A program made the translations under genes and the position numbers. Shown here piece by piece: positions 1 to 64,000 of a stretch of 64,000 bases of DNA. Under the pieces are notes generated by a model. That model was not told the origin of the DNA and ran no database searches. It saw nothing but the letters and a program-made list of their open reading frames with translations. This DNA comes from Paracoccus stylophorae. Lineage in GTDB: Bacteria > Pseudomonadota > Alphaproteobacteria > Rhodobacterales > Rhodobacteraceae. Numbering within the stretch: the first letter of the stretch is position 1; every line of letters begins with the position of its first letter. The stretch covers positions 2,151,001 through 2,215,000 of the forward strand of contig NZ_CP067134.1 of assembly GCF_028553765.1 (NCBI RefSeq), written 5' to 3'.

Positions 1-200
1 ACCGGTTTGCATCGCCCGGCCGCTTGAAATCCGCCTCGCGCGACATCACATCTGCCTCAATCGTGGGAAAAACGTGCCGGATTGGCGAAATAGCACTTGA
101 TGCGGGACGCAATCCACCAAATCTTAACTGCATCGTGACAGTCTGGGCAGGTGGGCCGCTAGATATGCCCATACCGCCAGCCGACTGACAGGAGACGACC

Positions 201-2525
201 GTGCCAAGTTTCTCGACCTCTCTGGAACAGGCCATTCACCAGGCGCTTGCGCTGGCGAACGAACATCGACACGAGCTTGCGACGCTGGAACATCTGTTGC
301 TGGCGCTGACCGAGGAACCGGATGCGGTTCGCGTGATGCGCGCCTGCAATGTCGATCTGGACGAATTGCGCAAGCTGCTGGTCGAATTCATCGAAGACGA
401 TCTTTCGACGCTGATCACCGATGTCGAAGGGTCCGAGGCGGTGCCGACCGCCGCCTTTCAGCGCGTGATCCAGCGCGCCGCGATCCATGTCCAAAGCTCG
501 GGCCGGCAAGAGGTCACGGGCGCGAACGTGCTGGTCGCGATCTTTGCCGAACGGGAATCGAACGCCGCGTTCTTCCTGCAGGAACTGGACATGACCCGTT
601 ACGACGCGGTCAACTTCATCGCGCATGGCGTGGCCAAGAACCCCTCCTTCAGCGAAAGCCGCAAGGTCGTGGGATCGGACGAACCCGCCGAGGCCCGGCA
701 GGCCGAGACCGCGCAGGAACCGAAAGAGGAAACGGCGCTGTCGAAATTCTGCGTCGATCTGAACGCCAAGTCGAAAAAGGGCGAGGTCGATCCGCTGATC
801 GGCCGCGAGGGCGAGGTCGAGCGCTGCATCCAGGTGCTGTGCCGCCGGCGCAAGAACAACCCGCTGCTGGTGGGCGATCCGGGCGTCGGCAAGACCGCCA
901 TCGCCGAAGGTCTGGCCAAGAAGATCGTCGAGGGCCAGACCCCCGACGTGCTGTCGGGCGCCACGATCTTTTCGCTGGACATGGGCGCGCTGCTGGCCGG
1001 CACCCGCTATCGCGGCGATTTCGAAGAGCGGCTGAAAGCCGTCGTCAAGGAACTGGAAAACCACGACGACGCGATCCTGTTCATCGACGAGATCCATACC
1101 GTCATCGGCGCCGGCGCGACCTCGGGCGGGGCGATGGATGCCAGCAACCTGCTGAAACCGGCCCTGGCCGGCGGCAAGCTGCGTTGCATGGGGTCCACGA
1201 CCTACAAGGAATACCGCCAGCATTTCGAAAAGGACCGCGCGCTGAGCCGGCGGTTCCAGAAGATCGACGTGAACGAGCCGACCGTCTCGGACGCGGTGAA
1301 GATCCTGATGGGGCTGAAGCCGCATTTCGAAAAGCACCACGAATTGCGCTATACCAATGACGCGATCAAGTCGGCGGTCGAACTGGCCAGCCGCTATATC
1401 AACGACCGCAAGCTGCCCGACAGCGCCATCGACGTCATCGACGAGGCCGGCGCGGCCCAGCATCTGGTCGCGGAAAGCAAGCGGCGCAAGACGATCAGCC
1501 CGAAAGAGATCGAGAATGTCGTGGCCAAGATCGCCCGGATTCCGCCCAAGAACGTCAGCAAGGACGATGCCGAGGTTCTGCGCGATCTGGAAGTCTCGCT
1601 GAAGCGCGTGGTCTTTGGTCAGGATGCCGCCATCTCGGCGCTGTCCTCGGCCATCAAGCTGGCGCGGGCGGGTCTGCGCGAGCCGGAAAAGCCCATCGGC
1701 AACTATCTGTTCGCCGGCCCCACCGGCGTCGGCAAGACCGAGGTCGCCAAGCAGCTGGCCACCACCCTTGGGGTCGAGCTGCTGCGTTTCGACATGTCGG
1801 AATACATGGAGAAACATGCCGTCAGCCGCCTGATCGGCGCGCCGCCGGGCTATGTCGGCTTCGATCAGGGCGGGCTTCTGACCGACGGGGTGGACCAGCA
1901 TCCGCATTGCGTGCTGCTGCTGGACGAGATCGAGAAGGCGCATCCCGATGTCTTCAACATCCTGTTGCAGGTGATGGATCACGGCAAGCTGACCGACCAT
2001 AACGGACGGCAGGTGGATTTCCGCAACGTGATCCTGATCATGACCTCGAACGCGGGGGCCTCGGACATGCAGAAGGCCGCGATCGGCTTTGGCCGCGACC
2101 GCCGCGAGGGCGAGGATACGGCCGCGATCGAGCGGACCTTCACGCCCGAGTTCCGCAACCGTCTGGACGCGATCATCAGCTTTGCGCCGCTGTCGCGCGA
2201 GGTGGTGGTGCATGTGGTCGAAAAGTTCGTCCTGCAACTGGAAGCGCAGTTGATGGACCGCAACGTCCATATCGAACTGACCCCCGAAGCCGCGGACTGG
2301 CTGGCCGAAAAGGGTTACGACGACCAGATGGGCGCCCGCCCGCTTGGCCGCGTGATCCAGGAAAACATCAAGAAGCCGCTGGCCGAAGAGCTGTTGTTCG
2401 GCCGCCTGATCAAGGGTGGCGTGGTGCGCGTGAAGATCGAAGACGACAAGCCCGCCTTCGACATCACCGGCCCCGACGCGCCCCGCATCGGCAAGTCCAG
2501 AACGCCGCTGCTGACCGCCGAATAA
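201..2525 (+). CDS. clpA: ATP-dependent Clp protease ATP-binding subunit ClpA
   Basis: Unfoldase of the ClpAP protease: it unfolds tagged substrates in the cytoplasm and feeds them to ClpP. The 774 residues match the family length. The N-terminal Clp-N repeats fill about the first 150 residues. AAA-1 has Walker A GDPGVGKT at 225-232 and a Walker B with D296-E297. AAA-2 has Walker A GPTGVGKT at 506-513 followed by [10 protein letters not shown]. An IGF loop (AAIGFGR) for ClpP docking is present, and there is no ClpB-type middle coiled coil. The GTG start is chosen because AGGAGA lies just upstream. It appears to be a single-gene unit ending in a strong terminator. No clpS is seen in the 200 bases before it, where I find no convincing promoter or other gene. 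Confidence 0.97.
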
Positions 2526-2550
2526 CACGGACTGGCAGACAAGGCATCGA

Positions 2551-2582
2551 CCCCGCCGCGACCCGTTCGCGGCGGGGTTTTT
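2551..2582 (+). terminator. Rho-independent terminator of clpA
   Basis: An 11-bp perfect GC-rich stem (CCCCGCCGCGA with its complement) and a short loop are followed by five T residues, 25 bases after the clpA stop. The convergent aminotransferase gene begins its 3' end 80 bases further on. Confidence 0.9.
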
Positions 2583-2662
2583 CATGTGCCGCTTAGGCCA
2601 CGGGTGGCAGTTGTGCACATGGTCGCGGCGGCGCGAGGGCATGCGCCGCTGCGCTTGCCGAG

Positions 2663-3328
2663 TCAGTGTTCCCCGGCCTGCATCGACCGGTCGCGGCGCA
2701 GCCGGGCGGGGATCAGCCCGCGCAGCGCGTTGCCGCAAAACAGCTCGCCCCGCTCCAGATCGCCCGGCGTCAGCACCGCCTCCTCGGCCCGGCCCGAGGC
2801 CAGCAGCGATGCGCGCAGGACGCCCGGCAGCACCCCGCATGACAGCGCCGGCGTCAGCAGGCGGTCGCCCCGGCGCAGGAACAGGCTGGTGATCGTGCCC
2901 TCGCAGATGTCACCGCGTTCGTTCATCAGGATCGCCTCGTCACAATCCGCCGGCAACGCCGCCCGTGCCGCGTCATAGATGGGCCGGTGCGAGGTCTTGA
3001 TCGCCAGCCACGGATCGGAACTGTCCAGACGCAGCGGCGAGACGACGACGTTCCAATGCGCCGGGTTCGCAGGCAGCTTTGCGTGGGTCAGGGCCACCCG
3101 CCCCGCCCGGTCGACCGTCAGCCGCGCCCGCCGCACGTCCGCGTCGCGCGGCAACTGCGCCAGCGCGCGGGCCACCGCATCCTCATCGAGGTCATATCCG
3201 ACCGCCGCGCAATCGCGCCGCAGCCGCGCCAGATGCAGCGGCCAAAGCGCGATGCGCCCGTGTGTGGCGCGCATCGTCTCGATCACCGTCAGATCGTCGG
3301 GGACAGGTTCAGGAATGCGGCCTTGCAC
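2663..3328 (-). CDS. aminotransferase class IV family protein (PabC-like)
   Basis: PLP fold-type IV protein of about 221 residues, likely acting as aminodeoxychorismate lyase, which converts 4-amino-4-deoxychorismate to p-aminobenzoate for folate synthesis. The inference rests on its position directly behind pabB and on family features: an ETMR start region, a K-x-S-x-R-x-x-Y stretch with the candidate PLP lysine (IKTSHRPIY), NERGDICEGTITSLF, and a C-terminal LPGVLRASLL block. I chose a GTG start at 3328 because GGAGGA lies 7 nt before it; an ATG at 3343 precedes that ribosome site and is a poorer choice. The gene overlaps the end of pabB by about 40 bases, so translation is probably coupled. 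A branched-chain or D-amino-acid aminotransferase role is less likely. Confidence 0.85.
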   Translation of the reverse strand: MQGRIPEPVPDDLTVIETMRATHGRIALWPLHLARLRRDCAAVGYDLDEDAVARALAQLPRDADVRRARLTVDRAGRVALTHAKLPANPAHWNVVVSPLRLDSSDPWLAIKTSHRPIYDAARAALPADCDEAILMNERGDICEGTITSLFLRRGDRLLTPALSCGVLPGVLRASLLASGRAEEAVLTPGDLERGELFCGNALRGLIPARLRRDRSMQAGEH

Positions 3329-4416
3329 AACGCTTCCTCCCATTCCGATCCGCTGCGGCTGTCATGGGTGATGCCGCCGCCGACCCCCAGATGCAGCGTG
3401 CCCGGATCGCTCAGCACGGGTGAGCGGATGGCGACGCTGAACCGCATCGGCCCGGCCGGGTCGACCCACCCGATGGCCCCGCAATAGACGCCCCGCGCCG
3501 CGCCCTCAAGCTCCGCGATGATCTGCATCGAGCGGATCTTGGGCGCGCCGGTGATCGAGCCGCAGGGAAACAGCGCGCGCAGGATATCGGCTAGCCCCAC
3601 CCCGTCGGCCAGCCGGCCCTCTACGGTCGAGGTCATCTGGTGCAGCGTCGCATAGGGTTCGATGTGAAACAGGCTGGGCACCCGCACGCTGCCCGGCACG
3701 CAGACCCGGCTGATGTCGTTGCGCAGCAGATCGACGATCATCAGGTTCTCGGCCCGGTCCTTTTCGGACGCGGCCAGCGCCGCCGCCGCCGCCGCGTCCT
3801 CGGCCGGGCTGCGCCCGCGCGCGGCCGTGCCCTTCATCGGCCGGGTGCGAATCCGGCGGGCGGGATCAACGGCGAAGAACAGTTCCGGGCTGCGCGACAG
3901 GATCGGCGGCCCGCCCAGATCGACAAACGCCCCCTCGCCCACCTTCTGACGCGCGGCCAGCGCGGCATACACGGCCAGCGGATCGCCCGACACGCGCGCC
4001 GTCATCGGAAAGGTCAGGTTGATCTGATAGGTGTCGCCCGCCTCGATATGGCGGTGGATCGCGGCGATGGCCGTGTCATAGCGCGCGCGGTCCCACAGCG
4101 GTTCGGGGGCCGAGATCGACACGGGCGACGCGCCGGGCAGGCCGGGCGCCGCGCGCGGGGCATCGAACACGCCCATCAGGATCAGCGGCACCCGGCGGTC
4201 GGGCGGCATCAGCGGCGCCAGCCGGGGGATCAGCGCATAGCCCAGCTCGTAGGCGAGATAGCCGGCCAGCCAGCAGCCGCGCGCCCGCGCCGCCTCGATC
4301 GCGGCCAGTGCCGGGCCGACGCCCGCCGCCGTATCGGCGCGGATCAGGGTCAGGGGGTCGGCAAACAAGGTGCCGCCGGGCAGCGGTCCGCGGTCGAACA
4401 GGACCCGCCCGCTCAC
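3289..4416 (-). CDS. pabB: aminodeoxychorismate synthase component I
   Basis: Chorismate-utilizing enzyme of 375 residues that makes 4-amino-4-deoxychorismate from chorismate and ammonia supplied by a glutaminase (not seen here). The catalytic domain shows the RPMKGTAARG lysine motif, DLLRNDISRVC, HQMTSTVEGRL and FPCGSITGAPKIRSM, all diagnostic of the anthranilate synthase/PabB family. The lysine in the MKGT position favours PabB over TrpE or isochorismate synthases. The GTG start overlaps the mfd stop in a GTGA junction, and the aminotransferase IV gene follows with overlap, making an mfd-pabB-pabC-like transcription unit. Confidence 0.93.
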   Translation of the reverse strand: MSGRVLFDRGPLPGGTLFADPLTLIRADTAAGVGPALAAIEAARARGCWLAGYLAYELGYALIPRLAPLMPPDRRVPLILMGVFDAPRAAPGLPGASPVSISAPEPLWDRARYDTAIAAIHRHIEAGDTYQINLTFPMTARVSGDPLAVYAALAARQKVGEGAFVDLGGPPILSRSPELFFAVDPARRIRTRPMKGTAARGRSPAEDAAAAAALAASEKDRAENLMIVDLLRNDISRVCVPGSVRVPSLFHIEPYATLHQMTSTVEGRLADGVGLADILRALFPCGSITGAPKIRSMQIIAELEGAARGVYCGAIGWVDPAGPMRFSVAIRSPVLSDPGTLHLGVGGGITHDSRSGSEWEEALCKAAFLNLSPTI

Positions 4417-7400
4417 GCCGCGGCCTTCGCCTTTGCCGCCAGATCGCGCGCGATGGCGAATGCGCCCTTGATACGGTCGGCATCGGTGGCCCAGTCGCGG
4501 CGCACCACGATCCTGTTGTCGGTGACCTTGGCCATGCCGTTCTGATCGGTCAGGAATTCGACCAGCCCGGCCGGGTTGGGGAATTTGTCCTGATGGAACT
4601 GGACCGTCGCGCCCTTGGGTCCGGCATCAAGCCGGGCGATGTTGGCGCGCTTGGCCATCGCCTTGATGCGGATCACGCGCAGCAGCGTGTTCACCTCGCG
4701 CGGCAGCGGCCCGAACCGGTCGATCAGCTCGGCGGCGAAACCCTCCAGCTCGACCTTGGTGGTCAGCTCGGCCAGCCGCCGGTAAAGCCCAAGCCGCACG
4801 TCCAGATCGGGGATGAAGCTTTCGGGGATCGTGACCGGCACGCCCAGATTCAGCTGCGGCGCCCATTCATCCTCGGGGGTGCCCTCGATCTCGCCCGATT
4901 TCAGCTTGGCGATGGTTTCCTCCAGCATCTGCTGATACAACTCGAAGCCGACTTCGCGGATATGGCCGGATTGTTCCTCGCCCAGAAGATTGCCCGCGCC
5001 GCGCAGATCCAGATCCTGCGAGGCCAGGTTGAAGCCCGCGCCCAGCCCGTCGATCGAGCCCAGGAATTTCAGCCGCCGCATCGCCTGCGGGGTCAGCGGC
5101 TGACGCGGTTTCGTGGTCAGATAGCAATAGGCGCGGGTCTTGGACCGCCCCACCCGGCCGCGGATCTGATACAGCTGCGACAGGCCGAACATGTCGGCGC
5201 GCCAGACGATCATGGTGTTCGCGGTCGGAATATCCAGCCCCGATTCCACGATGGTCGTGGCCAGCAGAACGTCGTGGCTGCCGTCGTAGAACCCGTTCAT
5301 GCGCGTGTCCAGATCGCCGGCGGCAAGCTGGCCGTGGGCGACGATATAGCTGATCTCGGGCACGTTTTCGGTCAGCCAGTGTTCGATGTCGGGCAGGTCC
5401 GACAGGCGCGGCACCACGAAGAAGCTTTGTCCGCCGCGATATTTCTCGCGCAGCAGCGCCTCGCGGATGGTCACGCTGTCGAATTCGCTGACATAGGTGC
5501 GGATCGCCAGCCGGTCCACCGGCGGCGTGCCGATCACCGACAGGTCGCGCACGCCCGTCAGCGACAGTTGCAGCGTGCGCGGGATCGGCGTGGCGGTCAG
5601 GGTGAGCACGTGGATATCGCTGCACAACTGTTTCAGCCGTTCCTTGTGGGCGACGCCGAAATGCTGTTCCTCGTCGATGACCAGCAGGCCCAGATGCTTG
5701 AACCGCACGCTTTTGGCCAGCACCGCATGGGTGCCGACGACGATATCGACGCTGCCATCGGCCAGCCCTTCGCGGGTCTTCGCCGCGTCCTTCGTGCCGA
5801 CAAAGCGCGACAGCGGGCGCACGGTGATCGCGGTGCCGCGGAACCGTTCGGCGAAGGTGCGGAAATGCTGGCGCGCCAGCAGCGTGGTCGGCGCGATGAC
5901 CGCCACCTGCATCCCCTGCGAGGCGGCGATGAAGGCCGCGCGCATCGCCACCTCGGTCTTGCCGAAACCGACGTCGCCCACGATCAGCCGGTCCATCGGC
6001 CGGCCCGCCGCCAGATCCTCGGTCACGTCCTCGATGGCGGCCATCTGGTCGTCGGTCTCGCTGTAGGGAAAGCGGGCCGAGAATGCCTGCCAGTCATGTT
6101 CCTCGGGCTCCAGCACCGGGGCGGGCCGCAGCAGGCGTTCCGCGGCCACGCGCATCAGCCGGTCGGCGATCAGCTTGATGCGTTCCTTCAGCCGCGCCTT
6201 GCGGGCCTGCCACGCGCCGCCGCCCAGACGGTCCAGCAGACCCTCTTCATGGCCATAGCGCGACAGCAATTCGATATTCTCGACCGGCAGGAACAGCCGG
6301 TCGCCGCCCGCATATTCCAGCGCCACGCAATCATGCGGCACCCCGGCGGCGGTGATCGTCTCCAACCCGGTATAGCGTCCGATGCCGTGTTCGACATGCA
6401 CCACCAGATCGCCTTGCGTCAGGCTGGTCGTGTCCTGCAAGAAGTTCTCGGCCCGGCGCCGTTTCCTGGCGCCGCGGATCAGCCGGTCGCCCAGAACGTC
6501 CTGTTCCGAGATGACCGCGATGGACCCAAGCGCGCGCCCGTCGGCCACGAACCCCTCATCCAGCGGCCAGACCGCCAGTCCGACCGCGCCCGCCGTGTCG
6601 GGCAGGCCGCGCAGATCGGCGATCGGGGCGATGCCGGTCAGCCCCTCATCGGCCAGCAGACCCGACAGCCGGTCGCGCGCGCCGTCCGAAAAACAGGCCA
6701 GGATCACGCGGTGATCGCGCGACAGCGCCTTCACATGATCGGCCAAGGCCTTGAACAGGTTGAGCTGTTCGGCCTGCCGTTCCGGCGCGAAATTGCGCCC
6801 CGGCCGGCCGCCCGCGTCCAGAACGCCCGGCCCCGGCGGCCGCGCCAGAACCGACAGGCGCAACACCCGATGCGCGGCCAGCCATGTCGTCCATTCGGCC
6901 TCGGTCGGGAACATCTGGTCGGGCGGCACGGGCTTGTAGACCGTATCGGCGCGGCCCTTGGCGGCCAGCGCCGCACGACGCGCCTCGAACTGTTCGCGGA
7001 TCATCTCGCGCCGGGCGTCGATCACCTGTCCGACATGATCGTCCAGCACGACCGAGGCGCCGGGAAGATAGTCGAACAGGCTTTCCATGCGGTCGTGGAA
7101 CCACGGCAGCCAGTGTTCGGTGCCGGCCATCTTGCGGCCTGCGCTGACGCCCTCATACAGCGGATCGTTGGTGCCGCCGCCATACTCGGCGCGGTAATTC
7201 TGCCGAAAGCGGGTGATCGCCGCCTCGTCCAGGATCACCTCGGACATGGGCGCGATCTCGATCCGGGACAGTTTTTCGGTGGTGCGTTGGGTTTCCGGAT
7301 CGAAGCGCCGCGCGCCGTCCAGAACATCGCCGAACAGATCCAGCCGCACCGGCCCCAGATCGCCGGGCGGATAAATGTCGATGATGCCACCCCGGATCGC

Positions 7401-7859
7401 ATAATCGCCCGGTTCGGTCACGGTGGGCGATTGCACGAACCCCATGCGGATCAGGAAATCGCGCAGCGCCGCATCGTCGATCCGGTCGCCCACGCGGGCG
7501 GCAAAGCTGGCCCCCGCCACCAGATCGCGCGCGGGCACACGCTGCAACACCGCGTTCAGCGTGGTCAGCAGGACGAACGGCCCCCTGATCGCGCCCTGCG
7601 CCAGGCCGGCCAGCGTCGCCATCCGCGCCGCCTGGATGTCGGGCGAGGGCGAGACGCGGTCATAGGGCGTCGTGTCCCAGGCCGGGAAATCCAGCACCGG
7701 CAGGCCGGGCGCAAGAAAGTCCAGCGCGGCGCGCATCGCGGCCATGCGCCGGTCGTCGCGGGCGATATGGACGACCGGCTGGCCGCGTTCGGCCTCGCGC
7801 GCGATCAGCGCCGCGTCATAGCCTTCGGGGGCGCCGGAAAGGATCAACTGTTCGGACAT
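4413..7859 (-). CDS. mfd: transcription-repair coupling factor Mfd
   Basis: Removes RNA polymerase stalled at DNA lesions and recruits UvrA. At 1148 residues it equals the E. coli protein in length. In order: a UvrB-like N-terminal module, the RNA polymerase interaction domain around residues 470-540 (HVEHGIGRYTGLE), then a RecG-like translocase. The translocase has Walker A GDVGFGKTEVAMRA near 627, the DEEQHFG box near 725 and TATPIPRTLQLSLTGVRD, and the TRCF C-terminal domain follows. ATG start; no cotranscribed gene is seen upstream. The pabB gene follows with a GTGA overlap. Confidence 0.98.
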   Translation of the reverse strand: MSEQLILSGAPEGYDAALIAREAERGQPVVHIARDDRRMAAMRAALDFLAPGLPVLDFPAWDTTPYDRVSPSPDIQAARMATLAGLAQGAIRGPFVLLTTLNAVLQRVPARDLVAGASFAARVGDRIDDAALRDFLIRMGFVQSPTVTEPGDYAIRGGIIDIYPPGDLGPVRLDLFGDVLDGARRFDPETQRTTEKLSRIEIAPMSEVILDEAAITRFRQNYRAEYGGGTNDPLYEGVSAGRKMAGTEHWLPWFHDRMESLFDYLPGASVVLDDHVGQVIDARREMIREQFEARRAALAAKGRADTVYKPVPPDQMFPTEAEWTTWLAAHRVLRLSVLARPPGPGVLDAGGRPGRNFAPERQAEQLNLFKALADHVKALSRDHRVILACFSDGARDRLSGLLADEGLTGIAPIADLRGLPDTAGAVGLAVWPLDEGFVADGRALGSIAVISEQDVLGDRLIRGARKRRRAENFLQDTTSLTQGDLVVHVEHGIGRYTGLETITAAGVPHDCVALEYAGGDRLFLPVENIELLSRYGHEEGLLDRLGGGAWQARKARLKERIKLIADRLMRVAAERLLRPAPVLEPEEHDWQAFSARFPYSETDDQMAAIEDVTEDLAAGRPMDRLIVGDVGFGKTEVAMRAAFIAASQGMQVAVIAPTTLLARQHFRTFAERFRGTAITVRPLSRFVGTKDAAKTREGLADGSVDIVVGTHAVLAKSVRFKHLGLLVIDEEQHFGVAHKERLKQLCSDIHVLTLTATPIPRTLQLSLTGVRDLSVIGTPPVDRLAIRTYVSEFDSVTIREALLREKYRGGQSFFVVPRLSDLPDIEHWLTENVPEISYIVAHGQLAAGDLDTRMNGFYDGSHDVLLATTIVESGLDIPTANTMIVWRADMFGLSQLYQIRGRVGRSKTRAYCYLTTKPRQPLTPQAMRRLKFLGSIDGLGAGFNLASQDLDLRGAGNLLGEEQSGHIREVGFELYQQMLEETIAKLKSGEIEGTPEDEWAPQLNLGVPVTIPESFIPDLDVRLGLYRRLAELTTKVELEGFAAELIDRFGPLPREVNTLLRVIRIKAMAKRANIARLDAGPKGATVQFHQDKFPNPAGLVEFLTDQNGMAKVTDNRIVVRRDWATDADRIKGAFAIARDLAAKAKAAA

Positions 7860-7897
7860 TCCGGGTCAGGTAAAGCGCCGCGCGGCGGTGTCAAGTG

Positions 7898-8470
7898 TCA
7901 CAGCCCGTTGGGATGCATCAGTTCCCACAGCATCCCCCACAGCGCCGTCAGCGCCACGGCCACCACCGACAGCGCGGTGACAAGGCGGCGGTGGCGGATC
8001 ATCAGCCGCACCGTCTCGGCACCCACCCCCTCGACCGGGCGTTCGCCCTCTTGCCCGGCTGCCAGCAGCGGGACCAGCCGGCGGGCCAGCCGCACGCGCA
8101 TCCAGAACAGGATCAGGAACGGCACCAGCAACAGGGTCAGCGCCTGCGCCATCTCAAGCCCATAGCGAAAGCCGAAGATGGCAAGCGAGGTCAGAAAGAA
8201 CGCCGACACCGCCAGGAACACCACCCCCTCGTGCCGCCCCAACTGCCAGCGCGGCAGCACCAGCGACAGCCAGTCCAGCAGACTGACGACGGCGGCGCTT
8301 TCCGTCTCGCCTGCCCGTTGGGCATGACGCGCGCGGGTCACGATCTCGGTCGGAACGCCCAGCACATTGCGGCCGGTGGCGGACCACATGCCGATCACGA
8401 CCAGCCAGAACCAGATCGTCCCGAAGGAACGGCTGTCGAGGAAGCTGATCAATCCGTCGAATTGCGGCAC
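7898..8470 (-). CDS. conserved Rhodobacterales membrane protein
   Basis: 190-residue protein with about four hydrophobic segments: near 18-30, near 85-108 merging with 110-128, and near 160-180. The N-terminal part (SRSFGTIWFWLVVIGMWS) and the following GVP-x-x-x-V-x-R-A-R stretch resemble a family sometimes labelled component of SufBCD complex in Rhodobacterales genomes. I see nothing in the sequence that supports an Fe-S role. It lies between the divergently read mfd start and hemB, 38 bases upstream of mfd on the same strand, and may share a transcript with mfd. Function unknown. Confidence 0.75.
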   Translation of the reverse strand: MPQFDGLISFLDSRSFGTIWFWLVVIGMWSATGRNVLGVPTEIVTRARHAQRAGETESAAVVSLLDWLSLVLPRWQLGRHEGVVFLAVSAFFLTSLAIFGFRYGLEMAQALTLLLVPFLILFWMRVRLARRLVPLLAAGQEGERPVEGVGAETVRLMIRHRRLVTALSVVAVALTALWGMLWELMHPNGL

Positions 8471-8573
8471 GCGCGCGGTTCCTTGTCCTTGCTCGCGCGT
8501 GACCTTAGAACGTTGTCACGCCAAGGGAAAGCAGATGCCTGCCCCGCCCCGCAGCCGCGAAAGGATGCCGCCA

Positions 8574-9569
8574 ATGGCCAGCCCGATCATCGCCCCCTTC
8601 CCCGCCACGCGCCTGCGCCGGCTGCGCCGCACCGCCAGCCTGCGCGCCATGGTGGCCGAGGTGAACCTGACGCCCGCCAACCTGATCTGGCCGATCTTCG
8701 TGACCGAGGTGGCCGGCGCCGAGGGCGAGATCGCCTCGATGCCGGGGGTCGAGCGGCTGACGCTGGACGGGGCGCGGCGCGCGGCGGAACGGGCCGCGCG
8801 GCTGGATATTCCGGCGATCTGCATCTTTCCTCATTCCGATCAATCGCTTAAGACGGAAACCTGCGAACGCGCGTGGGACCCTGACAATATCGGCAACCGC
8901 GCCATCCGCGCCGTTAAGGAAACGGTGCCCGATCTGGCGGTGATGACCGATATCGCGCTGGACCCCTATAACGCCAACGGCCATGACGGGATCGTGGTGG
9001 ACGGCGAAATCCTGAACGACGAGACGGTCGAGGCGCTGGTGCGCATGGCGCTGGCCCAGGCCGAGGCGGGTGCCGACATCCTTGGCCCAAGCGACATGAT
9101 GGACGGCCGCATCGGCGCGCTGCGCGGCGCGATGGAGGCGGCGGGCCACAAACATGTCGCGATCCTGTCCTATGCCGCGAAATTCGCCAGCGCCTTCTAT
9201 GGCCCGTTCCGCGATGCGGTGGGTGCCTCGGGCCGGCTGGTGGGCGACAAGAAGACCTATCAGGTCAACCCTGCCAATCGCGGCGAGGCGTTGCGCTGCG
9301 TCGCCCGCGACCTGGCCGAGGGCGCCGACATGGTCATGGTAAAGCCGGGCCTGCCCTATTTGGATATCTGCCGGGCGGTAAAGGACGAATTCGGCGCACC
9401 GACCTTTGCCTATCAGGTCAGCGGCGAATACGCGATGCTGGAGGGCGCGATCCGCAACGGCTGGCTGTCGCGCGAGGCGATGGCGGAAAGCCTCGTCTCG
9501 TTCCGCCGGGCGGGCTGCGACGGGGTGCTCAGCTATTTTGCGCCCATGGTTGCCGAAATGCTGGCATGA
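8574..9569 (+). CDS. hemB: delta-aminolevulinic acid dehydratase (porphobilinogen synthase)
   Basis: Condenses two 5-aminolevulinate molecules to porphobilinogen in tetrapyrrole synthesis. I take the ATG at 8574 (331 residues) because AAGGA sits 8 nt upstream and homologues begin near APFPATRLRRLRR; an ATG at 8535 would add 13 residues. The two active-site lysines are K203 in SYAAKFASAFYG and K257 in MVMVKPGLPY. In the metal-binding stretch, DIALDPYNANGHDG carries aspartates in place of the cysteines of zinc-dependent enzymes, so this is the non-zinc type usual in alphaproteobacteria. It appears monocistronic. Confidence 0.97.
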   Translation: MASPIIAPFPATRLRRLRRTASLRAMVAEVNLTPANLIWPIFVTEVAGAEGEIASMPGVERLTLDGARRAAERAARLDIPAICIFPHSDQSLKTETCERAWDPDNIGNRAIRAVKETVPDLAVMTDIALDPYNANGHDGIVVDGEILNDETVEALVRMALAQAEAGADILGPSDMMDGRIGALRGAMEAAGHKHVAILSYAAKFASAFYGPFRDAVGASGRLVGDKKTYQVNPANRGEALRCVARDLAEGADMVMVKPGLPYLDICRAVKDEFGAPTFAYQVSGEYAMLEGAIRNGWLSREAMAESLVSFRRAGCDGVLSYFAPMVAEMLA

Positions 9570-9639
9570 GAGGGCGGCCTCGCGTATCGTCAGCCCAAGC
9601 GGGCCGCAAGTGTCCTGCACAATGAGGCGAGGCGACAAA

Positions 9640-10257
9640 ATGAACAAATCCAACATGATGAGCCGCCGTGGAATACTGGCCGGCGGCGGCGCGGCGCTGG
9701 TTCTGGCGGGGTGCAGCAACGCGGTCGGCGGCAATGCCGCGGCGCAGCTGGACGCGCGGGTGGACCAGACGCATCAATATCTTCTTCAGACCTATCCCAA
9801 TGCCGCCCCCCTGGTGCAGAACGCCAAGGGCGTGCTGTACATGCCGCTGATGACCGAGGCTGCGTTGGGCGTCGGCGGCTCCTATGGCCAGGGGGCTTTG
9901 CGCATCGGCGGGGCGACGGTCGATTACTATTCCGCGACCCAGGCCTCGGTCGGCTTTCAGGCCGGCGCGCAGCAATATGCGCATGTGCTGATCTTCCAGA
10001 CCGATCAGGCGCTGGCCGCGTTCCGCGGCGCGACCGGATGGGTCGCGGGGGCGGATGCGTTCTACGCGATCCCCGCCGGCGGGATGAGCTTGGGCGCCGA
10101 CACCATCACCGCCCAGTATCCGGTCGTCGCGATGATCTTCGGCCAGTCCGGGCTGATGGCCGGCGCGGCGATCGAGGGCACCAAATACACGCGCATCATC
10201 CCGTCGGGCCTGATCGATTTCGGCAGCCTCGGCCTGCCCAGCATGCAGCGCGGCTGA
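9640..10257 (+). CDS. YSC84/SYLF-domain lipoprotein
   Basis: 205-residue exported protein. The N-terminus MSRRGILAGGGAALVLAGC combines a twin-arginine-like S-R-R-G start with a lipobox (VLAGC), so it is predicted to be lipidated at that cysteine. The rest matches the Ysc84 actin-binding/SYLF type of lipid-binding domain common in proteobacterial lipoproteins (AKGVLYMPLMTEAALGVGGSYGQGAL, GWVAGADAFYAIPAGGMSLGAD). The ATG at 9640 has a GAGGCGA ribosome site, and an in-frame ATG 18 bases upstream is possible. The biological role is unknown. No partner gene is apparent. Confidence 0.85.
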   Translation: MNKSNMMSRRGILAGGGAALVLAGCSNAVGGNAAAQLDARVDQTHQYLLQTYPNAAPLVQNAKGVLYMPLMTEAALGVGGSYGQGALRIGGATVDYYSATQASVGFQAGAQQYAHVLIFQTDQALAAFRGATGWVAGADAFYAIPAGGMSLGADTITAQYPVVAMIFGQSGLMAGAAIEGTKYTRIIPSGLIDFGSLGLPSMQRG

Positions 10258-10307
10258 CGCACGCGCGGTCCGCACGGGGCCGCGCAGGGTCGTCGCGTTC
10301 GGGGACG

Positions 10308-10952
10308 TCAGGCGGCGGTCAGGTGGCGCAGCCCGTGGGTCACATCGGCCCGCACCGCCAGGCGCAGCGCCGGTTCGTCGCCCGCCCGCAGCGCGGCCAG
10401 GATCATCCGGTGATGGCGCGGCGGCTCGTTCCGCCGGACCCGCCCGTAAAGCGCCCGCATCGTCGGGCCCAGTTGCAGCCAGATCGTTTCCAGCATCGCC
10501 AGCATCGCCGGCGCCTGCGCCCGCAGATACAGCATCCGGTGAAAATCCAGGTTGCAGCGGATATAGCCGACCGCGTCGTGGCGCTCGACCGCATCCGCGA
10601 TCCGGCCGTTGATCTGCGCCAGCCGGTCGATCAGCGCGAAATGCGCCCGCGGCAGGGCGCGCGCCGCCAGTTCCGGCTCGATCAGCGCGCGCAGGGCGGC
10701 CAGTTCCTCGATCCGTTCGTCCGACAGTTCCGGCGTCGCGACCCGCCCCGACGCCGACAGCGTCAGCGCGCCTTCGGCGACCAGCCGCCGCACCGCCTCG
10801 CGCGCCGGCGTCATCGAGACGTGATATTCCCGCGCCAGACCGCGCAGCGTCAGCGGCAGCCCCGGCGCCAGTTCGCCCAGCATGATCCGGCCGCGCAGGC
10901 TGCGGTACAGACGCTCATGCGCGGCGGGGTCGGCGGTTCTTGCGGCGGTCAT
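10308..10952 (-). CDS. GntR-family transcriptional regulator, FCD type
   Basis: 214-residue DNA-binding regulator. Residues about 13-80 form a GntR winged helix (RGRIMLGELAPGLPLTLRGLAREYHVSMTPAREAVRRL). Residues about 85-205 form an all-helical FadR C-terminal domain with histidines (DFHRMLY, RHHRMI) in the places used for metal or carboxylate ligands. The effector and targets cannot be read from context: the neighbours are a lipoprotein and a metalloprotease, neither of an obvious catabolic pathway. Confidence 0.9.
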   Translation of the reverse strand: MTAARTADPAAHERLYRSLRGRIMLGELAPGLPLTLRGLAREYHVSMTPAREAVRRLVAEGALTLSASGRVATPELSDERIEELAALRALIEPELAARALPRAHFALIDRLAQINGRIADAVERHDAVGYIRCNLDFHRMLYLRAQAPAMLAMLETIWLQLGPTMRALYGRVRRNEPPRHHRMILAALRAGDEPALRLAVRADVTHGLRHLTAA

Positions 10953-10983
10953 GCGTCATCTGTGATCACGAATCGGCGCAGCG

Positions 10984-11745
10984 TCAATCGCGGAATTTCC
11001 ACGCCATCAGATCGCCGCCATGAAGGCGCAGCCAGGCGCGATGCGCGCCATAGCCGGGCATCAGATCCGCGACCGCCGCCCAGAACCGGGGCGAATGATC
11101 CATGTGCGCCAGATGCGCGACCTCGTGGGCGGCGACATAGTCCAGCACCTCGGGCGGGGCCATCGCCAGCCGCCACGAGAACATCAGCCGCCCCTGCGAC
11201 GTGCAGCTGCCCCAACGCGACCGGGTGTCGCGCAGGCTGATGGCCCGAACGGGCCGCCCCAGCACGGCCGCATAGCTGTCGCAGGCCGGGCGCAGGCGGT
11301 CATGCGCCAGATGTTTCAGAAACGCCTGCACCACCGGCCCCGCCGGCCGGTTCCGGGGCAGCAGCAGATTTTCTCCTTCCAGCCGAGCGGTCCGCGTCGC
11401 CGCCTCGACCAGCAGGCGGGCGCGCCCCTCCACCGGCAGCAGCGCGCCGGGCTCGGCGCGCAGCGGGGCCGGACGGCGCGCGGTGGCCTGCAACAGCCAG
11501 TCGCGCCGGGATTCGGCAAAGGCCAGCCCGTCGGCCAGCACGGCCCAGGGCGGCAGGGTCAGAACCGCATCGCCGCCATCGCGCGGCACCCGCAGGATCA
11601 TGCGACGCGCGCGCGCGGATCGCCGCAACGCGATGCTGAGCCCGCCGGTGATGATGATCCGTTCGTTCAACCGTTCTGCCCGCACGCCGCGTTCCGTCAG
11701 AAAAGCCTTTGACAGCCCCGCCAGCCTGTGGCACGGCGTCGGCAA
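10984..11745 (-). CDS. YgjP-like (DUF45) zinc metallopeptidase
   Basis: Predicted zinc metallopeptidase of the M48/WLM-like YgjP family. The C-terminal half carries the gluzincin motif AAHEVAHLAHMDHSPRFW (HExxH followed by a third histidine) preceded by the family signature RSRWGSCTSQGRLMFSWRL. The start is uncertain: the first ATG gives 253 residues, but homologues begin near ITGGLSIALRRSARARRM, so an internal GTG about 20 codons in could be the true start. It is read divergently from the FYDLN protein gene. Cellular role unknown. Confidence 0.85.
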   Translation of the reverse strand: MPTPCHRLAGLSKAFLTERGVRAERLNERIIITGGLSIALRRSARARRMILRVPRDGGDAVLTLPPWAVLADGLAFAESRRDWLLQATARRPAPLRAEPGALLPVEGRARLLVEAATRTARLEGENLLLPRNRPAGPVVQAFLKHLAHDRLRPACDSYAAVLGRPVRAISLRDTRSRWGSCTSQGRLMFSWRLAMAPPEVLDYVAAHEVAHLAHMDHSPRFWAAVADLMPGYGAHRAWLRLHGGDLMAWKFRD

Positions 11746-11774
11746 ATCCCTAATCGCGGCGGAAGGAGATTACC

Positions 11775-12089
11775 ATGCCCAAAGAGGAATGGGGCACGAA
11801 ACGCCTGTGCCCGCATTGCGCCACGCGCTTTTACGACCTGAACCAGAATCCGATGACCTGTCCGGCCTGCGGCAACCAGTTCACCGCCGAAAGCTTTGCC
11901 GACGGGCGCGGCAAGGCGATGGTTCCCGAAAAGACCGCGGCCAAGAAGACCGACGAGGCGGTCGAAGAGGACGACGATCTGGAAGACGAAGGCGGCGAAC
12001 TGGACGACGATCTGCTGGAAGACGACGACGATGACGGCGACGTGTCGCTGGACGACATCGCCGACGTCGCGGATGACGACGACGACTGA
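11775..12089 (+). CDS. TIGR02300 family (FYDLN acid domain) protein
   Basis: Small 104-residue protein typical of alphaproteobacteria. The N-terminus (WGTKRLCPHCATRFYDLNQNPMTCPACGNQF) has two CxxC pairs forming a likely zinc ribbon. From about residue 65 on it is almost only Asp, Glu and Leu. The strong ribosome site GGAAGGAG precedes the ATG. The gene ends in its own terminator. Function unknown; the acidic tail suggests binding to a basic partner. Confidence 0.92.
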   Translation: MPKEEWGTKRLCPHCATRFYDLNQNPMTCPACGNQFTAESFADGRGKAMVPEKTAAKKTDEAVEEDDDLEDEGGELDDDLLEDDDDDGDVSLDDIADVADDDDD

Positions 12090-12115
12090 CACAAGATCCG
12101 CCTGCCACATCGCGA

Positions 12116-12143
12116 CGCGGCCCCCTGCGGGGCCGCGTTTTTT
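12116..12143 (+). terminator. Rho-independent terminator after the FYDLN gene
   Basis: A 9-bp stem CGCGGCCCC/GGGGCCGCG with a CTGC loop is followed by six T residues, 26 bases after the stop codon. Confidence 0.9.
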
Positions 12144-12214
12144 GTGCGGGAACACCCGGCTTCGCGGCACCCGCGATCTGCGCCGAAACTTTCCCGACAC
12201 ACCCGATTTTCCGC

Positions 12215-12243
12215 TTGCACCCCGCCACCCCCGCCCCTATACG
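12215..12243 (+). promoter_or_regulatory. sigma-70 type promoter of tRNA-Ala
   Basis: TTGCAC and TATACG are separated by exactly 17 bases, about 41 bases before the mature tRNA. A perfect 7-bp inverted repeat (CGATCGG, AA, CCGATCG) lies between the -10 box and the tRNA, in the expected 5' leader. Confidence 0.6.
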
Positions 12244-12284
12244 ACGCCACGCAGCGATCGGAACCGATCGCGCAGACCTCCGGT

Positions 12285-12812
<528 letters not shown>

Positions 12813-12883
12813 TGGTAATCCCCCCTGATTTTAAGGGGATGCGGAAGTAGAATTTTCTCGGCAGGATGAACGAGGAGATTCCG

Positions 12884-13147
12884 ATGAAGAAGACACGATT
12901 CACAGAAGCCCAGATCATGGGTGTGCTGCGCCAGATGGAGGGCGGTGTGCCTGCCGCTGAGCTGTGCCGCGAGCATGGGATGAGCAGCGCCACGCTGTAC
13001 AAGTGGCGGGCGAAGTATGGCGGCATGGACGCCAGTCTGATCAGCGAGATGAAGGCAATGACCGAGGAGAACCGGCGGCTGAAGCGGATGTTTGCAGATG
13101 TGAGCATGCAGAATGATCTTCTGAAGGAGGCCCTCGGAAAAAAATGA
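12884..13147 (+). CDS. IS3-family transposase OrfA
   Basis: 87-residue helix-turn-helix protein with a C-terminal leucine-zipper-like region. [43 protein letters not shown] is the classical OrfA DNA-binding domain that recognises the IS ends. ATG at 12884 is preceded by GAGGAG. The last codons run through seven A residues (13138-13144) just before the stop, a standard site for -1 frameshifting into OrfB. Confidence 0.92.
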
Positions 13148-13971
13148 ACCGGCCAGCTCAACGCCGAGAGTTGGCCGTGAAAGCGGTGGCGATAAAGGGT
13201 ATCAGCATTGCTCTGGCCTGCCGGGCATTCGACGTCAGTGAGACATGCTACCGGTACAGCCCGAAATTGGACGAGGAGAACGAGCAGATCGACGACCTGC
13301 TGCTCGGTCTGACGATGGCAAAGAAGACTTGGGGCTTTGGCCTGTGCTTTCTGTATCTGCGCAACGTCCAGGGCCATGGCTGGAACCATAAACGGGTGTA
13401 CAGGATCTACCGGGAACTGGAGCTGAACCTGCGGATCAAGCCACGCAAGCGCCTGAAACGGGAGAAGCCCGAGGAGTTGGCCGTGCCCGAGGCCCCGAAC
13501 GAGGTCTGGTCGATGGACTTCATGGCCGACAGACTGGAGGATGGACGACAATTCCGGCTGTTGAACGTTCTGGACGACTTCAACCGTGAAGGACTGGGCA
13601 TTGAGATCGACTTCTCACTGCCTGCGGAACGGGTTGTTCGGGCATTGAACCAGATTATTGAATGGCGCGGCGCACCTCGAACCATTCGAGTCGATAACGG
13701 CCCGGAATACCTCAGTGGCACCCTCACGGAATGGGCTGAGAACAGGGGCATTACCCTGGCCTATATCCAATCCGGCAAGCCCCAGCAGAACGCCTATGTC
13801 GAGCGCTACAACCGGACGGTCAGGCACGAATGGCTGGACTTGTACATTTTCGAAGGCATTGAAGAGGTACAGCAGATTGCTACCGAGTGGCTCTGGTCCT
13901 ACAACAACGAACGCCCCAACATGGGCAACGGCGGGATGACCCCCGCCCAGAAACTGAGAGTCGCCGCGTAG
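13144..13971 (+). CDS. IS3-family transposase OrfB (DDE integrase domain)
   Basis: 275-residue catalytic subunit, normally made as an OrfAB fusion by -1 frameshift on the A7 tract at the orfA end. The rve/DDE core is visible: first Asp in [11 protein letters not shown], second Asp in [13 protein letters not shown], and catalytic Glu in [23 protein letters not shown]. The C-terminus [19 protein letters not shown] is typical. The pattern resembles the IS407 group. No disruption is seen, so the IS may still be active. Confidence 0.93.
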
Positions 13972-14050
13972 ATTCTACGACCAAGCCCCCGCAAAAATGG
14001 GGGGATTACCGTGATCCAATCAAAATCATTCACTATCCATCTCCTTTCTT

Positions 14051-15358
14051 TTATCGTTCAAATCCAAAATCACGGCCTCTATCGCGTCCGCGCGTGCGCT
14101 TTCGGCCCTCACGATCTGGCTCGCGGCGCTCGTGCGAGCGCTCGCTCAAACCCATCTCCTGATAGCGGACGATATCTTCGCGCAGCAGCAACAGATCGGC
14201 TTGCTGCCGTTCCCGTTGCTCACGGATTTCCTGTTGCAAGACATGCCGTTCGTCGAGCTGATCCGCGATCAGCGTATCACGCTCGTCGCGATCCCGCAGA
14301 AGCGCCGCCCAGGCATCACGCTCGTTCTGTTCCCTGATCTTGCTGTATTTGCCCGTGACACGCTGCCAGAGTCCAGAGAACCCGCGCTGCAACTTTGCTG
14401 CACGCGCGTTGGTTTCTGCTGTCCAGCGCTTTTCCTGATTTTCTTTTTGCGTCGCGCGTTCCTGACGGTGCCGTCCTGCCAGTTTGCTGCGGCGGAATTC
14501 GAGCGCTGTGCGGCCTTGCCTCGCTTCAAGTTCGGCCTGACGGATGAACCCCCTGACGCGATCCGTCATGCGCGCGGCAATCGTAGTCTTGGCCTGACCA
14601 ACTGAGGGCAGTTCGGCGAGATCGCCGAGTCGGGCCGCAACATCTTTGGTCTTCACGCCTGCTTGCCGCGCCACGGCATAGACCTCACCGCGATAATCAA
14701 CGGCAACAACGCCACGCCGATCACCACGCGCGAGCGTGAACCCGCGCTCTCTTAAGGCTTGAGCAAAGGAAACGCCTGAATCTGAGCGGCTCCAGGCCTT
14801 TTGGAAAAGCGCCTTGATCTGTTTCGGATCGAGGCCCGTGCGCCGCGCTTGTTGCCACTCTTCACGGGTAAATCTGAGCGGATCGCGCTCTTTCCAATCG
14901 CGCAGCCCCTTGGGCATTTCCCAACCATGGGCGCGGAACAGTTCACGCGACACGTCGCGCAAATGCAGCTTGTAGTGCGGCAGATTGATCGCCCGCATTC
15001 GACCCGCATCAATACGCGACCAGACAACATGCGCATGACGCCGCCCGTCTTTTTCATGGAAGACAATCGCGCGCGGCTGGTTTTCCAGGCCGAGCTTGCG
15101 TTCAACTTCGTTTGCCGCCGCTTCGAATTCTTCGACTGTCACCGCCGCATCCTGCGGCGGGTTAAGACTAATCGAGAATAGGTGGTTGGTGCAGCGCGTG
15201 CCTTCAGCAATAGCATCGGCCTCAAGAAACGCGCCGCGCAGATCATCACTAACGAAGCCGCGTACCTCATGCAGCTCGACATGATCGTTATCCCGCATGG
15301 TCAGCAGATACCGCGCAAGTTGCGCCCCGCCGCTGCGTTCTTTGGCCTTGATAATCAC
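14051..15358 (-). CDS. relaxase/mobilization nuclease (MobA/VirD2 type)
   Basis: 435-residue DNA relaxase expected to nick oriT and lead the strand into a recipient through a helper conjugation system. The N-terminal relaxase domain shows HEKDGRRHAHVVWSRID, containing the histidine cluster for metal binding. After about residue 190 the protein becomes a very charged helical region (Arg/Glu/Gln rich). The GTG start overlaps the mobC stop in a GTGA junction. Which MOB subfamily it belongs to is not clear by eye. No type IV secretion genes are in the window, so it would be mobilizable only. Confidence 0.88.
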   Translation of the reverse strand: MIIKAKERSGGAQLARYLLTMRDNDHVELHEVRGFVSDDLRGAFLEADAIAEGTRCTNHLFSISLNPPQDAAVTVEEFEAAANEVERKLGLENQPRAIVFHEKDGRRHAHVVWSRIDAGRMRAINLPHYKLHLRDVSRELFRAHGWEMPKGLRDWKERDPLRFTREEWQQARRTGLDPKQIKALFQKAWSRSDSGVSFAQALRERGFTLARGDRRGVVAVDYRGEVYAVARQAGVKTKDVAARLGDLAELPSVGQAKTTIAARMTDRVRGFIRQAELEARQGRTALEFRRSKLAGRHRQERATQKENQEKRWTAETNARAAKLQRGFSGLWQRVTGKYSKIREQNERDAWAALLRDRDERDTLIADQLDERHVLQQEIREQRERQQADLLLLREDIVRYQEMGLSERSHERREPDREGRKRTRGRDRGRDFGFER

Positions 15359-15777
15359 GGCTTCGGACCACGATTGCTATCGCGACCGAGTGCGCTAAGA
15401 ATATCTTGCCTCATGGCAAGCACGGCTGCACAAGCTTTGCGCAGTTCCTCTTCGGTTTCTGGCGTCACAGGCAACGAGCCGGTGTTCACGGCCTTTGCGA
15501 GTTGGTTGAGATTGGCAGAAAGGCGCGAAGACCCGAGTGCGCCGAGCACACGCCCAAGGGCAACGTGGTCTTTCACCGGAAACTTGCCACGCGTCGTCCG
15601 AGGGGTCACATCCTCTCCGAACAGGCGTTCGCGAATGTATGCCCCTAAAGCTTGCCCCGCAGCATCATGTTCAAGGATGCCGCGCTCATCGAAGCTGAGC
15701 CGCAGCGAAAATGGCGTATGGTGTTTTTCAATTTTCTTGTTGGCTAAGATATTGAAATCATTTGTGGGTTTTTTCAT
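15355..15777 (-). CDS. MobC-like relaxosome protein
   Basis: 140-residue accessory protein of plasmid mobilization, expected to help the relaxase melt oriT. Features of the family are an N-terminal ribbon-helix-helix-like stretch (TPFSLRLSFDERGILEHDAAGQALGAYIRERLF) and the RLSANLNQLAKAVNTGSLPVTPETEEEL block. I chose ATG at 15777 with GGGAG about 7 nt upstream over a TTG codon 21 bases earlier. The coding end overlaps the relaxase start. An oriT would be expected just upstream, but I cannot identify an inverted repeat there. Confidence 0.85.
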   Translation of the reverse strand: MKKPTNDFNILANKKIEKHHTPFSLRLSFDERGILEHDAAGQALGAYIRERLFGEDVTPRTTRGKFPVKDHVALGRVLGALGSSRLSANLNQLAKAVNTGSLPVTPETEEELRKACAAVLAMRQDILSALGRDSNRGPKP

Positions 15778-15810
15778 CGTCACGCTCCCGACCGTCAAGG
15801 TCTAGTTGCG

Positions 15811-15876
15811 CGAGATGGCATTCCCAACTCTGAAGGACTTCAAACAGGAGGTTCGATTCCTCTCCCGTCAGGTCCA
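15811..15876 (+). repeat. tRNA-like scrap, probable old attachment site
   Basis: Contains GCGC and ATGGCATTC as in the anticodon arm of tRNA-Ala at 12285, a T-arm-like GGAGGTTCGATTCCT and a terminal CCACCA. The spacing from the T arm to CCA is about five bases too long and no matching 5' acceptor strand is found upstream, so it is not a working tRNA. Read on the minus strand it would give the tail GGPDGRGIEPP, similar to the tRNA-derived tails of serine recombinases. Confidence 0.55.
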
Positions 15877-15877
15877 C

Positions 15878-15955
15878 CAGTATTGCCCTTCAAGGTTGAA
15901 ATTACCCGCTACGCCTTGAGGGCCATTTCAGCGATTCGACTCCCTGTTTTTCTGC
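15878..15955 (-). pseudogene. fossil 3' end of a second serine recombinase
   Basis: On the minus strand this stretch aligns base by base, with small gaps, to the end of the recombinase fragment at 12361-12430: both share GAAYCGCT, TTCAAGG/TCAAGG, TAGCGG and AATTTCAACC/CATTTCAACC in order. The frame is broken by a stop and indels. With the adjacent tRNA-like scrap it repeats the order tRNA end-recombinase end seen at tRNA-Ala, suggesting two tandem integrations. The rest of 15778-16106 shows nothing I can identify. Confidence 0.45.
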
Positions 15956-16106
15956 ATTCGAAATCGGGCTTGGAAAACGTCCCGCCTTCGGCCCCGCCAC
16001 ATCGACATCCCGCCACGATCCGCCCCCCAGTCTGGACATGGCCGGCGGAGGATGTCATCAGGCGCGTCACATCGACAGATACCACCGTGCGGCCCAGGGC
16101 AAGACG

Positions 16107-17030
16107 ATGCGGATCATATTTCATCTTGGTTCCTACAAGACCGGCACGACCAGCTTTCAGAACATGGTCTTCGAGAATCGCGATCTGCTGTCGGATCAGG
16201 GCGTGCTCTATCCCCGAACCGGGTTGACGAACGAAAAGGATCTGGGCCACCGGCACACCTCGCTGATCTGGGGGTATCTGTCCGGCAAGGCGGATGCCTG
16301 CCCCGATGCGCTGCTGGAGGAGTTGCGCGGATCGCACGCGCACACCGCGATCCTGTCGTCCGAGGCCTGGGCGCATCCGGGCCATCTGTCGCATCTGATC
16401 CGGCTGGTCACGCGGCTGGAGGATCACGGCTTTTCCGACCATGCAGCGATGCTGGTGCTGCGCAACCTGCCCGATTATCAGGTCAGCCATTACCGGGAAT
16501 TCACGGTCAACCGCAACAATACAGGGCCCTATGCCGATTATGTCCGCAAACGTCCGAACCTGTTCGACTATCTTCTGCTGACGCAGTCCTTTCGAGCGAT
16601 GTTCGGCCCGCGCCTGTCCGTCATCCCCTATACGGATGGCGCGGACATGACGGGCAGGCTGTTCCAGCGGATGGGTCTGGGGGCGCTGCACGACCGGATG
16701 GAAAACGTGGCGCGCGCAAATACGAAGCCGTTCGGCCCGCTGGAGATCGAGGCGATCCGCTGCGCGAAAGAGCTGAAAAAGCCTCAGGCGGACGGGCTGG
16801 CCGCGCTGTCTTCCCTGCTGGCAGAAGATGACACGCTGCGCGAGGCGACCTGGACCGAGCGTTTCGCGGACCACGTTCCCGCCCTGCCCGCCGCCTACCG
16901 GCAACGATTTCAGGACGCCGCCTGCTGGAGCACCGCCGAGGCCGAGGCGATCTTTCGCGAAGACGGCATCGAAGGACGCAACGTGGCCGGGATCACCGCC
17001 GCGCTGATGGACCGGCTGCGCGCGATGTAG
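16107..17030 (+). CDS. sulfotransferase-like protein
   Basis: 307-residue protein starting MRIIFHLGSYKTGTTSFQNMV. That is the 5'-phosphosulfate-binding loop of PAPS-dependent sulfotransferase-like proteins (GxxKTGTTSxQ). A later VLRNLPDYQVSHYREF resembles the family's 3'-phosphate-binding region. The rest is not specific enough to name a substrate; in Rhodobacterales such proteins are often tied to surface polysaccharides, but no glycosyltransferase is adjacent. The ATG at 16107 was chosen because the phosphate loop is N-terminal in the family. It lies at the edge of the tRNA-Ala island and may be the first chromosomal gene or element cargo. Confidence 0.7.
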   Translation: MRIIFHLGSYKTGTTSFQNMVFENRDLLSDQGVLYPRTGLTNEKDLGHRHTSLIWGYLSGKADACPDALLEELRGSHAHTAILSSEAWAHPGHLSHLIRLVTRLEDHGFSDHAAMLVLRNLPDYQVSHYREFTVNRNNTGPYADYVRKRPNLFDYLLLTQSFRAMFGPRLSVIPYTDGADMTGRLFQRMGLGALHDRMENVARANTKPFGPLEIEAIRCAKELKKPQADGLAALSSLLAEDDTLREATWTERFADHVPALPAAYRQRFQDAACWSTAEAEAIFREDGIEGRNVAGITAALMDRLRAM

Positions 17031-17069
17031 GGGCCGACGGCGTCTGCGGTCCGCGGACGGCGGTCGCGC

Positions 17070-18200
17070 CTATTCGGCGGCGGTCCGGTCTGCGGACTGC
17101 GATTCCAGCTTTGCGGCGCGTTCCTCGACCAGTTCGACGATATGGTCGATCATCCGGTCGTTCGACAGCTTGTGGCTTTGGCGGCCGGCCAGATAGACCA
17201 TGCCGCTGCCCGCGCCGCCACCGGTGAAGCCCAGATCGGTCATCAGCGCCTCGCCCGGCCCGTTCACCACGCAACCGATGATCGACAGGCTCATCGGCGT
17301 CTTGATGTGTTCCAGACGCTTTTCCAGCGCCTCGACCGTCTTGATCACGTCAAAGCCCTGCCGCGCGCAGGACGGGCACGAGATGATCTGGACGCCGCGC
17401 GTGCGCAGGCCCAGGGATTTCAGGATCTCGAAGCCGACCTTCACCTCTTCGACCGGATCGGCGGACAGGCTGACGCGGATCGTGTCGCCGATCCCCGCCC
17501 ACAGCAAATTGCCCAGCCCGACGGCGGATTTCACCGTGCCGCCGACGAACCCGCCGGCCTCGGTGATGCCCAGATGGATCGGCGCATCCGTCGCCTCGGC
17601 CAGCTGCTGATAGGCGGCGGCGGCCAGGAACACGTCGCTGGCTTTCACGCTGATCTTGAATTCGTGGAAATCGTTGTCTTGCAGGATCCTTATATGGTCC
17701 AGCCCGCTTTCCACCATCGCATCCGGGCAAGGCTCGCCGTATTTCTCCAGCAGATGCTTTTCCAGCGACCCCGCGTTGACGCCGATGCGGATCGAGCAGC
17801 CGTGGTCGCGCGCCGCCCGGATCACCTCGCGCACGCGGTCGGGGCTGCCGATATTGCCCGGATTGATGCGCAGGCAGGCCGCGCCCGCCGCGGCCGCCTC
17901 GATGGCGCGCTTGTAGTGGAAATGGATGTCGGCCACGATCGGCACCGGGCTTTCGCGGCAGATCTCGCGCAGCGCCCGCGTGGTGTCCTGATCGGGGGCC
18001 GAGATACGCACGATGTCGGCGCCGGCATCGGCGGCGCGGATCACCTGATCCAGCGTCGCGCGGACGTCGCGGCCATCGGTGTTGGTCATGGTCTGGACGC
18101 TGATCGGCGCATCGCCCCCGACGGGGACGCGGCCGACCATGATCTGGCGGGATTTCCGCCGCTCGATATTGCGCCAGGGGCGGATCGGGTTCAGCGACAT
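17070..18200 (-). CDS. ispG: 4-hydroxy-3-methylbut-2-en-1-yl diphosphate synthase
   Basis: Fe-S enzyme of the non-mevalonate isoprenoid (MEP) pathway, reducing MEcPP to HMBPP. 376 residues, the normal bacterial length. The [4Fe-4S] ligands are visible in [10 protein letters not shown] and [12 protein letters not shown]. The N-terminal TIM barrel has [19 protein letters not shown] and [15 protein letters not shown] start with GGAGG upstream. It converges with the sulfotransferase-like gene. Confidence 0.97.
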
Positions 18201-18278
18201 GCGGGCCTCCGGGGTTCGTGTCCCAGATAAGCCATCGCGCCGGTCGCGGCAACCGGTGCACGCAGCCGTGATCGCGGC

Positions 18279-18944
18279 TCAGCCGCGCGGCAGGCGCAGC
18301 GCCGTCATCACCGTCGCCAGCGCGTCGCGCGGCAGCATGACCAGCATCCTGCCCTCGATCTTCAGCGTCACCAGGCCCCTGGCCATGTTCGAGGTGCCGA
18401 CCCGCGTGCCCGGCGCGAATTCGATCCCCTCGATCGGCCATTCCAGCCCGGTGCTGGTGCCGCGTGCCGGCCCCATCGGATACAGCGATACCCGCGTGCC
18501 GGGCATCAGCGGCAGGGTCACGCGCGGCGGCGCCAGAAACACGATGTCGTCGCTGGCCAGCAGGATCACCGGCGGGCGGGTGACGGTGGCCATCGCGGTC
18601 AGCGCGGCCAGCGTGTGATCAAGCCGCCGTCCGGCAAAGCCCACCGCCATCACGAAGGGCGCGGCGATCCGGGTCAGGCATTTGGTGAAATCGGTGCTGT
18701 CCTGTTCGGCGACATGGGCGACGCGCTGCGCCGGGATGGCCTTGCGGGCCGCGGCGCTGATGCTGTCCAGATCGCCGATCACCCAATCCGGCGGATGACC
18801 CAGGGCAAGGGCGCGGTCCGCGCCGCCATCGGCCGCCACCAGCGTCGGCGCGACCGACAGCGACTGGGCCAGATCGGCGGGCCGCACCGCGCCGCCGCCG
18901 ATGACGGTGACGCCGCGATCCGAGATCACCAGCGGCGGGATCAT
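18279..18944 (-). CDS. thiN: thiamine pyrophosphokinase
   Basis: 221-residue enzyme predicted to convert thiamine and ATP to thiamine diphosphate. Family blocks are AADGGADRALALGHPPDWVIGDLDSI (substrate/Mg site), EQDSTDFTKCL and GFAGRRLDHTLAAL, followed by the small C-terminal thiamine-binding beta domain (NMARGLVTLKIEGRML). The ATG at 18944 overlaps the stop of the DUF2842 gene (ATGA), which fixes the start and indicates translational coupling. Confidence 0.9.
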   Translation of the reverse strand: MIPPLVISDRGVTVIGGGAVRPADLAQSLSVAPTLVAADGGADRALALGHPPDWVIGDLDSISAAARKAIPAQRVAHVAEQDSTDFTKCLTRIAAPFVMAVGFAGRRLDHTLAALTAMATVTRPPVILLASDDIVFLAPPRVTLPLMPGTRVSLYPMGPARGTSTGLEWPIEGIEFAPGTRVGTSNMARGLVTLKIEGRMLVMLPRDALATVMTALRLPRG

Positions 18945-19153
18945 TCGTTCCGGCCGATCCCGGTGAAGATGCGGCGCAGCGGCACCACCCAGACCAGCCC
19001 CAGCACGACATAGACCGCAATTTCGATCCAGATCGGCTGGCGGCCCCAACGCGTGTCCATCCAGTTCACGAGCGTGACCGCCACGATGATATAGGCCGGC
19101 AGCCCCAGAACCAGGATCAGCAGGGACAATCGCTTGCGGGTCTTCAGATCCAT
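18941..19153 (-). CDS. DUF2842 membrane protein
   Basis: 70-residue protein with two membrane helices (SLLILVLGLPAYIIVAVTLV and WIEIAVYVVLGLVWVVPL) joined by a short loop with WMDTRWGRQP. It matches the alphaproteobacterial DUF2842 family, function unknown. The ATG at 19153 has a strong AAGGAGGG site. It overlaps the thiamine pyrophosphokinase gene by four bases. Confidence 0.85.
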   Translation of the reverse strand: MDLKTRKRLSLLILVLGLPAYIIVAVTLVNWMDTRWGRQPIWIEIAVYVVLGLVWVVPLRRIFTGIGRNE

Positions 19154-19248
19154 CACGCCCTCCTTGCCCGCCACGGGGCCTTCATTCCTCCGCACGCGTC
19201 ACGCGGATCGTCCGCACGACAGCCCGGCACCCTGCCGCGCGGATGCGG

Positions 19249-20541
<1,293 letters not shown>

Positions 20542-20643
20542 GAGCCGGTCCCTTCCTTGCCCGAAAATTGTCCGGCATTTCGTCTAGCGCATGGGGCGGT
20601 CAGGGAAAAGCCGCGATTTGGCCGACACGCGCCCCCTTGCCGC

Positions 20644-20862
20644 CTACCAGTGCGGCGGGCGCTGATCGGCCAGGGGGATCGTGCCGCCCTGATCCAGTTC
20701 CGTCTGCGCGGCGCTGCGCAGCAGCAACGCGACGCGGCGCGACAGGCTGGCGATCTCGGCGTCCTGGCGGGCGATCACCTCGCTCAGCTCGTCAGTGGCG
20801 CGGGTCTGGTGGGCCAGCGCCTCTTCCAGACGCGCGATGCGCCGGTCCATGTCCTTGTCCAT
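20644..20862 (-). CDS. slyX: SlyX-family protein
   Basis: 72-residue coiled-coil protein ([39 protein letters not shown]) ending in the conserved PPHW/PPHY-type tail (DQRPPHW), the SlyX hallmark. The ATG at 20862 is preceded by AGGGGG. Function is unknown in the family. It is read divergently from hisS, the two starts only about 50 bases apart. Confidence 0.85.
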
Positions 20863-20914
20863 ACCGCCCCCTTCCGCTACAGCAGCCACGGCTTGCTCTG
20901 TAAGGCACAGGACC

Positions 20915-22396
20915 ATGGCGAAAGACAAGAAAAAGCAACCGCGCCCCAAGGCCGAGACGCCCAAGGGGTTCCGCGACTATTTCGGCGCCGACGTGACCGA
21001 ACGCAAGACGATGCTGGACCGGATCGCGGCCATCTATCATCGCCACGGCTTCGATCCGCTGGAAACCAGCGCCGTCGAGACGGTCGAGGCGTTGGGCAAG
21101 TTCCTGCCCGATGTGGACCGCCCGAACGCCGGCGTCTTCGCATGGCAGGAAGAGGCGGTTCCGGGCGGCGGGTCCGGCGACTGGCTGGCGCTGCGATACG
21201 ACCTGACGGCACCGCTGGCGCGGGTGGCGGCGCAGTTCCGCAACGATCTGCCGACGCCCTATCGCCGCTATGCGATGGGGCCGGTCTGGCGCAACGAAAA
21301 GCCGGGTCCGGGCCGGTTCCGGCAATTCTATCAATGCGACGCCGATACGGTCGGCGCGGCCTCGGTCGCGGCGGATGCCGAGATCTGCGCCATGCTGGCC
21401 GACGCGCTTGAGGCGGTGGGGATCGCGCGCGGCGACTACATCGTGCGGATCAACAACCGCAAGGTGCTGAACGGGGTGATGGAGGCCGCGCAGGTCGGCG
21501 CCGATCGGGCCGAGGACGTGCTGCGCCAGATCGACAAGTTCGACAAGGTGGGACGCGACGGCGTGCTGGCCCTGCTGACCCAGGGGCGCAAGGACGACAG
21601 CGGCGCGTTCATCGACGGCGTGGGTCTGACCCCCGCGCAGGCCGCGCCGGTTCTGGCCTTCCTGACCTCGAAAGGCGACAGCAACGCCGCCACGCTGGAC
21701 AATCTGCGCGCGGCGGTCGGCGCGTCGGCCATCGGGGCCGAGGGCGTGGACGAGCTGGCCGACATCGCCGCCCTGCTGGACGCGATGGGCGTCGGCGCCG
21801 ACCGCGCCGTCATCGACCCGTCGGTGGTGCGCGGCCTTGGCTATTACACCGGGCCGGTGTTCGAGGCCGAACTGACCTTCGAGATCCTCGACGACAAGGG
21901 CCGCAAGCGGCAATTCGGGTCGGTCGCGGGCGGCGGGCGCTATGACGGGCTGGTCGAACGCTTTACCGGACAGAAGGTGCCGGCCACCGGCGTCAGCATC
22001 GGCGTGGACCGGCTGCTGGCCGCCCTGCGCGCCAAGGGAATTGCCGGGGCCGAGGCGCGCGGCCCGGTCGTGGTGACGGTGATGGACCGCGACCGCATGT
22101 CCGATTATCAGGCGATTGCGGCCGATCTGCGCGCCGCCGGCATCCGGGCCGAGGTCTATCTGGGCAACCCGAAGAATTTCGGCAACCAGTTGAAATACGC
22201 CGACAAGCGCGGCGCGCCGGTGGCGATCATCCAGGGCGCGGACGAGGCCGAACGCGGCGTTCTGCAGGTCAAGGACCTGATCCTTGGCGCAAAAATCGCC
22301 GAACACGCCAGTCACGAGGAATGGAAATCCCAGCCCGCCCAGACCGAGGTGGCGCGCGCCGATCTGGTCGCCGAAGTCCAGCGCATCCTGCAATGA
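20915..22396 (+). CDS. hisS: histidyl-tRNA synthetase
   Basis: Class II synthetase of 493 residues that charges tRNA-His. Motif 2 region is [27 protein letters not shown], motif 1 region is KGFRDYFG followed by [11 protein letters not shown], the HisA box is [11 protein letters not shown], and motif 3 is [13 protein letters not shown]. The anticodon-binding domain occupies roughly the last 95 residues. Start at the ATG of [18 protein letters not shown], matching homologues. It is the first gene of hisS-hisZ-hisG, each joined by an ATGA overlap. Confidence 0.97.
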
Positions 22397-23451
22397 CCTC
22401 AAAGCGCGACAAGCAGCAGATCGGCCAGCGCCTTCTGGCCGCCTTTCGCGACGCAGGCGCGGTCGAGATCGCGCCCGATATCCTGCTGCCCGCCGAAACC
22501 CTGCTGGACCTGTATGGCGAGGATATCCGCGCCCGCGCCTATGTCACCCAGGACCCGGTCCGGGCCGAAATGATGCTGCGCCCCGATTTCACCGTGCCCG
22601 TCGTGCAGGCGCATATGGAAAACGGGGCCGAGCCTGCCCGCTATTGCTATCTGGGCGAGGTCTTCCGCAAACAGGATACGGCCCAGCCTTCCCCGGACAA
22701 TCCGCGCGACAACGAATATCTGCAATGCGGGTTCGAGCTGTTCAGCCGCCATCCGGGTGCCGATGCCGAGGTGTTCGCGCTGTTTCACCGGCTGCTGTCC
22801 CCGCATCGCCTGTCGGCCGAGACCGGCGATATGGGGCTGGTGCTGGACGCCGTGCGGGGCCTGCCGCTCAGCGTGGCGCGGCGCGATGCGCTGCTGCATC
22901 ACGTCTGGCGGCCGCGGCGGTTTCAGCGCCTGCTGGCCCGGTTCTCGGCCCCGCCCGCGCCGCGCGATTTCGACGATCCGGATGTGCCGTGGACCGGATT
23001 GCGCACCCCGGACGAGATGAACGCGCGGATCGCGCGACTGCGCGCGGACGCGGCGCAGCCGCCGCTGCCGGCGGTGTGGACGGACAGGCTGCGGCGGCTG
23101 CTGACCCTGCGCGCCCCGGCGCCCGAGGCGATCGCGGTGCTGCACGGGCTGGCCGCTGACATGCCCGCCATCGCCGACGCCACCCGCCGGATCGAGGCGC
23201 GGTTCGACGCCATCGCGGCGTTAGGGATCGACCCCGCCGATGTCCTTTTCGACGCGGCGCATGGCCGGACGACGATGGAATATTACGACGGTTTCACCTT
23301 CAGCTTCCTTGCCCCGCATGACGGCTGGCCGGCCGTGGCATCGGGCGGACGCTATGACGCGCTGACCCGCGTTCTGGGCAAGGGCCGCGCGATTCCCGCC
23401 ATCGGCGGGATCATCCGCCCCGGCCTTATCGCCGAGATGGAGGCCGCATGA
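22393..23451 (+). CDS. hisZ: ATP phosphoribosyltransferase regulatory subunit HisZ
   Basis: 352-residue HisS-like paralogue without aminoacylation activity, required by short-form HisG and mediating histidine feedback. It keeps the HisRS fold ([71 protein letters not shown]) but lacks the anticodon-binding domain. The start ATG overlaps the hisS stop (ATGA) and its own stop overlaps the hisG start. Confidence 0.93.
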
Positions 23452-24128
23452 TCCGGTTGGGCGTGCCCTCGAAGGGGCGGTTGATGGAACAAAGCTTCGA
23501 CTGGTTCGCGGATCGCGGGGTCCGGCTGTCGCGCGCCGGGTCCGACCGCGAATATGCCGGCCGTGTCGATGGCGCGCCGGGCGTCACGCTGATCCTGCTG
23601 TCGGCGGGCGAGATCCCGCGCGAACTGGCCGCCGGCCGGATCGAGATGGGCGTGACCGGCACCGATCTGGTGCGCGAAAAGCTGCCCTTCTGGCGCAATC
23701 TGGTCACCGAGATCGCGCCGATGGGGTTCGGCCACGCCGATCTGGTCCTGGCCGTGCCCGCCTGCTGGCGCGACTGCCAGACGCTGGACGACCTGACCTC
23801 GATCGCCCGCGATTTCCGCGCCGCCCACGGGTTCCGCCTGCGCATCGCGACCAAGTATCACCGGCTGGTGCGGGCCTGGCTGGCCGAACACGAGGTGGCC
23901 GATTACCAGCTTGTCGACAGTCAGGGCGCGACCGAAGGCACGGTCGCCAACCAGTCCGCCGAGGCGATTGCCGACATCACAAGCTCGGGCGAGACGCTGA
24001 GGGCCAATCACCTCAAGATCCTGCCCGACGGGCTGATCCACGCCAGCCAGGCCACGCTGCTGGCCGCGCGCGCGGCGGCCGACACGCCCGAATTGCAGGC
24101 GTTCTGCCGCAGGCTGGGCGTCGGCTGA
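23448..24128 (+). CDS. hisG: ATP phosphoribosyltransferase, short form
   Basis: First enzyme of histidine synthesis, joining ATP and PRPP. At 226 residues it is the short form that lacks the C-terminal regulatory domain, consistent with hisZ immediately upstream. Seen: LGVPSKGRLMEQ at the N-terminus, GVTGTDLVRE, IATKYHRLVRAW and the PRPP loop DSQGATEGTVAN. It is the last gene of the hisS-hisZ-hisG unit. Confidence 0.96.
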   Translation: MIRLGVPSKGRLMEQSFDWFADRGVRLSRAGSDREYAGRVDGAPGVTLILLSAGEIPRELAAGRIEMGVTGTDLVREKLPFWRNLVTEIAPMGFGHADLVLAVPACWRDCQTLDDLTSIARDFRAAHGFRLRIATKYHRLVRAWLAEHEVADYQLVDSQGATEGTVANQSAEAIADITSSGETLRANHLKILPDGLIHASQATLLAARAAADTPELQAFCRRLGVG

Positions 24129-24208
24129 CGCGAGCATGAACCCATTCCCGTCCTGCCGCGTTTGTCCCGCAAGGGCGCACCGGCGCCCGCAACAGAATCG
24201 AGGAAATC

Positions 24209-24475
24209 ATGGTCGAAGCGAATGACATCAAGGAACACATGGAAGTCGTCGGCGCGGACGGCGTGCATGTCGGCAAGGTCGATCACATGGACGGCGACCG
24301 CGTGAAGCTGACGCGCAAGGACAAGGACCACGGCCAGGACCGCGACCACCACCATTACCTGCCGCTGGCCAATATCGCATCGGTCGATGGCGGCAAGCTG
24401 TGGCTGTCGGCGGATGCGGCGAATGCAGCCCAGCTGCTGCAGGAAAAGGACGGATCGCCCGTCGAAGGGCTCTGA
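24209..24475 (+). CDS. DUF2171 domain protein
   Basis: 88-residue small protein built on a PRC-barrel-like DUF2171 domain (IKEHMEVVGADGVHVGKVDHMDGDRVKLTRKD) with a His/Asp-rich stretch (DHGQDRDHHHYLPL). GAGGAAAT precedes the ATG. A strong terminator follows directly. Family function is unknown; such proteins are often stress-induced. Confidence 0.85.
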   Translation: MVEANDIKEHMEVVGADGVHVGKVDHMDGDRVKLTRKDKDHGQDRDHHHYLPLANIASVDGGKLWLSADAANAAQLLQEKDGSPVEGL

Positions 24476-24483
24476 TCCCGACA

Positions 24484-24511
24484 GGGCGCCCGGCGGGCGC
24501 CCTTTTTTTTT
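24484..24511 (+). terminator. terminator after the DUF2171 gene
   Basis: An 8-bp stem GGGCGCCC/GGGCGCCC with a GGC loop is followed by nine T residues. The opposite strand lacks an equal T run, so it serves mainly the plus-strand gene; ftsY converges just beyond. Confidence 0.9.
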
Positions 24512-24538
24512 CCGTGCGCAAGTCAGATGGCGCGCGGC

Positions 24539-25600
24539 TCAGATGCCGACCAGCGCGCGCGCGAATTCATCGGCATCGAAGGCGTCCAGATCGTCGATCT
24601 GCTCGCCCACGCCGATGGCGTGGATCGGCAGGCCGAACCGGTCGGCCAGCGCGACCAGCACCCCGCCGCGCGCCGTGCCGTCCAGCTTGGTCATGACCAG
24701 ACCCGAGACGTCGGCCAGCCTGCGGAACGTCTCGACCTGGTTCAGCGCGTTCTGCCCGGTCGTCGCATCCAGCACCAGCAGCGTATTGTGCGGCGCGGTC
24801 GGGTCCTTCTTGCGGATGACGCGCACGATCTTGGCCAGCTCCTCCATCAGGTCCTGCCGGTTCTGCAACCGCCCTGCCGTGTCGATCAGCAGCAGATCGG
24901 CGCCCTCGGCCTCGGCCCGGGTCATCGCATCGAACGCCAGGCTGGCGGGATCGGAGCCTTGTGCGGCGACCATCACCGGTACGCCGGCGCGCTGGCCCCA
25001 GACCTGCAACTGTTCGACGGCCGCGGCGCGGAACGTATCGCCGGCCGCGATCACCACCTTCTTTCCGGCCGCCTTGAACTGGCTGGCCAGCTTGCCGATG
25101 GTGGTGGTCTTGCCCGATCCGTTCACGCCGACCACCAGCACCACCTGCGGCGTCCTGGGATACAGCGGCAGGGGCCGGGCCACCGGGGCCATGATCCGCG
25201 CGATCTCGGCGGCCAGCAGCTGTTTCAGTTCGGTCGACGACACGCGCCGTCCCATGCGCCCCTCGGCGATGTTGGCGGTCACGCGCAGCGCGGTCTCGAC
25301 GCCCAGATCGGTCTGGACCAGCATGTCCTCAAGCTCTTCCAGCATGGCGTCGTCCAGCGCCCGGCGCGGCTCGTCCGCCTTTGCCTCGCCGCGCCCGAGG
25401 ATGCGGCCCATCAGGCCCGGCGACGGCCGCGCCGCAGGCGGGCTGGCCGCAGGAATGCCGGCTGCGGCGGACGATGGCGTGTCCGCCTCGGGCGCGGTGT
25501 TCGTATCGGGCGCGCTGTCGGCGACGATTCCGTCCAGCCCCTCGCCGATCTTCGAGGAAGACCGTGTCAGCCGCTCGCGCAGTTTCGTGAAAAACGACAT
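24539..25600 (-). CDS. ftsY: signal recognition particle receptor FtsY
   Basis: SRP-receptor GTPase at the inner membrane. I use ATG at 25600 (353 residues) with AAAGGA upstream, giving MSFFTKLRERLTRSSSKIGEGLDGI, the usual short N-terminus. After a variable Ala/Pro linker come the N domain (LEELEDMLVQTDLGVETALRV) and the G domain: GVNGSGKTTTIGKLA, DTFRAAAVEQL, DTAGRLQNRQDLMEEL, TKLDGTARGG, and GVGEQIDDLDAFDADEF at the end. Longer upstream frames lack support. Confidence 0.96.
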   Translation of the reverse strand: MSFFTKLRERLTRSSSKIGEGLDGIVADSAPDTNTAPEADTPSSAAAGIPAASPPAARPSPGLMGRILGRGEAKADEPRRALDDAMLEELEDMLVQTDLGVETALRVTANIAEGRMGRRVSSTELKQLLAAEIARIMAPVARPLPLYPRTPQVVLVVGVNGSGKTTTIGKLASQFKAAGKKVVIAAGDTFRAAAVEQLQVWGQRAGVPVMVAAQGSDPASLAFDAMTRAEAEGADLLLIDTAGRLQNRQDLMEELAKIVRVIRKKDPTAPHNTLLVLDATTGQNALNQVETFRRLADVSGLVMTKLDGTARGGVLVALADRFGLPIHAIGVGEQIDDLDAFDADEFARALVGI

Positions 25601-25699
25601 GTCCGCATCCTTTCGTCGCCGCGAACCTAGCCGCTCTGCCCCACAAGGAAAAGGCGCGGCGCGTTCCGCCTCGCCCTCTTTCCAAATACCTTCGGGGGA

Positions 25700-25731
25700 A
25701 TCTCCGCAGGAGATGGGGGCAGACAGCCCCC
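25700..25731. repeat. double-hairpin intergenic element
   Basis: Two adjacent perfect hairpins: ATCTCC-GCA-GGAGAT and GGGGGC-AGACA-GCCCCC, next to a TTCGGGGGAA stretch and CCAAATACC. From memory this matches a palindromic block repeated between genes in many Rhodobacteraceae genomes. It lies just after the pgi stop and could act as its terminator, although no clear T tract follows. Confidence 0.5.
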
Positions 25732-25743
25732 TGCCGCCCCTGC

Positions 25744-27354
25744 CTATCCGCGCATCGCCCGGAACAGGCTTGCCAGATGCCGCGTCGAGGGATCGTGGCC
25801 GGGCGATTCCCCGCCCGTCAGCAGCGGTTCGACCTTCAGGGCCAGTTCCTTGCCCAGTTCGACCCCCCATTGATCGAAGCTGTTGATCCCCAGAATCGCG
25901 CCCTCGACAAAGACCCGGTGTTCATACAGCGCGACGATCCGACCCAGGGTGCGGGGCGTCAGTTGCGGCATCAGCAGCGTGGTCGAGGGGCGGTTGCCCG
26001 GAAACACCCGGTGCCGCGCCTGACGTTCCAGTTCCGCCCCCGCGAACCCCTTGCCCCGCATCAACTCCCGCGCCTCCTCGACCGAGCGTCCGCGCATCAG
26101 CGCCTCGGACTGGGCCAGGCAGTTCGCGGCCAGAAGGATGTGGTGATGGGACAACCCATCCTCATGCCCCCGCGCGGCCAGGATGAATTCGCACGGCACC
26201 GGCATCGTGCCCTGATGGAGCAGCTGATAGAAGGCGTGCTGCCCGTTGGTCCCCGGCTCGCCCCAGACGACCGGACCCGACGGCATGTCCAGATCGCTGC
26301 CATCCATCGCCACGCGCTTGCCGTTCGATTCCATCTCAAGCTGTTGCAGATAGGCCGGCAGCCGGATCAGCCGGTTGTCATAGGGCAGCACGGCGCGGGT
26401 CGGATAGCCGCAGATCTGGTGATGCCAGATGCCGGTCAGCGCCAGCAGCACCGGCAGGTTTCCGGCCAGATCCGCATTGCGGAAATGGCGGTCCATGGCC
26501 GCGCCGCCCGACAGGAAGGCGTCGAAATCCTCGGGCCCGATGGCCAGCATCAGCGACAGCCCGATCGGCCCCCACACGGAATAGCGTCCGCCGACCCAAT
26601 CCTCGAAGCCGAAGACACGGGACGAATCGATACCGAACTCCGCCGTCAGTTCCACCGCCGAGGACAGCGCCGCGAACTGCGCCGCTGGCTGCGACACGGT
26701 TTTCGCCATCCAGCCGCGGGCGGTGCGCGCGTTGGTCATCGTCTCGATGGTGGTGAAGGTCTTCGATGCCACGATCACCAGCGTCGTGGCCGGGTCCAGA
26801 TCCGCCAGCGTGTCGGCGATGTCGGCGCCGTCCACATTGCTGACGAAATGCGTGCGCGGCCCGTCATGGTAAGGGGCCAGCGCCAGCGTCGCCATCAGCG
26901 GCCCCAGATCCGACCCGCCGATGCCGATATTGACCACATCGGTGATGGGCCCGCCCTGCCCGCGGAACGCGCCCGTCCGCACGTCGCGCGCAAAGCCCGT
27001 CATCCGCGCATGGGTCTCGCGCACGCCCTCCATCACGTCCCGCCCGTCCACCTCGACGCGGCCCGACAGGTTCCGCAACGCGGTGTGCAGGACGGCGCGA
27101 TCCTCGGTCTCGTTGATCTTTTGGCCCGCAAACATAGCGTCGCGGCGATCCTCGATGCCGGCCGCCCGCGCCAGATCCAGCAGCAGGTCGCGGGCGGCGG
27201 CGTCGATCGTGGTCTTGGAATAGTCGAAAACCAGATCGTCGGCCTCGGCGCAGAAATCGCGCGCGCGGGCCGGATCGGCGTCGAACAAGGCCTCGATCCG
27301 CGTGTCGCCTTGCGCCGTGCGATGCATCTTCAGGTCGGCCCAGATGCCCTTCAT
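25744..27354 (-). CDS. pgi: glucose-6-phosphate isomerase
   Basis: Interconverts glucose-6-phosphate and fructose-6-phosphate. The ATG at 27354 gives 536 residues starting MKGIWADLKMHR, like homologues; an ATG at 27381, almost touching the pgl stop, is possible. Family signatures: NIGIGGSDLGPLMATLAL, ASKTFTTIETMTNA, VGGRYSVWGPIGLS, VVWGEPGTNGQHAFYQLLHQG and the C-terminal INSFDQWGVELGK. It is the last gene of zwf-pgl-pgi. Confidence 0.97.
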   Translation of the reverse strand: MKGIWADLKMHRTAQGDTRIEALFDADPARARDFCAEADDLVFDYSKTTIDAAARDLLLDLARAAGIEDRRDAMFAGQKINETEDRAVLHTALRNLSGRVEVDGRDVMEGVRETHARMTGFARDVRTGAFRGQGGPITDVVNIGIGGSDLGPLMATLALAPYHDGPRTHFVSNVDGADIADTLADLDPATTLVIVASKTFTTIETMTNARTARGWMAKTVSQPAAQFAALSSAVELTAEFGIDSSRVFGFEDWVGGRYSVWGPIGLSLMLAIGPEDFDAFLSGGAAMDRHFRNADLAGNLPVLLALTGIWHHQICGYPTRAVLPYDNRLIRLPAYLQQLEMESNGKRVAMDGSDLDMPSGPVVWGEPGTNGQHAFYQLLHQGTMPVPCEFILAARGHEDGLSHHHILLAANCLAQSEALMRGRSVEEARELMRGKGFAGAELERQARHRVFPGNRPSTTLLMPQLTPRTLGRIVALYEHRVFVEGAILGINSFDQWGVELGKELALKVEPLLTGGESPGHDPSTRHLASLFRAMRG

Positions 27355-27382
27355 CGCCGCCCGTCCTTTCGTGCCGCCCATG

Positions 27383-28060
27383 TCATTCCGCCCAGTGAAC
27401 GGTGGCCTCATCCAGAAACGCCCGGATCGGCGCCTCGATCGGGTCCATCTTCTGTGCGCGTTCCAGCGCCTCGCGCTTTTCGGGACCCATGATCAGCAAA
27501 TGGATGTGAATGGCGTTCGACAGGACCGGACGGGTCAGCGTGATGCGCGGCTCGGCCGCGCCCTCGGCCCGCACCGCCATCACCGGCGGCGCGCCTGGCG
27601 ACAACGCCTCGGCCAGATGATCGGCGCCGGGAAACAGGCTGGCGGTGTGCATGTCGTTGCCCATGCCCAGCAGCACCGCCGTGATCGGCAGATGCGGCTT
27701 CAGCGCCTCGGCCAGCGCCTCGGTCGCGTCCTCGGGCCGCGGATCGCCGGTATAAAGATCGATATACTGCGCCGCCGCCGCCCGGTCCTTCAGCAGGTGC
27801 CGGCGCAGCAGCCGGCTGTTCGACCGCTTGTGATCGCCATCGACCCAGCGTTCGTCGCCCAGAAACACCGTCACCCGGTCCCAGTCGATATCGGAACCGC
27901 TGAGCGTGTCGAACACCTGCACCGGCGAGGTGCCCCCCGGCACGCACAGGCTGCCCTGTTCGTTGCTGCGCAGATGCTGCGCCAGTTGCGAGGCCAGCCT
28001 GTCGGCCAGCGACAGCGCCAGCATGTCCCGGTCGGGATATTCCACGAAATTCATGCTCAT
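27383..28060 (-). CDS. pgl: 6-phosphogluconolactonase
   Basis: 225-residue DevB/SOL-type lactonase that hydrolyses 6-phosphogluconolactone made by Zwf. Motifs: CVPGGTSPVQVFDTL, VTVFLGDERWVDGDHKRSNSRLLRRHLL, LLGMGNDMHTASLFPGADHL and the C-terminal RPVLSNAIHIHLLIMG. The start overlaps the zwf stop (ATGA), so translation of the two is coupled. Confidence 0.95.
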   Translation of the reverse strand: MSMNFVEYPDRDMLALSLADRLASQLAQHLRSNEQGSLCVPGGTSPVQVFDTLSGSDIDWDRVTVFLGDERWVDGDHKRSNSRLLRRHLLKDRAAAAQYIDLYTGDPRPEDATEALAEALKPHLPITAVLLGMGNDMHTASLFPGADHLAEALSPGAPPVMAVRAEGAAEPRITLTRPVLSNAIHIHLLIMGPEKREALERAQKMDPIEAPIRAFLDEATVHWAE

Positions 28061-29508
28061 GCCCTGATCTCCCTCCAGCGTCGGTTGTCGCGATGCATCA
28101 GACGCAGCGCTTCTTCGGGGCCGGACGATCCCGCGTCATACGGTTCCGGCCGGCGCTTGCTGTCTTCCCAGCTGTCGATGATCGGGTCGGTCCACGCCCA
28201 GGCCGCCTCGACCTCGTCACCGCGCATGAACAGCGTCTGGTTGCCGCGGATCACATCCATGATCAGTCGTTCATAGGCATCCGGCATGTCCTGCCCCTCG
28301 GCTCCCAGCGCGTCGGCGAAGGACATGTCCAGCGGCACCTGCACCAGCCGCATCCCGCCCGGCCCCGGTTCCTTGATCATCACCTTCAGGTTCATACCCT
28401 CGTTGGGTTGCAGCCGGATGACAAGTTCGTTGGCCTTGGGCGCGCCGGTATCGTCGAAGATCGAATGCGGCGGTTCCTTGAAGGTGATGGCGATCTCGCT
28501 GGTGCGGGCGCGCAGCCGCTTGCCGGTGCGCAGATAGAACGGCGTCCCCTGCCAGCGCCAGTTCGAGATGCGCACCTTCATCGCGATATAGCTTTCGGTC
28601 CGCGAATCGGGATCGCCCACATCGTCCAGATAGCTGCCTGCCCCATCGTCGCCTTCATACTGGCCGCGCACGATGTCGGCCGGCTCGACCGGTTCCAGCG
28701 CGCGGATCACCTTCAGCTTTTCGTCGCGCACGGCGTCGGGGTCGAAATGATAGGGCGGCTCCATCGCGATCAGGCACAAAAGCTGCATCATGTGGTTCTG
28801 CACCATGTCCCGGATCGCGCCCGACTTGTCGTAATAGCTGCCGCGCCCGACGACACCCACCGTCTCGGCCACGGTGATCTGGACGTGATCGACATATTGC
28901 GCGTTCCACAGCGGCTCGAACAGGATATTGGCAAAGCGCACCGCCATCAGGTTCTGGACCGTTTCCTTGCCCAGGTAATGGTCGATGCGATAGACCTGAT
29001 CCTCGTCGAAATGCTGCGCCAGCGTCTGGTTCAGCGCGCGCGCGCTGGCCAGATCGCGACCGAAGGGCTTTTCCACCACGATGCGGCTGTCGCCATGGGC
29101 CATGCCGTGGCTGGCCAGACGTTCGGCAAGATCGCCGAACAGCGACGGCGCGACCGAGAAATAGAAGGCGTGGATCGCATCCGCGCGCATCCGTCCCGCC
29201 AACTCCTTCCAGCCGCCCTGCCCGGTGGCGTCGATGGCGACATAGCCCAGCAGTTTCAGAAACTGCACCAGCCTTGGGTCGTTCTTCTTCACGCCCGCAT
29301 GTTCCACGATGGCGGCCGCGACCGCGTCGCGGAACTGCGCGTCGTCCTGCTGCGTGCGCGCCGCGCCGATGATCTGCGACGTTTCCGGGATCTGCCCCGC
29401 GACAAAGCGCCGGAACAGCCCGGGCAGGATCTTGCGATGGGCCAGATCGCCCGTCGCGCCGAATATCACCAGGTCGAAATCGTCGACCGGAATGACCCGC
29501 GAGACCAT
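28057..29508 (-). CDS. zwf: glucose-6-phosphate 1-dehydrogenase
   Basis: First enzyme of the oxidative pentose phosphate and Entner-Doudoroff routes. The ATG at 29508 (483 residues) is chosen for its strong AAGGAGG ribosome site and standard length. Visible: nucleotide-binding FGATGDLAHRKILPGLF, EKPFGRDLASA, the catalytic RIDHYLGKETVQNLMAVRFAN, and WQGTPFYLRTGKRL. A palindromic operator-like site lies in its promoter. It heads the zwf-pgl-pgi operon. Confidence 0.97.
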   Translation of the reverse strand: MVSRVIPVDDFDLVIFGATGDLAHRKILPGLFRRFVAGQIPETSQIIGAARTQQDDAQFRDAVAAAIVEHAGVKKNDPRLVQFLKLLGYVAIDATGQGGWKELAGRMRADAIHAFYFSVAPSLFGDLAERLASHGMAHGDSRIVVEKPFGRDLASARALNQTLAQHFDEDQVYRIDHYLGKETVQNLMAVRFANILFEPLWNAQYVDHVQITVAETVGVVGRGSYYDKSGAIRDMVQNHMMQLLCLIAMEPPYHFDPDAVRDEKLKVIRALEPVEPADIVRGQYEGDDGAGSYLDDVGDPDSRTESYIAMKVRISNWRWQGTPFYLRTGKRLRARTSEIAITFKEPPHSIFDDTGAPKANELVIRLQPNEGMNLKVMIKEPGPGGMRLVQVPLDMSFADALGAEGQDMPDAYERLIMDVIRGNQTLFMRGDEVEAAWAWTDPIIDSWEDSKRRPEPYDAGSSGPEEALRLMHRDNRRWREIRA

Positions 29509-29527
29509 GCTGTCCTCCTTGTGACCG

Positions 29528-29559
29528 GCATCCGACATATCTCTTGTTAGCGTTAACAG
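29528..29559 (-). promoter_or_regulatory. zwf promoter with palindromic operator
   Basis: TGTTAGCGTTAACA at 29545-29558 is a near-perfect palindrome of the form GTTANCGNTAAC, about 37 bases before the zwf start. On the minus strand it sits between a possible -35 TTGCTG and -10 TATGTC with 17-base spacing. The same palindrome occurs in the edd promoter. The CG centre is typical of LacI-family operators; the regulator is not in the window. Confidence 0.5.
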
Positions 29560-29568
29560 CAATCTGCT

Positions 29569-30108
29569 TCAACCTTTCAGCAACCGCGCCAGCCGCGGCA
29601 GACGGCTGCGTTTCAGCATGTCGCGCAGATCCATGTCTGCACCCAGCCGCGCGGCCTTGTCATGCGCCTTCTGCACCGCCAGCCGCACCGCCGCAGGGTG
29701 ATCGGCGTGAAGGGCCAGAAGAAACGTATCCGGGTGGATGGCGCGCAGCCCCAGCGGCATCATCAGGGCGCGGGGGAAATCCCGCAGATTGGCGGTGACG
29801 ATATGGGACGCGCGCCCCGCAAGCGCGGCTTCGATCACGTGGCGGTCGGCGGGGTCGGGAAGATCCAGGTCGATGACCCGGTGGCCATCGTCCGGCATCG
29901 CGGCGTCCGGGAACCGCAGGCGCAGCAGCGCGATCTCGGCCCCCGCGACCGCATCCTGATCCGGCCCCAGCCAGGAGGCGGCGTGCCGCCATTCGGCCAG
30001 AATGCGCGCCGACCACAGCGGCACGAACGATCCCGCCTCGGCCGCGTCGACCAGGATCTCTCGCAGGATGGTCGGGAACAGGACATTGGCGTCCAGAACC
30101 GCCCTCAT
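29569..30108 (-). CDS. PIN-domain protein
   Basis: 179-residue PIN-fold nuclease candidate. Acidic residues of the fold appear in MRAVLDANVLFPTILRE, RILAEWRHA, LPDPADRHVIEAAL and HIVTANLRDFP. It resembles the RSP_2704-type PIN proteins of Rhodobacterales. The start overlaps the stop of the methyltransferase gene (ATGA). No antitoxin-like gene is next to it, so a toxin role is not supported; an RNA-processing role is possible given its partner gene. Confidence 0.8.
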   Translation of the reverse strand: MRAVLDANVLFPTILREILVDAAEAGSFVPLWSARILAEWRHAASWLGPDQDAVAGAEIALLRLRFPDAAMPDDGHRVIDLDLPDPADRHVIEAALAGRASHIVTANLRDFPRALMMPLGLRAIHPDTFLLALHADHPAAVRLAVQKAHDKAARLGADMDLRDMLKRSRLPRLARLLKG

Positions 30109-31301
30109 CCGTCCAGCCGGAAGAACAGCGCCTTCAAATAGCCGGTTTCGGCCAATTGCGGCAGCGTCGGATGATCGGGCCCGGCCTGCCCGGTATGGAT
30201 CAGCACGCCGCGCCGCCCGCCCCGGCCGATGCCGCGCGCGCTGACATTGCGGAACTGCGTCAGATCGACGGCATGCGAACAGCTGCACAGCACCAGATAC
30301 CCGCCCGGCGCGACCAGCGGGGCGGCCAGTTTCGCGATCCGTTCATAGGCGCGCAGCCCCGCGTCCAGCGCCTGTTTCGAGGGCGCGAAGGCCGGCGGAT
30401 CGCAAACCACCAGATCAAAGCGGCGACCCTCGGCCGCCAGCCCGTCCATCGCCTTGAACGCGTCGGATTGCAGGATGTCCAGCCGGTCGGCTACCCCCAT
30501 CGCATGCGCCCCGCCCAGCGCCAGTTCCAGCGCCGGGCCGCTGCCGTCCACGCAGGTCGCGCGCGCAGCCCCGGCGGCCAGCGCAGCCAGCCCGAAGCCG
30601 CCCACATGGCTGAACACGTCCAGCACATCGGCCCCGGTCGCAAGCCGCTGCGCGAAGGCGTGATTCGGGCGCTGGTCAAGGAACAGCCCGGTCTTCTGCC
30701 CGCCCATCAGATCGGCTAGATAGGTGGCGCCGTTCATCGCGACCGGGATCGGACCGGTGGGCGCGGTGCCGCGCAGGATCGCGGTGCGTTCCTCCAGCCC
30801 TTCCAGCGACCGCGCCCGGCCCTGCCCGTTCAGAACCACGGTCGACACGCCCGTCACCTCGGCCAGCGCCTCGGCGATCTGGTCGGCCATCGCGTCGGCC
30901 CATGCGGCGTTCGGCTGGATGACGGCCGCGTCCCCGAAACGGTCGATCACCAGGCCGGGCAGGCCGTCGGCCTCGGCGTGGACCAGCCGATAGAACGGCG
31001 CGGAATACAGACGCGCGCGCATCGACAAGGCGCGCGACAGTCGGGCGCGCAGCCAGTCGCCGTCGATGGTGACGCCCGCATCGCCGTCCATCACCCGCGC
31101 CACGATGCGCGAATTCGGGTTGACCGTCACCAGCGCCAGCGGCCGACGATCGGAGTCTTCCAGCACGGCAAAACCGCCCGCCGGCAGGTTGCGGGTCCGC
31201 CGGTCCAGCACCGCCTCGTCGGCGAAGACCCACGGGAACCCGTGGCGGATCGCCTGGGGCCTGGATTTGGGGCGCAGGCGGATGACGGGCAAATCGCTCA
31301 T
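30105..31301 (-). CDS. class I SAM-dependent rRNA methyltransferase (RlmI-like)
   Basis: 398-residue protein with an N-terminal PUA-type domain (IRLRPKSRPQAIRHGFPWVFADEAV) and a Rossmann methyltransferase domain. The SAM site is VLDVFSHVGGFGLAALAAGA, and the catalytic-loop region is FDLVVCDPPAFAPSK, followed by LVLCSCSHAVD. The family methylates cytosine C5 in 23S rRNA; the exact target is inferred. ATG at 31301 with AAAGGAG upstream. It overlaps the PIN gene downstream. Confidence 0.88.
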   Translation of the reverse strand: MSDLPVIRLRPKSRPQAIRHGFPWVFADEAVLDRRTRNLPAGGFAVLEDSDRRPLALVTVNPNSRIVARVMDGDAGVTIDGDWLRARLSRALSMRARLYSAPFYRLVHAEADGLPGLVIDRFGDAAVIQPNAAWADAMADQIAEALAEVTGVSTVVLNGQGRARSLEGLEERTAILRGTAPTGPIPVAMNGATYLADLMGGQKTGLFLDQRPNHAFAQRLATGADVLDVFSHVGGFGLAALAAGAARATCVDGSGPALELALGGAHAMGVADRLDILQSDAFKAMDGLAAEGRRFDLVVCDPPAFAPSKQALDAGLRAYERIAKLAAPLVAPGGYLVLCSCSHAVDLTQFRNVSARGIGRGGRRGVLIHTGQAGPDHPTLPQLAETGYLKALFFRLDG

Positions 31302-31384
31302 GTCGGATGATCTCCTTTCCGGGCCGATCTGACACGCGGCCGCCGCCTGCACAAGCACCGGCCCGCCCGCGCCGGCAGGGGATA

Positions 31385-31413
31385 TTGAAGCGTTATCGCT
31401 AACGGGATATAGT
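31385..31413 (+). promoter_or_regulatory. edd promoter with palindromic operator
   Basis: TTGAAG (31385-31390) and TATAGT (31408-31413) are 17 bases apart. The palindrome CGTTATCGCTAACG at 31391-31404 fills the spacer, where a bound repressor would block RNA polymerase. It matches the site before zwf in the pattern GTTANCGNTAAC. Confidence 0.6.
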
Positions 31414-31440
31414 GGGCGGCAAGCAAACGGAGGCTGCAAG

Positions 31441-33243
31441 ATGACGCTGAACGCCACCATCGACCGGGTGACTGACCGGATCCGCGAACGCTCGGGCACC
31501 GCGCGCGACGCCTATCTGCACAAGATCGCCCGCGCGGCCGAGGAGGGACCCCGCCGCGCGCATCTGTCCTGCGGCAATCAGGCCCATGCCTATGCCGCGA
31601 TGGACGACAAGGAGGACATGGCGACCACCCGCAAGCCCAATATCGGCATCGTCACCGCCTATAACGACATGCTGTCGGCGCATCAGCCTTATGAGAAATT
31701 TCCCGACGTGATCCGCCGCGCGGGGCACGCGGCCGGCGCGACGGTGCAGGTTGCCGGCGGCGTTCCCGCCATGTGCGACGGCGTCACCCAGGGTCGGCCG
31801 GGGATGGAGTTGTCGCTGTTCTCGCGCGATGTGATCGCGCTGGCGGCGGGCGTCGCGCTGTCGCATGACTGTTTCGATTCGGCGCTGTATCTGGGCGTGT
31901 GCGACAAGATCGTGCCCGGTCTGGTCATCGCGGCGGCGACGTTCGGGCATGTTCCGGCGGTGTTCATCCCGGCGGGGCCGATGCCCTCGGGGCTTCCCAA
32001 CGACGAGAAATCGAAGGTCCGCCAGCAATTCGCCGCCGGAGAGGTCGACCGCGCCACGCTGATGCAGGCCGAGATGGCATCCTATCATTCGCCCGGCACC
32101 TGCACCTTCTATGGCACCGCGAACAGCAACCAGATGCTGATGGAGTTCATGGGCCTGCATCTGCCCGGGTCCAGCTTCGTCAATCCCAACACGCCGCTGC
32201 GCGAGGCGCTGACCGTCGCCGGCGTCGAACGGGCCGCCGCGATCACCGGGTTGGGCAACGAATATCTGCCTGCCGGGCATGTGCTGGACGAAAGGGCGTT
32301 CGTGAACGGCATCGTGGGTCTGATGGCCACGGGCGGGTCGACCAATCTGGTCATGCACCTGCCGGCCATGGCGCGGGCTGCGGGCGTTCTGCTGGATATC
32401 GAGGATTTTCACGACATTTCCGAAGCCGTGCCCCTGATGGCGCGGGTCTATCCGAACGGGCTGGCCGACGTGAACCATTTCCACGCCGCAGGCGGGCTGG
32501 GATACATGATCGGACAACTGCTTGAGGCGGGTCTGCTGCACGCGGATGTCAAGACCATCAACGGCACCGGTCTGGACGGCTATACCGCCGAACCGAGGCT
32601 TGAGGGCGACCGCGTCCGGTGGCAGCAGGGCGCGGCCGAGACGCTGAACGACAGGATCCTGCGCCCGGCCAGCAATCCGTTCGCAAGGACCGGCGGGCTG
32701 AAGCAGCTTGACGGCAATCTGGGCCGCGGCGTCATCAAGATCAGCGCCGTGGCCGAGGAACGGCACCGGATCGAGGCGAAGGCGCGCGTTTTCAGCGATC
32801 AGGAACAGGTGAAGGCCGCGTTCAAGGCGGGCGAATTCACCGAAGACACCGTGGTGGTCGTCCGGTTCCAGGGGCCGCGCGCCAACGGGATGCCGGAACT
32901 GCATTCGCTGACGCCGATGCTGGCCGTGTTGCAGGATCGCGGGCTGAAGGTCGCGCTGCTGACCGACGGGCGCATGTCGGGCGCGTCGGGCAAGGTGCCG
33001 GCGGCGATCCACATCTCGCCCGAGGCATCGGTCGGCGGACCGCTGGCGCGGCTGCGCGACGGCGATCTGATTCGCCTGGACGCCACCACCGGCGCCATCG
33101 ACTGCCTGGCCGAGGATTTCGACAGCCGCACACCGCAGCCATTCGACCCCGCCCCCAGCAGCGAAGGCATGGGCCGCGAGATGTTCGCGTTCTTCCGCAA
33201 CAACGCGGGCGACGCGACGATGGGCGGGGCCTGCGTCGTGTAG
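31441..33243 (+). CDS. edd: phosphogluconate dehydratase
   Basis: Entner-Doudoroff enzyme that dehydrates 6-phosphogluconate to KDPG. 600 residues, standard for the Edd/IlvD family. Fe-S and substrate regions are visible: GIVTAYNDMLSAHQPYEKFPD, GGVPAMCDGVTQGRPGMELS, SHDCFDSALYLGVCDKIVPG, HSPGTCTFYGTANSNQMLMEFMG and the C-terminal LTDGRMSGASGKVPAAIH. GGAGG precedes the ATG. The KDPG aldolase gene (eda) does not follow; a phosphatase gene converges instead. Confidence 0.97.
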   Translation: MTLNATIDRVTDRIRERSGTARDAYLHKIARAAEEGPRRAHLSCGNQAHAYAAMDDKEDMATTRKPNIGIVTAYNDMLSAHQPYEKFPDVIRRAGHAAGATVQVAGGVPAMCDGVTQGRPGMELSLFSRDVIALAAGVALSHDCFDSALYLGVCDKIVPGLVIAAATFGHVPAVFIPAGPMPSGLPNDEKSKVRQQFAAGEVDRATLMQAEMASYHSPGTCTFYGTANSNQMLMEFMGLHLPGSSFVNPNTPLREALTVAGVERAAAITGLGNEYLPAGHVLDERAFVNGIVGLMATGGSTNLVMHLPAMARAAGVLLDIEDFHDISEAVPLMARVYPNGLADVNHFHAAGGLGYMIGQLLEAGLLHADVKTINGTGLDGYTAEPRLEGDRVRWQQGAAETLNDRILRPASNPFARTGGLKQLDGNLGRGVIKISAVAEERHRIEAKARVFSDQEQVKAAFKAGEFTEDTVVVVRFQGPRANGMPELHSLTPMLAVLQDRGLKVALLTDGRMSGASGKVPAAIHISPEASVGGPLARLRDGDLIRLDATTGAIDCLAEDFDSRTPQPFDPAPSSEGMGREMFAFFRNNAGDATMGGACVV

Positions 33244-33279
33244 GCTTCTGGCCGCCGCCGCGCGCGCGTTCAGGTGCGG

Positions 33280-33747
33280 CTAGGTCTGCGGCTCGGTCGG
33301 TTCGCCGAAACGCTCGATCATCTTGCTGCGGATCTGGTCGCGCGTCTGGCGATAGACGGCAAGCTTGGCCTCGCGCCCCTCGGCCAGACCCGTGGGGTCC
33401 ATGATCGGCCAGTATTCGATGTCCAGATGGAACACCCGCGTCAGTTCCAGCGCCAGACGCTGGCTGGCCGGCGACAGGGCGACGATCAGATCGAACCCGC
33501 CCAGATCGTCGCCCCAGTCGCGCATCTCCTCGAAGCTGCGGCTGCGGTGGTTTTCCAGCTTCACCCCGATCTCGTCGCAGACGGCGATGGCGAAACCGTC
33601 GATCTCCATGTCGTTCTTGACGCCCGCCGACTGCACATAGGCGGTGCGGCCATAGAATTTTTTCATCATCCCTTCGGCCATGGGCGACCGGATCGCGTTG
33701 TGATCGCAGCAGAACAGCACCGAATGGGGTATCTTGTCCTGCGCCAT
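33280..33747 (-). CDS. low-molecular-weight protein-tyrosine-phosphatase-like protein
   Basis: 155-residue LMW phosphatase fold. The active-site loop is CDHNAIRS (C-x5-R-S) near residues 14-21, and a DPTG element lies near the C-terminus in the place of the general-acid DPxG. Substrate unknown. It is the third gene of hisD-UPF0262-phosphatase, an order common in Rhodobacterales, with only four bases between it and the UPF0262 gene. Confidence 0.88.
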   Translation of the reverse strand: MAQDKIPHSVLFCCDHNAIRSPMAEGMMKKFYGRTAYVQSAGVKNDMEIDGFAIAVCDEIGVKLENHRSRSFEEMRDWGDDLGGFDLIVALSPASQRLALELTRVFHLDIEYWPIMDPTGLAEGREAKLAVYRQTRDQIRSKMIERFGEPTEPQT

Positions 33748-33751
33748 CCGG

Positions 33752-34234
33752 TCAGGCCCGCTGCGGGATCAACGCGCAGACAAGGGTGAACAGGCGCCGC
33801 GCGGTGTCGATGTCCAGTTCCGCCTTGCCCTCAAGCCGCTCTTGCAGGGTGCGCGCGCCTTCGTTGTGGATGCCGCGTCGGGCCATGTCGATTGTCTCGA
33901 TCTGGGCCGGCGGCAGTTTCTTGACCGCGTCGAAATAGCTTTCGCAGATCTGGAAATAATCCTTGACCACCTGCCGGAACGGGCCAAGCGACAGATGGAA
34001 TTCCGCCACCTTCTCAGCATCCTCGGTGGTCACGTCGAAGACCAGCCTGCCTTCGCGGATGGCCAGGTCCAGCGCGAAGGGGCCGTCGGGCGGCGGCTGG
34101 CCGTCGCGGCCGGGCACGGCGAAGACGTTGTCCTCGATCAGGTCGAACACCGCGACGCGGCGTTCCTGTTCCATCTCGGGCGTGGCGGGCGGGATCGCGG
34201 AATCGTCGATCTCGATGCGGGTCAGACGGCTCAT
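33752..34234 (-). CDS. UPF0262 family protein
   Basis: 160-residue conserved alphaproteobacterial protein of unknown function, recognisable from RLTRIEIDD near the start, the ERRVAVFDLIEDNVF block, FHLSLGPFRQVVKDYFQICESYF and ARRGIHNEGARTLQERL. The start overlaps the hisD stop (ATGA), so it is translationally coupled to hisD. Confidence 0.9.
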   Translation of the reverse strand: MSRLTRIEIDDSAIPPATPEMEQERRVAVFDLIEDNVFAVPGRDGQPPPDGPFALDLAIREGRLVFDVTTEDAEKVAEFHLSLGPFRQVVKDYFQICESYFDAVKKLPPAQIETIDMARRGIHNEGARTLQERLEGKAELDIDTARRLFTLVCALIPQRA

Positions 34235-35544
34235 TCGGTTCCCCTGTCGTTCAACATGGCCAGCCGCGCCTCGACCGAGGCGCCGTGGGCGTGCAATCCT
34301 TCGGCCGATGCCAGCCGCACCGCCGCCGGCCCGATCCGGGCCAGCGCCCCCGGCGTCAGCCGCGCAAGCGTCGTGCGCTTGAGAAAATCCAGCACCGATA
34401 GCCCGGACGAAAACCGCGCCGACCGCGCCGTCGGCAGGACGTGATTCGGCCCGCTGACATAATCGCCCACCGCCTCGGGCGTGTGCGCGCCAAGAAAGAT
34501 CGCGCCGGCGTGGACGCATCGTGCCGCCAGCGCCTCGGGGTTCTCGACGCACAGTTCCAGATGTTCGGGCGCGATCCGGTTCGACAGATCCGCCGCCTCG
34601 TCCAGATCGCGGGCGACGATGATCGTGCCGTGATCGCGCCAGCTTGCGCCGGCGATCTCCGCGCGCGGCAGCGTCGGCAGCAGCCGGTCGACCGCGCCCG
34701 CGACCGCATGGGCCAAGGCCTCGTCGGTGGCGATCAGGATCGACTGCGCATCGGCGTCGTGTTCGGCCTGCGCCAGCAGGTCCAGCGCCAGCCATTCGGG
34801 ATTCTGCGGCCCTTCGGCGATCACCAGAACCTCGGACGGGCCGGCGATCATGTCGATCCCGACGCGGCCAAAGACCTGTCGCTTGGCCGCCGCGACATAG
34901 GCGTTTCCGGGGCCGGTGATCTTGTCCACCGGCGCGATCGTCGCCGTGCCATAGGCCAGCGCGGCGATCGCCTGCGCGCCGCCGACGCGATAGATCTCGT
35001 CGATGCCCGACAGTTGCGCCGCCAGCAGGACCAGCGGGCTGACCGCGCCGTCGGGCGTCGGCACGCAGATCACCAGCCGCTCCACCCCCGCGACGCGCGC
35101 CGGGATCGCGTTCATCAGCACGCTGGAGGGATAGGCCGCCTGCCCGCCCGGCACGTAAAGCCCCGCAGCCGAGACCGGGGTCCAGCGCCAGCCGAGCGTC
35201 GCGCCCTCGGGGTCGGTCCAGCTGACATCCTCGGGCATCTGCCGTGCGTGATAGGCGCGGATCCGTTCCGCGGCCAGGGTCAGGGCGGCGCGATCCTCGG
35301 CCGGAACCAGGGCTGTTTGCTCTGCAATCTCGGCGGCCGAAAACCGCAGCCGGTCGGCGGGCAGGTCCAGACGGTCGAAGCGGGCCGTCAACTCGCACAG
35401 GGCCGCATCCCCGCGCGCCCGCACATCGGCAATGATCGCCGCCACCGAATCGTTCACATCGGTCGCGCCCTCGCGCTTGGCCGACAGCATCCGGACAAAG
35501 CCGGCTTCGAAATCGGGATCGACAGTCTTCAGCGTGATCGGCAT
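34231..35544 (-). CDS. hisD: histidinol dehydrogenase
   Basis: Zinc enzyme of 437 residues that oxidises L-histidinol to L-histidine in two NAD-dependent steps. Signatures: AGLYVPGGQAAYPSSVLMNAIPARVAGV, GGAQAIAALAYGT, DKITGPGNAYVAAAKRQVFGRVGIDMIAGPSEVLVIA, AEHDADAQSILIATDE, the active-site region NRIAPEHLELC, and GPNHVLPTARSARFSSGLSV. It heads the hisD-UPF0262-phosphatase unit, transcribed away from the integrated element's left attachment site. Confidence 0.97.
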   Translation of the reverse strand: MPITLKTVDPDFEAGFVRMLSAKREGATDVNDSVAAIIADVRARGDAALCELTARFDRLDLPADRLRFSAAEIAEQTALVPAEDRAALTLAAERIRAYHARQMPEDVSWTDPEGATLGWRWTPVSAAGLYVPGGQAAYPSSVLMNAIPARVAGVERLVICVPTPDGAVSPLVLLAAQLSGIDEIYRVGGAQAIAALAYGTATIAPVDKITGPGNAYVAAAKRQVFGRVGIDMIAGPSEVLVIAEGPQNPEWLALDLLAQAEHDADAQSILIATDEALAHAVAGAVDRLLPTLPRAEIAGASWRDHGTIIVARDLDEAADLSNRIAPEHLELCVENPEALAARCVHAGAIFLGAHTPEAVGDYVSGPNHVLPTARSARFSSGLSVLDFLKRTTLARLTPGALARIGPAAVRLASAEGLHAHGASVEARLAMLNDRGTE

Positions 35545-35668
35545 GCGGGCCTTCCTTGCAACCCGATCTTGTTAACGGCAAGCCCCGCCCGCCTCAAGCG
35601 CGCGCAGCATCGAGCGTGCCGATGAGGTGCAGGACGCGCGTGCAGGGCAAGATCGCGGGGGCTGGATC

Positions 35669-35692
35669 ATGGTGCTGCGAGAGAGGATTGAA
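35669..35692. repeat. left attachment site (attL) of the tRNA-Thr element
   Basis: Exact 24-base copy of the tRNA-Thr 3' end (ATGGTGCTGCGAG followed by AGAGGATTGAA on the plus strand), also found at 52145-52168. Identity stops right after it (TTTTCG here, CTCTCG in the tRNA), as expected for the core of a site-specific integration. The 300 bases to its right up to the first gene hold only a terminator. Confidence 0.9.
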
Positions 35693-35800
35693 TTTTCGTT
35701 TATCATCGAAAAATCAACGGCTTACAGCAAGTTTTGTAACAGTGGAACCGACCAGAAAATGACCGGATGACGTTGCGTCAACTTGGGCCGACACGGCAAA

Positions 35801-35841
35801 GAAAAACCCCGAGGGGACGTGACCACCCTCGGGGTTCTTTT
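35801..35841. terminator. bidirectional terminator inside attL end
   Basis: An 11-bp stem AACCCCGAGGG/CCCTCGGGGTT has A residues on the left and TTCTTTT on the right, so it can stop transcription in both directions. It lies past the end of the last minus-strand gene of the element and insulates it from hisD. Confidence 0.8.
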
Positions 35842-35978
35842 CGGATCGCGCCAACCAGGAACGCCGGCCATCCGTGACGGGGTTTTCGCGCCTCAATAAC
35901 GCCGGGGCACTCGCCGTCTAATCCCCAACACGTTCGCGGCTGTTGGCCCGCCGGGTGTGTCAGCCCGATCTCGTCAGG

Positions 35979-36188
35979 TCATGCTGCGATCCTCTCGCGC
36001 GCCGTCTCCGGCATCAGCCCGATTTCGGCCATCTGTTGGGCGGCGGCTTCCAGCGCGGCCTCGACCAGCGCCGGGTTCGTGACCGGCTTGCCCGCCATCA
36101 GGCCGGCAGCTTCGCGCAGCAGGATCGTGCCGGCCAGCATGTCGCGGCGCTCGTCCCATTCGTCTTCGGGTAGATAGGTGTTCGTCAC
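35979..36188 (-). CDS. small hypothetical protein of the element
   Basis: 69 residues (starts MTNTYLPEDEWDERRDML), acidic and alanine-rich, predicted mostly helical. GTG start at 36188 with GAGGA about 11 nt upstream. No family recognised. It is the last gene of the element before attL and ends ahead of the bidirectional terminator. Confidence 0.5.
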   Translation of the reverse strand: MTNTYLPEDEWDERRDMLAGTILLREAAGLMAGKPVTNPALVEAALEAAAQQMAEIGLMPETARERIAA

Positions 36189-36301
36189 TGTCGCCGTCCT
36201 CGTCTTTGGCGTTTTCGATGCCAGATAATCGCATTTTTGCGAATCAGCCGCAAGCCGGAATTGAGGCTGTCAACAGGAAATATGCTGTCGGCTGATCTTG
36301 A

Positions 36302-36317
36302 AAGTAAGTAGTTACTT
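36302..36317. promoter_or_regulatory. inverted repeat, possible operator
   Basis: AAGTAA-GTAG-TTACTT, a perfect 6-bp inverted repeat with a 4-base spacer in an AT-rich stretch about 115 bases before the small gene at 35979-36188. No promoter boxes can be fixed with confidence. Confidence 0.35.
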
Positions 36318-36353
36318 ATCGGCAACACATGGGCAGGGTGCGAGTGAAGAAAA

Positions 36354-36380
36354 GCCCCGGTCAGCGCAACGCTGCCGGGG
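36354..36380 (-). terminator. terminator of the 36498-37301 gene
   Basis: CCCCGG-T-CAGCG, CAA loop, CGCTG-CCGGGG: an 11-bp stem with one bulged base. On the minus strand it is followed by CTTTTCTT, fitting termination of the upstream minus-strand gene. Confidence 0.7.
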
Positions 36381-36497
36381 GTTTCCTTTGCCGGGCACCA
36401 CCCCAGCGGACCTACAATGACAAGCGTTCCGAGGAAGAACGATTGACAAGGCGGGTTATACCCCCGGAGCGATTCGGGCGCAAGCGGATAGTGATGA

Positions 36498-37301
36498 TCA
36501 GGCGGAGTTCGCAGCGTCTTTTTCTGCCTTGGCGGCTGCGCGCTTCTTACGCATGCGCTGCCGGGCCTGCCCCCTCTTGTGCTGCTTGCGATCCGCGTCA
36601 CTCATGGGCGACAAATCCATGTAGGCGCGAACATTTCCGCCCTTCTTGGCGGCATACTCGGAACGCGACCTGGCGCTCCGGCCCCTCTTGCCTTCTGGCG
36701 TCTGGCGATGCTCCGCGATCTGGTCGATCCGGCGCATGGCGTCGGGGTGCTCCTTGTATTGCTCCTGCACGCGCTTGAACCGCGCGCGGGCTTCGATCAC
36801 GCGCTTGCCGGCCTCGGTTGTCCGGGGGTCGCCAGCGCCGTGATCCTTGAAAGCCGTGGCGAAGTCCTGCTCCGCGTTGCGAGCGTCGATAAATGCCGCG
36901 TCGTAACGGGTTTCGCCGGGCTGGTGGGCCAGGCGGGTGACGGGCTGCGATTCCTCGGCCTCGGCATGAATCCGAAGAAAGTCCATGTCCTCGTCGGTCA
37001 GGATGATCGGATCGGATGGCGCGGCAGGCTGGTCAGGCGTGGCCGGTGTCGGGCGCGGATGCGTCTTGGCATCCCATATCCGGCCCTCGGCATCCATCCA
37101 TTCATCATGCGCAGGCACATAAGCGCGTTCCGGCCCGTCAGGGATCGCGCGCAGCTTGGTAGCAATGTCCGGGTCCAGTTCGGGTGCCGGCGGCTTCACG
37201 GGGCCGGCAGGCATTTCGCCGTTGCCGTCAAGGATGTGGTTCAAGACGCCGTGCCAGTAGGCGGCGCTGTCTTGGGGCGCGGGGGTCGTGTGGATGGTCA
37301 T
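36498..37301 (-). CDS. hypothetical phage protein, charged C-terminus
   Basis: 267 residues. The first half is proline-rich and acidic. The second half is helical and strongly basic (KRGRSARSRSEYAAKKGG, then DRKQHKRGQARQRMRKKRAAAKAEKDA at the end), suggesting nucleic-acid or capsid-interior contact. No family recognised. An ACTCG box like those before other operons of the element lies 71 bases upstream at 37372-37377. It is followed by its own terminator. Confidence 0.6.
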   Translation of the reverse strand: MTIHTTPAPQDSAAYWHGVLNHILDGNGEMPAGPVKPPAPELDPDIATKLRAIPDGPERAYVPAHDEWMDAEGRIWDAKTHPRPTPATPDQPAAPSDPIILTDEDMDFLRIHAEAEESQPVTRLAHQPGETRYDAAFIDARNAEQDFATAFKDHGAGDPRTTEAGKRVIEARARFKRVQEQYKEHPDAMRRIDQIAEHRQTPEGKRGRSARSRSEYAAKKGGNVRAYMDLSPMSDADRKQHKRGQARQRMRKKRAAAKAEKDAANSA

Positions 37302-37441
37302 GGTCGTTCCTCAGAAAAGCAGTCATTGTGGTCGGTCCCTTTGGTGGCGCAGGATTGGTGCCTCCCTGCAACACTCGTGGTATATCAGCAACACTTGCCC
37401 GTCAAGCCGAAATTGCCGCCAGAGGCGCTAGAGCCGGCCTT

Positions 37442-37625
37442 ACAGCGCGATCTCGGCCTTGGGATAGGCTGGGGTAGCCGGAATAGACTTGGGGCTGTGC
37501 GGGCCTTACAGCGCCGCTGATGGCACGAAAATTGTTTGACCCTCTATTTTGCCCATACAGCGCGTTCTTGGCCTTCTGGTAGGCTTGGGTAGCCGGGGCG
37601 GTCAGGATCGCGCTGTGCGGCGCTC
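37442..37625. repeat. imperfect direct repeat, period about 115 bp
   Basis: Two related units of about 65 bases begin ACAGCGCG at 37442 and 37557. Each continues with a CTTGGCCTT/CTCGGCCTT block, TAGGCT-GGGTAGCCGG and a GCTGTGCGG end. The unit distance is 115 bases. The stretch has no convincing gene; it is part of the 0.9-kb non-coding region 37302-38205. Confidence 0.6.
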
Positions 37626-37667
37626 TCAGCGGCTCTCAGGGCTATTTGGTGGCTGGTGGGTCCCTAC

Positions 37668-37730
37668 GTGCGCGTGTGCGTGTGCGTGTGCAGGGGTGTG
37701 TGTGGGGTGCGGGTGTGGGGTCGGCGGCGG
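37668..37730. repeat. GT-rich simple-sequence tract
   Basis: Run of GTGTGC/GTGCGT/GGTGTGTG units with almost no A. Such alternating purine-pyrimidine DNA can adopt Z form. It lies between the two other repeat families of the region. Confidence 0.6.
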
Positions 37731-37770
37731 CGCTACCGTGGCGGGGTGCCGATCTGATCGCAGCGGCGCG

Positions 37771-37911
37771 CCGGAGCGGCGCAGCCGCGACGGTTGGCCG
37801 GAGGCGATGTGATCTGACGGGGTGCGTTGCTGGCGGTGCGCCAGCGTCCGACCGGGGGCAGGTCTTGAACAGTTCCCCAGATCAGCCGGAGCGGCGCAGC
37901 CGCGACGGTTG
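37771..37911. repeat. exact 26-bp direct repeat, distance 115 bp
   Basis: CCGGAGCGGCGCAGCC followed by GCGACGGTTG occurs identically at 37771-37796 and 37886-37911. Variants with CGTCCGACCGG lie around 37845 and 37960. The distance of 115 bases equals that of the repeat at 37442. Confidence 0.75.
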
Positions 37912-37986
37912 ACCGGGGACATCTCCATCTTTACGTTTGCGTCACTTTAGCCGTGCCGGAGCGTCCGACCGGAGGGTGATGAAAGA

Positions 37987-38150
37987 TGTTACGCTTTTCT
38001 GCCGATACGTTTCTTCTTCTCTTCTTCTTCTCTTCAACTTCTTAAAGAAACAACTCTATATCGGCAGAAAAGCGTAACACCGTATCGGCAGAAAAGCGTA
38101 ACATATTCCGTTCCGGTCGGGCGGCACCGTATCGGCAGAAAAGCGTAACA
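37987..38150. repeat. iteron-like array: 3 direct copies plus 1 inverted
   Basis: A 21-bp unit containing ATCGGCAGAAAAGCGTAACA occurs at 38059-38079, 38083-38103 and 38130-38150, and inverted at 37987-38007. A pyrimidine-rich low-melting tract (TTCTTCTTCTCTTCTTCTTC, then AACTTCTTAAAGAAA) separates the inverted from the direct copies. Layout and neighbouring AT/CT tract resemble a replication origin or a multi-site operator. No Rep-like gene is seen. Confidence 0.75.
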
Positions 38151-38205
38151 CCGCTCCGGTGCCGTGGCGGAACGATCAGGTTCCGGTCGGGCCGTGCCGC
38201 CCGCG

Positions 38206-38556
38206 TCACACCTCCGGGCCGAAATACTCTCGGAACGTCGCGGTCACGCGCGCCGGGTGGCCGTCCTCGATATGCCATTCTGCGCAGGTCCACCGCCTCG
38301 GCTGGGCCTCGCCGTTCAGGGTGTAGGTGAACGCCCGATACCCGCCCCTTCCGGTCAGGAACGTGTCGATCTGCTGCGCCTCATCCAGCGACAGATACGC
38401 CCATTCCAGCCGCACGATCCTGCGAATGTGGTTCAAGCCGCTCGGGCTGGCCTGCCCATAGCCGTCTCCGAACGGCGCTTTCCGCAAGTTGACCTCGGGC
38501 GTGATCTGGGTTCCGGCGGACGGGCGCATGGGCGGGGTGAAGGTTGGTGCCGGCAT
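38206..38556 (-). CDS. phage minor tail protein (lambda gpM-like)
   Basis: 116 residues resembling the small tail-tip proteins of siphophages related to lambda gpM (LRKAPFGDGYGQASPSGLNHIRRIVRLEWAYLSLDEAQQIDTFL, GYRAFTYTLNGE, WTCAEWHIEDGHPARVTATFREYF). In typical phages it follows the tape measure and is followed by L, K, I and J genes. It does follow the tape measure here, but everything after it is missing. Confidence 0.75.
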   Translation of the reverse strand: MPAPTFTPPMRPSAGTQITPEVNLRKAPFGDGYGQASPSGLNHIRRIVRLEWAYLSLDEAQQIDTFLTGRGGYRAFTYTLNGEAQPRRWTCAEWHIEDGHPARVTATFREYFGPEV

Positions 38557-38559
38557 GTC

Positions 38560-40887
38560 TTATCTCCTTCCTGCCAGCATGGCGCCAGTCCGGTGTTGCC
38601 TGACTAATTCGTCGCGCACCAGCCCGCGCATGGCGCGCTCCGTCTCGGCGCTGATCTGCCGGGCAAGGTCTGCGTTGGCCTCGGGGGTGCCGCCGCTGGC
38701 GTTCACGTTGATGGTCGGCGACATGGTGATGTTCTGGACGTTCGCAGCGCCGCTGTGCGAGTCGCTGGCGGCCTTCGTGATCTGGCCGGTAGCACCGACT
38801 AGGCCACCGGCGGAATAGCCGCGTAGCGCGCTCCTATGCAGCGCCTCAAGGTTGTCCGCTCCGACACGCTTCACAACCTCTTGGGGCATAACATACTCGC
38901 CCGCATGGACGATCCCCGCCGGCTCGAATTTGCCGCCCGGCCCGGTGTAGCCGCCTTCGGCAAAACCCGGCGGGGGTGCCAGCAGCGCGCCCAGCGCCGA
39001 CATGCCGGGCAGGCTGGACGCCACGCGCAGAATCTGGTTCCGAACGATGGCGCGCGCCAGATCGACCAGCGCCCGCTTGAACGTATCGGCGCCATCCGTC
39101 GCGGCCATGAACAGATCAGCGGTCGCCTCTGCGCCGTCGCGGGCGTTGTCCTGCAGCCGCCGGATGCGGTCGGCGGCTTCCTCGGCAGCGGCACCGGCTT
39201 TGACATAGGTGCCGGCCAGCCCGTCGATCTCGGCTTCCAGTTCGGGCGTGATCGTCTTGCCGGCCTGTTGGGCCGCATGCAGCAATTCCGCCTTGGCGCG
39301 GGCGAAGTCCATTGCCTCTGCCAGCTCGCGCTCACCGGATGCAGCGGCGACGATCTCGGCCGTTTCGATCTGTAGCGCCTGCGTGCGCTGCCGGACCTGC
39401 TCGACTTCGCGGGCGTAGTCATCGGGCCGGGGCGCAGATCGGCCACCACCGCCGCCACCACCAGAACGCCCGCGTCTGCCACCGCCGCCGCCTGTCGATT
39501 TGGGCGGGGCGGCGGGAAAGTCTGCGATGCTGACCGGCGCGGTCGGCGTCGGCTTGGGCGGGGCCTCATAGCCGGTGATGGGCTTGCCGGCATCGCTCAT
39601 ATCGTGAACGACAGTGCCGTCCGGTCGGATGCCGCTGACATACCGGGGCAACGCTGCCGCCTCGGCCCGGATCGCGGCCAGTTCCGCGCGCACCTCGCGC
39701 AGCCGGGCGATGGCCTCGGAATTGTCGAACCCAAGTTCGCTGTTGTTCTCGATCTGCGCTTGAAGGTTCTGCACCTCGCGTTCCAGCCCGGCGATCTTCT
39801 GTTCGGCCTCGCGCACATCAGGATTCAGAAACTGGCCGCCCTCGGTGATCCCAAGCGCGTCATTCAGGTCCGCGAACCCCTGCGCGTCGGCCAGCGCCCG
39901 CAGCCAGGACGAAACCGCGTCCTCTGCGTCGCCGAAGGCGTCGGCGATGCGCTGCACCTCGGCGACAAGGCCGCTGGCGTCGAAGCCATCCACCGCGTCG
40001 GCGACCTCGCCAAGCATTCGGGCGAGGGATGCCGATGCGCCGGACGCCTGATCAAAATCACCGGCGGCGCTGACAAGGCTGTTGCCGATCCGGGTCATGG
40101 CAGCCGCGACGGTCGATTGCGCGTTCGCGGCCTGTTCGCGCAGATCGGCAGAACCGACCTCGAAGGCGCGGAAGAACGCCGTGCTGGACACCTGCCCGTC
40201 ATTCACCAGCCGGCGCAGTTCGGCCACGCTGCCGCCCGCCTCTTTCAGCCCGCGCGCCACGGCCTGCGCGATGGTCGGCGTTCCTTCTAAGATGCTGTTG
40301 AATTCCTCGGCCCGGACAATGCCACCGCCAAGGGCCTGCGACAGTTGCAGCAACGCCCCGCTGGCGGCGGTCGCGTCGGTGCCGGCCACGCGCAACGCCA
40401 CCGCAACGCCATCGCTGAATCGGATCAGATCGGCGCTGGACACGCCCAATTCGTTCTGCGCCAGCGCCAGCTTGCTATACAGATCGACCAGCGAGTTGAC
40501 CGGGGCGCTGTTGCGCTGTGCCGCCTTGAAAAGCTGCTCATAGGTCTCGGCCAGTTCCGCGCCCGCCAGCCCGGCATTGCCCAAGGCGTTGCGCATCGCG
40601 GTCGCCTCGTCGGCCAGCCGGCTATATGCGCCGATCTGGCGCGACAGCGCGCTGCCGGCCAGCAGCCCGCCGCCCAGGCGCAGCATGTTCGGCAGGCCGG
40701 CGAACGCGCGCTGCATCCGCGCCCCCACGCTATCATAGGCTTGGCCGATCCGCCGGGCGTTGTCGCGGGCGGTGCGCTCCATCTGGCCTGCGGCCCGGCG
40801 CTGCGCCTCGTTCGCCTTCTGAAGCCCGCGCTCCAACTTGGTGATGCGGGCCTCGACATCGACCACAAGGCCGGAAAGTTCGCTCAT
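38560..40887 (-). CDS. phage tail tape measure protein
   Basis: 775 residues, setting siphophage tail length and helping genome ejection. The N-terminal tape-measure domain is clear ([73 protein letters not shown]). A coiled-coil region follows near 360-400, then a Gly/Pro/Ser linker near 470-490 and a second helical part. The length would give a tail of roughly 115 nm by the usual 1.5 Å per residue rule. It lies directly downstream of the terminase large subunit, an unusual position. Confidence 0.9.
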
Positions 40888-40897
40888 TTTTCGTTCT

Positions 40898-40910
40898 CAC
40901 TCGTTACAAA
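40898..40910 (-). promoter_or_regulatory. ACTCG box before the tape measure gene
   Basis: CACTCGTTACAAA on the plus strand (TTTGTAACGAGTG in the sense of the gene), 11 bases before the tape measure start and overlapping the terminase stop codon. The same box, with two variable bases, precedes the connector gene (44465), the portal gene (50416) and the integrase (52062). Confidence 0.4.
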
Positions 40911-42553
40911 ATTAGCAACCCGGCAACATCCGGGTCGTCATATCTGGATTTCGTCTCATGGGCGCTCACGGCGCGGGATACGGCCATCGCGGACGCAACG
41001 GCGGCGTCGATCCGGCTGTTCGCGCGGGCCTTGTGCATGCGAACCAGCCCGGTCGTCGGGTTGCGGCTGGTCACGACATTCTCGAAATGCTGGCGCATCA
41101 CTGGGTCGCCGTTGTGGCGGATCAGCCGCCCGGTCACGATCCGCTCAAGCTGACCGGCAGCAACGCCCATCGGCAGCACCCGCTGCGGGAAGCCGAAGAC
41201 GGGCAACCCATCGTCATGCAGCCGCTGCATCATCAAGGCGGCAAGATGCGGGTCCACCGCGATCTCCTGCACGTCGAAGGTCGCGCACAGGTCGCGAATG
41301 TGGTCCTCGACCATGCCGTTGTCGATGATCGGGCCGGGGCAGACCTCTATCAACCCCTCGTCGCGCCACCGCTCATAGGGCGCTCCGTCACGGTCGCCAC
41401 GCTGGCGCAGGTTCTCGCCCGGCACGAAAGCGCGCGACCTCAACGTGATCTGCCCATCGTCGTGCCGGAAGCAGATGGCCACGGCGGTCAGGTCGCCCGA
41501 AACGGACAGGTCCACGCCGACATAGGCCGGCAGCGTCTCCAGGTCGGCATCGCCATCTTCCAACGCGCGCTGGTCGTAAATGTCCAGATCGAACAGCGGG
41601 TCGCGGCTGTTGGCCTGCCAGATATTCAGGTTGAATTGCTTGAAGGACGCCAGTTCGGCGGGGTTGCCTTCCGCCTCCTTCGCCAGCGCCCGCAGCCCGG
41701 CCAGCGACGGAAAGCCATAGGCCAGACCGGGATTGCAGCGATGCCAGACGGCTTCGTCCTGCCAGTCTGCATCCGGTTCGGCGGCGAACAGAACCGGAAG
41801 GAATTCGTCGTTCTCGATCTCGCCCGATGCCACGCGGCGCGCATAGTCGAATTGATCGGCGGCAAGCCCTTCCGATCCGCGACCGGCGGTCGTGGCGATC
41901 ACCATCAGCGTGTCATCCAACTTAGCCTGCCCGCTCTTGATGGCCTCCCACAGATCGCGCCCGCGCCATGCGTGAACCTCGTCAATGAGCGTGAAGGATG
42001 GCGTCAGCCCGTGGGCGGCACCGCCATCGCTGGCAAGGGCGGTCAAGGTCGATCCGTTCTTTCCGAAGGTGATCTGCTTCTTGCTGTTGAACGCATCGCG
42101 GATCGTCACCGCCTTCATCAGCCGCTTGTCCTCGCGGATGATGTTCGCGGCCTCGCGAAACCCGATGCTTGCCTGTTCACGGTCGCAGGCGGCGAAGACC
42201 ACCTGCCCGGCGGGCCGCGTCTCGGGGCCGAACAGATGCAGCAGCGCCAGCGCAGCGGCCAGGCTGGTCTTGCGGTTGCCACGGGGCAGCATCAGGAACA
42301 CGGTCTTGACGATGCGCGACCCGTCAGCGTGGCGCGGCCCGTAGATGCGCCTGACGATGCGTTCCTGCCAGTCGCAAAGCTGGAAGGCGCGCGGATGGCT
42401 GTTGGTGTTCGCTGCCGCCGGGGCCGCGTTGGTGTTGTCGGCGTTCGGGTGGCGCAGCCGGCGCAGAAATTCCACCGCGCGCTCGCCATGCCCAAGGGGG
42501 TCGGGGATAGGGCTGCCGTCATAGATCCATTCGGGAAACGTGCTGGCCATCAC
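40904..42553 (-). CDS. phage terminase large subunit
   Basis: 549-residue packaging motor and nuclease of the HK97/P27-associated type. The ATPase part has a Walker A variant LPRGNRKTSLAAALAL, Walker B FTLIDEVHAW and the coupling motif VIATTAGRGSEG. The RNase-H-like nuclease shows its metal Asp in VGVDLSVSGDLTAVAI and later EIAVDPHLAALMM and NSRIDAAVASAMAVS. It overlaps the small-subunit gene by four bases. Confidence 0.94.
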   Translation of the reverse strand: MMASTFPEWIYDGSPIPDPLGHGERAVEFLRRLRHPNADNTNAAPAAANTNSHPRAFQLCDWQERIVRRIYGPRHADGSRIVKTVFLMLPRGNRKTSLAAALALLHLFGPETRPAGQVVFAACDREQASIGFREAANIIREDKRLMKAVTIRDAFNSKKQITFGKNGSTLTALASDGGAAHGLTPSFTLIDEVHAWRGRDLWEAIKSGQAKLDDTLMVIATTAGRGSEGLAADQFDYARRVASGEIENDEFLPVLFAAEPDADWQDEAVWHRCNPGLAYGFPSLAGLRALAKEAEGNPAELASFKQFNLNIWQANSRDPLFDLDIYDQRALEDGDADLETLPAYVGVDLSVSGDLTAVAICFRHDDGQITLRSRAFVPGENLRQRGDRDGAPYERWRDEGLIEVCPGPIIDNGMVEDHIRDLCATFDVQEIAVDPHLAALMMQRLHDDGLPVFGFPQRVLPMGVAAGQLERIVTGRLIRHNGDPVMRQHFENVVTSRNPTTGLVRMHKARANSRIDAAVASAMAVSRAVSAHETKSRYDDPDVAGLLIL

Positions 42554-42945
42554 CGCACCGCCAGCGGGTCATCGCCGTCATCTTCATCGGCGTCCTTGTC
42601 CAGCAGCCGTGCCCGGCTGGACGGGTCCAGCCCCAGGGACGCCGACAGCCGGGCAGCGGTCAGCATAGCGGCGTTCTGGGTGCGCAGCCATTTCGCCATG
42701 TCCTCACCCTTCTGCCTGCGCCGGAGCTCTGCCTCCACGATCAGACCGCGCGCCACGCAATACGCCTCCACGAAACCCAGATCGGCCTGACAGATCAGCC
42801 CGCGCCGGATCAGCATGGGCAACACGCGGTCCCATTCCTTCGCCGCGAAGGGCGTCAGATGCTTGGGCACCGGCGGCTTGCGCTTGATGGCGTCAGGATC
42901 GCGGCCCGCAGGGGTCTTCACGCCGCGCAGATGGGTCGCAGACAT
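42550..42945 (-). CDS. phage terminase small subunit, P27 type
   Basis: 131 residues. The pattern RKPPVPKHLTPFAAKEWDRVLPMLIRRGLICQADLGFVEAYCVA is typical of P27-family small terminases, which recognise the packaging site. The acidic C-terminus is DKDADEDDGDDP. ATG at 42945 shares one base with the stop of the head closure gene (TGATG), and its stop overlaps the terminase large-subunit start. Confidence 0.88.
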   Translation of the reverse strand: MSATHLRGVKTPAGRDPDAIKRKPPVPKHLTPFAAKEWDRVLPMLIRRGLICQADLGFVEAYCVARGLIVEAELRRRQKGEDMAKWLRTQNAAMLTAARLSASLGLDPSSRARLLDKDADEDDGDDPLAVR

Positions 42946-43262
42946 CAGCCCACGGCCTCGCACCGGATTTCCAGCCCGCGTCTGCGCCCGATCTCTTGCA
43001 GCCCGACGATGTTCCACGCGCGGCCCGCATAGGTCAGCCGGTCGGCGGTCGTGATCGTCTGCACCGGCCAGCGGATCAGGAACACGGCGCGGTTCTTGTC
43101 GCCCACGATCTGGTTCAACAGGAATTCGTCGGTGCTGGCCTCCTTGACCTCGGCGCGGGTCGTCAGGATCGGCAACCAACGCTGCCGGGCGGTGCCGTTG
43201 TCGTTGACCAGCAGTTCCAGCCGCTCGATCTGGATGCGCGCCTGTAGCTTGCCGGCCCTCAT
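42945..43262 (-). CDS. phage head closure protein (head-tail adaptor)
   Basis: 105 residues of the SPP1 gp16/HK97 gp7-like head closure family: QARIQIERLELLVNDNGTARQRWLPILTTRAEVKEAS and IRWPVQTITTADRLTYAGRAWNIVGLQEIGRRRGLEI. ATG at 43262 overlaps the DUF3168 stop. It seals the filled head and joins the tail. Confidence 0.85.
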   Translation of the reverse strand: MRAGKLQARIQIERLELLVNDNGTARQRWLPILTTRAEVKEASTDEFLLNQIVGDKNRAVFLIRWPVQTITTADRLTYAGRAWNIVGLQEIGRRRGLEIRCEAVG

Positions 43263-43678
43263 TGATCCCTCCACCGGATCGTGGCGCGCAAGGCGACGGT
43301 GCCGAAACTGGCATTGGCGACAGCGCCGGCCTGATCCACCCAGGTCAGGTGCGGGCGCTGCCATTCGTCTATCTCGAAACCCTCGGCCTCGGGCGCGTCG
43401 ATCAGCGCCATGAAGACCCCAGCCGCGATGCCTTCGCCCGTGCCCGACCCATCGGCGTCGGCCCAGACATGCAGCATGGCCGAAACCTCGGCCACGATCT
43501 GCCCACCGGCAGCACGACCCAGGATTTCGGTGCGGGCCGGCGACAGGATGATGCTGGGGAATTCCGACGGTCGCCTGTCACCGGCGCGGATGCGCTCGGG
43601 CAGCACCGATGCGGAAATGAACGGATCGGCCAGCAGGCGGGCGCGGACTGCCTGTTGCAGGGCGAGGGACGGGATCAT
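43259..43678 (-). CDS. DUF3168 tail-completion-like protein
   Basis: 139 residues matching DUF3168 (SLALQQAVRARLLADPFI at the N-terminus, VWADADGSGTGEGIAAGVFMAL, and a beta-rich end with TVALRATIRW). These proteins correspond to tail terminator/tail completion proteins of siphophages. It overlaps both neighbouring genes by four bases. Confidence 0.85.
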   Translation of the reverse strand: MIPSLALQQAVRARLLADPFISASVLPERIRAGDRRPSEFPSIILSPARTEILGRAAGGQIVAEVSAMLHVWADADGSGTGEGIAAGVFMALIDAPEAEGFEIDEWQRPHLTWVDQAGAVANASFGTVALRATIRWRDQ

Positions 43679-44136
43679 GCCGACGCCTCCTTGATGGCTT
43701 TGCGGATCGCGCGGTTGATCCGGCGCTGGACGCGGGCGCGGTTCAAGCGCCAGCTAGGCAACAGGAACGGCTGCGGGTCGGTGCCGGGGTGCTGTGTGCC
43801 CGCGAACAGCCCGCCATTGACGTGCGGATCGGTGCCAAATTCGATCAGATGCGCATGGCGCACATCGGGCGCACCGGCCGTCACAGCACCCTGCAAATCG
43901 TGCAACTTGCGCCGCCCATCAGTGCCGTATGCGGGCGTCGTCTGGCCGGGGCCTGTCGCCTCGATCGACCGGATCAGATCGCCATCGTCCCGGCTCGCTT
44001 CGGCCAGCGTCTTCGCGTCGGCGGCGATCTCGTTCACGGATTTCTGGATGGCCGGCTGGACCTTGGCGACGATCTCGGCCGGAAGGGCAGCAAGGCGGCG
44101 GGCCAGCGCATCGCTGGATCGGCGGGTGATGCTCAC
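43675..44136 (-). CDS. HK97 gp10-like phage protein
   Basis: 153 residues of the HK97 gp10 type connector/tail-joining family. It has an N-terminal helix (LARRLAALPAEIVAKVQPAIQKSVNEIAADAKTLA), then the family's DLIRSIEA, HAHLIEFGT and PFLLPSWRLNR blocks. It overlaps the connector gene upstream and the DUF3168 gene downstream. Confidence 0.87.
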   Translation of the reverse strand: MSITRRSSDALARRLAALPAEIVAKVQPAIQKSVNEIAADAKTLAEASRDDGDLIRSIEATGPGQTTPAYGTDGRRKLHDLQGAVTAGAPDVRHAHLIEFGTDPHVNGGLFAGTQHPGTDPQPFLLPSWRLNRARVQRRINRAIRKAIKEASA

Positions 44137-44456
44137 GGCGTCACCTCGTCCTCGGCAGGCTCCACGGGCGCGACATAGCCGGTGATGCGGTCTTTCAGCG
44201 GCGACAGCAAATCAAGGACGCCGAAGGGCAACATATACTGATTGCTGAATGTGATGGCCTCGCGGGTCTCATACATCTGCGCCACCAGCAGCAACGCGGC
44301 CTGCGCCATCAGGGCGTTGTCGGGGTCGAAGGGCTGGCCGGTATAGGCGCTGATCCACATGGCGCTGACGTTGCCGTAGTGGGTCAGAATCTGGTCGTCT
44401 TGATCGTGGTCGATCACAAGATGCGCCCGGATCAGGGACAGCGGAAGGGCAGGCAT
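44133..44456 (-). CDS. phage gp6-like head-tail connector
   Basis: 107 residues of the HK97 gp6-like adaptor family that docks below the portal: LIRAHLVIDHDQDDQILTHYGNVSAMWISAYTGQPF and ALMAQAALLLVAQMYETRE. The ATG at 44456 is preferred over an upstream codon because it aligns with the family start. An ACTCG box lies just upstream, and this gene heads the connector-terminase run of overlapping genes. Confidence 0.82.
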   Translation of the reverse strand: MPALPLSLIRAHLVIDHDQDDQILTHYGNVSAMWISAYTGQPFDPDNALMAQAALLLVAQMYETREAITFSNQYMLPFGVLDLLSPLKDRITGYVAPVEPAEDEVTP

Positions 44457-44682
44457 ATCGGGGTCACTCGCAACAAAAAACTGGTATAGTTGCAAAAATA
44501 TCACACTCAGGCGTATTCCGCCAGATGGAAACTTATTTCATGGGTATCTTGTGCGCGCCTCACCACGCCGGTCCTGTCTGACGCCTCAAAGTCCGAGACC
44601 ACCCCGGCATCAGTAAGTGGTGTCTTGACGGCAGACTAATTTTCGGCAGAGTTAAAGCAGGCGGTCCTAAACAGAGGTGAAT

Positions 44683-45624
44683 ATGACCGAAAATCCAATC
44701 AAGGTAAACGTCAATATTCCGGGCGGGGCTATCGATAAAGCAACCGCTGACTTAATGCTCAAGGCGTTTGGTGGTAGTGCCGAAGAGGCAGGCGGATTAG
44801 TCGGCGATGTTATTGGAGTGCTCAGAGATCAAGTCAGCGCGTTCAGATTCAACAATCGTCGGCGAATAGCCAACCGAACACGCGCGAGGCTAATTGAACA
44901 AGGTATTTCAACCGAAGATGCGTTACCGCTCCCCAATCGTGAGATTGGTCCCGTCCTTGAAGGTATCTCCGACGTGGATCAGCCAGCTTTATCAGATCTA
45001 TGGTCGGGTTTAATTGCATCTGCTCTAAATCCGAATACGAATTTAACAGCAGATCGATCTTTTACTGGCACTATCAACCTGTTAAGTGAAGTTGATGCTC
45101 TCGTTTTTACTTTGCTGATTAATAGCAAAAAGATGCTTTCTTTAGTAGAAGAATATGCTCCAAAGACATCTCCATCCATTCAGAGCTTTGATGATAGGTG
45201 GCATGAGAAGACAGCAACGGTCAGCAATGAGGGCAGAAAGAAGTTATTCGATAGAATACAGCCAGCATGTTTATATTTTAACAATGCACTGGATCAAATT
45301 AGCCCCGAACAATTGAGCGCGTCTCTTGATAATCTTATCAGGCTAGGTGTGGTGACTTACGGCCCGGACAAGGCCACTGCTAGTCGTTTAGCAGCGTTCA
45401 GCACATCGATATCGAGAGAGAGACCAGAACATATAATCGGAAGAATATTAGAAGAATTACAGAAGCCGGGCAAGCTGCGCGACCGATGGAAAGAATACCC
45501 TATTGAGCGGGCTACCGGACGCTTGCCGAAATTTAACATTCACGCGACTGATTGGGGCGAAAGACTGGCGGCGGCATGTATGATTGAATTGCCGAAAGAG
45601 ATACAAGATACTATTGTTACTTGA
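44683..45624 (+). CDS. Abi-alpha (DUF4393) family protein, putative anti-phage gene
   Basis: 313 residues matching the Abi-alpha/DUF4393 family. The N-terminus has the helical FRFNNRRRIANRTRARLIEQGI, then PLPNREIGPVLEGISDVDQPALSDLWSGLIASALNP, the part that identifies the family. The C-terminal half is less conserved. Members have been linked to abortive infection. The gene is markedly AT-richer than every neighbour and lies on the opposite strand between two gene blocks of the element, the usual signs of a separately acquired cargo gene. ATG at 44683 has AGAGGTGA upstream. A possible -35 TTGACG lies about 65 bases upstream with no clear -10. Confidence 0.8.
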   Translation: MTENPIKVNVNIPGGAIDKATADLMLKAFGGSAEEAGGLVGDVIGVLRDQVSAFRFNNRRRIANRTRARLIEQGISTEDALPLPNREIGPVLEGISDVDQPALSDLWSGLIASALNPNTNLTADRSFTGTINLLSEVDALVFTLLINSKKMLSLVEEYAPKTSPSIQSFDDRWHEKTATVSNEGRKKLFDRIQPACLYFNNALDQISPEQLSASLDNLIRLGVVTYGPDKATASRLAAFSTSISRERPEHIIGRILEELQKPGKLRDRWKEYPIERATGRLPKFNIHATDWGERLAAACMIELPKEIQDTIVT

Positions 45625-45628
45625 TTTC

Positions 45629-46363
45629 CTAACCGTGCCCGCGCCTGATTGGTGGCGTGGTGATGGCGGCGGCGAAGGTCCAGCCGGAACGCAGGCGCTT
45701 GGCGATGGTCTGCTTGGCGATGCCGGTGCGCTCCGACCATTCCAGCAGGGTCAGGCGCTCGCCGTCGTGTTCATAGGTGGTTGTCGATGCTGATGGGCGG
45801 CGCTTGCGGCTGGCGGCGCTCTTGCGGGACATTACGATGTTGTAGGACGCGCGGGCCTCTGCGGCTGCATGCTGCTTGGCCTCTTGCCGTGTCAGCAGGA
45901 AGGCGCGATCCGTTGCCCAGCCGCGGTTGAGGCGGTTGTGCGCTAGTTGAAGATCAACGCCCGTGCGCTGGCACCATTCGGATGCGGTGCGCGTGGTGCC
46001 GTTGATCGTGAATTGCCGGTCGGGGAACGGGATGCGCTTGGGCTTGTCGTCGGACGCTGCCTTGCTGAAGGTCTGGCGGTTCATCTTGGTGCCGGCGATC
46101 AGGTCTTCGGGCGTGGGTGCCTGGGCGATCTTCACACGCATCCGGTCAACAAGTGCCTGCGCGTCGATCCCGGCAAGGGCGCAGACCTCGGACAGGTCTT
46201 TGCTGGGGGTCGTCAGGTAGCTGCGGGCCTCTGCGCAAACGCGCACCTTGTTGTGCGCCTCGAATTCGCCGGATGGGCCGATCAGCGCATCCTCGATGGC
46301 GGTCAGCAGGACGACCTGCCATAAGCGCTGGCGCGGGTCGGTGGCGGGTTCGCGTTCAAACAT
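45629..46363 (-). CDS. hypothetical phage protein with two NUMOD-like repeats
   Basis: 244 residues. The N-terminal half contains a helical ARSYLTTPSKDLSEVCALAGIDAQALVDRMR block often seen in phage proteins of unknown role. The C-terminal half repeats one motif twice: FTINGTTRTASEWCQRTGVDLQLAHNRLNRGW and YEHDGERLTLLEWSERTGIAKQTIAKRLRSGW, each a short strand plus helix-turn-helix, as in NUMOD/homing-endonuclease DNA-binding modules. It overlaps the HNH gene by eight bases, suggesting the two act together on DNA. Confidence 0.7.
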   Translation of the reverse strand: MFEREPATDPRQRLWQVVLLTAIEDALIGPSGEFEAHNKVRVCAEARSYLTTPSKDLSEVCALAGIDAQALVDRMRVKIAQAPTPEDLIAGTKMNRQTFSKAASDDKPKRIPFPDRQFTINGTTRTASEWCQRTGVDLQLAHNRLNRGWATDRAFLLTRQEAKQHAAAEARASYNIVMSRKSAASRKRRPSASTTTYEHDGERLTLLEWSERTGIAKQTIAKRLRSGWTFAAAITTPPIRRGHG

Positions 46364-46718
46364 CGGCCTTGGCCTCGGCCCGCTCCTGGCGCTGTTTGGC
46401 GCTGTTGTGGCAACGGGCGCACAAGGTTTGCAGGTTCGACCACGACAGCAGCAGCGCCTTGCGGCCCTTGTGGGGAACGATGTGATCGACCACCTCGCCG
46501 GGGTTTCCGCAGAATGCGCAGAACGGGTGCAGGCGCATGAATTCGGCCCGCAGCTTGCGCCATTCCACGCCGTATCCGCGCTGCGATGCCGTGGGCCTGT
46601 TCCTGTCGTGCTTGGCCTTGCGGGCGCGGGCCGCAGCGATCTGGCAGGCGCATTGCTGGCCCGCCGGAACGATCTGGCCGCAGCAACCCATCAGGCGTGG
46701 CGGGCGCGAATTAGCCAT
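46356..46718 (-). CDS. HNH endonuclease
   Basis: 120-residue HNH nuclease of the type found beside phage terminases: RRGYGVEWRKLR-like region (SQRGYGVEWRKLRAEFMRLHPFCAFCGNPGEVVDHIVPHKGR), with C-x2-C, VDHIVPH and a later LCARCHNSAKQ. In HK97-like phages it is needed for cos cleavage and packaging. Here it is about 3.4 kb upstream of the terminase genes in the transcription direction. It overlaps both neighbours. Confidence 0.9.
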   Translation of the reverse strand: MANSRPPRLMGCCGQIVPAGQQCACQIAAARARKAKHDRNRPTASQRGYGVEWRKLRAEFMRLHPFCAFCGNPGEVVDHIVPHKGRKALLLSWSNLQTLCARCHNSAKQRQERAEAKADV

Positions 46719-47355
46719 GCTGTTGCGCTTTCAGCCGGCGCAGCCCTTCGCGGTCAAATGCCGGGTCGTGGCCCTGCTCCTCGATCTGGCGCAGGCGTTC
46801 GGGCGTGTAGGTGTCCCGGTCGGTCTTGGTGGTGGTCTCGGCGGTGCCGGTCGCGCCGGGGGTCAGCTTCACCAGCCGGTCGATATGGGCGCGGAACGCC
46901 GTCTCGATCTCGGCGGGTGAAGCCGCCCACGTCTCTGTCGGCGTCCATCCCAGCCAGCCGGTCGCATACTGGAACAGTTGCGCGAAATACTCGCGCATGG
47001 GCATTGCAGCCCCCTCGTCACCGCCTTGGCTCGGCGCTTCGTCGGCGCTGTCTTCACCTGCTTGGATCAGGGCGGCTAAGATCGCCAGACAAGCCGCCTG
47101 CGCGTCAGGGACGAAACGCGACAGGGGCTTGCCGGCGATGGCGGCAAGAAGGGTTCGGGCTTCTTGCCGATCCGCAGCGGCGGCGAGGATCACCGTGCGG
47201 ATGGTCGTGAGGGATTGCGTCAGCAACCCCTCGTATGCGCCAGCGATCCCGCCGGGCATGTTCTCCAGCGTGGTCGCAGCCCGCAGCGATGCCCTGAGGG
47301 TGACGGTTCGTCCGCCATGCTCAAGGTCGATCTCATATGCGGGCTGCACCGACAT
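46711..47355 (-). CDS. tail assembly chaperone-like protein, two-part
   Basis: 214 residues. Part one (about 1-90) resembles GTA gp10-type tail chaperones: IDLEHGGRTVTLRASLRAATTLENMPGGIAGAYEGLL and a following helical segment. Part two (about 105-150, MREYFAQLFQYATGWLGWTPTETWAASPAEIETAFRAHIDR) resembles the separate small protein that follows it in such clusters. A C-terminal charged tail follows. ATG at 47355 lies four bases after the capsid stop. The domain assignment is by eye. Confidence 0.6.
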   Translation of the reverse strand: MSVQPAYEIDLEHGGRTVTLRASLRAATTLENMPGGIAGAYEGLLTQSLTTIRTVILAAAADRQEARTLLAAIAGKPLSRFVPDAQAACLAILAALIQAGEDSADEAPSQGGDEGAAMPMREYFAQLFQYATGWLGWTPTETWAASPAEIETAFRAHIDRLVKLTPGATGTAETTTKTDRDTYTPERLRQIEEQGHDPAFDREGLRRLKAQQHG

Positions 47356-47359
47356 GGGC

Positions 47360-48883
47360 TTAGACGGCCATCGCCAGCTTGCGGAACGCAGCGGCGCGCA
47401 CAACGGCGGCACCGACGCGGCGGCGGGCGTGGTAGCGCATCAGGCCATTGACGCGAACGCTGTAGGGGTCGGCCATCATCGCCAGCGCCAGCCGGTCATA
47501 GATCCGATACCCACGCTTGAAGTCGCCGAAGATCACCGGCTCGGCATCGGCGGCAATGTCGGGCATGTCCACGGCTTCGACCACCGGGCGACCAAGGATC
47601 GTCTCGGGCTGGCCGGCCTGATAGCTGGGCTGCCAGATATAGTTGCCGTCGCTGGTCTTCATGCTGCGGATGGCGGCAAGGGTCTGGCCGTTCATCACCC
47701 ACGTGCCGGCATTGCGATAGGTCGTGGGAAGCGCATACATCAGGGCGATCAGCGCATCCGGCGACAGCGCGGCGGTGTGGCCGTTATCGACGGTCTCGAT
47801 CTCCGCGTTCGCCATGAAGCCCGAAGGTTCCAGCGCGGTGTTGCCGTGAACGAACGAAAGCGCCTCCTTCTGGCCGAAGTCCTCTGCCAGCGCGAGGGTG
47901 ACTTCCGGCAGCACGTTGTCGCTGTCTTCCGCCAGTTGAAGCGACAGATCGACATAGGTTGCCAGTTCCTTCACCGCGATCTCGGCCTGATCGAAGGTCG
48001 GTTCGCTGCCGGTGCGCGCGGCGGTCTCGCCGACCCACGCGGCGTTGGTGATCGCGGTGCGCTTGGGCAAGACCACGCTGGCGCTGGTCGTGCTGCGCAC
48101 ATCGGCGATGGCGCGGATCGGGCTGAATTCCACCAGATTGCGAAGGAATTCGGCGCTGACATCCTCGGGGGCCAGGACATGGTTCGCGGTGTCGCTGGCC
48201 GTGGTCAGGGCCTTGCTTTCCGCGCTGCCGGTGGACAGGTAGTTGATGAAGCTCTTGCGCTCCACGTCGCCCTGCACGATGGCCGGTGCGCCGGGGCGGT
48301 TGCCCTTGGCTTCCAGCTTGTCCAGGCGCGACAGCACCGCGTCCAGCTTCTTCTGATCGAAAACCGGCGCGTCATTGGCCGGGGTGGTCTCGGCCTTGGG
48401 GGCCAGTTCTTCGTTCTCCACGGTGATATTCTCCTGTGATGTGGATTGCGATTTCAGGGACGTGATCTGTGCGCCGGGGTGGCATGGCACCGCGACAACA
48501 GAGATTTCATGCAGGGCCAGCTTGGCGATGCTGCGGCCCTTGGGGTTGCGGGTGGCCTCCTTGGTGACAAAGCCGATGCTCAACCCGCTGACGGCACCGG
48601 CGCGGATCATGGCGCGGACCTCGCGGGCGCGCTCCACGTCATCGACCAGCAGCTTGCCCTTGACGGTCAGGCCGGTGTCGGTCTCCGCGATCTCGTTCCA
48701 GACGCCGATCACCTGCCCTTGGTCATGGGCGAACAGCATCGGCAGGCTGGCGGGCTGGTCGAACGCGCCCTTCTCGATCACGTCGCCCACGCGGTCGGGT
48801 CCAGAAAATGGCCAAGCCGTTCCGGTGATCTCGCCTGCGTCGGTGGCGGTTAGCTGGGCTTTGACCTCGATAAAGTCAGTCAT
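47360..48883 (-). CDS. fused prohead protease / HK97-type major capsid protein
   Basis: 507 residues combining two usually separate proteins. Residues about 1-140 are an HK97 prohead protease: GTAWPFSGPDRVGDVIEKGAF, catalytic His in LPMLFAHDQGQVIGVW, Ser in AVSGLSIGF, and ISVVAVPCHPGAQI. A coiled-coil scaffold-like delta region (KKLDAVLSRLDKLEAKG) lies near 175-190. Residues about 205-507 are the HK97 capsid fold (FINYLSTG, VLAPEDVSAEFLRNLVEFSPIRAIADVRSTTSASVVLPKR, WVMNGQTLAAIRSMK, IFGDFKRGYRIYDRLALAMM). No stop or shift separates them. Confidence 0.92.
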   Translation of the reverse strand: MTDFIEVKAQLTATDAGEITGTAWPFSGPDRVGDVIEKGAFDQPASLPMLFAHDQGQVIGVWNEIAETDTGLTVKGKLLVDDVERAREVRAMIRAGAVSGLSIGFVTKEATRNPKGRSIAKLALHEISVVAVPCHPGAQITSLKSQSTSQENITVENEELAPKAETTPANDAPVFDQKKLDAVLSRLDKLEAKGNRPGAPAIVQGDVERKSFINYLSTGSAESKALTTASDTANHVLAPEDVSAEFLRNLVEFSPIRAIADVRSTTSASVVLPKRTAITNAAWVGETAARTGSEPTFDQAEIAVKELATYVDLSLQLAEDSDNVLPEVTLALAEDFGQKEALSFVHGNTALEPSGFMANAEIETVDNGHTAALSPDALIALMYALPTTYRNAGTWVMNGQTLAAIRSMKTSDGNYIWQPSYQAGQPETILGRPVVEAVDMPDIAADAEPVIFGDFKRGYRIYDRLALAMMADPYSVRVNGLMRYHARRRVGAAVVRAAAFRKLAMAV

Positions 48884-49199
48884 TGGTCTGCACCTCGTCA
48901 GCGCCCATCCATCGGGCCGTGATAACGTCCAGCGCCAGCGGCAGGATTTCCCCGATGGGCCGGTTCTTGGCGTAGGTCTCGACCAGCCGGGAAGCCTCTT
49001 GCGGATCGGTGTTCGCGCCGATCAGGCCAAGCCGGATGATCTCGACCAGATCGACCAGCCGGAAGTCGCTGCGGGACAGGCGAACGAACAGCGCGCCGAT
49101 CCCGGTGCTGGTCTTGGTTTCCAGTTCGGCGATCATCGGATCGGACAGCAGGAAGTCGCGTTCGCCATCGCCGAAGAAAGCCCGGTGGGTGATATTCAT
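48876..49199 (-). CDS. GTA gp10/TAC-like small phage protein
   Basis: 107 residues. RAFFGDGERDFLLSDPMIAELETKTSTGIGALFVRL followed by a DLVEIIRLGLIGA helix matches the gene-transfer-agent tail-chaperone family (Phage_TAC_11-like). It sits between portal and protease, not next to the tape measure as usual. It overlaps the portal gene (ATGA) and the protease/capsid gene (eight bases). Confidence 0.7.
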   Translation of the reverse strand: MNITHRAFFGDGERDFLLSDPMIAELETKTSTGIGALFVRLSRSDFRLVDLVEIIRLGLIGANTDPQEASRLVETYAKNRPIGEILPLALDVITARWMGADEVQTND

Positions 49200-50410
49200 G
49201 CGTCATCATCCAGTGCGGGATTGGCCGGGGCGGTCGTCCCGGTGCTGGTGTAGGGGTTGTCCAGGCTGTCGCCACCTTCGATGGGCGGCATGTTCATGCG
49301 GGCGCGGACCTCATTGGCGGTCATGGCACCCATGCTGCGATACTGCCCGAACGCAGCCGCACGGGCCGCGTGATCGACCGACAGCATGTCGTCCACGTTA
49401 CACTCGATGTAGCGGGTGGCGCGTTCCTCGGGCCTCAGCAGGCAACGGCTGTAAGCCGCCTGCCATCGGGCAATCCACGGGCGAAGGGTGCCGGTCAGGA
49501 ATTCACGCTGCGCCTGTTCGTAGTTGCTCCAGGTGGCGCGGCTCATCTCGAACAGCGATGCGGGCGGGACGCCGAACGCCCGCGCGATCTCGCGGATTTG
49601 TTCGCGCCGGACCTCGGAAAATTCCGCGTCGGCCAGCTTCATCGCGATCTCGTGGAAGGTCATACCTTCATCCAGGATCGCGGTCGAACCGGCCTGATCC
49701 CCGCCATGCGACCGGAACCAGCTTGAAGCGATCTTCTTTGCGCCTTCCGCGTCCAGCTTGTTCGGGTGCTGGATCACACCAGAAGGTCTGCCGCCATTGG
49801 CGAAGAAACCCGCCATGTGCGCCTCGGCGGCGATGGCAAGCCCGATGGCCTCTTTCGCCAAGGTGATCGGGCTGACGCCTCCAAGGGCCTGAATGTGCAG
49901 CACGTCCTGAAACGGCAGGACGTGTTCCCCGCCATCTTTCAGCCGGATGCGGTAGGACGGTTCGCCGAAGTCGTCATGCTCGATGCTGACCGCGCCGGGG
50001 TCCATGCGCAGCATGAAGACCGGGCGTCCGTCTGCATTGCGGGCGACCTGCGCGAAGCCGTGGCCCCGCAGCAAGGCGTCGGCGGTCAGTTGTTCGCGAA
50101 ACGCCTCTGCGCTTGTCCAGTCATTGGCGTGATCGTGAACCAGCGCGAAGGCCGGGTGATCCTTCGCGGCCTCGCGGTCCTCTTGGCGATAGACCTTGAA
50201 GGGCAGCGTGGCGACGGATTCGGCAATGAGGGAAACGGCGCGGCGAACAGCAGGGACGCGCATCGCGGTTGTGGCGCTGACGCTGACGCCGGATGCGACG
50301 GGCGCGACACCGAACAGCCCAAGCAGCCGGTCGTCGGGCAGGGCCAGTGATTTTTCTTCGATGGGCTGGCCTTGGCCGAAGGCTCGGCCAAGGCGCGACA
50401 GGATGGACAC
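49196..50410 (-). CDS. HK97-family phage portal protein
   Basis: 404 residues forming the dodecameric DNA gate of the capsid. Typical blocks: AVRRAVSLIAESVATLPFKVYR, NDWTSAEAFREQLTADALLRGHGFAQVAR, ISPITLAKEAIGLAIAAEAHMAGFFANGGRPSGVIQHP-like stretch, and SRATWSNYEQAQREFLTGTLRPWIARWQAAYSRCLL. It is the first gene of the overlapping block portal-TAC-capsid-TAC-HNH-hypothetical. An ACTCG box lies six bases upstream of the ATG. Confidence 0.93.
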   Translation of the reverse strand: MSILSRLGRAFGQGQPIEEKSLALPDDRLLGLFGVAPVASGVSVSATTAMRVPAVRRAVSLIAESVATLPFKVYRQEDREAAKDHPAFALVHDHANDWTSAEAFREQLTADALLRGHGFAQVARNADGRPVFMLRMDPGAVSIEHDDFGEPSYRIRLKDGGEHVLPFQDVLHIQALGGVSPITLAKEAIGLAIAAEAHMAGFFANGGRPSGVIQHPNKLDAEGAKKIASSWFRSHGGDQAGSTAILDEGMTFHEIAMKLADAEFSEVRREQIREIARAFGVPPASLFEMSRATWSNYEQAQREFLTGTLRPWIARWQAAYSRCLLRPEERATRYIECNVDDMLSVDHAARAAAFGQYRSMGAMTANEVRARMNMPPIEGGDSLDNPYTSTGTTAPANPALDDDA

Positions 50411-50483
50411 TCGGATACTCGCTACAAACTACTGTGGCAAATATGCCACACATGCAGGATTTGTGCAAGCCGAATGTGTTCCG

Positions 50484-52055
50484 TCAGGGCAGCTTGTAGT
50501 CGGGCAGCGCGTCAATGACGCGGGCCTTCGCCACCACCGAAACGTCGCCGTAGTCATCCGATGCCGTCTTGCCCGCGTGGCCTTGGATCGCGTCTGCGAT
50601 CCGATCCGACAACCCCAGTTCCCGCGTCAGCGACTTGAATCTGTGCCGCCAGCCATGCGACGGCTGCACCCCTTCCGGCACAAGATCAGCCTCTTGAAGC
50701 CATTGCGATACGCGACCGGCGGTCACGCGCGCCGATGCAAGGTATCTCTCCGGCTTCTTGCCGCCATGAAACAGCGGGCCGGCAGATGCCGAACGGATGA
50801 AGTCGGCAAAGCCCAATGCGACCACCTGCCGGTGTAGCGGAACGTCGCGATAGCCGCCCGCCTTGACGCTGCCAGCGTCGGGCGTGATCCTGACCACCCA
50901 TCGGTCGCCCTCTTGTCGAACGTCCTCTTTCCGTAGCTGCGCCATTTCAGCGACACGCGCGCCGGTGAAGGCGCAGAGGATCGGCAACCAGCGTTTCGCA
51001 GCCGTGATGTGGGCGCTCTCGCGGTTGGCCGGGTTGTCTGCCTCTTTGGGTGTGTAGCTGGTCGAGAATTTCAGGACCGCGACGGCCTCGGGTGTGGTGT
51101 AGCCGCGTTCGCGGGTGCGCTGCGCCTTCGCGACGGGTTGCCGAACGGCCTCTGCCTCATTGGTGGGCAGGCGGTCGTTCTCGAACGCCCACCGCAGCAG
51201 GGCGCGGACGCTGGCAAGATACTTGTTCGCGATGGTCTTGGGCGATTTGCCTTCGACCAGCAGCTTGTCGCGCCAGTCCAGCAAGTTCCGTTTCGTGATC
51301 TGGCGCGCGTCGGAATGACCCAGGAATTTGACCAGATGCAGGATCGCAGCTTCCCATCCTCGCGCGCCGTCCTTGTGCTTGCCCAAGGCTTGCCGCGTGG
51401 CGATGTAGTCCTTGAACAGCGCCTTGATCGGCACCGGGTCTGGCTGGTCGTCAGGCGGCGCTGCGTTGGCGATAAGCGGATGCTCGGGCTTGCCGGCGAA
51501 GTTGCCTTCGTCGCGCTCCACGGTGCGCGCAAGCGCCTCTAGTTCACCAACAGCGATGGCGCGGGCGATCATGCGCCATTCGTCGGTGGCCGGCGCTGCC
51601 GTATGGTTGCCGGTCTGCCGGAACCGCTCGACCTGCTCACCGACAAGGACGGCAAGGCGCTGGTCGTCAAGGGTGCCGGCGATGGCGGCGCGAAGGTCGG
51701 CAACATGCTGGTCGTCTATCGACAGGCTCGGCCAGCGCGGATCGTTCCGAAGCGCCTCGTCCATCGCGATTCGCTGCCGGTAGTGGCTGGCGGCGATCTG
51801 GTCGGGCGTGAGGGGGTAACGGCCCACCTGCGCCACCATAGCGCCCTGTGACGCGGCCTTGCGCTCGGCCAGCGCCAATTCGTGTTGCAGGACCGCGACG
51901 GCACCGGGCAAGTGCTTCATCGCCGTGCGCCGATCAGGGCCTAGCGGATGGCGAAGTTCGGTCTTGCCGACGATCCGGCGAAGGTCTTTCGGCACGACCA
52001 GCCGGGCGAAGAATCTGCCGTCGCGGTTGAGAAGGTATCGGGTTGCGCCTGCCAT
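50484..52055 (-). CDS. int: tyrosine-type site-specific integrase
   Basis: About 523 residues, catalysing integration at the tRNA-Thr 3' end. An N-terminal SAM-like core-binding domain spans about 215-320. The catalytic domain has the first Arg in AFTGARVAEMAQL, HGWRHRFKSL (His-x-x-Arg), QGHAGKTASDDYGD with the second His and the likely nucleophilic Tyr. ATG at 52055 is preferred; a GTG three codons earlier is possible. The promoter region holds the inverted repeat TCGTT-TGT-AACGA. No excisionase gene is recognisable nearby. Confidence 0.93.
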   Translation of the reverse strand: MAGATRYLLNRDGRFFARLVVPKDLRRIVGKTELRHPLGPDRRTAMKHLPGAVAVLQHELALAERKAASQGAMVAQVGRYPLTPDQIAASHYRQRIAMDEALRNDPRWPSLSIDDQHVADLRAAIAGTLDDQRLAVLVGEQVERFRQTGNHTAAPATDEWRMIARAIAVGELEALARTVERDEGNFAGKPEHPLIANAAPPDDQPDPVPIKALFKDYIATRQALGKHKDGARGWEAAILHLVKFLGHSDARQITKRNLLDWRDKLLVEGKSPKTIANKYLASVRALLRWAFENDRLPTNEAEAVRQPVAKAQRTRERGYTTPEAVAVLKFSTSYTPKEADNPANRESAHITAAKRWLPILCAFTGARVAEMAQLRKEDVRQEGDRWVVRITPDAGSVKAGGYRDVPLHRQVVALGFADFIRSASAGPLFHGGKKPERYLASARVTAGRVSQWLQEADLVPEGVQPSHGWRHRFKSLTRELGLSDRIADAIQGHAGKTASDDYGDVSVVAKARVIDALPDYKLP

Positions 52056-52061
52056 GTCACA

Positions 52062-52090
52062 CACTCGTTTGTAACGAAATTTGTAACATC
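52062..52090 (-). promoter_or_regulatory. integrase upstream operator-like repeats
   Basis: CACTCG followed by the perfect inverted repeat TCGTT-TGT-AACGA (52066-52078) and a further TTTGTAAC. The TTTGTAACGA half-site is the same as in the boxes before the tape measure and portal genes. Confidence 0.4.
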
Positions 52091-52145
52091 AGAATGACCA
52101 AAGCCCCTGCAATGCAAGGGCTTTTTGACAAATCAATAGGTTAGA

Positions 52146-52220
<75 letters not shown>

Positions 52221-52233
52221 ATCGTGTGACGGG

Positions 52234-52262
52234 CGTTTAGACAATGGCCGATGAACGCGCAA
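52234..52262 (-). promoter_or_regulatory. tRNA-Thr promoter
   Basis: On the minus strand TTGCGC and TAAACG are separated by 17 bases, ending 14 bases before the mature tRNA. Confidence 0.5.
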
Positions 52263-52352
52263 GGGGGTGGGGCCAAGTTTTCGTGGCGTCCGGGCGGCCG
52301 CGATGTGCGGGCATTGCTGGACTGTCGCCGGCCCTGACGCTAACAGTGCGGC

Positions 52353-52559
52353 ATGAAAGGTCGGGACCGGGACGCGCGGGACAAGGACGGGCAGGACAAG
52401 GCCGCCTCGGCGCGCGAGGACAGGCTGCGCGCGGCGTTGCGTGCCAATCTACAACGGCGCAAGGCGCAGGCCCGGGCGCGCGCGGCGCAGGACGCGGCCG
52501 CAGACGACGCATCGGGCGACGACCGACCGGACGACAGGACAGGCAAGGACGACAGCTAG
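52353..52559 (+). CDS. small basic/acidic conserved protein upstream of murA
   Basis: 68 residues, extremely rich in Arg, Asp, Ala and Lys (REDRLRAALRANLQRRKAQARARAAQ). Short proteins with the same SAREDRLRAALRANLQRRKAQ-type core precede murA in related genomes as I recall. The stop is directly joined to the murA start (TAGATG), supporting a real coding gene. Function unknown. Confidence 0.65.
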   Translation: MKGRDRDARDKDGQDKAASAREDRLRAALRANLQRRKAQARARAAQDAAADDASGDDRPDDRTGKDDS

Positions 52560-53831
52560 ATGGACCAGATTATCGTTCAGGGGAACGGGCCGCTGAAGGG
52601 CGAGATCCCGATCGCGGGGGCGAAGAACGCCTGCCTTGCCCTGATGCCCGCGACCCTGCTGACCGATCAGCCGCTGACGCTGACGAACGCGCCGCGCCTG
52701 TCGGATATCCGCACCATGACCGAGCTGCTGCAAAGCCTTGGCGCCGAGGTTGCCAGCCTTCAGGACGGTCAGGTCCTGGCGCTGTCCAGCCACGATCTGA
52801 CCAGTCACCGGGCCGATTACGACATCGTGCGCAAGATGCGCGCCTCGATCCTGGTGCTGGGGCCGATGCTGGCGCGCGACGGGCGCGCCATCGTGTCCCT
52901 GCCCGGCGGTTGCGCCATCGGCGCGCGCCCCGTGGACCTGCATCTGAAGGCGTTGGAGGCGATGGGCGCGGAACTTGACCTGCGCGACGGCTATGTCCAC
53001 GCCAAGGCGCCGCTTGGCGGGCTGAAAGGCGCGGTGGTCGATTTTCCGCTGGTCTCGGTCGGCGCGACCGAAAACGCGCTGATGGCGGCCACGCTGGCCC
53101 GCGGGACCACGGTGTTGCAGAACGCCGCGCGCGAGCCCGAGATCGTCGATCTGGCCCGCTGCCTGCGCGCGATGGGTGCCCAGATCGAGGGCGAGGGCAC
53201 GCGCACGATCACGGTCGAGGGGGTCGAGACGTTGCAGGGTGCCACCCATCCCGTGGTGACCGACCGGATCGAGCTGGGCACATACATGCTGGCGCCCGCC
53301 ATCTGCGGCGGCGAGGTCGAGTGTCTGGGCGGGCGGATGGATCTGCTGCCGGCGTTCTGCGAAAAGCTGGAAGAGGCCGGCATCAGCGTTCAGGACACGC
53401 CGCGCGGGGTCAAGGTGTCGCGGGCCAATGGCCGCGTGCACGCCGTCGATGTCACGACCGAGCCCTATCCCGGCTTTCCGACCGATCTTCAGGCCCAGTT
53501 CATGGCGCTGATGTGCCTGGCCGAAGGCACCAGCGTGCTGGAAGAGACGATCTTCGAGAACCGGTTCATGCACGCGCCCGAACTGATGCGGATGGGCGCG
53601 CAGATCGAGGTTCACGGCGGACACGCCACCGTCACCGGGGTGGACAGGCTGCGCGGGGCGCCGGTCATGGCGACCGATCTGCGCGCCTCGGTCAGCCTGA
53701 TCCTTGCCGGGATGGCCGCCGAAGGGCAGACCACGCTGAGCCGGGTCTATCATCTGGACCGGGGTTATGAGCATGTCGTGCGCAAGCTGCGCGGTGTCGG
53801 TGCGCAGATCGAGCGCGTGAAAGAGGAGTAG
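52560..53831 (+). CDS. murA: UDP-N-acetylglucosamine 1-carboxyvinyltransferase
   Basis: First committed step of peptidoglycan synthesis, transferring enolpyruvate from PEP to UDP-GlcNAc. 423 residues. [24 protein letters not shown] and the catalytic loop [15 protein letters not shown] are present. The active cysteine is about residue 118, so the enzyme should be fosfomycin-sensitive. [15 protein letters not shown] and [14 protein letters not shown] complete the family pattern. Confidence 0.97.
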
Positions 53832-53834
53832 AGG

Positions 53835-54311
53835 ATGACGAAAGACGCGCGCTTTGCCGATGCGGATGCCCGTCCGCTGGCGCTGATGGCCGTGGACGAG
53901 GACGATCTGAAGATCATCTCGGCCCTGTCGCAGGACGCGATCCTGCCTGCGTCGGAAATCGGCTTCGATGCCGGCGCGCGGCGTCTGGCGCTGCTGATCA
54001 ACCGTTTTCGGTGGGAGGACGCCGATCAGGCCCGCGCCGCCGGGCGCGAGTTCGAGCGGGTGCGGTCGCTGCTGATCGTGAACGACGTGCTGCGGATGCA
54101 AAGCGACGGCATCGACCGGGACGAGGACATCGTGCTGGAACTGCTGGCCCTGACCTGGACGCCCGGCAAGGACGGCACCGGACGCCTGTCGCTGGAATTT
54201 GCCGGGGACGGCACGCTTGCGGCCGAGGTCGAATGCATCAACATTGAACTGCGCGACGTGACCCGCCCCTATGTCGCCCCCTCGGGCAAGGCACCCAGCC
54301 ATCCCGATTAG
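53835..54311 (+). CDS. DUF2948 family protein
   Basis: 158-residue conserved alphaproteobacterial protein of unknown function: ARPLALMAVDEDDLKIISALSQDAILPASEIGF, RRLALLINRFRWED and a C-terminal VECINIELRDVTRPYVAPSGKAPSHP. It starts three bases after the murA stop, with GAGGA-type overlap into its ribosome site, so it is cotranscribed with murA. Confidence 0.9.
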   Translation: MTKDARFADADARPLALMAVDEDDLKIISALSQDAILPASEIGFDAGARRLALLINRFRWEDADQARAAGREFERVRSLLIVNDVLRMQSDGIDRDEDIVLELLALTWTPGKDGTGRLSLEFAGDGTLAAEVECINIELRDVTRPYVAPSGKAPSHPD

Positions 54312-54374
54312 GCGGGCAAACCGCGCTGCTGGCGGACACTGACGGGTGCGGCAGGCCGGCCCGGCGGCGGAACG

Positions 54375-54451
54375 TGGCGACCCCGGAAGGACTCGAACCC
54401 TCAACCTGGCGATTAGAAGTCGCCTGCTCTGTCCAGTTGAGCTACGGGGCC
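54375..54451 (-). tRNA. tRNA-Arg (TCT)
   Basis: 77-nt cloverleaf with encoded CCA on the minus strand. Acceptor GGCCCCG/CGGGGTC, anticodon arm GGCGA-CTTCTAA-TCGCC (anticodon TCT), T arm GAGGGTTCGAGTCCTTC. A weak TTGCGC/CAGAAA promoter with 17-base spacing lies upstream. Confidence 0.95.
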
Positions 54452-54520
54452 GCGCTGTGGGCGCTTTCTGCGTGATCCGGCGCGGTTGCGCAAGCCGGTT
54501 GGCGCGGCCGTGCGGGGTTT

Positions 54521-55009
54521 TCAGGCGGTGTCGTCCGGCAGGGTCAGGGTCATGAAGATGCTGTTGGGATCGGGCCCGTAATCGCCGAAGGGCAGGCATT
54601 CCACAAAGCCTGCGCGGGCATACAGGGCGCGGGCGGCGGCAAAGCTGTCCTGCGCGCCGGTTTCCAGCGACAGTCGCGACAGTCCCGCATCGCGCGCATG
54701 GTCGATCATGTGCCTCAGCACCGCGCGCGACAGGCCGCGGCCGCGATATTCGGTCAGCACATGCATGGATTTCAGCTCTCCCTGCCGCTGGCCCCATCGT
54801 TTCAGCGCGCCCATGGCGACCGCGCGTCCGGCGACCCGCAGCACGAAAAAGTCGATCTGCGGCGCGCGCAGGGTGTCGCGCGGCATCATGTGGATCGATT
54901 CGGGCGGCGTGTCGGCATGCATGTCGGCCACGTGGCGCTGAAAGATCAGGTCCAGATCGGCGGACAGCGGGTCTTCGGTCGCGATACGGATATCTGTGTC
55001 GTCTTTCAT
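54521..55009 (-). CDS. GNAT-family N-acetyltransferase
   Basis: 162-residue acetyltransferase. The acetyl-CoA loop is LKSMHVLTEYRGRGLSRAVLRHMIDHARDAG (V-x5-RGRG-x-x-R). The C-terminal LETGAQDSFAAARALYARAGFVECLPFGDYGPDPNSIFM resembles the subgroup of small-molecule acetyltransferases. ATG at 55009 with AGGAGAGG upstream. The substrate is unknown. Confidence 0.9.
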   Translation of the reverse strand: MKDDTDIRIATEDPLSADLDLIFQRHVADMHADTPPESIHMMPRDTLRAPQIDFFVLRVAGRAVAMGALKRWGQRQGELKSMHVLTEYRGRGLSRAVLRHMIDHARDAGLSRLSLETGAQDSFAAARALYARAGFVECLPFGDYGPDPNSIFMTLTLPDDTA

Positions 55010-55149
55010 CGGCCTCTCCTGCGCGGCGCAGTGAAAGCGCGGCGCGCGCGCAAGGTCAAGACGGCGCGACATCCGCGCCGGATCGTTGCCAGCCCGGTTT
55101 GGGTGACGGCGGGCTGCAATCGCAGGTGGTCCGCAGGGGCCTGTTTCGC

Positions 55150-55186
55150 TTGACTTGTCGGCGGATGCTTTGCAACATCATGATGT
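55150..55186 (+). promoter_or_regulatory. candidate fdh promoter with 12-bp palindrome
   Basis: TTGACT and CAACAT are 17 bases apart. The perfect palindrome ACATCATGATGT (55175-55186) overlaps the -10 box and predicted transcription start, 35 bases before the fdh start codon. A regulator bound there would be expected to repress; its identity is unknown. Confidence 0.4.
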
Positions 55187-55220
55187 ACCTATCTGTTGGA
55201 CAGGCAAAGTGGAGGGTTCC

Positions 55221-58200
55221 ATGAATATCGACCTGACACGCCGCAGCTTTCTGAGGCTGGCGGGTGCGGGCGTTGCGGCAACCTCGCTTGGGGCCATGGG
55301 CTTCGGCGAGGCAGAGGCGGCCGAGGCGGCGCATGTGCGCGCCTTCAAGCTGACCACGACGACCGAGGCGCGCAACACCTGCACCTATTGCTCGGTCGCC
55401 TGCGGGATCATCATGTATTCCAAGGGCGATGTGAACGCCGGCGAGAAAGCCGACCTGATCCACATCGAAGGCGATGCGGACCACCCGACGAACCGCGGCA
55501 CGCTGTGTCCCAAGGGCGCGGCGCTGAAGGATTTCGTCAAGTCCGAAAGCCGCCTGACCCGCCCGCGTTACCGCGCCGCCGGCGCGTCCGAGTTTCAGGA
55601 CATTTCCTGGGACGATGCGCTGGACAAGATCGCCCGCGCGCTGAAGGACGACCGCGACGCGAACCTGTTGCAGGTCAACGAGGCCGGGGTGCCGGTCAAT
55701 CGCTGGACGACCACCGGGTTCCTGGCCGCCTCGGCCACCACGAACGAAACCGCATGGCTGACCTACAAGACGGTCCGGTCCATGGGGATCGTCGGATTCG
55801 ATAATCAGGCGCGCGTCTGACACGGCCCTACGGTAGCCAGTTTGGCTCCAACTTTTGGCCGTGGCGCGATGAGCAACGCCTGGACCGACATCAAAAGCAC
55901 CGATCTGGTGATCGTGATGGGCGGCAACGCCGCCGAAGCCCATCCCTGCGGCTTCAAATGGGTGACCGAAGCCAAGGCGTCGCGTGGCGCCAAGCTGATC
56001 GTGGTCGATCCGCGCTATACCCGCACCGCCAGCGTGTCGGATTACTATGCCCCGATCCGCCCGGGCAGCGATATCGCCTTCCTCATGGGGGTGATCCGCT
56101 GGTGCATCGCCAACGACAAGGTGCAGTGGGAATACGTGACCAACTTCACCAACGCCGCCTTGCTGGTGAAAGAGGGCTTCGGCTGGTCGGACGGCCTGTT
56201 CACCGGCTATGACGAGGAAAAGCGCGACTATGACAAGGCCGACTGGGATTACCAGATCGGCGAGGATGGCTTTGCCCGCGTCGACATGACGTTGCAGGAC
56301 CCGCGCTGCGTGTGGAACCTGCTGAAGACGCATGTGGACGTCTATACGCCCGAATTCGTCGAGAATGTCTGCGGCACGCCCAAGGACAGGTTCCTGCAGA
56401 TCTGCGAGATGATCGGCGAATGCAGCGCGCCCGACAAGGTCATGACGTCGATGTATGCGCTTGGCTGGACGCAGCATTCCAAGGGCGCCCAGAACATCCG
56501 CGGCATGGCGATGCTGCAGCTGATCCTGGGCAATATCGGGATGCGCGGCGGCGGGATGAACGCGCTGCGGGGTCACTCCAACATCCAGGGCCTGACCGAT
56601 CTGGGCCTGATGTCGAACCTGATCCCCGGCTATCTCAGCATTCCGACGGAAAAGGAACCGGACTGGCAGACCTATATGTCCTCGCGCGAGTTCAAGCCGC
56701 TGCGACCGGGGCAGACCAGCTATTGGCAGAACTATTCCAAGTTCATGGTCAGCTTCATGAAGGCCATGTGGGGCGATGCCGCGACCGAGGAGAACGACTG
56801 GGCCTATCACTATCTGCCCAAGCTGGATGTGCCGACCTATGACATCCTGCGCATGTTCGAGCTGATGAAGCAGGGTCAGGTGAACCTGTATTTCTGTCAG
56901 GGCTTCAACCCGCTGATGGCGTTCCCGAACCGGGCCAAGCTGACCGAGGCTTTGTCCAAGCTGAAGCTGCTGGTCGTCATGGACCCGCTTGAGACGGAAA
57001 CGGCGCATTTCTGGGAAAACCACGGCGCGTATAACGACGTGGACCCCGCTGCGATCCAGACCGAGGTGCTGGAACTGCCCTCGACCTGCTTTGCCGAGGA
57101 TGAAGGCGCGCTGGTCAATTCGGGCCGCTGGCTGCAATGGCACTGGCCGGGGCCGACCCCGCCGGGCGAGGCCAAGCACGACACCTGGATCATGGCCAAC
57201 CTGTTCCAGAAGGTGCGCAAGCTGTATCAGGAGGAAGGCGGCGTCTTTCCCGACCCGATCCTGAACCTGACATGGGACTATCAGGACCCGCTTGACCCGT
57301 CATCGGCGGAACTGGCCCGCGAAATGAACGGCCGCGCGCTGCGCGACGTGGCGGACCCGGCCAATGAGGGCGCGACCCTGGTGGCCGCCGGCAAGCAGGT
57401 GAAGAACTTCACCCAGTTGCAGGACGACGGCTCGACCATGTGCGCCTGCTGGATCTTCTCGGGCTGCTGGAACGAGGACGGCAACAACATGGCGCGGCGG
57501 GACAATTCCGATCCCGACGATGTCGGCATGTTCCTGAACTGGTCCTTTGCCTGGCCGCTGAACCGGCGGATCCTGTATAACCGCGCCTCGGCCGACCTGC
57601 AGGGCCGTCCGTGGGACCCCGACCGCAAGCTGATCGAATGGACCGGCGAGAAATGGGAAGGCTATGACGTGCCCGATATCGGCGTCACGTCCAAGCCGGG
57701 CGAGGTCATGCCGTTCATCATGAACCAGGAGGGCACGTCCCGCCTGTTCACCCGCGGCATGATGCGCGACGGGCCGTTCCCCACCCATATGGAGCCGTTC
57801 GAGGCGCCCATTGCCAACGTGCTGAACCCGAAGATGCGCGGCAACCCGGTCAGCCGGGTGTTCGTGGACGACGCCGAACAATTCGCCACCAGCGAAGAGT
57901 TTCCCCTTGTCGCCACCTCGTATCGCCTGACCGAGCATTTCCACTACTGGACCAAGCACAACAAGGTGAACGCCTCGTTGCAGCCCGAGTTCTTCGTGGA
58001 AATCAGCGAGGAATTGGCGGCCGAGCGCGGCATCACCAGGGGCGGGCGCGTGCGCGTCTGGGGCAAGCGCGGCGAGGTCTGGGCCAAGGCCGTGGTGACC
58101 AAGCGGATCAAGCCGATGCAATGCGACGGCAAGACCGTGCATGTCGTCGGCATCCCGCTGCACTGGGGCTTCAAGGGCGCGGCCAAGAAGGGCTGGGGGC

Positions 58201-58304
58201 CGAACACGCTGACGCCCTTTGTCGGTGACGCCAACGTGGAAACGCCCGAATTCAAGGCGTTCCTGGTCAATATCGAACCTGCAGCAGAGGAGCCGGTGGC
58301 ATGA
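55221..58304 (+). CDS. fdoG: formate dehydrogenase-N/O type, major (alpha) subunit, selenocysteine-containing
   Basis: Periplasm-facing catalytic subunit oxidising formate to CO2 with a bis-MGD molybdenum or tungsten cofactor. About 1027 residues when the in-frame TGA at 55818-55820 is read as selenocysteine 200. Tat signal [12 protein letters not shown]; the [4Fe-4S] site is CTYCSVAC with a distal TLCPKGA; Sec is in [23 protein letters not shown], exactly where FdnG/FdoG/FdhF carry it. Reading continues without interruption in the same frame to 58304. A SECIS-like hairpin follows the TGA. ATG at 55221 with GGAGGG. Automatic callers will split this gene or call it a pseudogene. It overlaps the beta subunit gene (ATGA). 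Confidence 0.95.
55818..55849 (+). promoter_or_regulatory. UGA(Sec) codon with bacterial SECIS hairpin
   Basis: TGACACGGCCC then the hairpin GG-T-AGCC, loop AGTTT, GGCTCC (55832-55849). The stem pairs GG/CC and AGCC/GGCT with a single bulged T, and the apical loop begins A-G-T. Bulge, GU in the loop and the 11-base distance from the TGA match the E. coli fdhF/fdnG SECIS recognised by SelB. Confidence 0.88.
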
Positions 58305-59263
58305 GCGTTGCACCTCAACCGACCACATCCGCCTCGAACCCGCCGGTGCAGCCGCTGGAATCGAACCTGCTGCCGTCCGACGTCGTCCGTGCCTCGGCGA
58401 CGCCGGATCTGCCGCAGCCGGATCGTCAGCTGACCCGCGTGGCCAAGCTGATCGATGTCAGCAAATGCATCGGCTGCAAGGCGTGCCAGTCCGCCTGCGT
58501 CGAATGGAACGACACCAACCCGGCCATCGGCGAGAATACCGGCGTCTACGAAAACCCGCACGACCTGACGCCGGACATGTTCACGCTGATGCGGTTCAGC
58601 GAATGGGAAAACCCGGCCACGAACGAGCTGGAATGGCTGATCCGCAAGGATGGCTGCATGCATTGCGAGGACCCGGGCTGCCTGAAGGCCTGCCCGGCCC
58701 CCGGCGCCATCGTGCAGTATTCCAACGGCATCGTGGATTTCATCCACGAGAACTGCATCGGCTGCGGCTATTGCGTGACCGGCTGCCCGTTCGACATTCC
58801 GCGCATCAGCAAGGTCGATCACAAAAGCTATAAATGCACGCTGTGTTCCGACCGCGTGGCGGTGGGTCAGGGTCCGGCCTGCGCCAAGGCCTGCCCGACC
58901 AAGGCCATCGTCTTCGGCACCAAGGACGACATGCTGGCCCATGCCAACGAACGGGTCGAGGATCTGAAATCGCGCGGCTATGACAATGCCGGCATCTACG
59001 ATCCCGAAGGGGTGGGCGGCACCCATGTGTTCTATGTGCTGCATCACGCCGACAAGCCCGGCATCTACAGCGATCTGCCCGAAAACCCGCGCATCTCGCC
59101 CATTGTCGAGGGCTGGAAAGGCGTTACCAAGACCGCCGGCATGGCGGCCATGGGGGTTGCGGCGGCCGGGGCCGTGCTGATGGGGCTGTTCACGCGCAAC
59201 AAGGTCGACCCCGAAGAGGAAGAGGCCGCCGAACGCCTGGTGCAGGATCGGGAGGAAGGGTGA
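58301..59263 (+). CDS. fdoH: formate dehydrogenase iron-sulfur (beta) subunit
   Basis: 320-residue electron-transfer subunit with four ferredoxin-type cysteine clusters: [41 protein letters not shown] and [15 protein letters not shown], carrying four [4Fe-4S] centres. A C-terminal transmembrane helix ([18 protein letters not shown]) anchors it and is followed by an acidic tail, as in FdnH. It overlaps both the alpha and gamma genes by a few bases. Confidence 0.95.
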
Positions 59264-59949
59264 TGCGCAGACCTTTCTATTCCGACCCGGCCGATCATAT
59301 CGAAAGCACCGATCCGGTGCGCGTCAGCCGCTATCGCGGCATCACCCGGCTGAACCACTGGGTGACGGCGTTTTCGCTGATCGTCCTGGCGCTGTCGGGT
59401 CTGGCGTTCTTTTCGCCGTCGCTTTATTTCCTGACCGGCTTGTTCGGCGGCGGGCAGATCGCCCGCTGGCTGCACCCGATCGTGGGGGTGGTGCTGTTCT
59501 TCAGCTTCCTGCTGCTGTTCCTGCAGATGTGGCGGCTGAACCTGCCCAAGCCCGAAGACACGACATGGCTTGCCAATATCGACGGCGTGGTGACGGGAAA
59601 CGAGGAAAAGCTGCCCGAATTGGGCAAGTACAATGCCGGGCAGAAGTTCATCTTCTGGGCGATGTCTGTGCTGATCGTGGTGCTGATCGTGTCGGGCATC
59701 ATGATGTGGGAACAGTATTTCGGCGGCATCGTGTCGATTCCCACGCGGCGCGTCGCCACGCTGATCCACTCGATTGCGGCGGTTGCCATCATCCTGGTGT
59801 TCATCCTGCACGTCTTTGCCGCGTTCTGGGTGCGCGGCACGCTGCGCGCCATGACGCGCGGCGACGTGACCGGCGGATGGGCCTGGCGCCATCACCGCAA
59901 ATGGCTGCGTGAAGTCGCTGGACGTTCGGGCAGCGGCCCGGCAGAATAG
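59263..59949 (+). CDS. fdoI: formate dehydrogenase cytochrome b556 (gamma) subunit
   Basis: 228-residue membrane subunit passing electrons to quinone. Four transmembrane helices, with heme b histidines in ITRLNHWVTAFSL, ARWLHPIVGV, ATLIHSIAAVA and VFILHVFAAFWVRG. The ATG shares a base with the beta-subunit stop (TGATG) and has GGAGGAAGG upstream; a GTG one codon earlier is an alternative. Confidence 0.94.
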   Translation: MRRPFYSDPADHIESTDPVRVSRYRGITRLNHWVTAFSLIVLALSGLAFFSPSLYFLTGLFGGGQIARWLHPIVGVVLFFSFLLLFLQMWRLNLPKPEDTTWLANIDGVVTGNEEKLPELGKYNAGQKFIFWAMSVLIVVLIVSGIMMWEQYFGGIVSIPTRRVATLIHSIAAVAIILVFILHVFAAFWVRGTLRAMTRGDVTGGWAWRHHRKWLREVAGRSGSGPAE

Positions 59950-59994
59950 GCGACGAACCCCCAGACCCGGTGGCCCGTGCGGCCCGGAGAAATC

Positions 59995-60909
59995 ATGCCC
60001 GCATCCATTCAGCCCGATCCTTCCCTCATCGGCGGCGTTCCCACGCCGCCGCTGGCCTTCCTGCCCGACCCCGACCGCCTGTTCGCCAGCCGCGCGCGGC
60101 GTTTCGCGTTTCTGGCCGAACATGACGCGCGGCTTGGGCCGTATCTGGCGTTTCTGGCCGAACTGACCACGTTGCAGGCGCGGCTGGTGGACGAATTGCC
60201 CGACCCCGATCCGATCCCGACGGATCGGATCGCGCAGGCGCGCGCGCATCGCATGCCGCCCATCGACCGCGATGCGCTGGCCACCGACGAAATGCTGCAC
60301 CGGACCCTGACCGCGCTGTGCGATCAGGCCCAGTCGCTGGACATGCCGCAGCCCGCCAAGCTGGCCTTGCAAGCGGTGCTGGCCTCGGATCTGGCGGACC
60401 GGCACTGGCTGCTGGAAAACATCCTGTCCGACCGCATCCCCGAAGACAGCGCCGCGCCGCACCTGTTCGCCGCCGCCGCGGTGCAGATCCACATGGCACG
60501 GCTGGCCGCGACGCTGGACGCCGACGCGCTGGTGCCGATCCGCGCCGGGATCTGCCCGGCCTGCGGCGGACGGCCCGCGACCTCGACCGTGATGGCCGCG
60601 CAGGGGATCGAGAATGTGCGCTATGCGACCTGCGCCTGCTGCGCCACAAGGTGGAACGAGGTGCGGATCAAGTGCCTGTCCTGCGGATCGACCAAGGGCA
60701 TCAGCTATCGCTCGGTCGAGACGGACGAGGCAGCGGTCAAGGCCGAGCTGTGTTCGGAATGCGACAGCTGGATCAAGATCATGTATCTGGCCCGCAACCA
60801 CAGCCTCGATCCGATTGCCGACGATGTGGGCAGTCTGGGGCTGGATCTGCTGATGAAGGATACCGGGTTCAGCCGAGGCGGGGTGAATCCCTATCTGGCC
60901 GGGTATTGA
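59995..60909 (+). CDS. fdhE: formate dehydrogenase accessory protein FdhE
   Basis: 304-residue cytoplasmic maturation factor that binds the catalytic subunit before Tat export. It has four CxxC pairs typical of the rubredoxin-like sites: ICPACGGRP, CACCATRW, CLSCGSTKG and CSECDSW, and an N-terminal helical domain. ATG at 59995 with CGGAGA is preferred over a GTG 18 bases upstream. Its stop shares a base with the selA start. Confidence 0.93.
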   Translation: MPASIQPDPSLIGGVPTPPLAFLPDPDRLFASRARRFAFLAEHDARLGPYLAFLAELTTLQARLVDELPDPDPIPTDRIAQARAHRMPPIDRDALATDEMLHRTLTALCDQAQSLDMPQPAKLALQAVLASDLADRHWLLENILSDRIPEDSAAPHLFAAAAVQIHMARLAATLDADALVPIRAGICPACGGRPATSTVMAAQGIENVRYATCACCATRWNEVRIKCLSCGSTKGISYRSVETDEAAVKAELCSECDSWIKIMYLARNHSLDPIADDVGSLGLDLLMKDTGFSRGGVNPYLAGY

Positions 60910-62285
60910 TGGCCGGGTTTCGTGCCCTGCCCTCGGTCGATCAGTTTCTGCAATCCGACGCCGGACAGGCCCTGATCGCCGAACATGGCCGCGCCATGGT
61001 CACGGATGCGGCGCGCGCCGGGCTGGACGCCGCGCGCGCGGCGATCCGGCAGGGTGCCTCGGGCGACGATCAGGCCGCGCGGCTGCCCGCGCATGTCGCA
61101 TCCGAACTGGCGGCGGCAACGCGGACCGGGCTGCGGCCGGTGCTGAACCTGACGGGAACCGTGCTGCACACCAATCTGGGCCGGGCGATCCTTGCGCCGC
61201 AGGCGATCCAGGCCGCCGCGTCCGCGATGGCCGCGCCGATGGCGCTGGAATTCGATCTGGACGGCGGCGGGCGCGGGCAGCGCGACGATCATCTGCGTGG
61301 CTTGCTGCGCGAACTGACCGGGGCCGAGGACGCCACCATCGTCAACAACAACGCCGCCGCCGTGCTGATCGCGCTGAACACGCTGGCGCAGGGCCGCGAG
61401 GCAATCGTGTCGCGGGGCGAGCTGATCGAGATCGGCGGCGCGTTCCGCATGCCCGACATCATGGCCCGCGCCGGCACCCGGCTGATCGAGATCGGCACCA
61501 CCAACCGAACCCATCCGGGCGATTACGAGGAGGCCATCGGTGCCGAGACCGGGGTCATCCTGAAAGTCCACACCTCGAACTATCGGATCGAGGGGTTCAC
61601 GGCCCAGGTGGCCGCACCGCGCCTGGCCCGGATCGCCGCCGCGGCCGGGGTGCCGCTGCTGAACGATCTGGGTGCCGGATCGCTGGTCGATCTGTCGATC
61701 TTCGGGCTGCGGCGCGAGCCGACCGTGGCCGAGGCCGTGGCCGAGGGCGCCGATCTTGTCACCTTCTCGGGCGATAAGTTGCTGGGCGGGCCGCAGGCGG
61801 GCTTCATCGTCGGCCGGCGCGACCTGATCGCGCAGATCGACCGCAATCCGCTGAAACGCGCCCTGCGGCTGGACAAGATCCGCATCGCCGCGTTGCAGGC
61901 GACGCTGAGCCTTTATCGCGACCCCGACCGGCTGGCCGAGCGGCTGCCGACGCTGCGCCACCTGTCGCGCCCCAGGGACAGCATCGCCGCGCAGGCGGCC
62001 CGGCTGGCACCGCAGATCGACGCGCTGCTGGCCCCGATCGGGTTTCACACGGCGTCCTGCGACTGCGCCAGCCAGATCGGGTCGGGCGCGTTGCCCGTCG
62101 ACACGATCCCGTCGGCCGGGCTGCGGCTGACCGGTCAGGGGGGCGATGCGCCCGACCGACTGTCGGCCCGGCTGCGCGCCCTGCCCCGCCCGGTCATCGG
62201 CCATATCCGCGACGGCTCGCTGATCCTCGATCTGCGCTGCCTTGACGAGGATCGCGATCTGCTGGACGCGCTGGCGGCGCTATGA
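60909..62285 (+). CDS. selA: L-seryl-tRNA(Sec) selenium transferase
   Basis: PLP enzyme of 458 residues converting Ser-tRNA(Sec) to Sec-tRNA(Sec) with selenophosphate. [64 protein letters not shown] and the PLP lysine K290 in [14 protein letters not shown] match SelA closely. The start ATG shares its A with the fdhE stop (TGATG), and its stop overlaps selB (ATGA). Confidence 0.97.
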
Positions 62286-64000
62286 TCGTCGGGACGGCGG
62301 GGCATATCGACCACGGCAAGACCGCGCTGGTCCGTGCGCTGACCGGCACCGATGCCGACCGGTTGGCCGAGGAAAAGGCCCGCGGCATCACCATCGATCT
62401 GGGCTTTGCCTATGCCGATCTGGGCAGCGGCACCATCACCGGCTTTGTCGATGTGCCGGGGCATGAACGGCTGATCCACACCATGCTGGCGGGCGCGGGC
62501 GGCATCGACCTTGCGCTGCTGGTCGTGGCCGCCGATGACGGCGTCATGCCGCAGACGCGCGAACACGTGGCGATCCTGTCCTTGCTGGGGATCGCGCAGG
62601 GGATCGTCGCGCTGACCAAGTGCGATCTGGTCGATCCCGCACGCCAACAGGCGGCTGCGCAGGAAATTCGCACGACCCTGGCCGGCACCGCGCTGTCTGA
62701 CGCGCGGGTCCTGCCGGTGTCGTCGCAGACCGGCGCGGGGATCGATGCGCTGCGCACGGCGCTGATCGCGGCCGAGGCGCGGCTGGTCGCGCGCCGCGCC
62801 GACGGGCCGTTCCGCCTTGCGGTGGATCGCAGCTTTACGCTGGCGGGGACCGGAACGGTGGTGACGGGAACGGTCATCAACGGCCGCGTGGCGGTGGGCG
62901 ATCAGGTGATCGTCAGCCCATCTGGCCTGCCGGCGCGCGTGCGCGGCATCCACACCCAGAACCGTCCCGCCGAAACCGGCATCGCCGGCCAGCGTTGCGC
63001 GCTGAACCTTGCCGGCGAGGCGATGGGAAAGGACGCCATCCGGCGCGGCGATGTCGTGCTGTCGCCCGAGATCCACGCCCCGAGCGACCGGATCGACGCG
63101 ATGCTGACCGTCCTGCCGTCCGAGGCGAAAGCGGTCGGAACCTGGTTCCCCGCCCGCCTGCACAGCCACGCGGCCGAAATCGGTGCGCGCATCGTGCCGC
63201 TGTCCGATCCTGTCGCGCCCGGTTCCAGCGGACCGGTGCAGATCGTGCTTGACCGGCCCATCGCCGCGTCCGTGCAGGACCGGTTCATCCTGCGCGACGT
63301 CTCGGCCAGCCGCACCATCGGCGGAGGCCGGTTTCTGGACCTGCGCGCCCCGGCGCGCAAACGCCGCAGCCCGGACCGGCTGGCCCTGATCGCGGCGGCG
63401 CAGCACGACGATCCGGCCGCGGCGCTGTCGGCCATGCTGGCCATCGCGCCGGTCGATCCCGGCATTTTCGCCCGCGACCGGGGCCTGTCGCCCGCCGCGC
63501 TTGCGCAGGCGCTGTCGGTCAGTCGCGCACAGCGGATCGGCGATCTTGCCGTCTCGGCCACCCAGATCGACACTTTGCGCGCAGATCTGCACCGCAACCT
63601 GACGGATTTCCATGACCAGAACCCGGACCTGCCGGGGCTGGCGCGCGAAAAGCTGCGCCTGTCGCTGTCCCTGCGCCTGCCCAAGCCCGCGTTCCTCGCA
63701 TTCTTGCAGGACGAGGCCGGGGCGGGACGGGTCGTGATGGACGGCGCCTTCGTCCGCCTGCCCGGCCACGAGGTCCGGTTAAGCCAGGAAGATGAGGCGC
63801 TGTGGCAGCGGGTCGCGCCGGCGCTGAGCGGCGAAAAACGCTTTCGCCCGCCCCGCGTCCGCGACTTCGCAGCGGAGTTCGGCGTCGATGAACGAGAGAT
63901 CCGGCGCGTCCTGAAGCTGACGCAAAAGCTGGGGCGGACCGACCAGATCGCGCGCGATCATTTCTTTGCCCGGCCCGTCACGGCCGAAATGGCGCAGATC
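62282..64000 (+). CDS. selB: selenocysteine-specific elongation factor SelB (3' end outside window)
   Basis: GTPase that delivers Sec-tRNA(Sec) to UGA codons marked by a SECIS. 573 codons are visible, open to the window edge; full proteins have about 620 residues. EF-Tu-like G domain: G1 GHIDHGKT (7-14), G3 DVPGHE, G4 TKCD. Domains 2 and 3 follow ([15 protein letters not shown]). The C-terminal winged helices that bind SECIS have begun ([13 protein letters not shown], then [31 protein letters not shown]). Start ATG overlaps selA stop. Confidence 0.97.

Follow-up and report, generated by a model that had tools for sequence, protein, structure and literature searches.

Predicted selenocysteine-containing formate dehydrogenase encoded across an in-frame TGA codon in Paracoccus stylophorae

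Within the window (the whole stretch of 64,000 nucleotides that was analyzed), a cluster beginning with fdnG almost certainly encodes a respiratory, membrane-bound selenocysteine formate dehydrogenase of the FdnGHI/FdoGHI type, in which UGA codon 200 of the alpha subunit would be read as selenocysteine (Sec). The frame runs on the forward strand from an ATG at 55221 to 58304 and is interrupted by a sole internal stop, TGA at 55818-55820 (codon 200), flanked by the residues QARV-U-HGPTVAS; the next in-frame stop is the TGA at 58302-58304. The claim of the initial annotation that two open stretches lie in one frame with a TGA alone between them is therefore borne out. The features of the cluster are listed below.

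55211..55216, + strand: Shine-Dalgarno-like GGAGGG, 4 bases upstream of the fdnG ATG, read from the sequence
55221..58304, + strand: fdnG/fdoG-type formate dehydrogenase alpha subunit, 1027 amino acids with U200 (TIGR01553, PF04879, PF00384, PF01568, 1kqf_A)
55818..55820, + strand: in-frame TGA, predicted to be read as selenocysteine, residue 200 (frame reading, 1kqf alignment, TGA in 80/80 other loci, top-ranked among at least 595)
55815..55873, + strand: SECIS hairpin (Rfam SECIS_3, RF01989), starting at the TGA codon; 77.4 bits, gathering score 63
58301..59263, + strand: fdnH/fdxH, iron-sulfur beta subunit (TIGR01582); its ATG overlaps the fdnG stop (ATGA)
59260..59949, + strand: fdnI, cytochrome b gamma subunit (TIGR01583); start GTG 59260 or ATG 59263, overlapping the fdnH stop
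59977..60909, + strand: fdhE, formate dehydrogenase accessory protein (TIGR01562)
60906..62285, + strand: selA, L-seryl-tRNA(Sec) selenium transferase (TIGR00474); start TTG 60906 or ATG 60909
62282..64000, + strand, cut by the window's end, with the ORF continuing to 64288: selB, Sec-specific elongation factor; 420 bits, cut-off 242
64186-64282, just past the window, within the selB ORF: tRNA-Sec (selC), anticodon TCA (ARAGORN; 85.1 bits, Rfam start 64187)

The joined translation matches the formate dehydrogenase-N alpha subunit model TIGR01553 over residues 5-1019 with 1403.9 bits (cut-off 814.2), and comprises, in order, a 4Fe-4S domain (PF04879, residues 50-107), a molybdopterin domain (PF00384, 111-597), and a dinucleotide-binding domain (PF01568, 896-1014). 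Along with the 4Fe-4S domain, the N-terminal end carries the signal TRRSFLRL, which we take to be a twin-arginine-like motif. The half before the TGA (residues 5-199) covers model positions 2-194 and the half after it (827 residues) covers positions 196-1008, so that the gap consists of nothing but the TGA position. Because both halves fit one family model at consecutive positions, chance adjacency of two ORFs was rejected. The initial annotation had proposed aligning the joined translation to E. coli FdnG, and the match with that protein (1kqf_A) extends from end to end, from residues 4-1021 of the query to residues 2-1015 of the chain, at 1393 bits. The modified residue X of 1kqf_A, presumably selenocysteine, stands opposite codon 200, and the TGA thus falls at the active-site Sec position, where it had been placed. 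The genes of the beta and gamma subunits adjoin fdnG, and both score above the cut-offs of their models (TIGR01582 and TIGR01583). The cluster therefore resembles E. coli FdnGHI (1kqf) in full alignment of the alpha subunit, in the place of the modified residue and in the order GHI, which we take to be that of E. coli; unlike in E. coli, fdhE, selA, and selB follow directly. Assignment to FdnG covers the N and O types alike, which are indistinguishable with these models.

The predicted SECIS hairpin was matched by SECIS_3 with an E value of 1.6e-16 in the search of the window, and it was the sole match found in the 3.64-Mb genome, for which 150 of 2486 first-look candidates were scored. Among 14 control genomes, E. 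coli alone gave a match. At the same site, a match to SECIS_2 was set aside, as its 25.8 bits lie below the gathering score of 70. Covariation was assessed on the 59 bases from 81 loci (80 relatives and our own), which amount to 57 distinct sequences. Pair cells were standard in 93.3% of cases, compared to 25-49% when the partner was slid by 1-3 columns, and four pairs had changed on both sides, compared to 0 or 1 after sliding. One of these four, pair 15-42 of the Rfam structure, was standard in just 21 of the 57; pair 8-48 was A-C in 20/57 and pair 12-44 was A-G in 5/57. Folded alone, the 63-base strand had only a moderate advantage over shuffles (z of -1.86, with 7 of 200 shuffles folding equally well), too little to persuade by itself. 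Of 738 windows of 19 codons, the one in which the 80 relatives show the most restricted codon choice begins at codon 196, and codons 190-200 are where ten of the twelve most restricted windows begin. The other two begin at codons 737 and 741; they are nearly as restricted and comprise 8 columns each.

Genes for the Sec-decoding machinery follow in the same cluster. The models for fdnH, fdnI, fdhE, and selA (TIGR01582, TIGR01583, TIGR01562, and TIGR00474) each scored above cut-off, and selD lies apart at C1:1550467-1551393 (424 bits), so that selA, selB, selC, and selD are all found in the genome. At four junctions (fdnG/fdnH, fdnH/fdnI, fdhE/selA, and selA/selB), the stop codon of one gene overlaps the start codon of the next, as in an operon. 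In the genome search for tRNA-Sec, 150 of 680 first-look candidates were scored; a second match above the Rfam cut-off, at 48.5 bits, proved to be a tRNA-Ser with anticodon tga and was discarded.

We propose that the ribosome translates fdnG up to UGA codon 200, where SelB with Sec-tRNA(Sec) would bind the SECIS hairpin starting at the UGA and insert selenocysteine without termination. Translation would then continue as far as the true stop, the UGA at 58302-58304, with which the start of fdnH overlaps. Selenocysteine 200 is the expected Mo/W ligand, FdhE would aid maturation, and the twin-arginine-like signal suggests that FdnG is exported. Electrons from formate should flow via FdnH and FdnI to quinone. 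We infer the insertion of Sec, the export, the cofactor, and the path of the electrons from known families.

Two readings in which the TGA is no Sec codon have to be set against this scheme. Under the standard code, the frame does end at 55818-55820, and the TGA could be a real stop that arose by recent nonsense mutation, leaving a 199-residue fragment and a pseudogene remainder. However, TGA occupies the position of codon 200 in all 80 fetched relatives, with titles that include Paracoccus, Roseomonas, Microvirga, Ensifer, Xanthobacter, and others. As the 80 top-ranked of at least 595 candidates, these lean to close relatives. Each of the 80 matched frames holds one stop and no further one, and both the SECIS and the Sec machinery are present, which makes a nonsense mutant highly improbable. 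Still less credible is a sequencing error in a Cys codon, TGC or TGT. A Cys paralogue is indeed known in 3 of the 125 genomes of the genus, but TGA stands in 80 other records (again the top 80 among at least 595), and the Cys paralogues are just 53-54% identical, with no selA or selB match in the surrounding 15 kb retrieved for each. The reading as selenocysteine, as the initial annotation had it, is thus supported by homology across the TGA, by the SECIS, by the sel genes, and by 80/80 relatives.

The Cys paralogues are the stop-free copies of genomes G009, G053, and G092, each with Cys at the TGA position, and at their loci (L095, L094, and L093, respectively) fdnG is accompanied by fdnH, fdnI, and fdhE. 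Since G009 and G053 also carry a TGA copy and SelB, Cys and Sec forms coexist as paralogues. G092, which is 84% complete, is the sole Cys-only genome, and neither SelB nor tRNA-Sec was found in it above cut-off. The initial annotation had named, as a case against the selenoprotein, close relatives with a Cys codon plus a frameshift; these were looked for and not found, and the three Cys copies have no frameshift.

A census of the genus covered 125 of the 150 genomes sought, our own included. An fdnG match above cut-off was found in 98 and a copy with one TGA in 97 (own included); the location of the TGA was inspected for G034, G041, and our own, and the remaining genomes were counted by their single TGA. 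SelB was above cut-off in 97 of the 125, including 95 of the 97 one-TGA genomes. The two one-TGA genomes lacking SelB above cut-off are G034 and G105, with best tRNA-Sec matches of 48.2 and 51.0 bits (cut-off 47), about the level of our own tRNA-Ser (48.5). In G034 (locus L096, G034:C11:50001-64000), selB was matched in two pieces with the first 56 residues missing, and the fdhE match was confined to the second part of the gene; this is possibly decaying Sec decoding, or an assembly error. The G105 assembly is a draft in about 620 contigs. Conversely, G041 and G104 have SelB without a TGA copy above cut-off; their fdnG was matched in pieces, with the TGA in the N-terminal piece. At L097 (G041:C10) and L098 (NZ_CP040764.1), fdnG appears as two overlapping pieces in different frames with the TGA kept, and the frameshift of G041 is far from the retained TGA. 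The plasmid record NZ_CP040764.1 lists no fdnG CDS. G018 has only short fdnG pieces and no SelB above cut-off.

A further possibility, compatible with the selenoprotein rather than exclusive of it, is that read-through is conditional, such that the 199-residue product would build up when selenium or Sec-tRNA(Sec) is lacking and Sec insertion would also gate fdnH. Gating of fdnH translation is proposed in view of the ATGA in which the end of fdnG and the beginning of fdnH overlap, and, according to Mukai 2021 (PMC8124441), SelB and release factor 2 compete at UGA. The fdxH genes of P. aestuarii and P. liaowanqingii, however, begin 5-6 bases past the end of the fdnG match, so such coupling would not be general. 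On present sequence evidence, we consider conditional read-through rather unlikely.

The reading as a selenoprotein is correct and amounts to ordinary textbook biology, with no new principle. Sections of Zhang 2006 (PMC1794560) describe selA-selB-selC operons in Sec-decoding Alphaproteobacteria, with a neighboring fdhA as the only selenoprotein, and sections of Mukai 2021 (PMC8124441) describe fdoGHI-selABC clusters in these orders; in the available text of the latter, Paracoccus has a single mention, in a figure legend. As far as those accounts go, the present cluster shares with the alphaproteobacterial ones (PMC1794560, PMC8124441) the order selA-selB-selC, the neighboring Sec fdhA and the nesting of selC in selB, and nothing essential differs; selD lies elsewhere in the present genome. 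The fdnG of P. aestuarii plasmid p190534 (NZ_CP067171) has 82.9% DNA identity across the whole gene, within the same annotated order of fdnG-fdxH-gamma-fdhE-selA-selB. That cluster is plasmid-borne and has putative selenate transporter genes as neighbors, whereas the present one is on a 3.63-Mb contig, where a GNAT acetyltransferase gene lies upstream of fdnG in the window and an EPSP-synthase-family gene also adjoins the cluster. On two Paracoccus plasmids (L098:5616-8680 and L099:4721-7751), ABC transporter genes lie just upstream of fdnG, one of them annotated as a putative selenate-binding protein.

The view that automatic annotation loses the selenoprotein, also put forward in the initial annotation, holds in part. 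It does not always do so, because the P. aestuarii orthologue is annotated by NCBI as a full-length fdnG of 3081 bases; among the plasmid records in the matches listed, 10 of 20 give an fdnG name at the place of the match and the other 10 give none, in a gene table that omits pseudogenes. As far as sequence settles the matter, the internal stop is read as Sec, and the appropriate annotation is a single full-length selenoprotein for fdnG and a Sec-decoding status for the genome.

Just past the window, the selB ORF at 62282-64288 (L091:10282-12288) encloses the entire tRNA-Sec at 64186-64282 (L091:12186-12282). Nesting of tRNA-Sec in the selB frame is a published trait, according to sections of Mukai 2021 (PMC8124441). 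We surveyed the arrangement at 83 loci, of which 57 have selC near selB, 11 have no selC within 1500 bases, and 15, among them the reversed L096, have no selB match on the + strand. In 43 of the 57 (own included) selC is nested, in 13 selB stops before selC, and in one it stops inside selC. The phase of selC relative to selB is identical in all 43 nested loci across 20 lengths of the spacer, while in the 14 non-nested loci phases 0, 1, and 2 occur 4, 3, and 7 times. From about SelB residue 626 onward, reading in the other two phases would likewise pass selC without a stop in 29 and 27 of the 43, so stop codons alone fail to explain the phase. Whether the overlap is actively maintained, with the frame through tRNA-Sec under selection and the SelB extension or the coupling of the genes mattering, is finely balanced, and we would entertain it tentatively. 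A switch between SelB and tRNA-Sec was proposed in the sections of Mukai 2021 cited above (PMC8124441). Maintenance is favored by the single phase in 43/43 nested loci although other phases are often open; against it, 14 of the 57 are not nested, SelB coding sequence forms part of the spacer, and the 43 nested loci are related by descent and therefore not independent. Moreover, only 8 of the 20 Paracoccus-titled or own loci are nested; of the others, selB ends ahead of selC in 5, selC is not nearby in 6, and the locus contains no selB in 1. Directly past the end of selB-selC, at L091:12305-12352 (L091:10282 corresponding to 62282), three tandem 16-base units (GGTCAGCAATCGGGCA) were noted by eye.

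Elsewhere in the window, a prophage-like element of about 16.5 kb spans 35669-52174. It contains portal, capsid/protease, terminase, and tape-measure genes, together with an integrase-like gene slightly under the Pfam cut-off. The element is bounded by a 30-base repeat at 35669-35698 and 52145-52174 (93%), the second copy of which lies at the 3' end of a tRNA-Thr (52146-52220, - strand).
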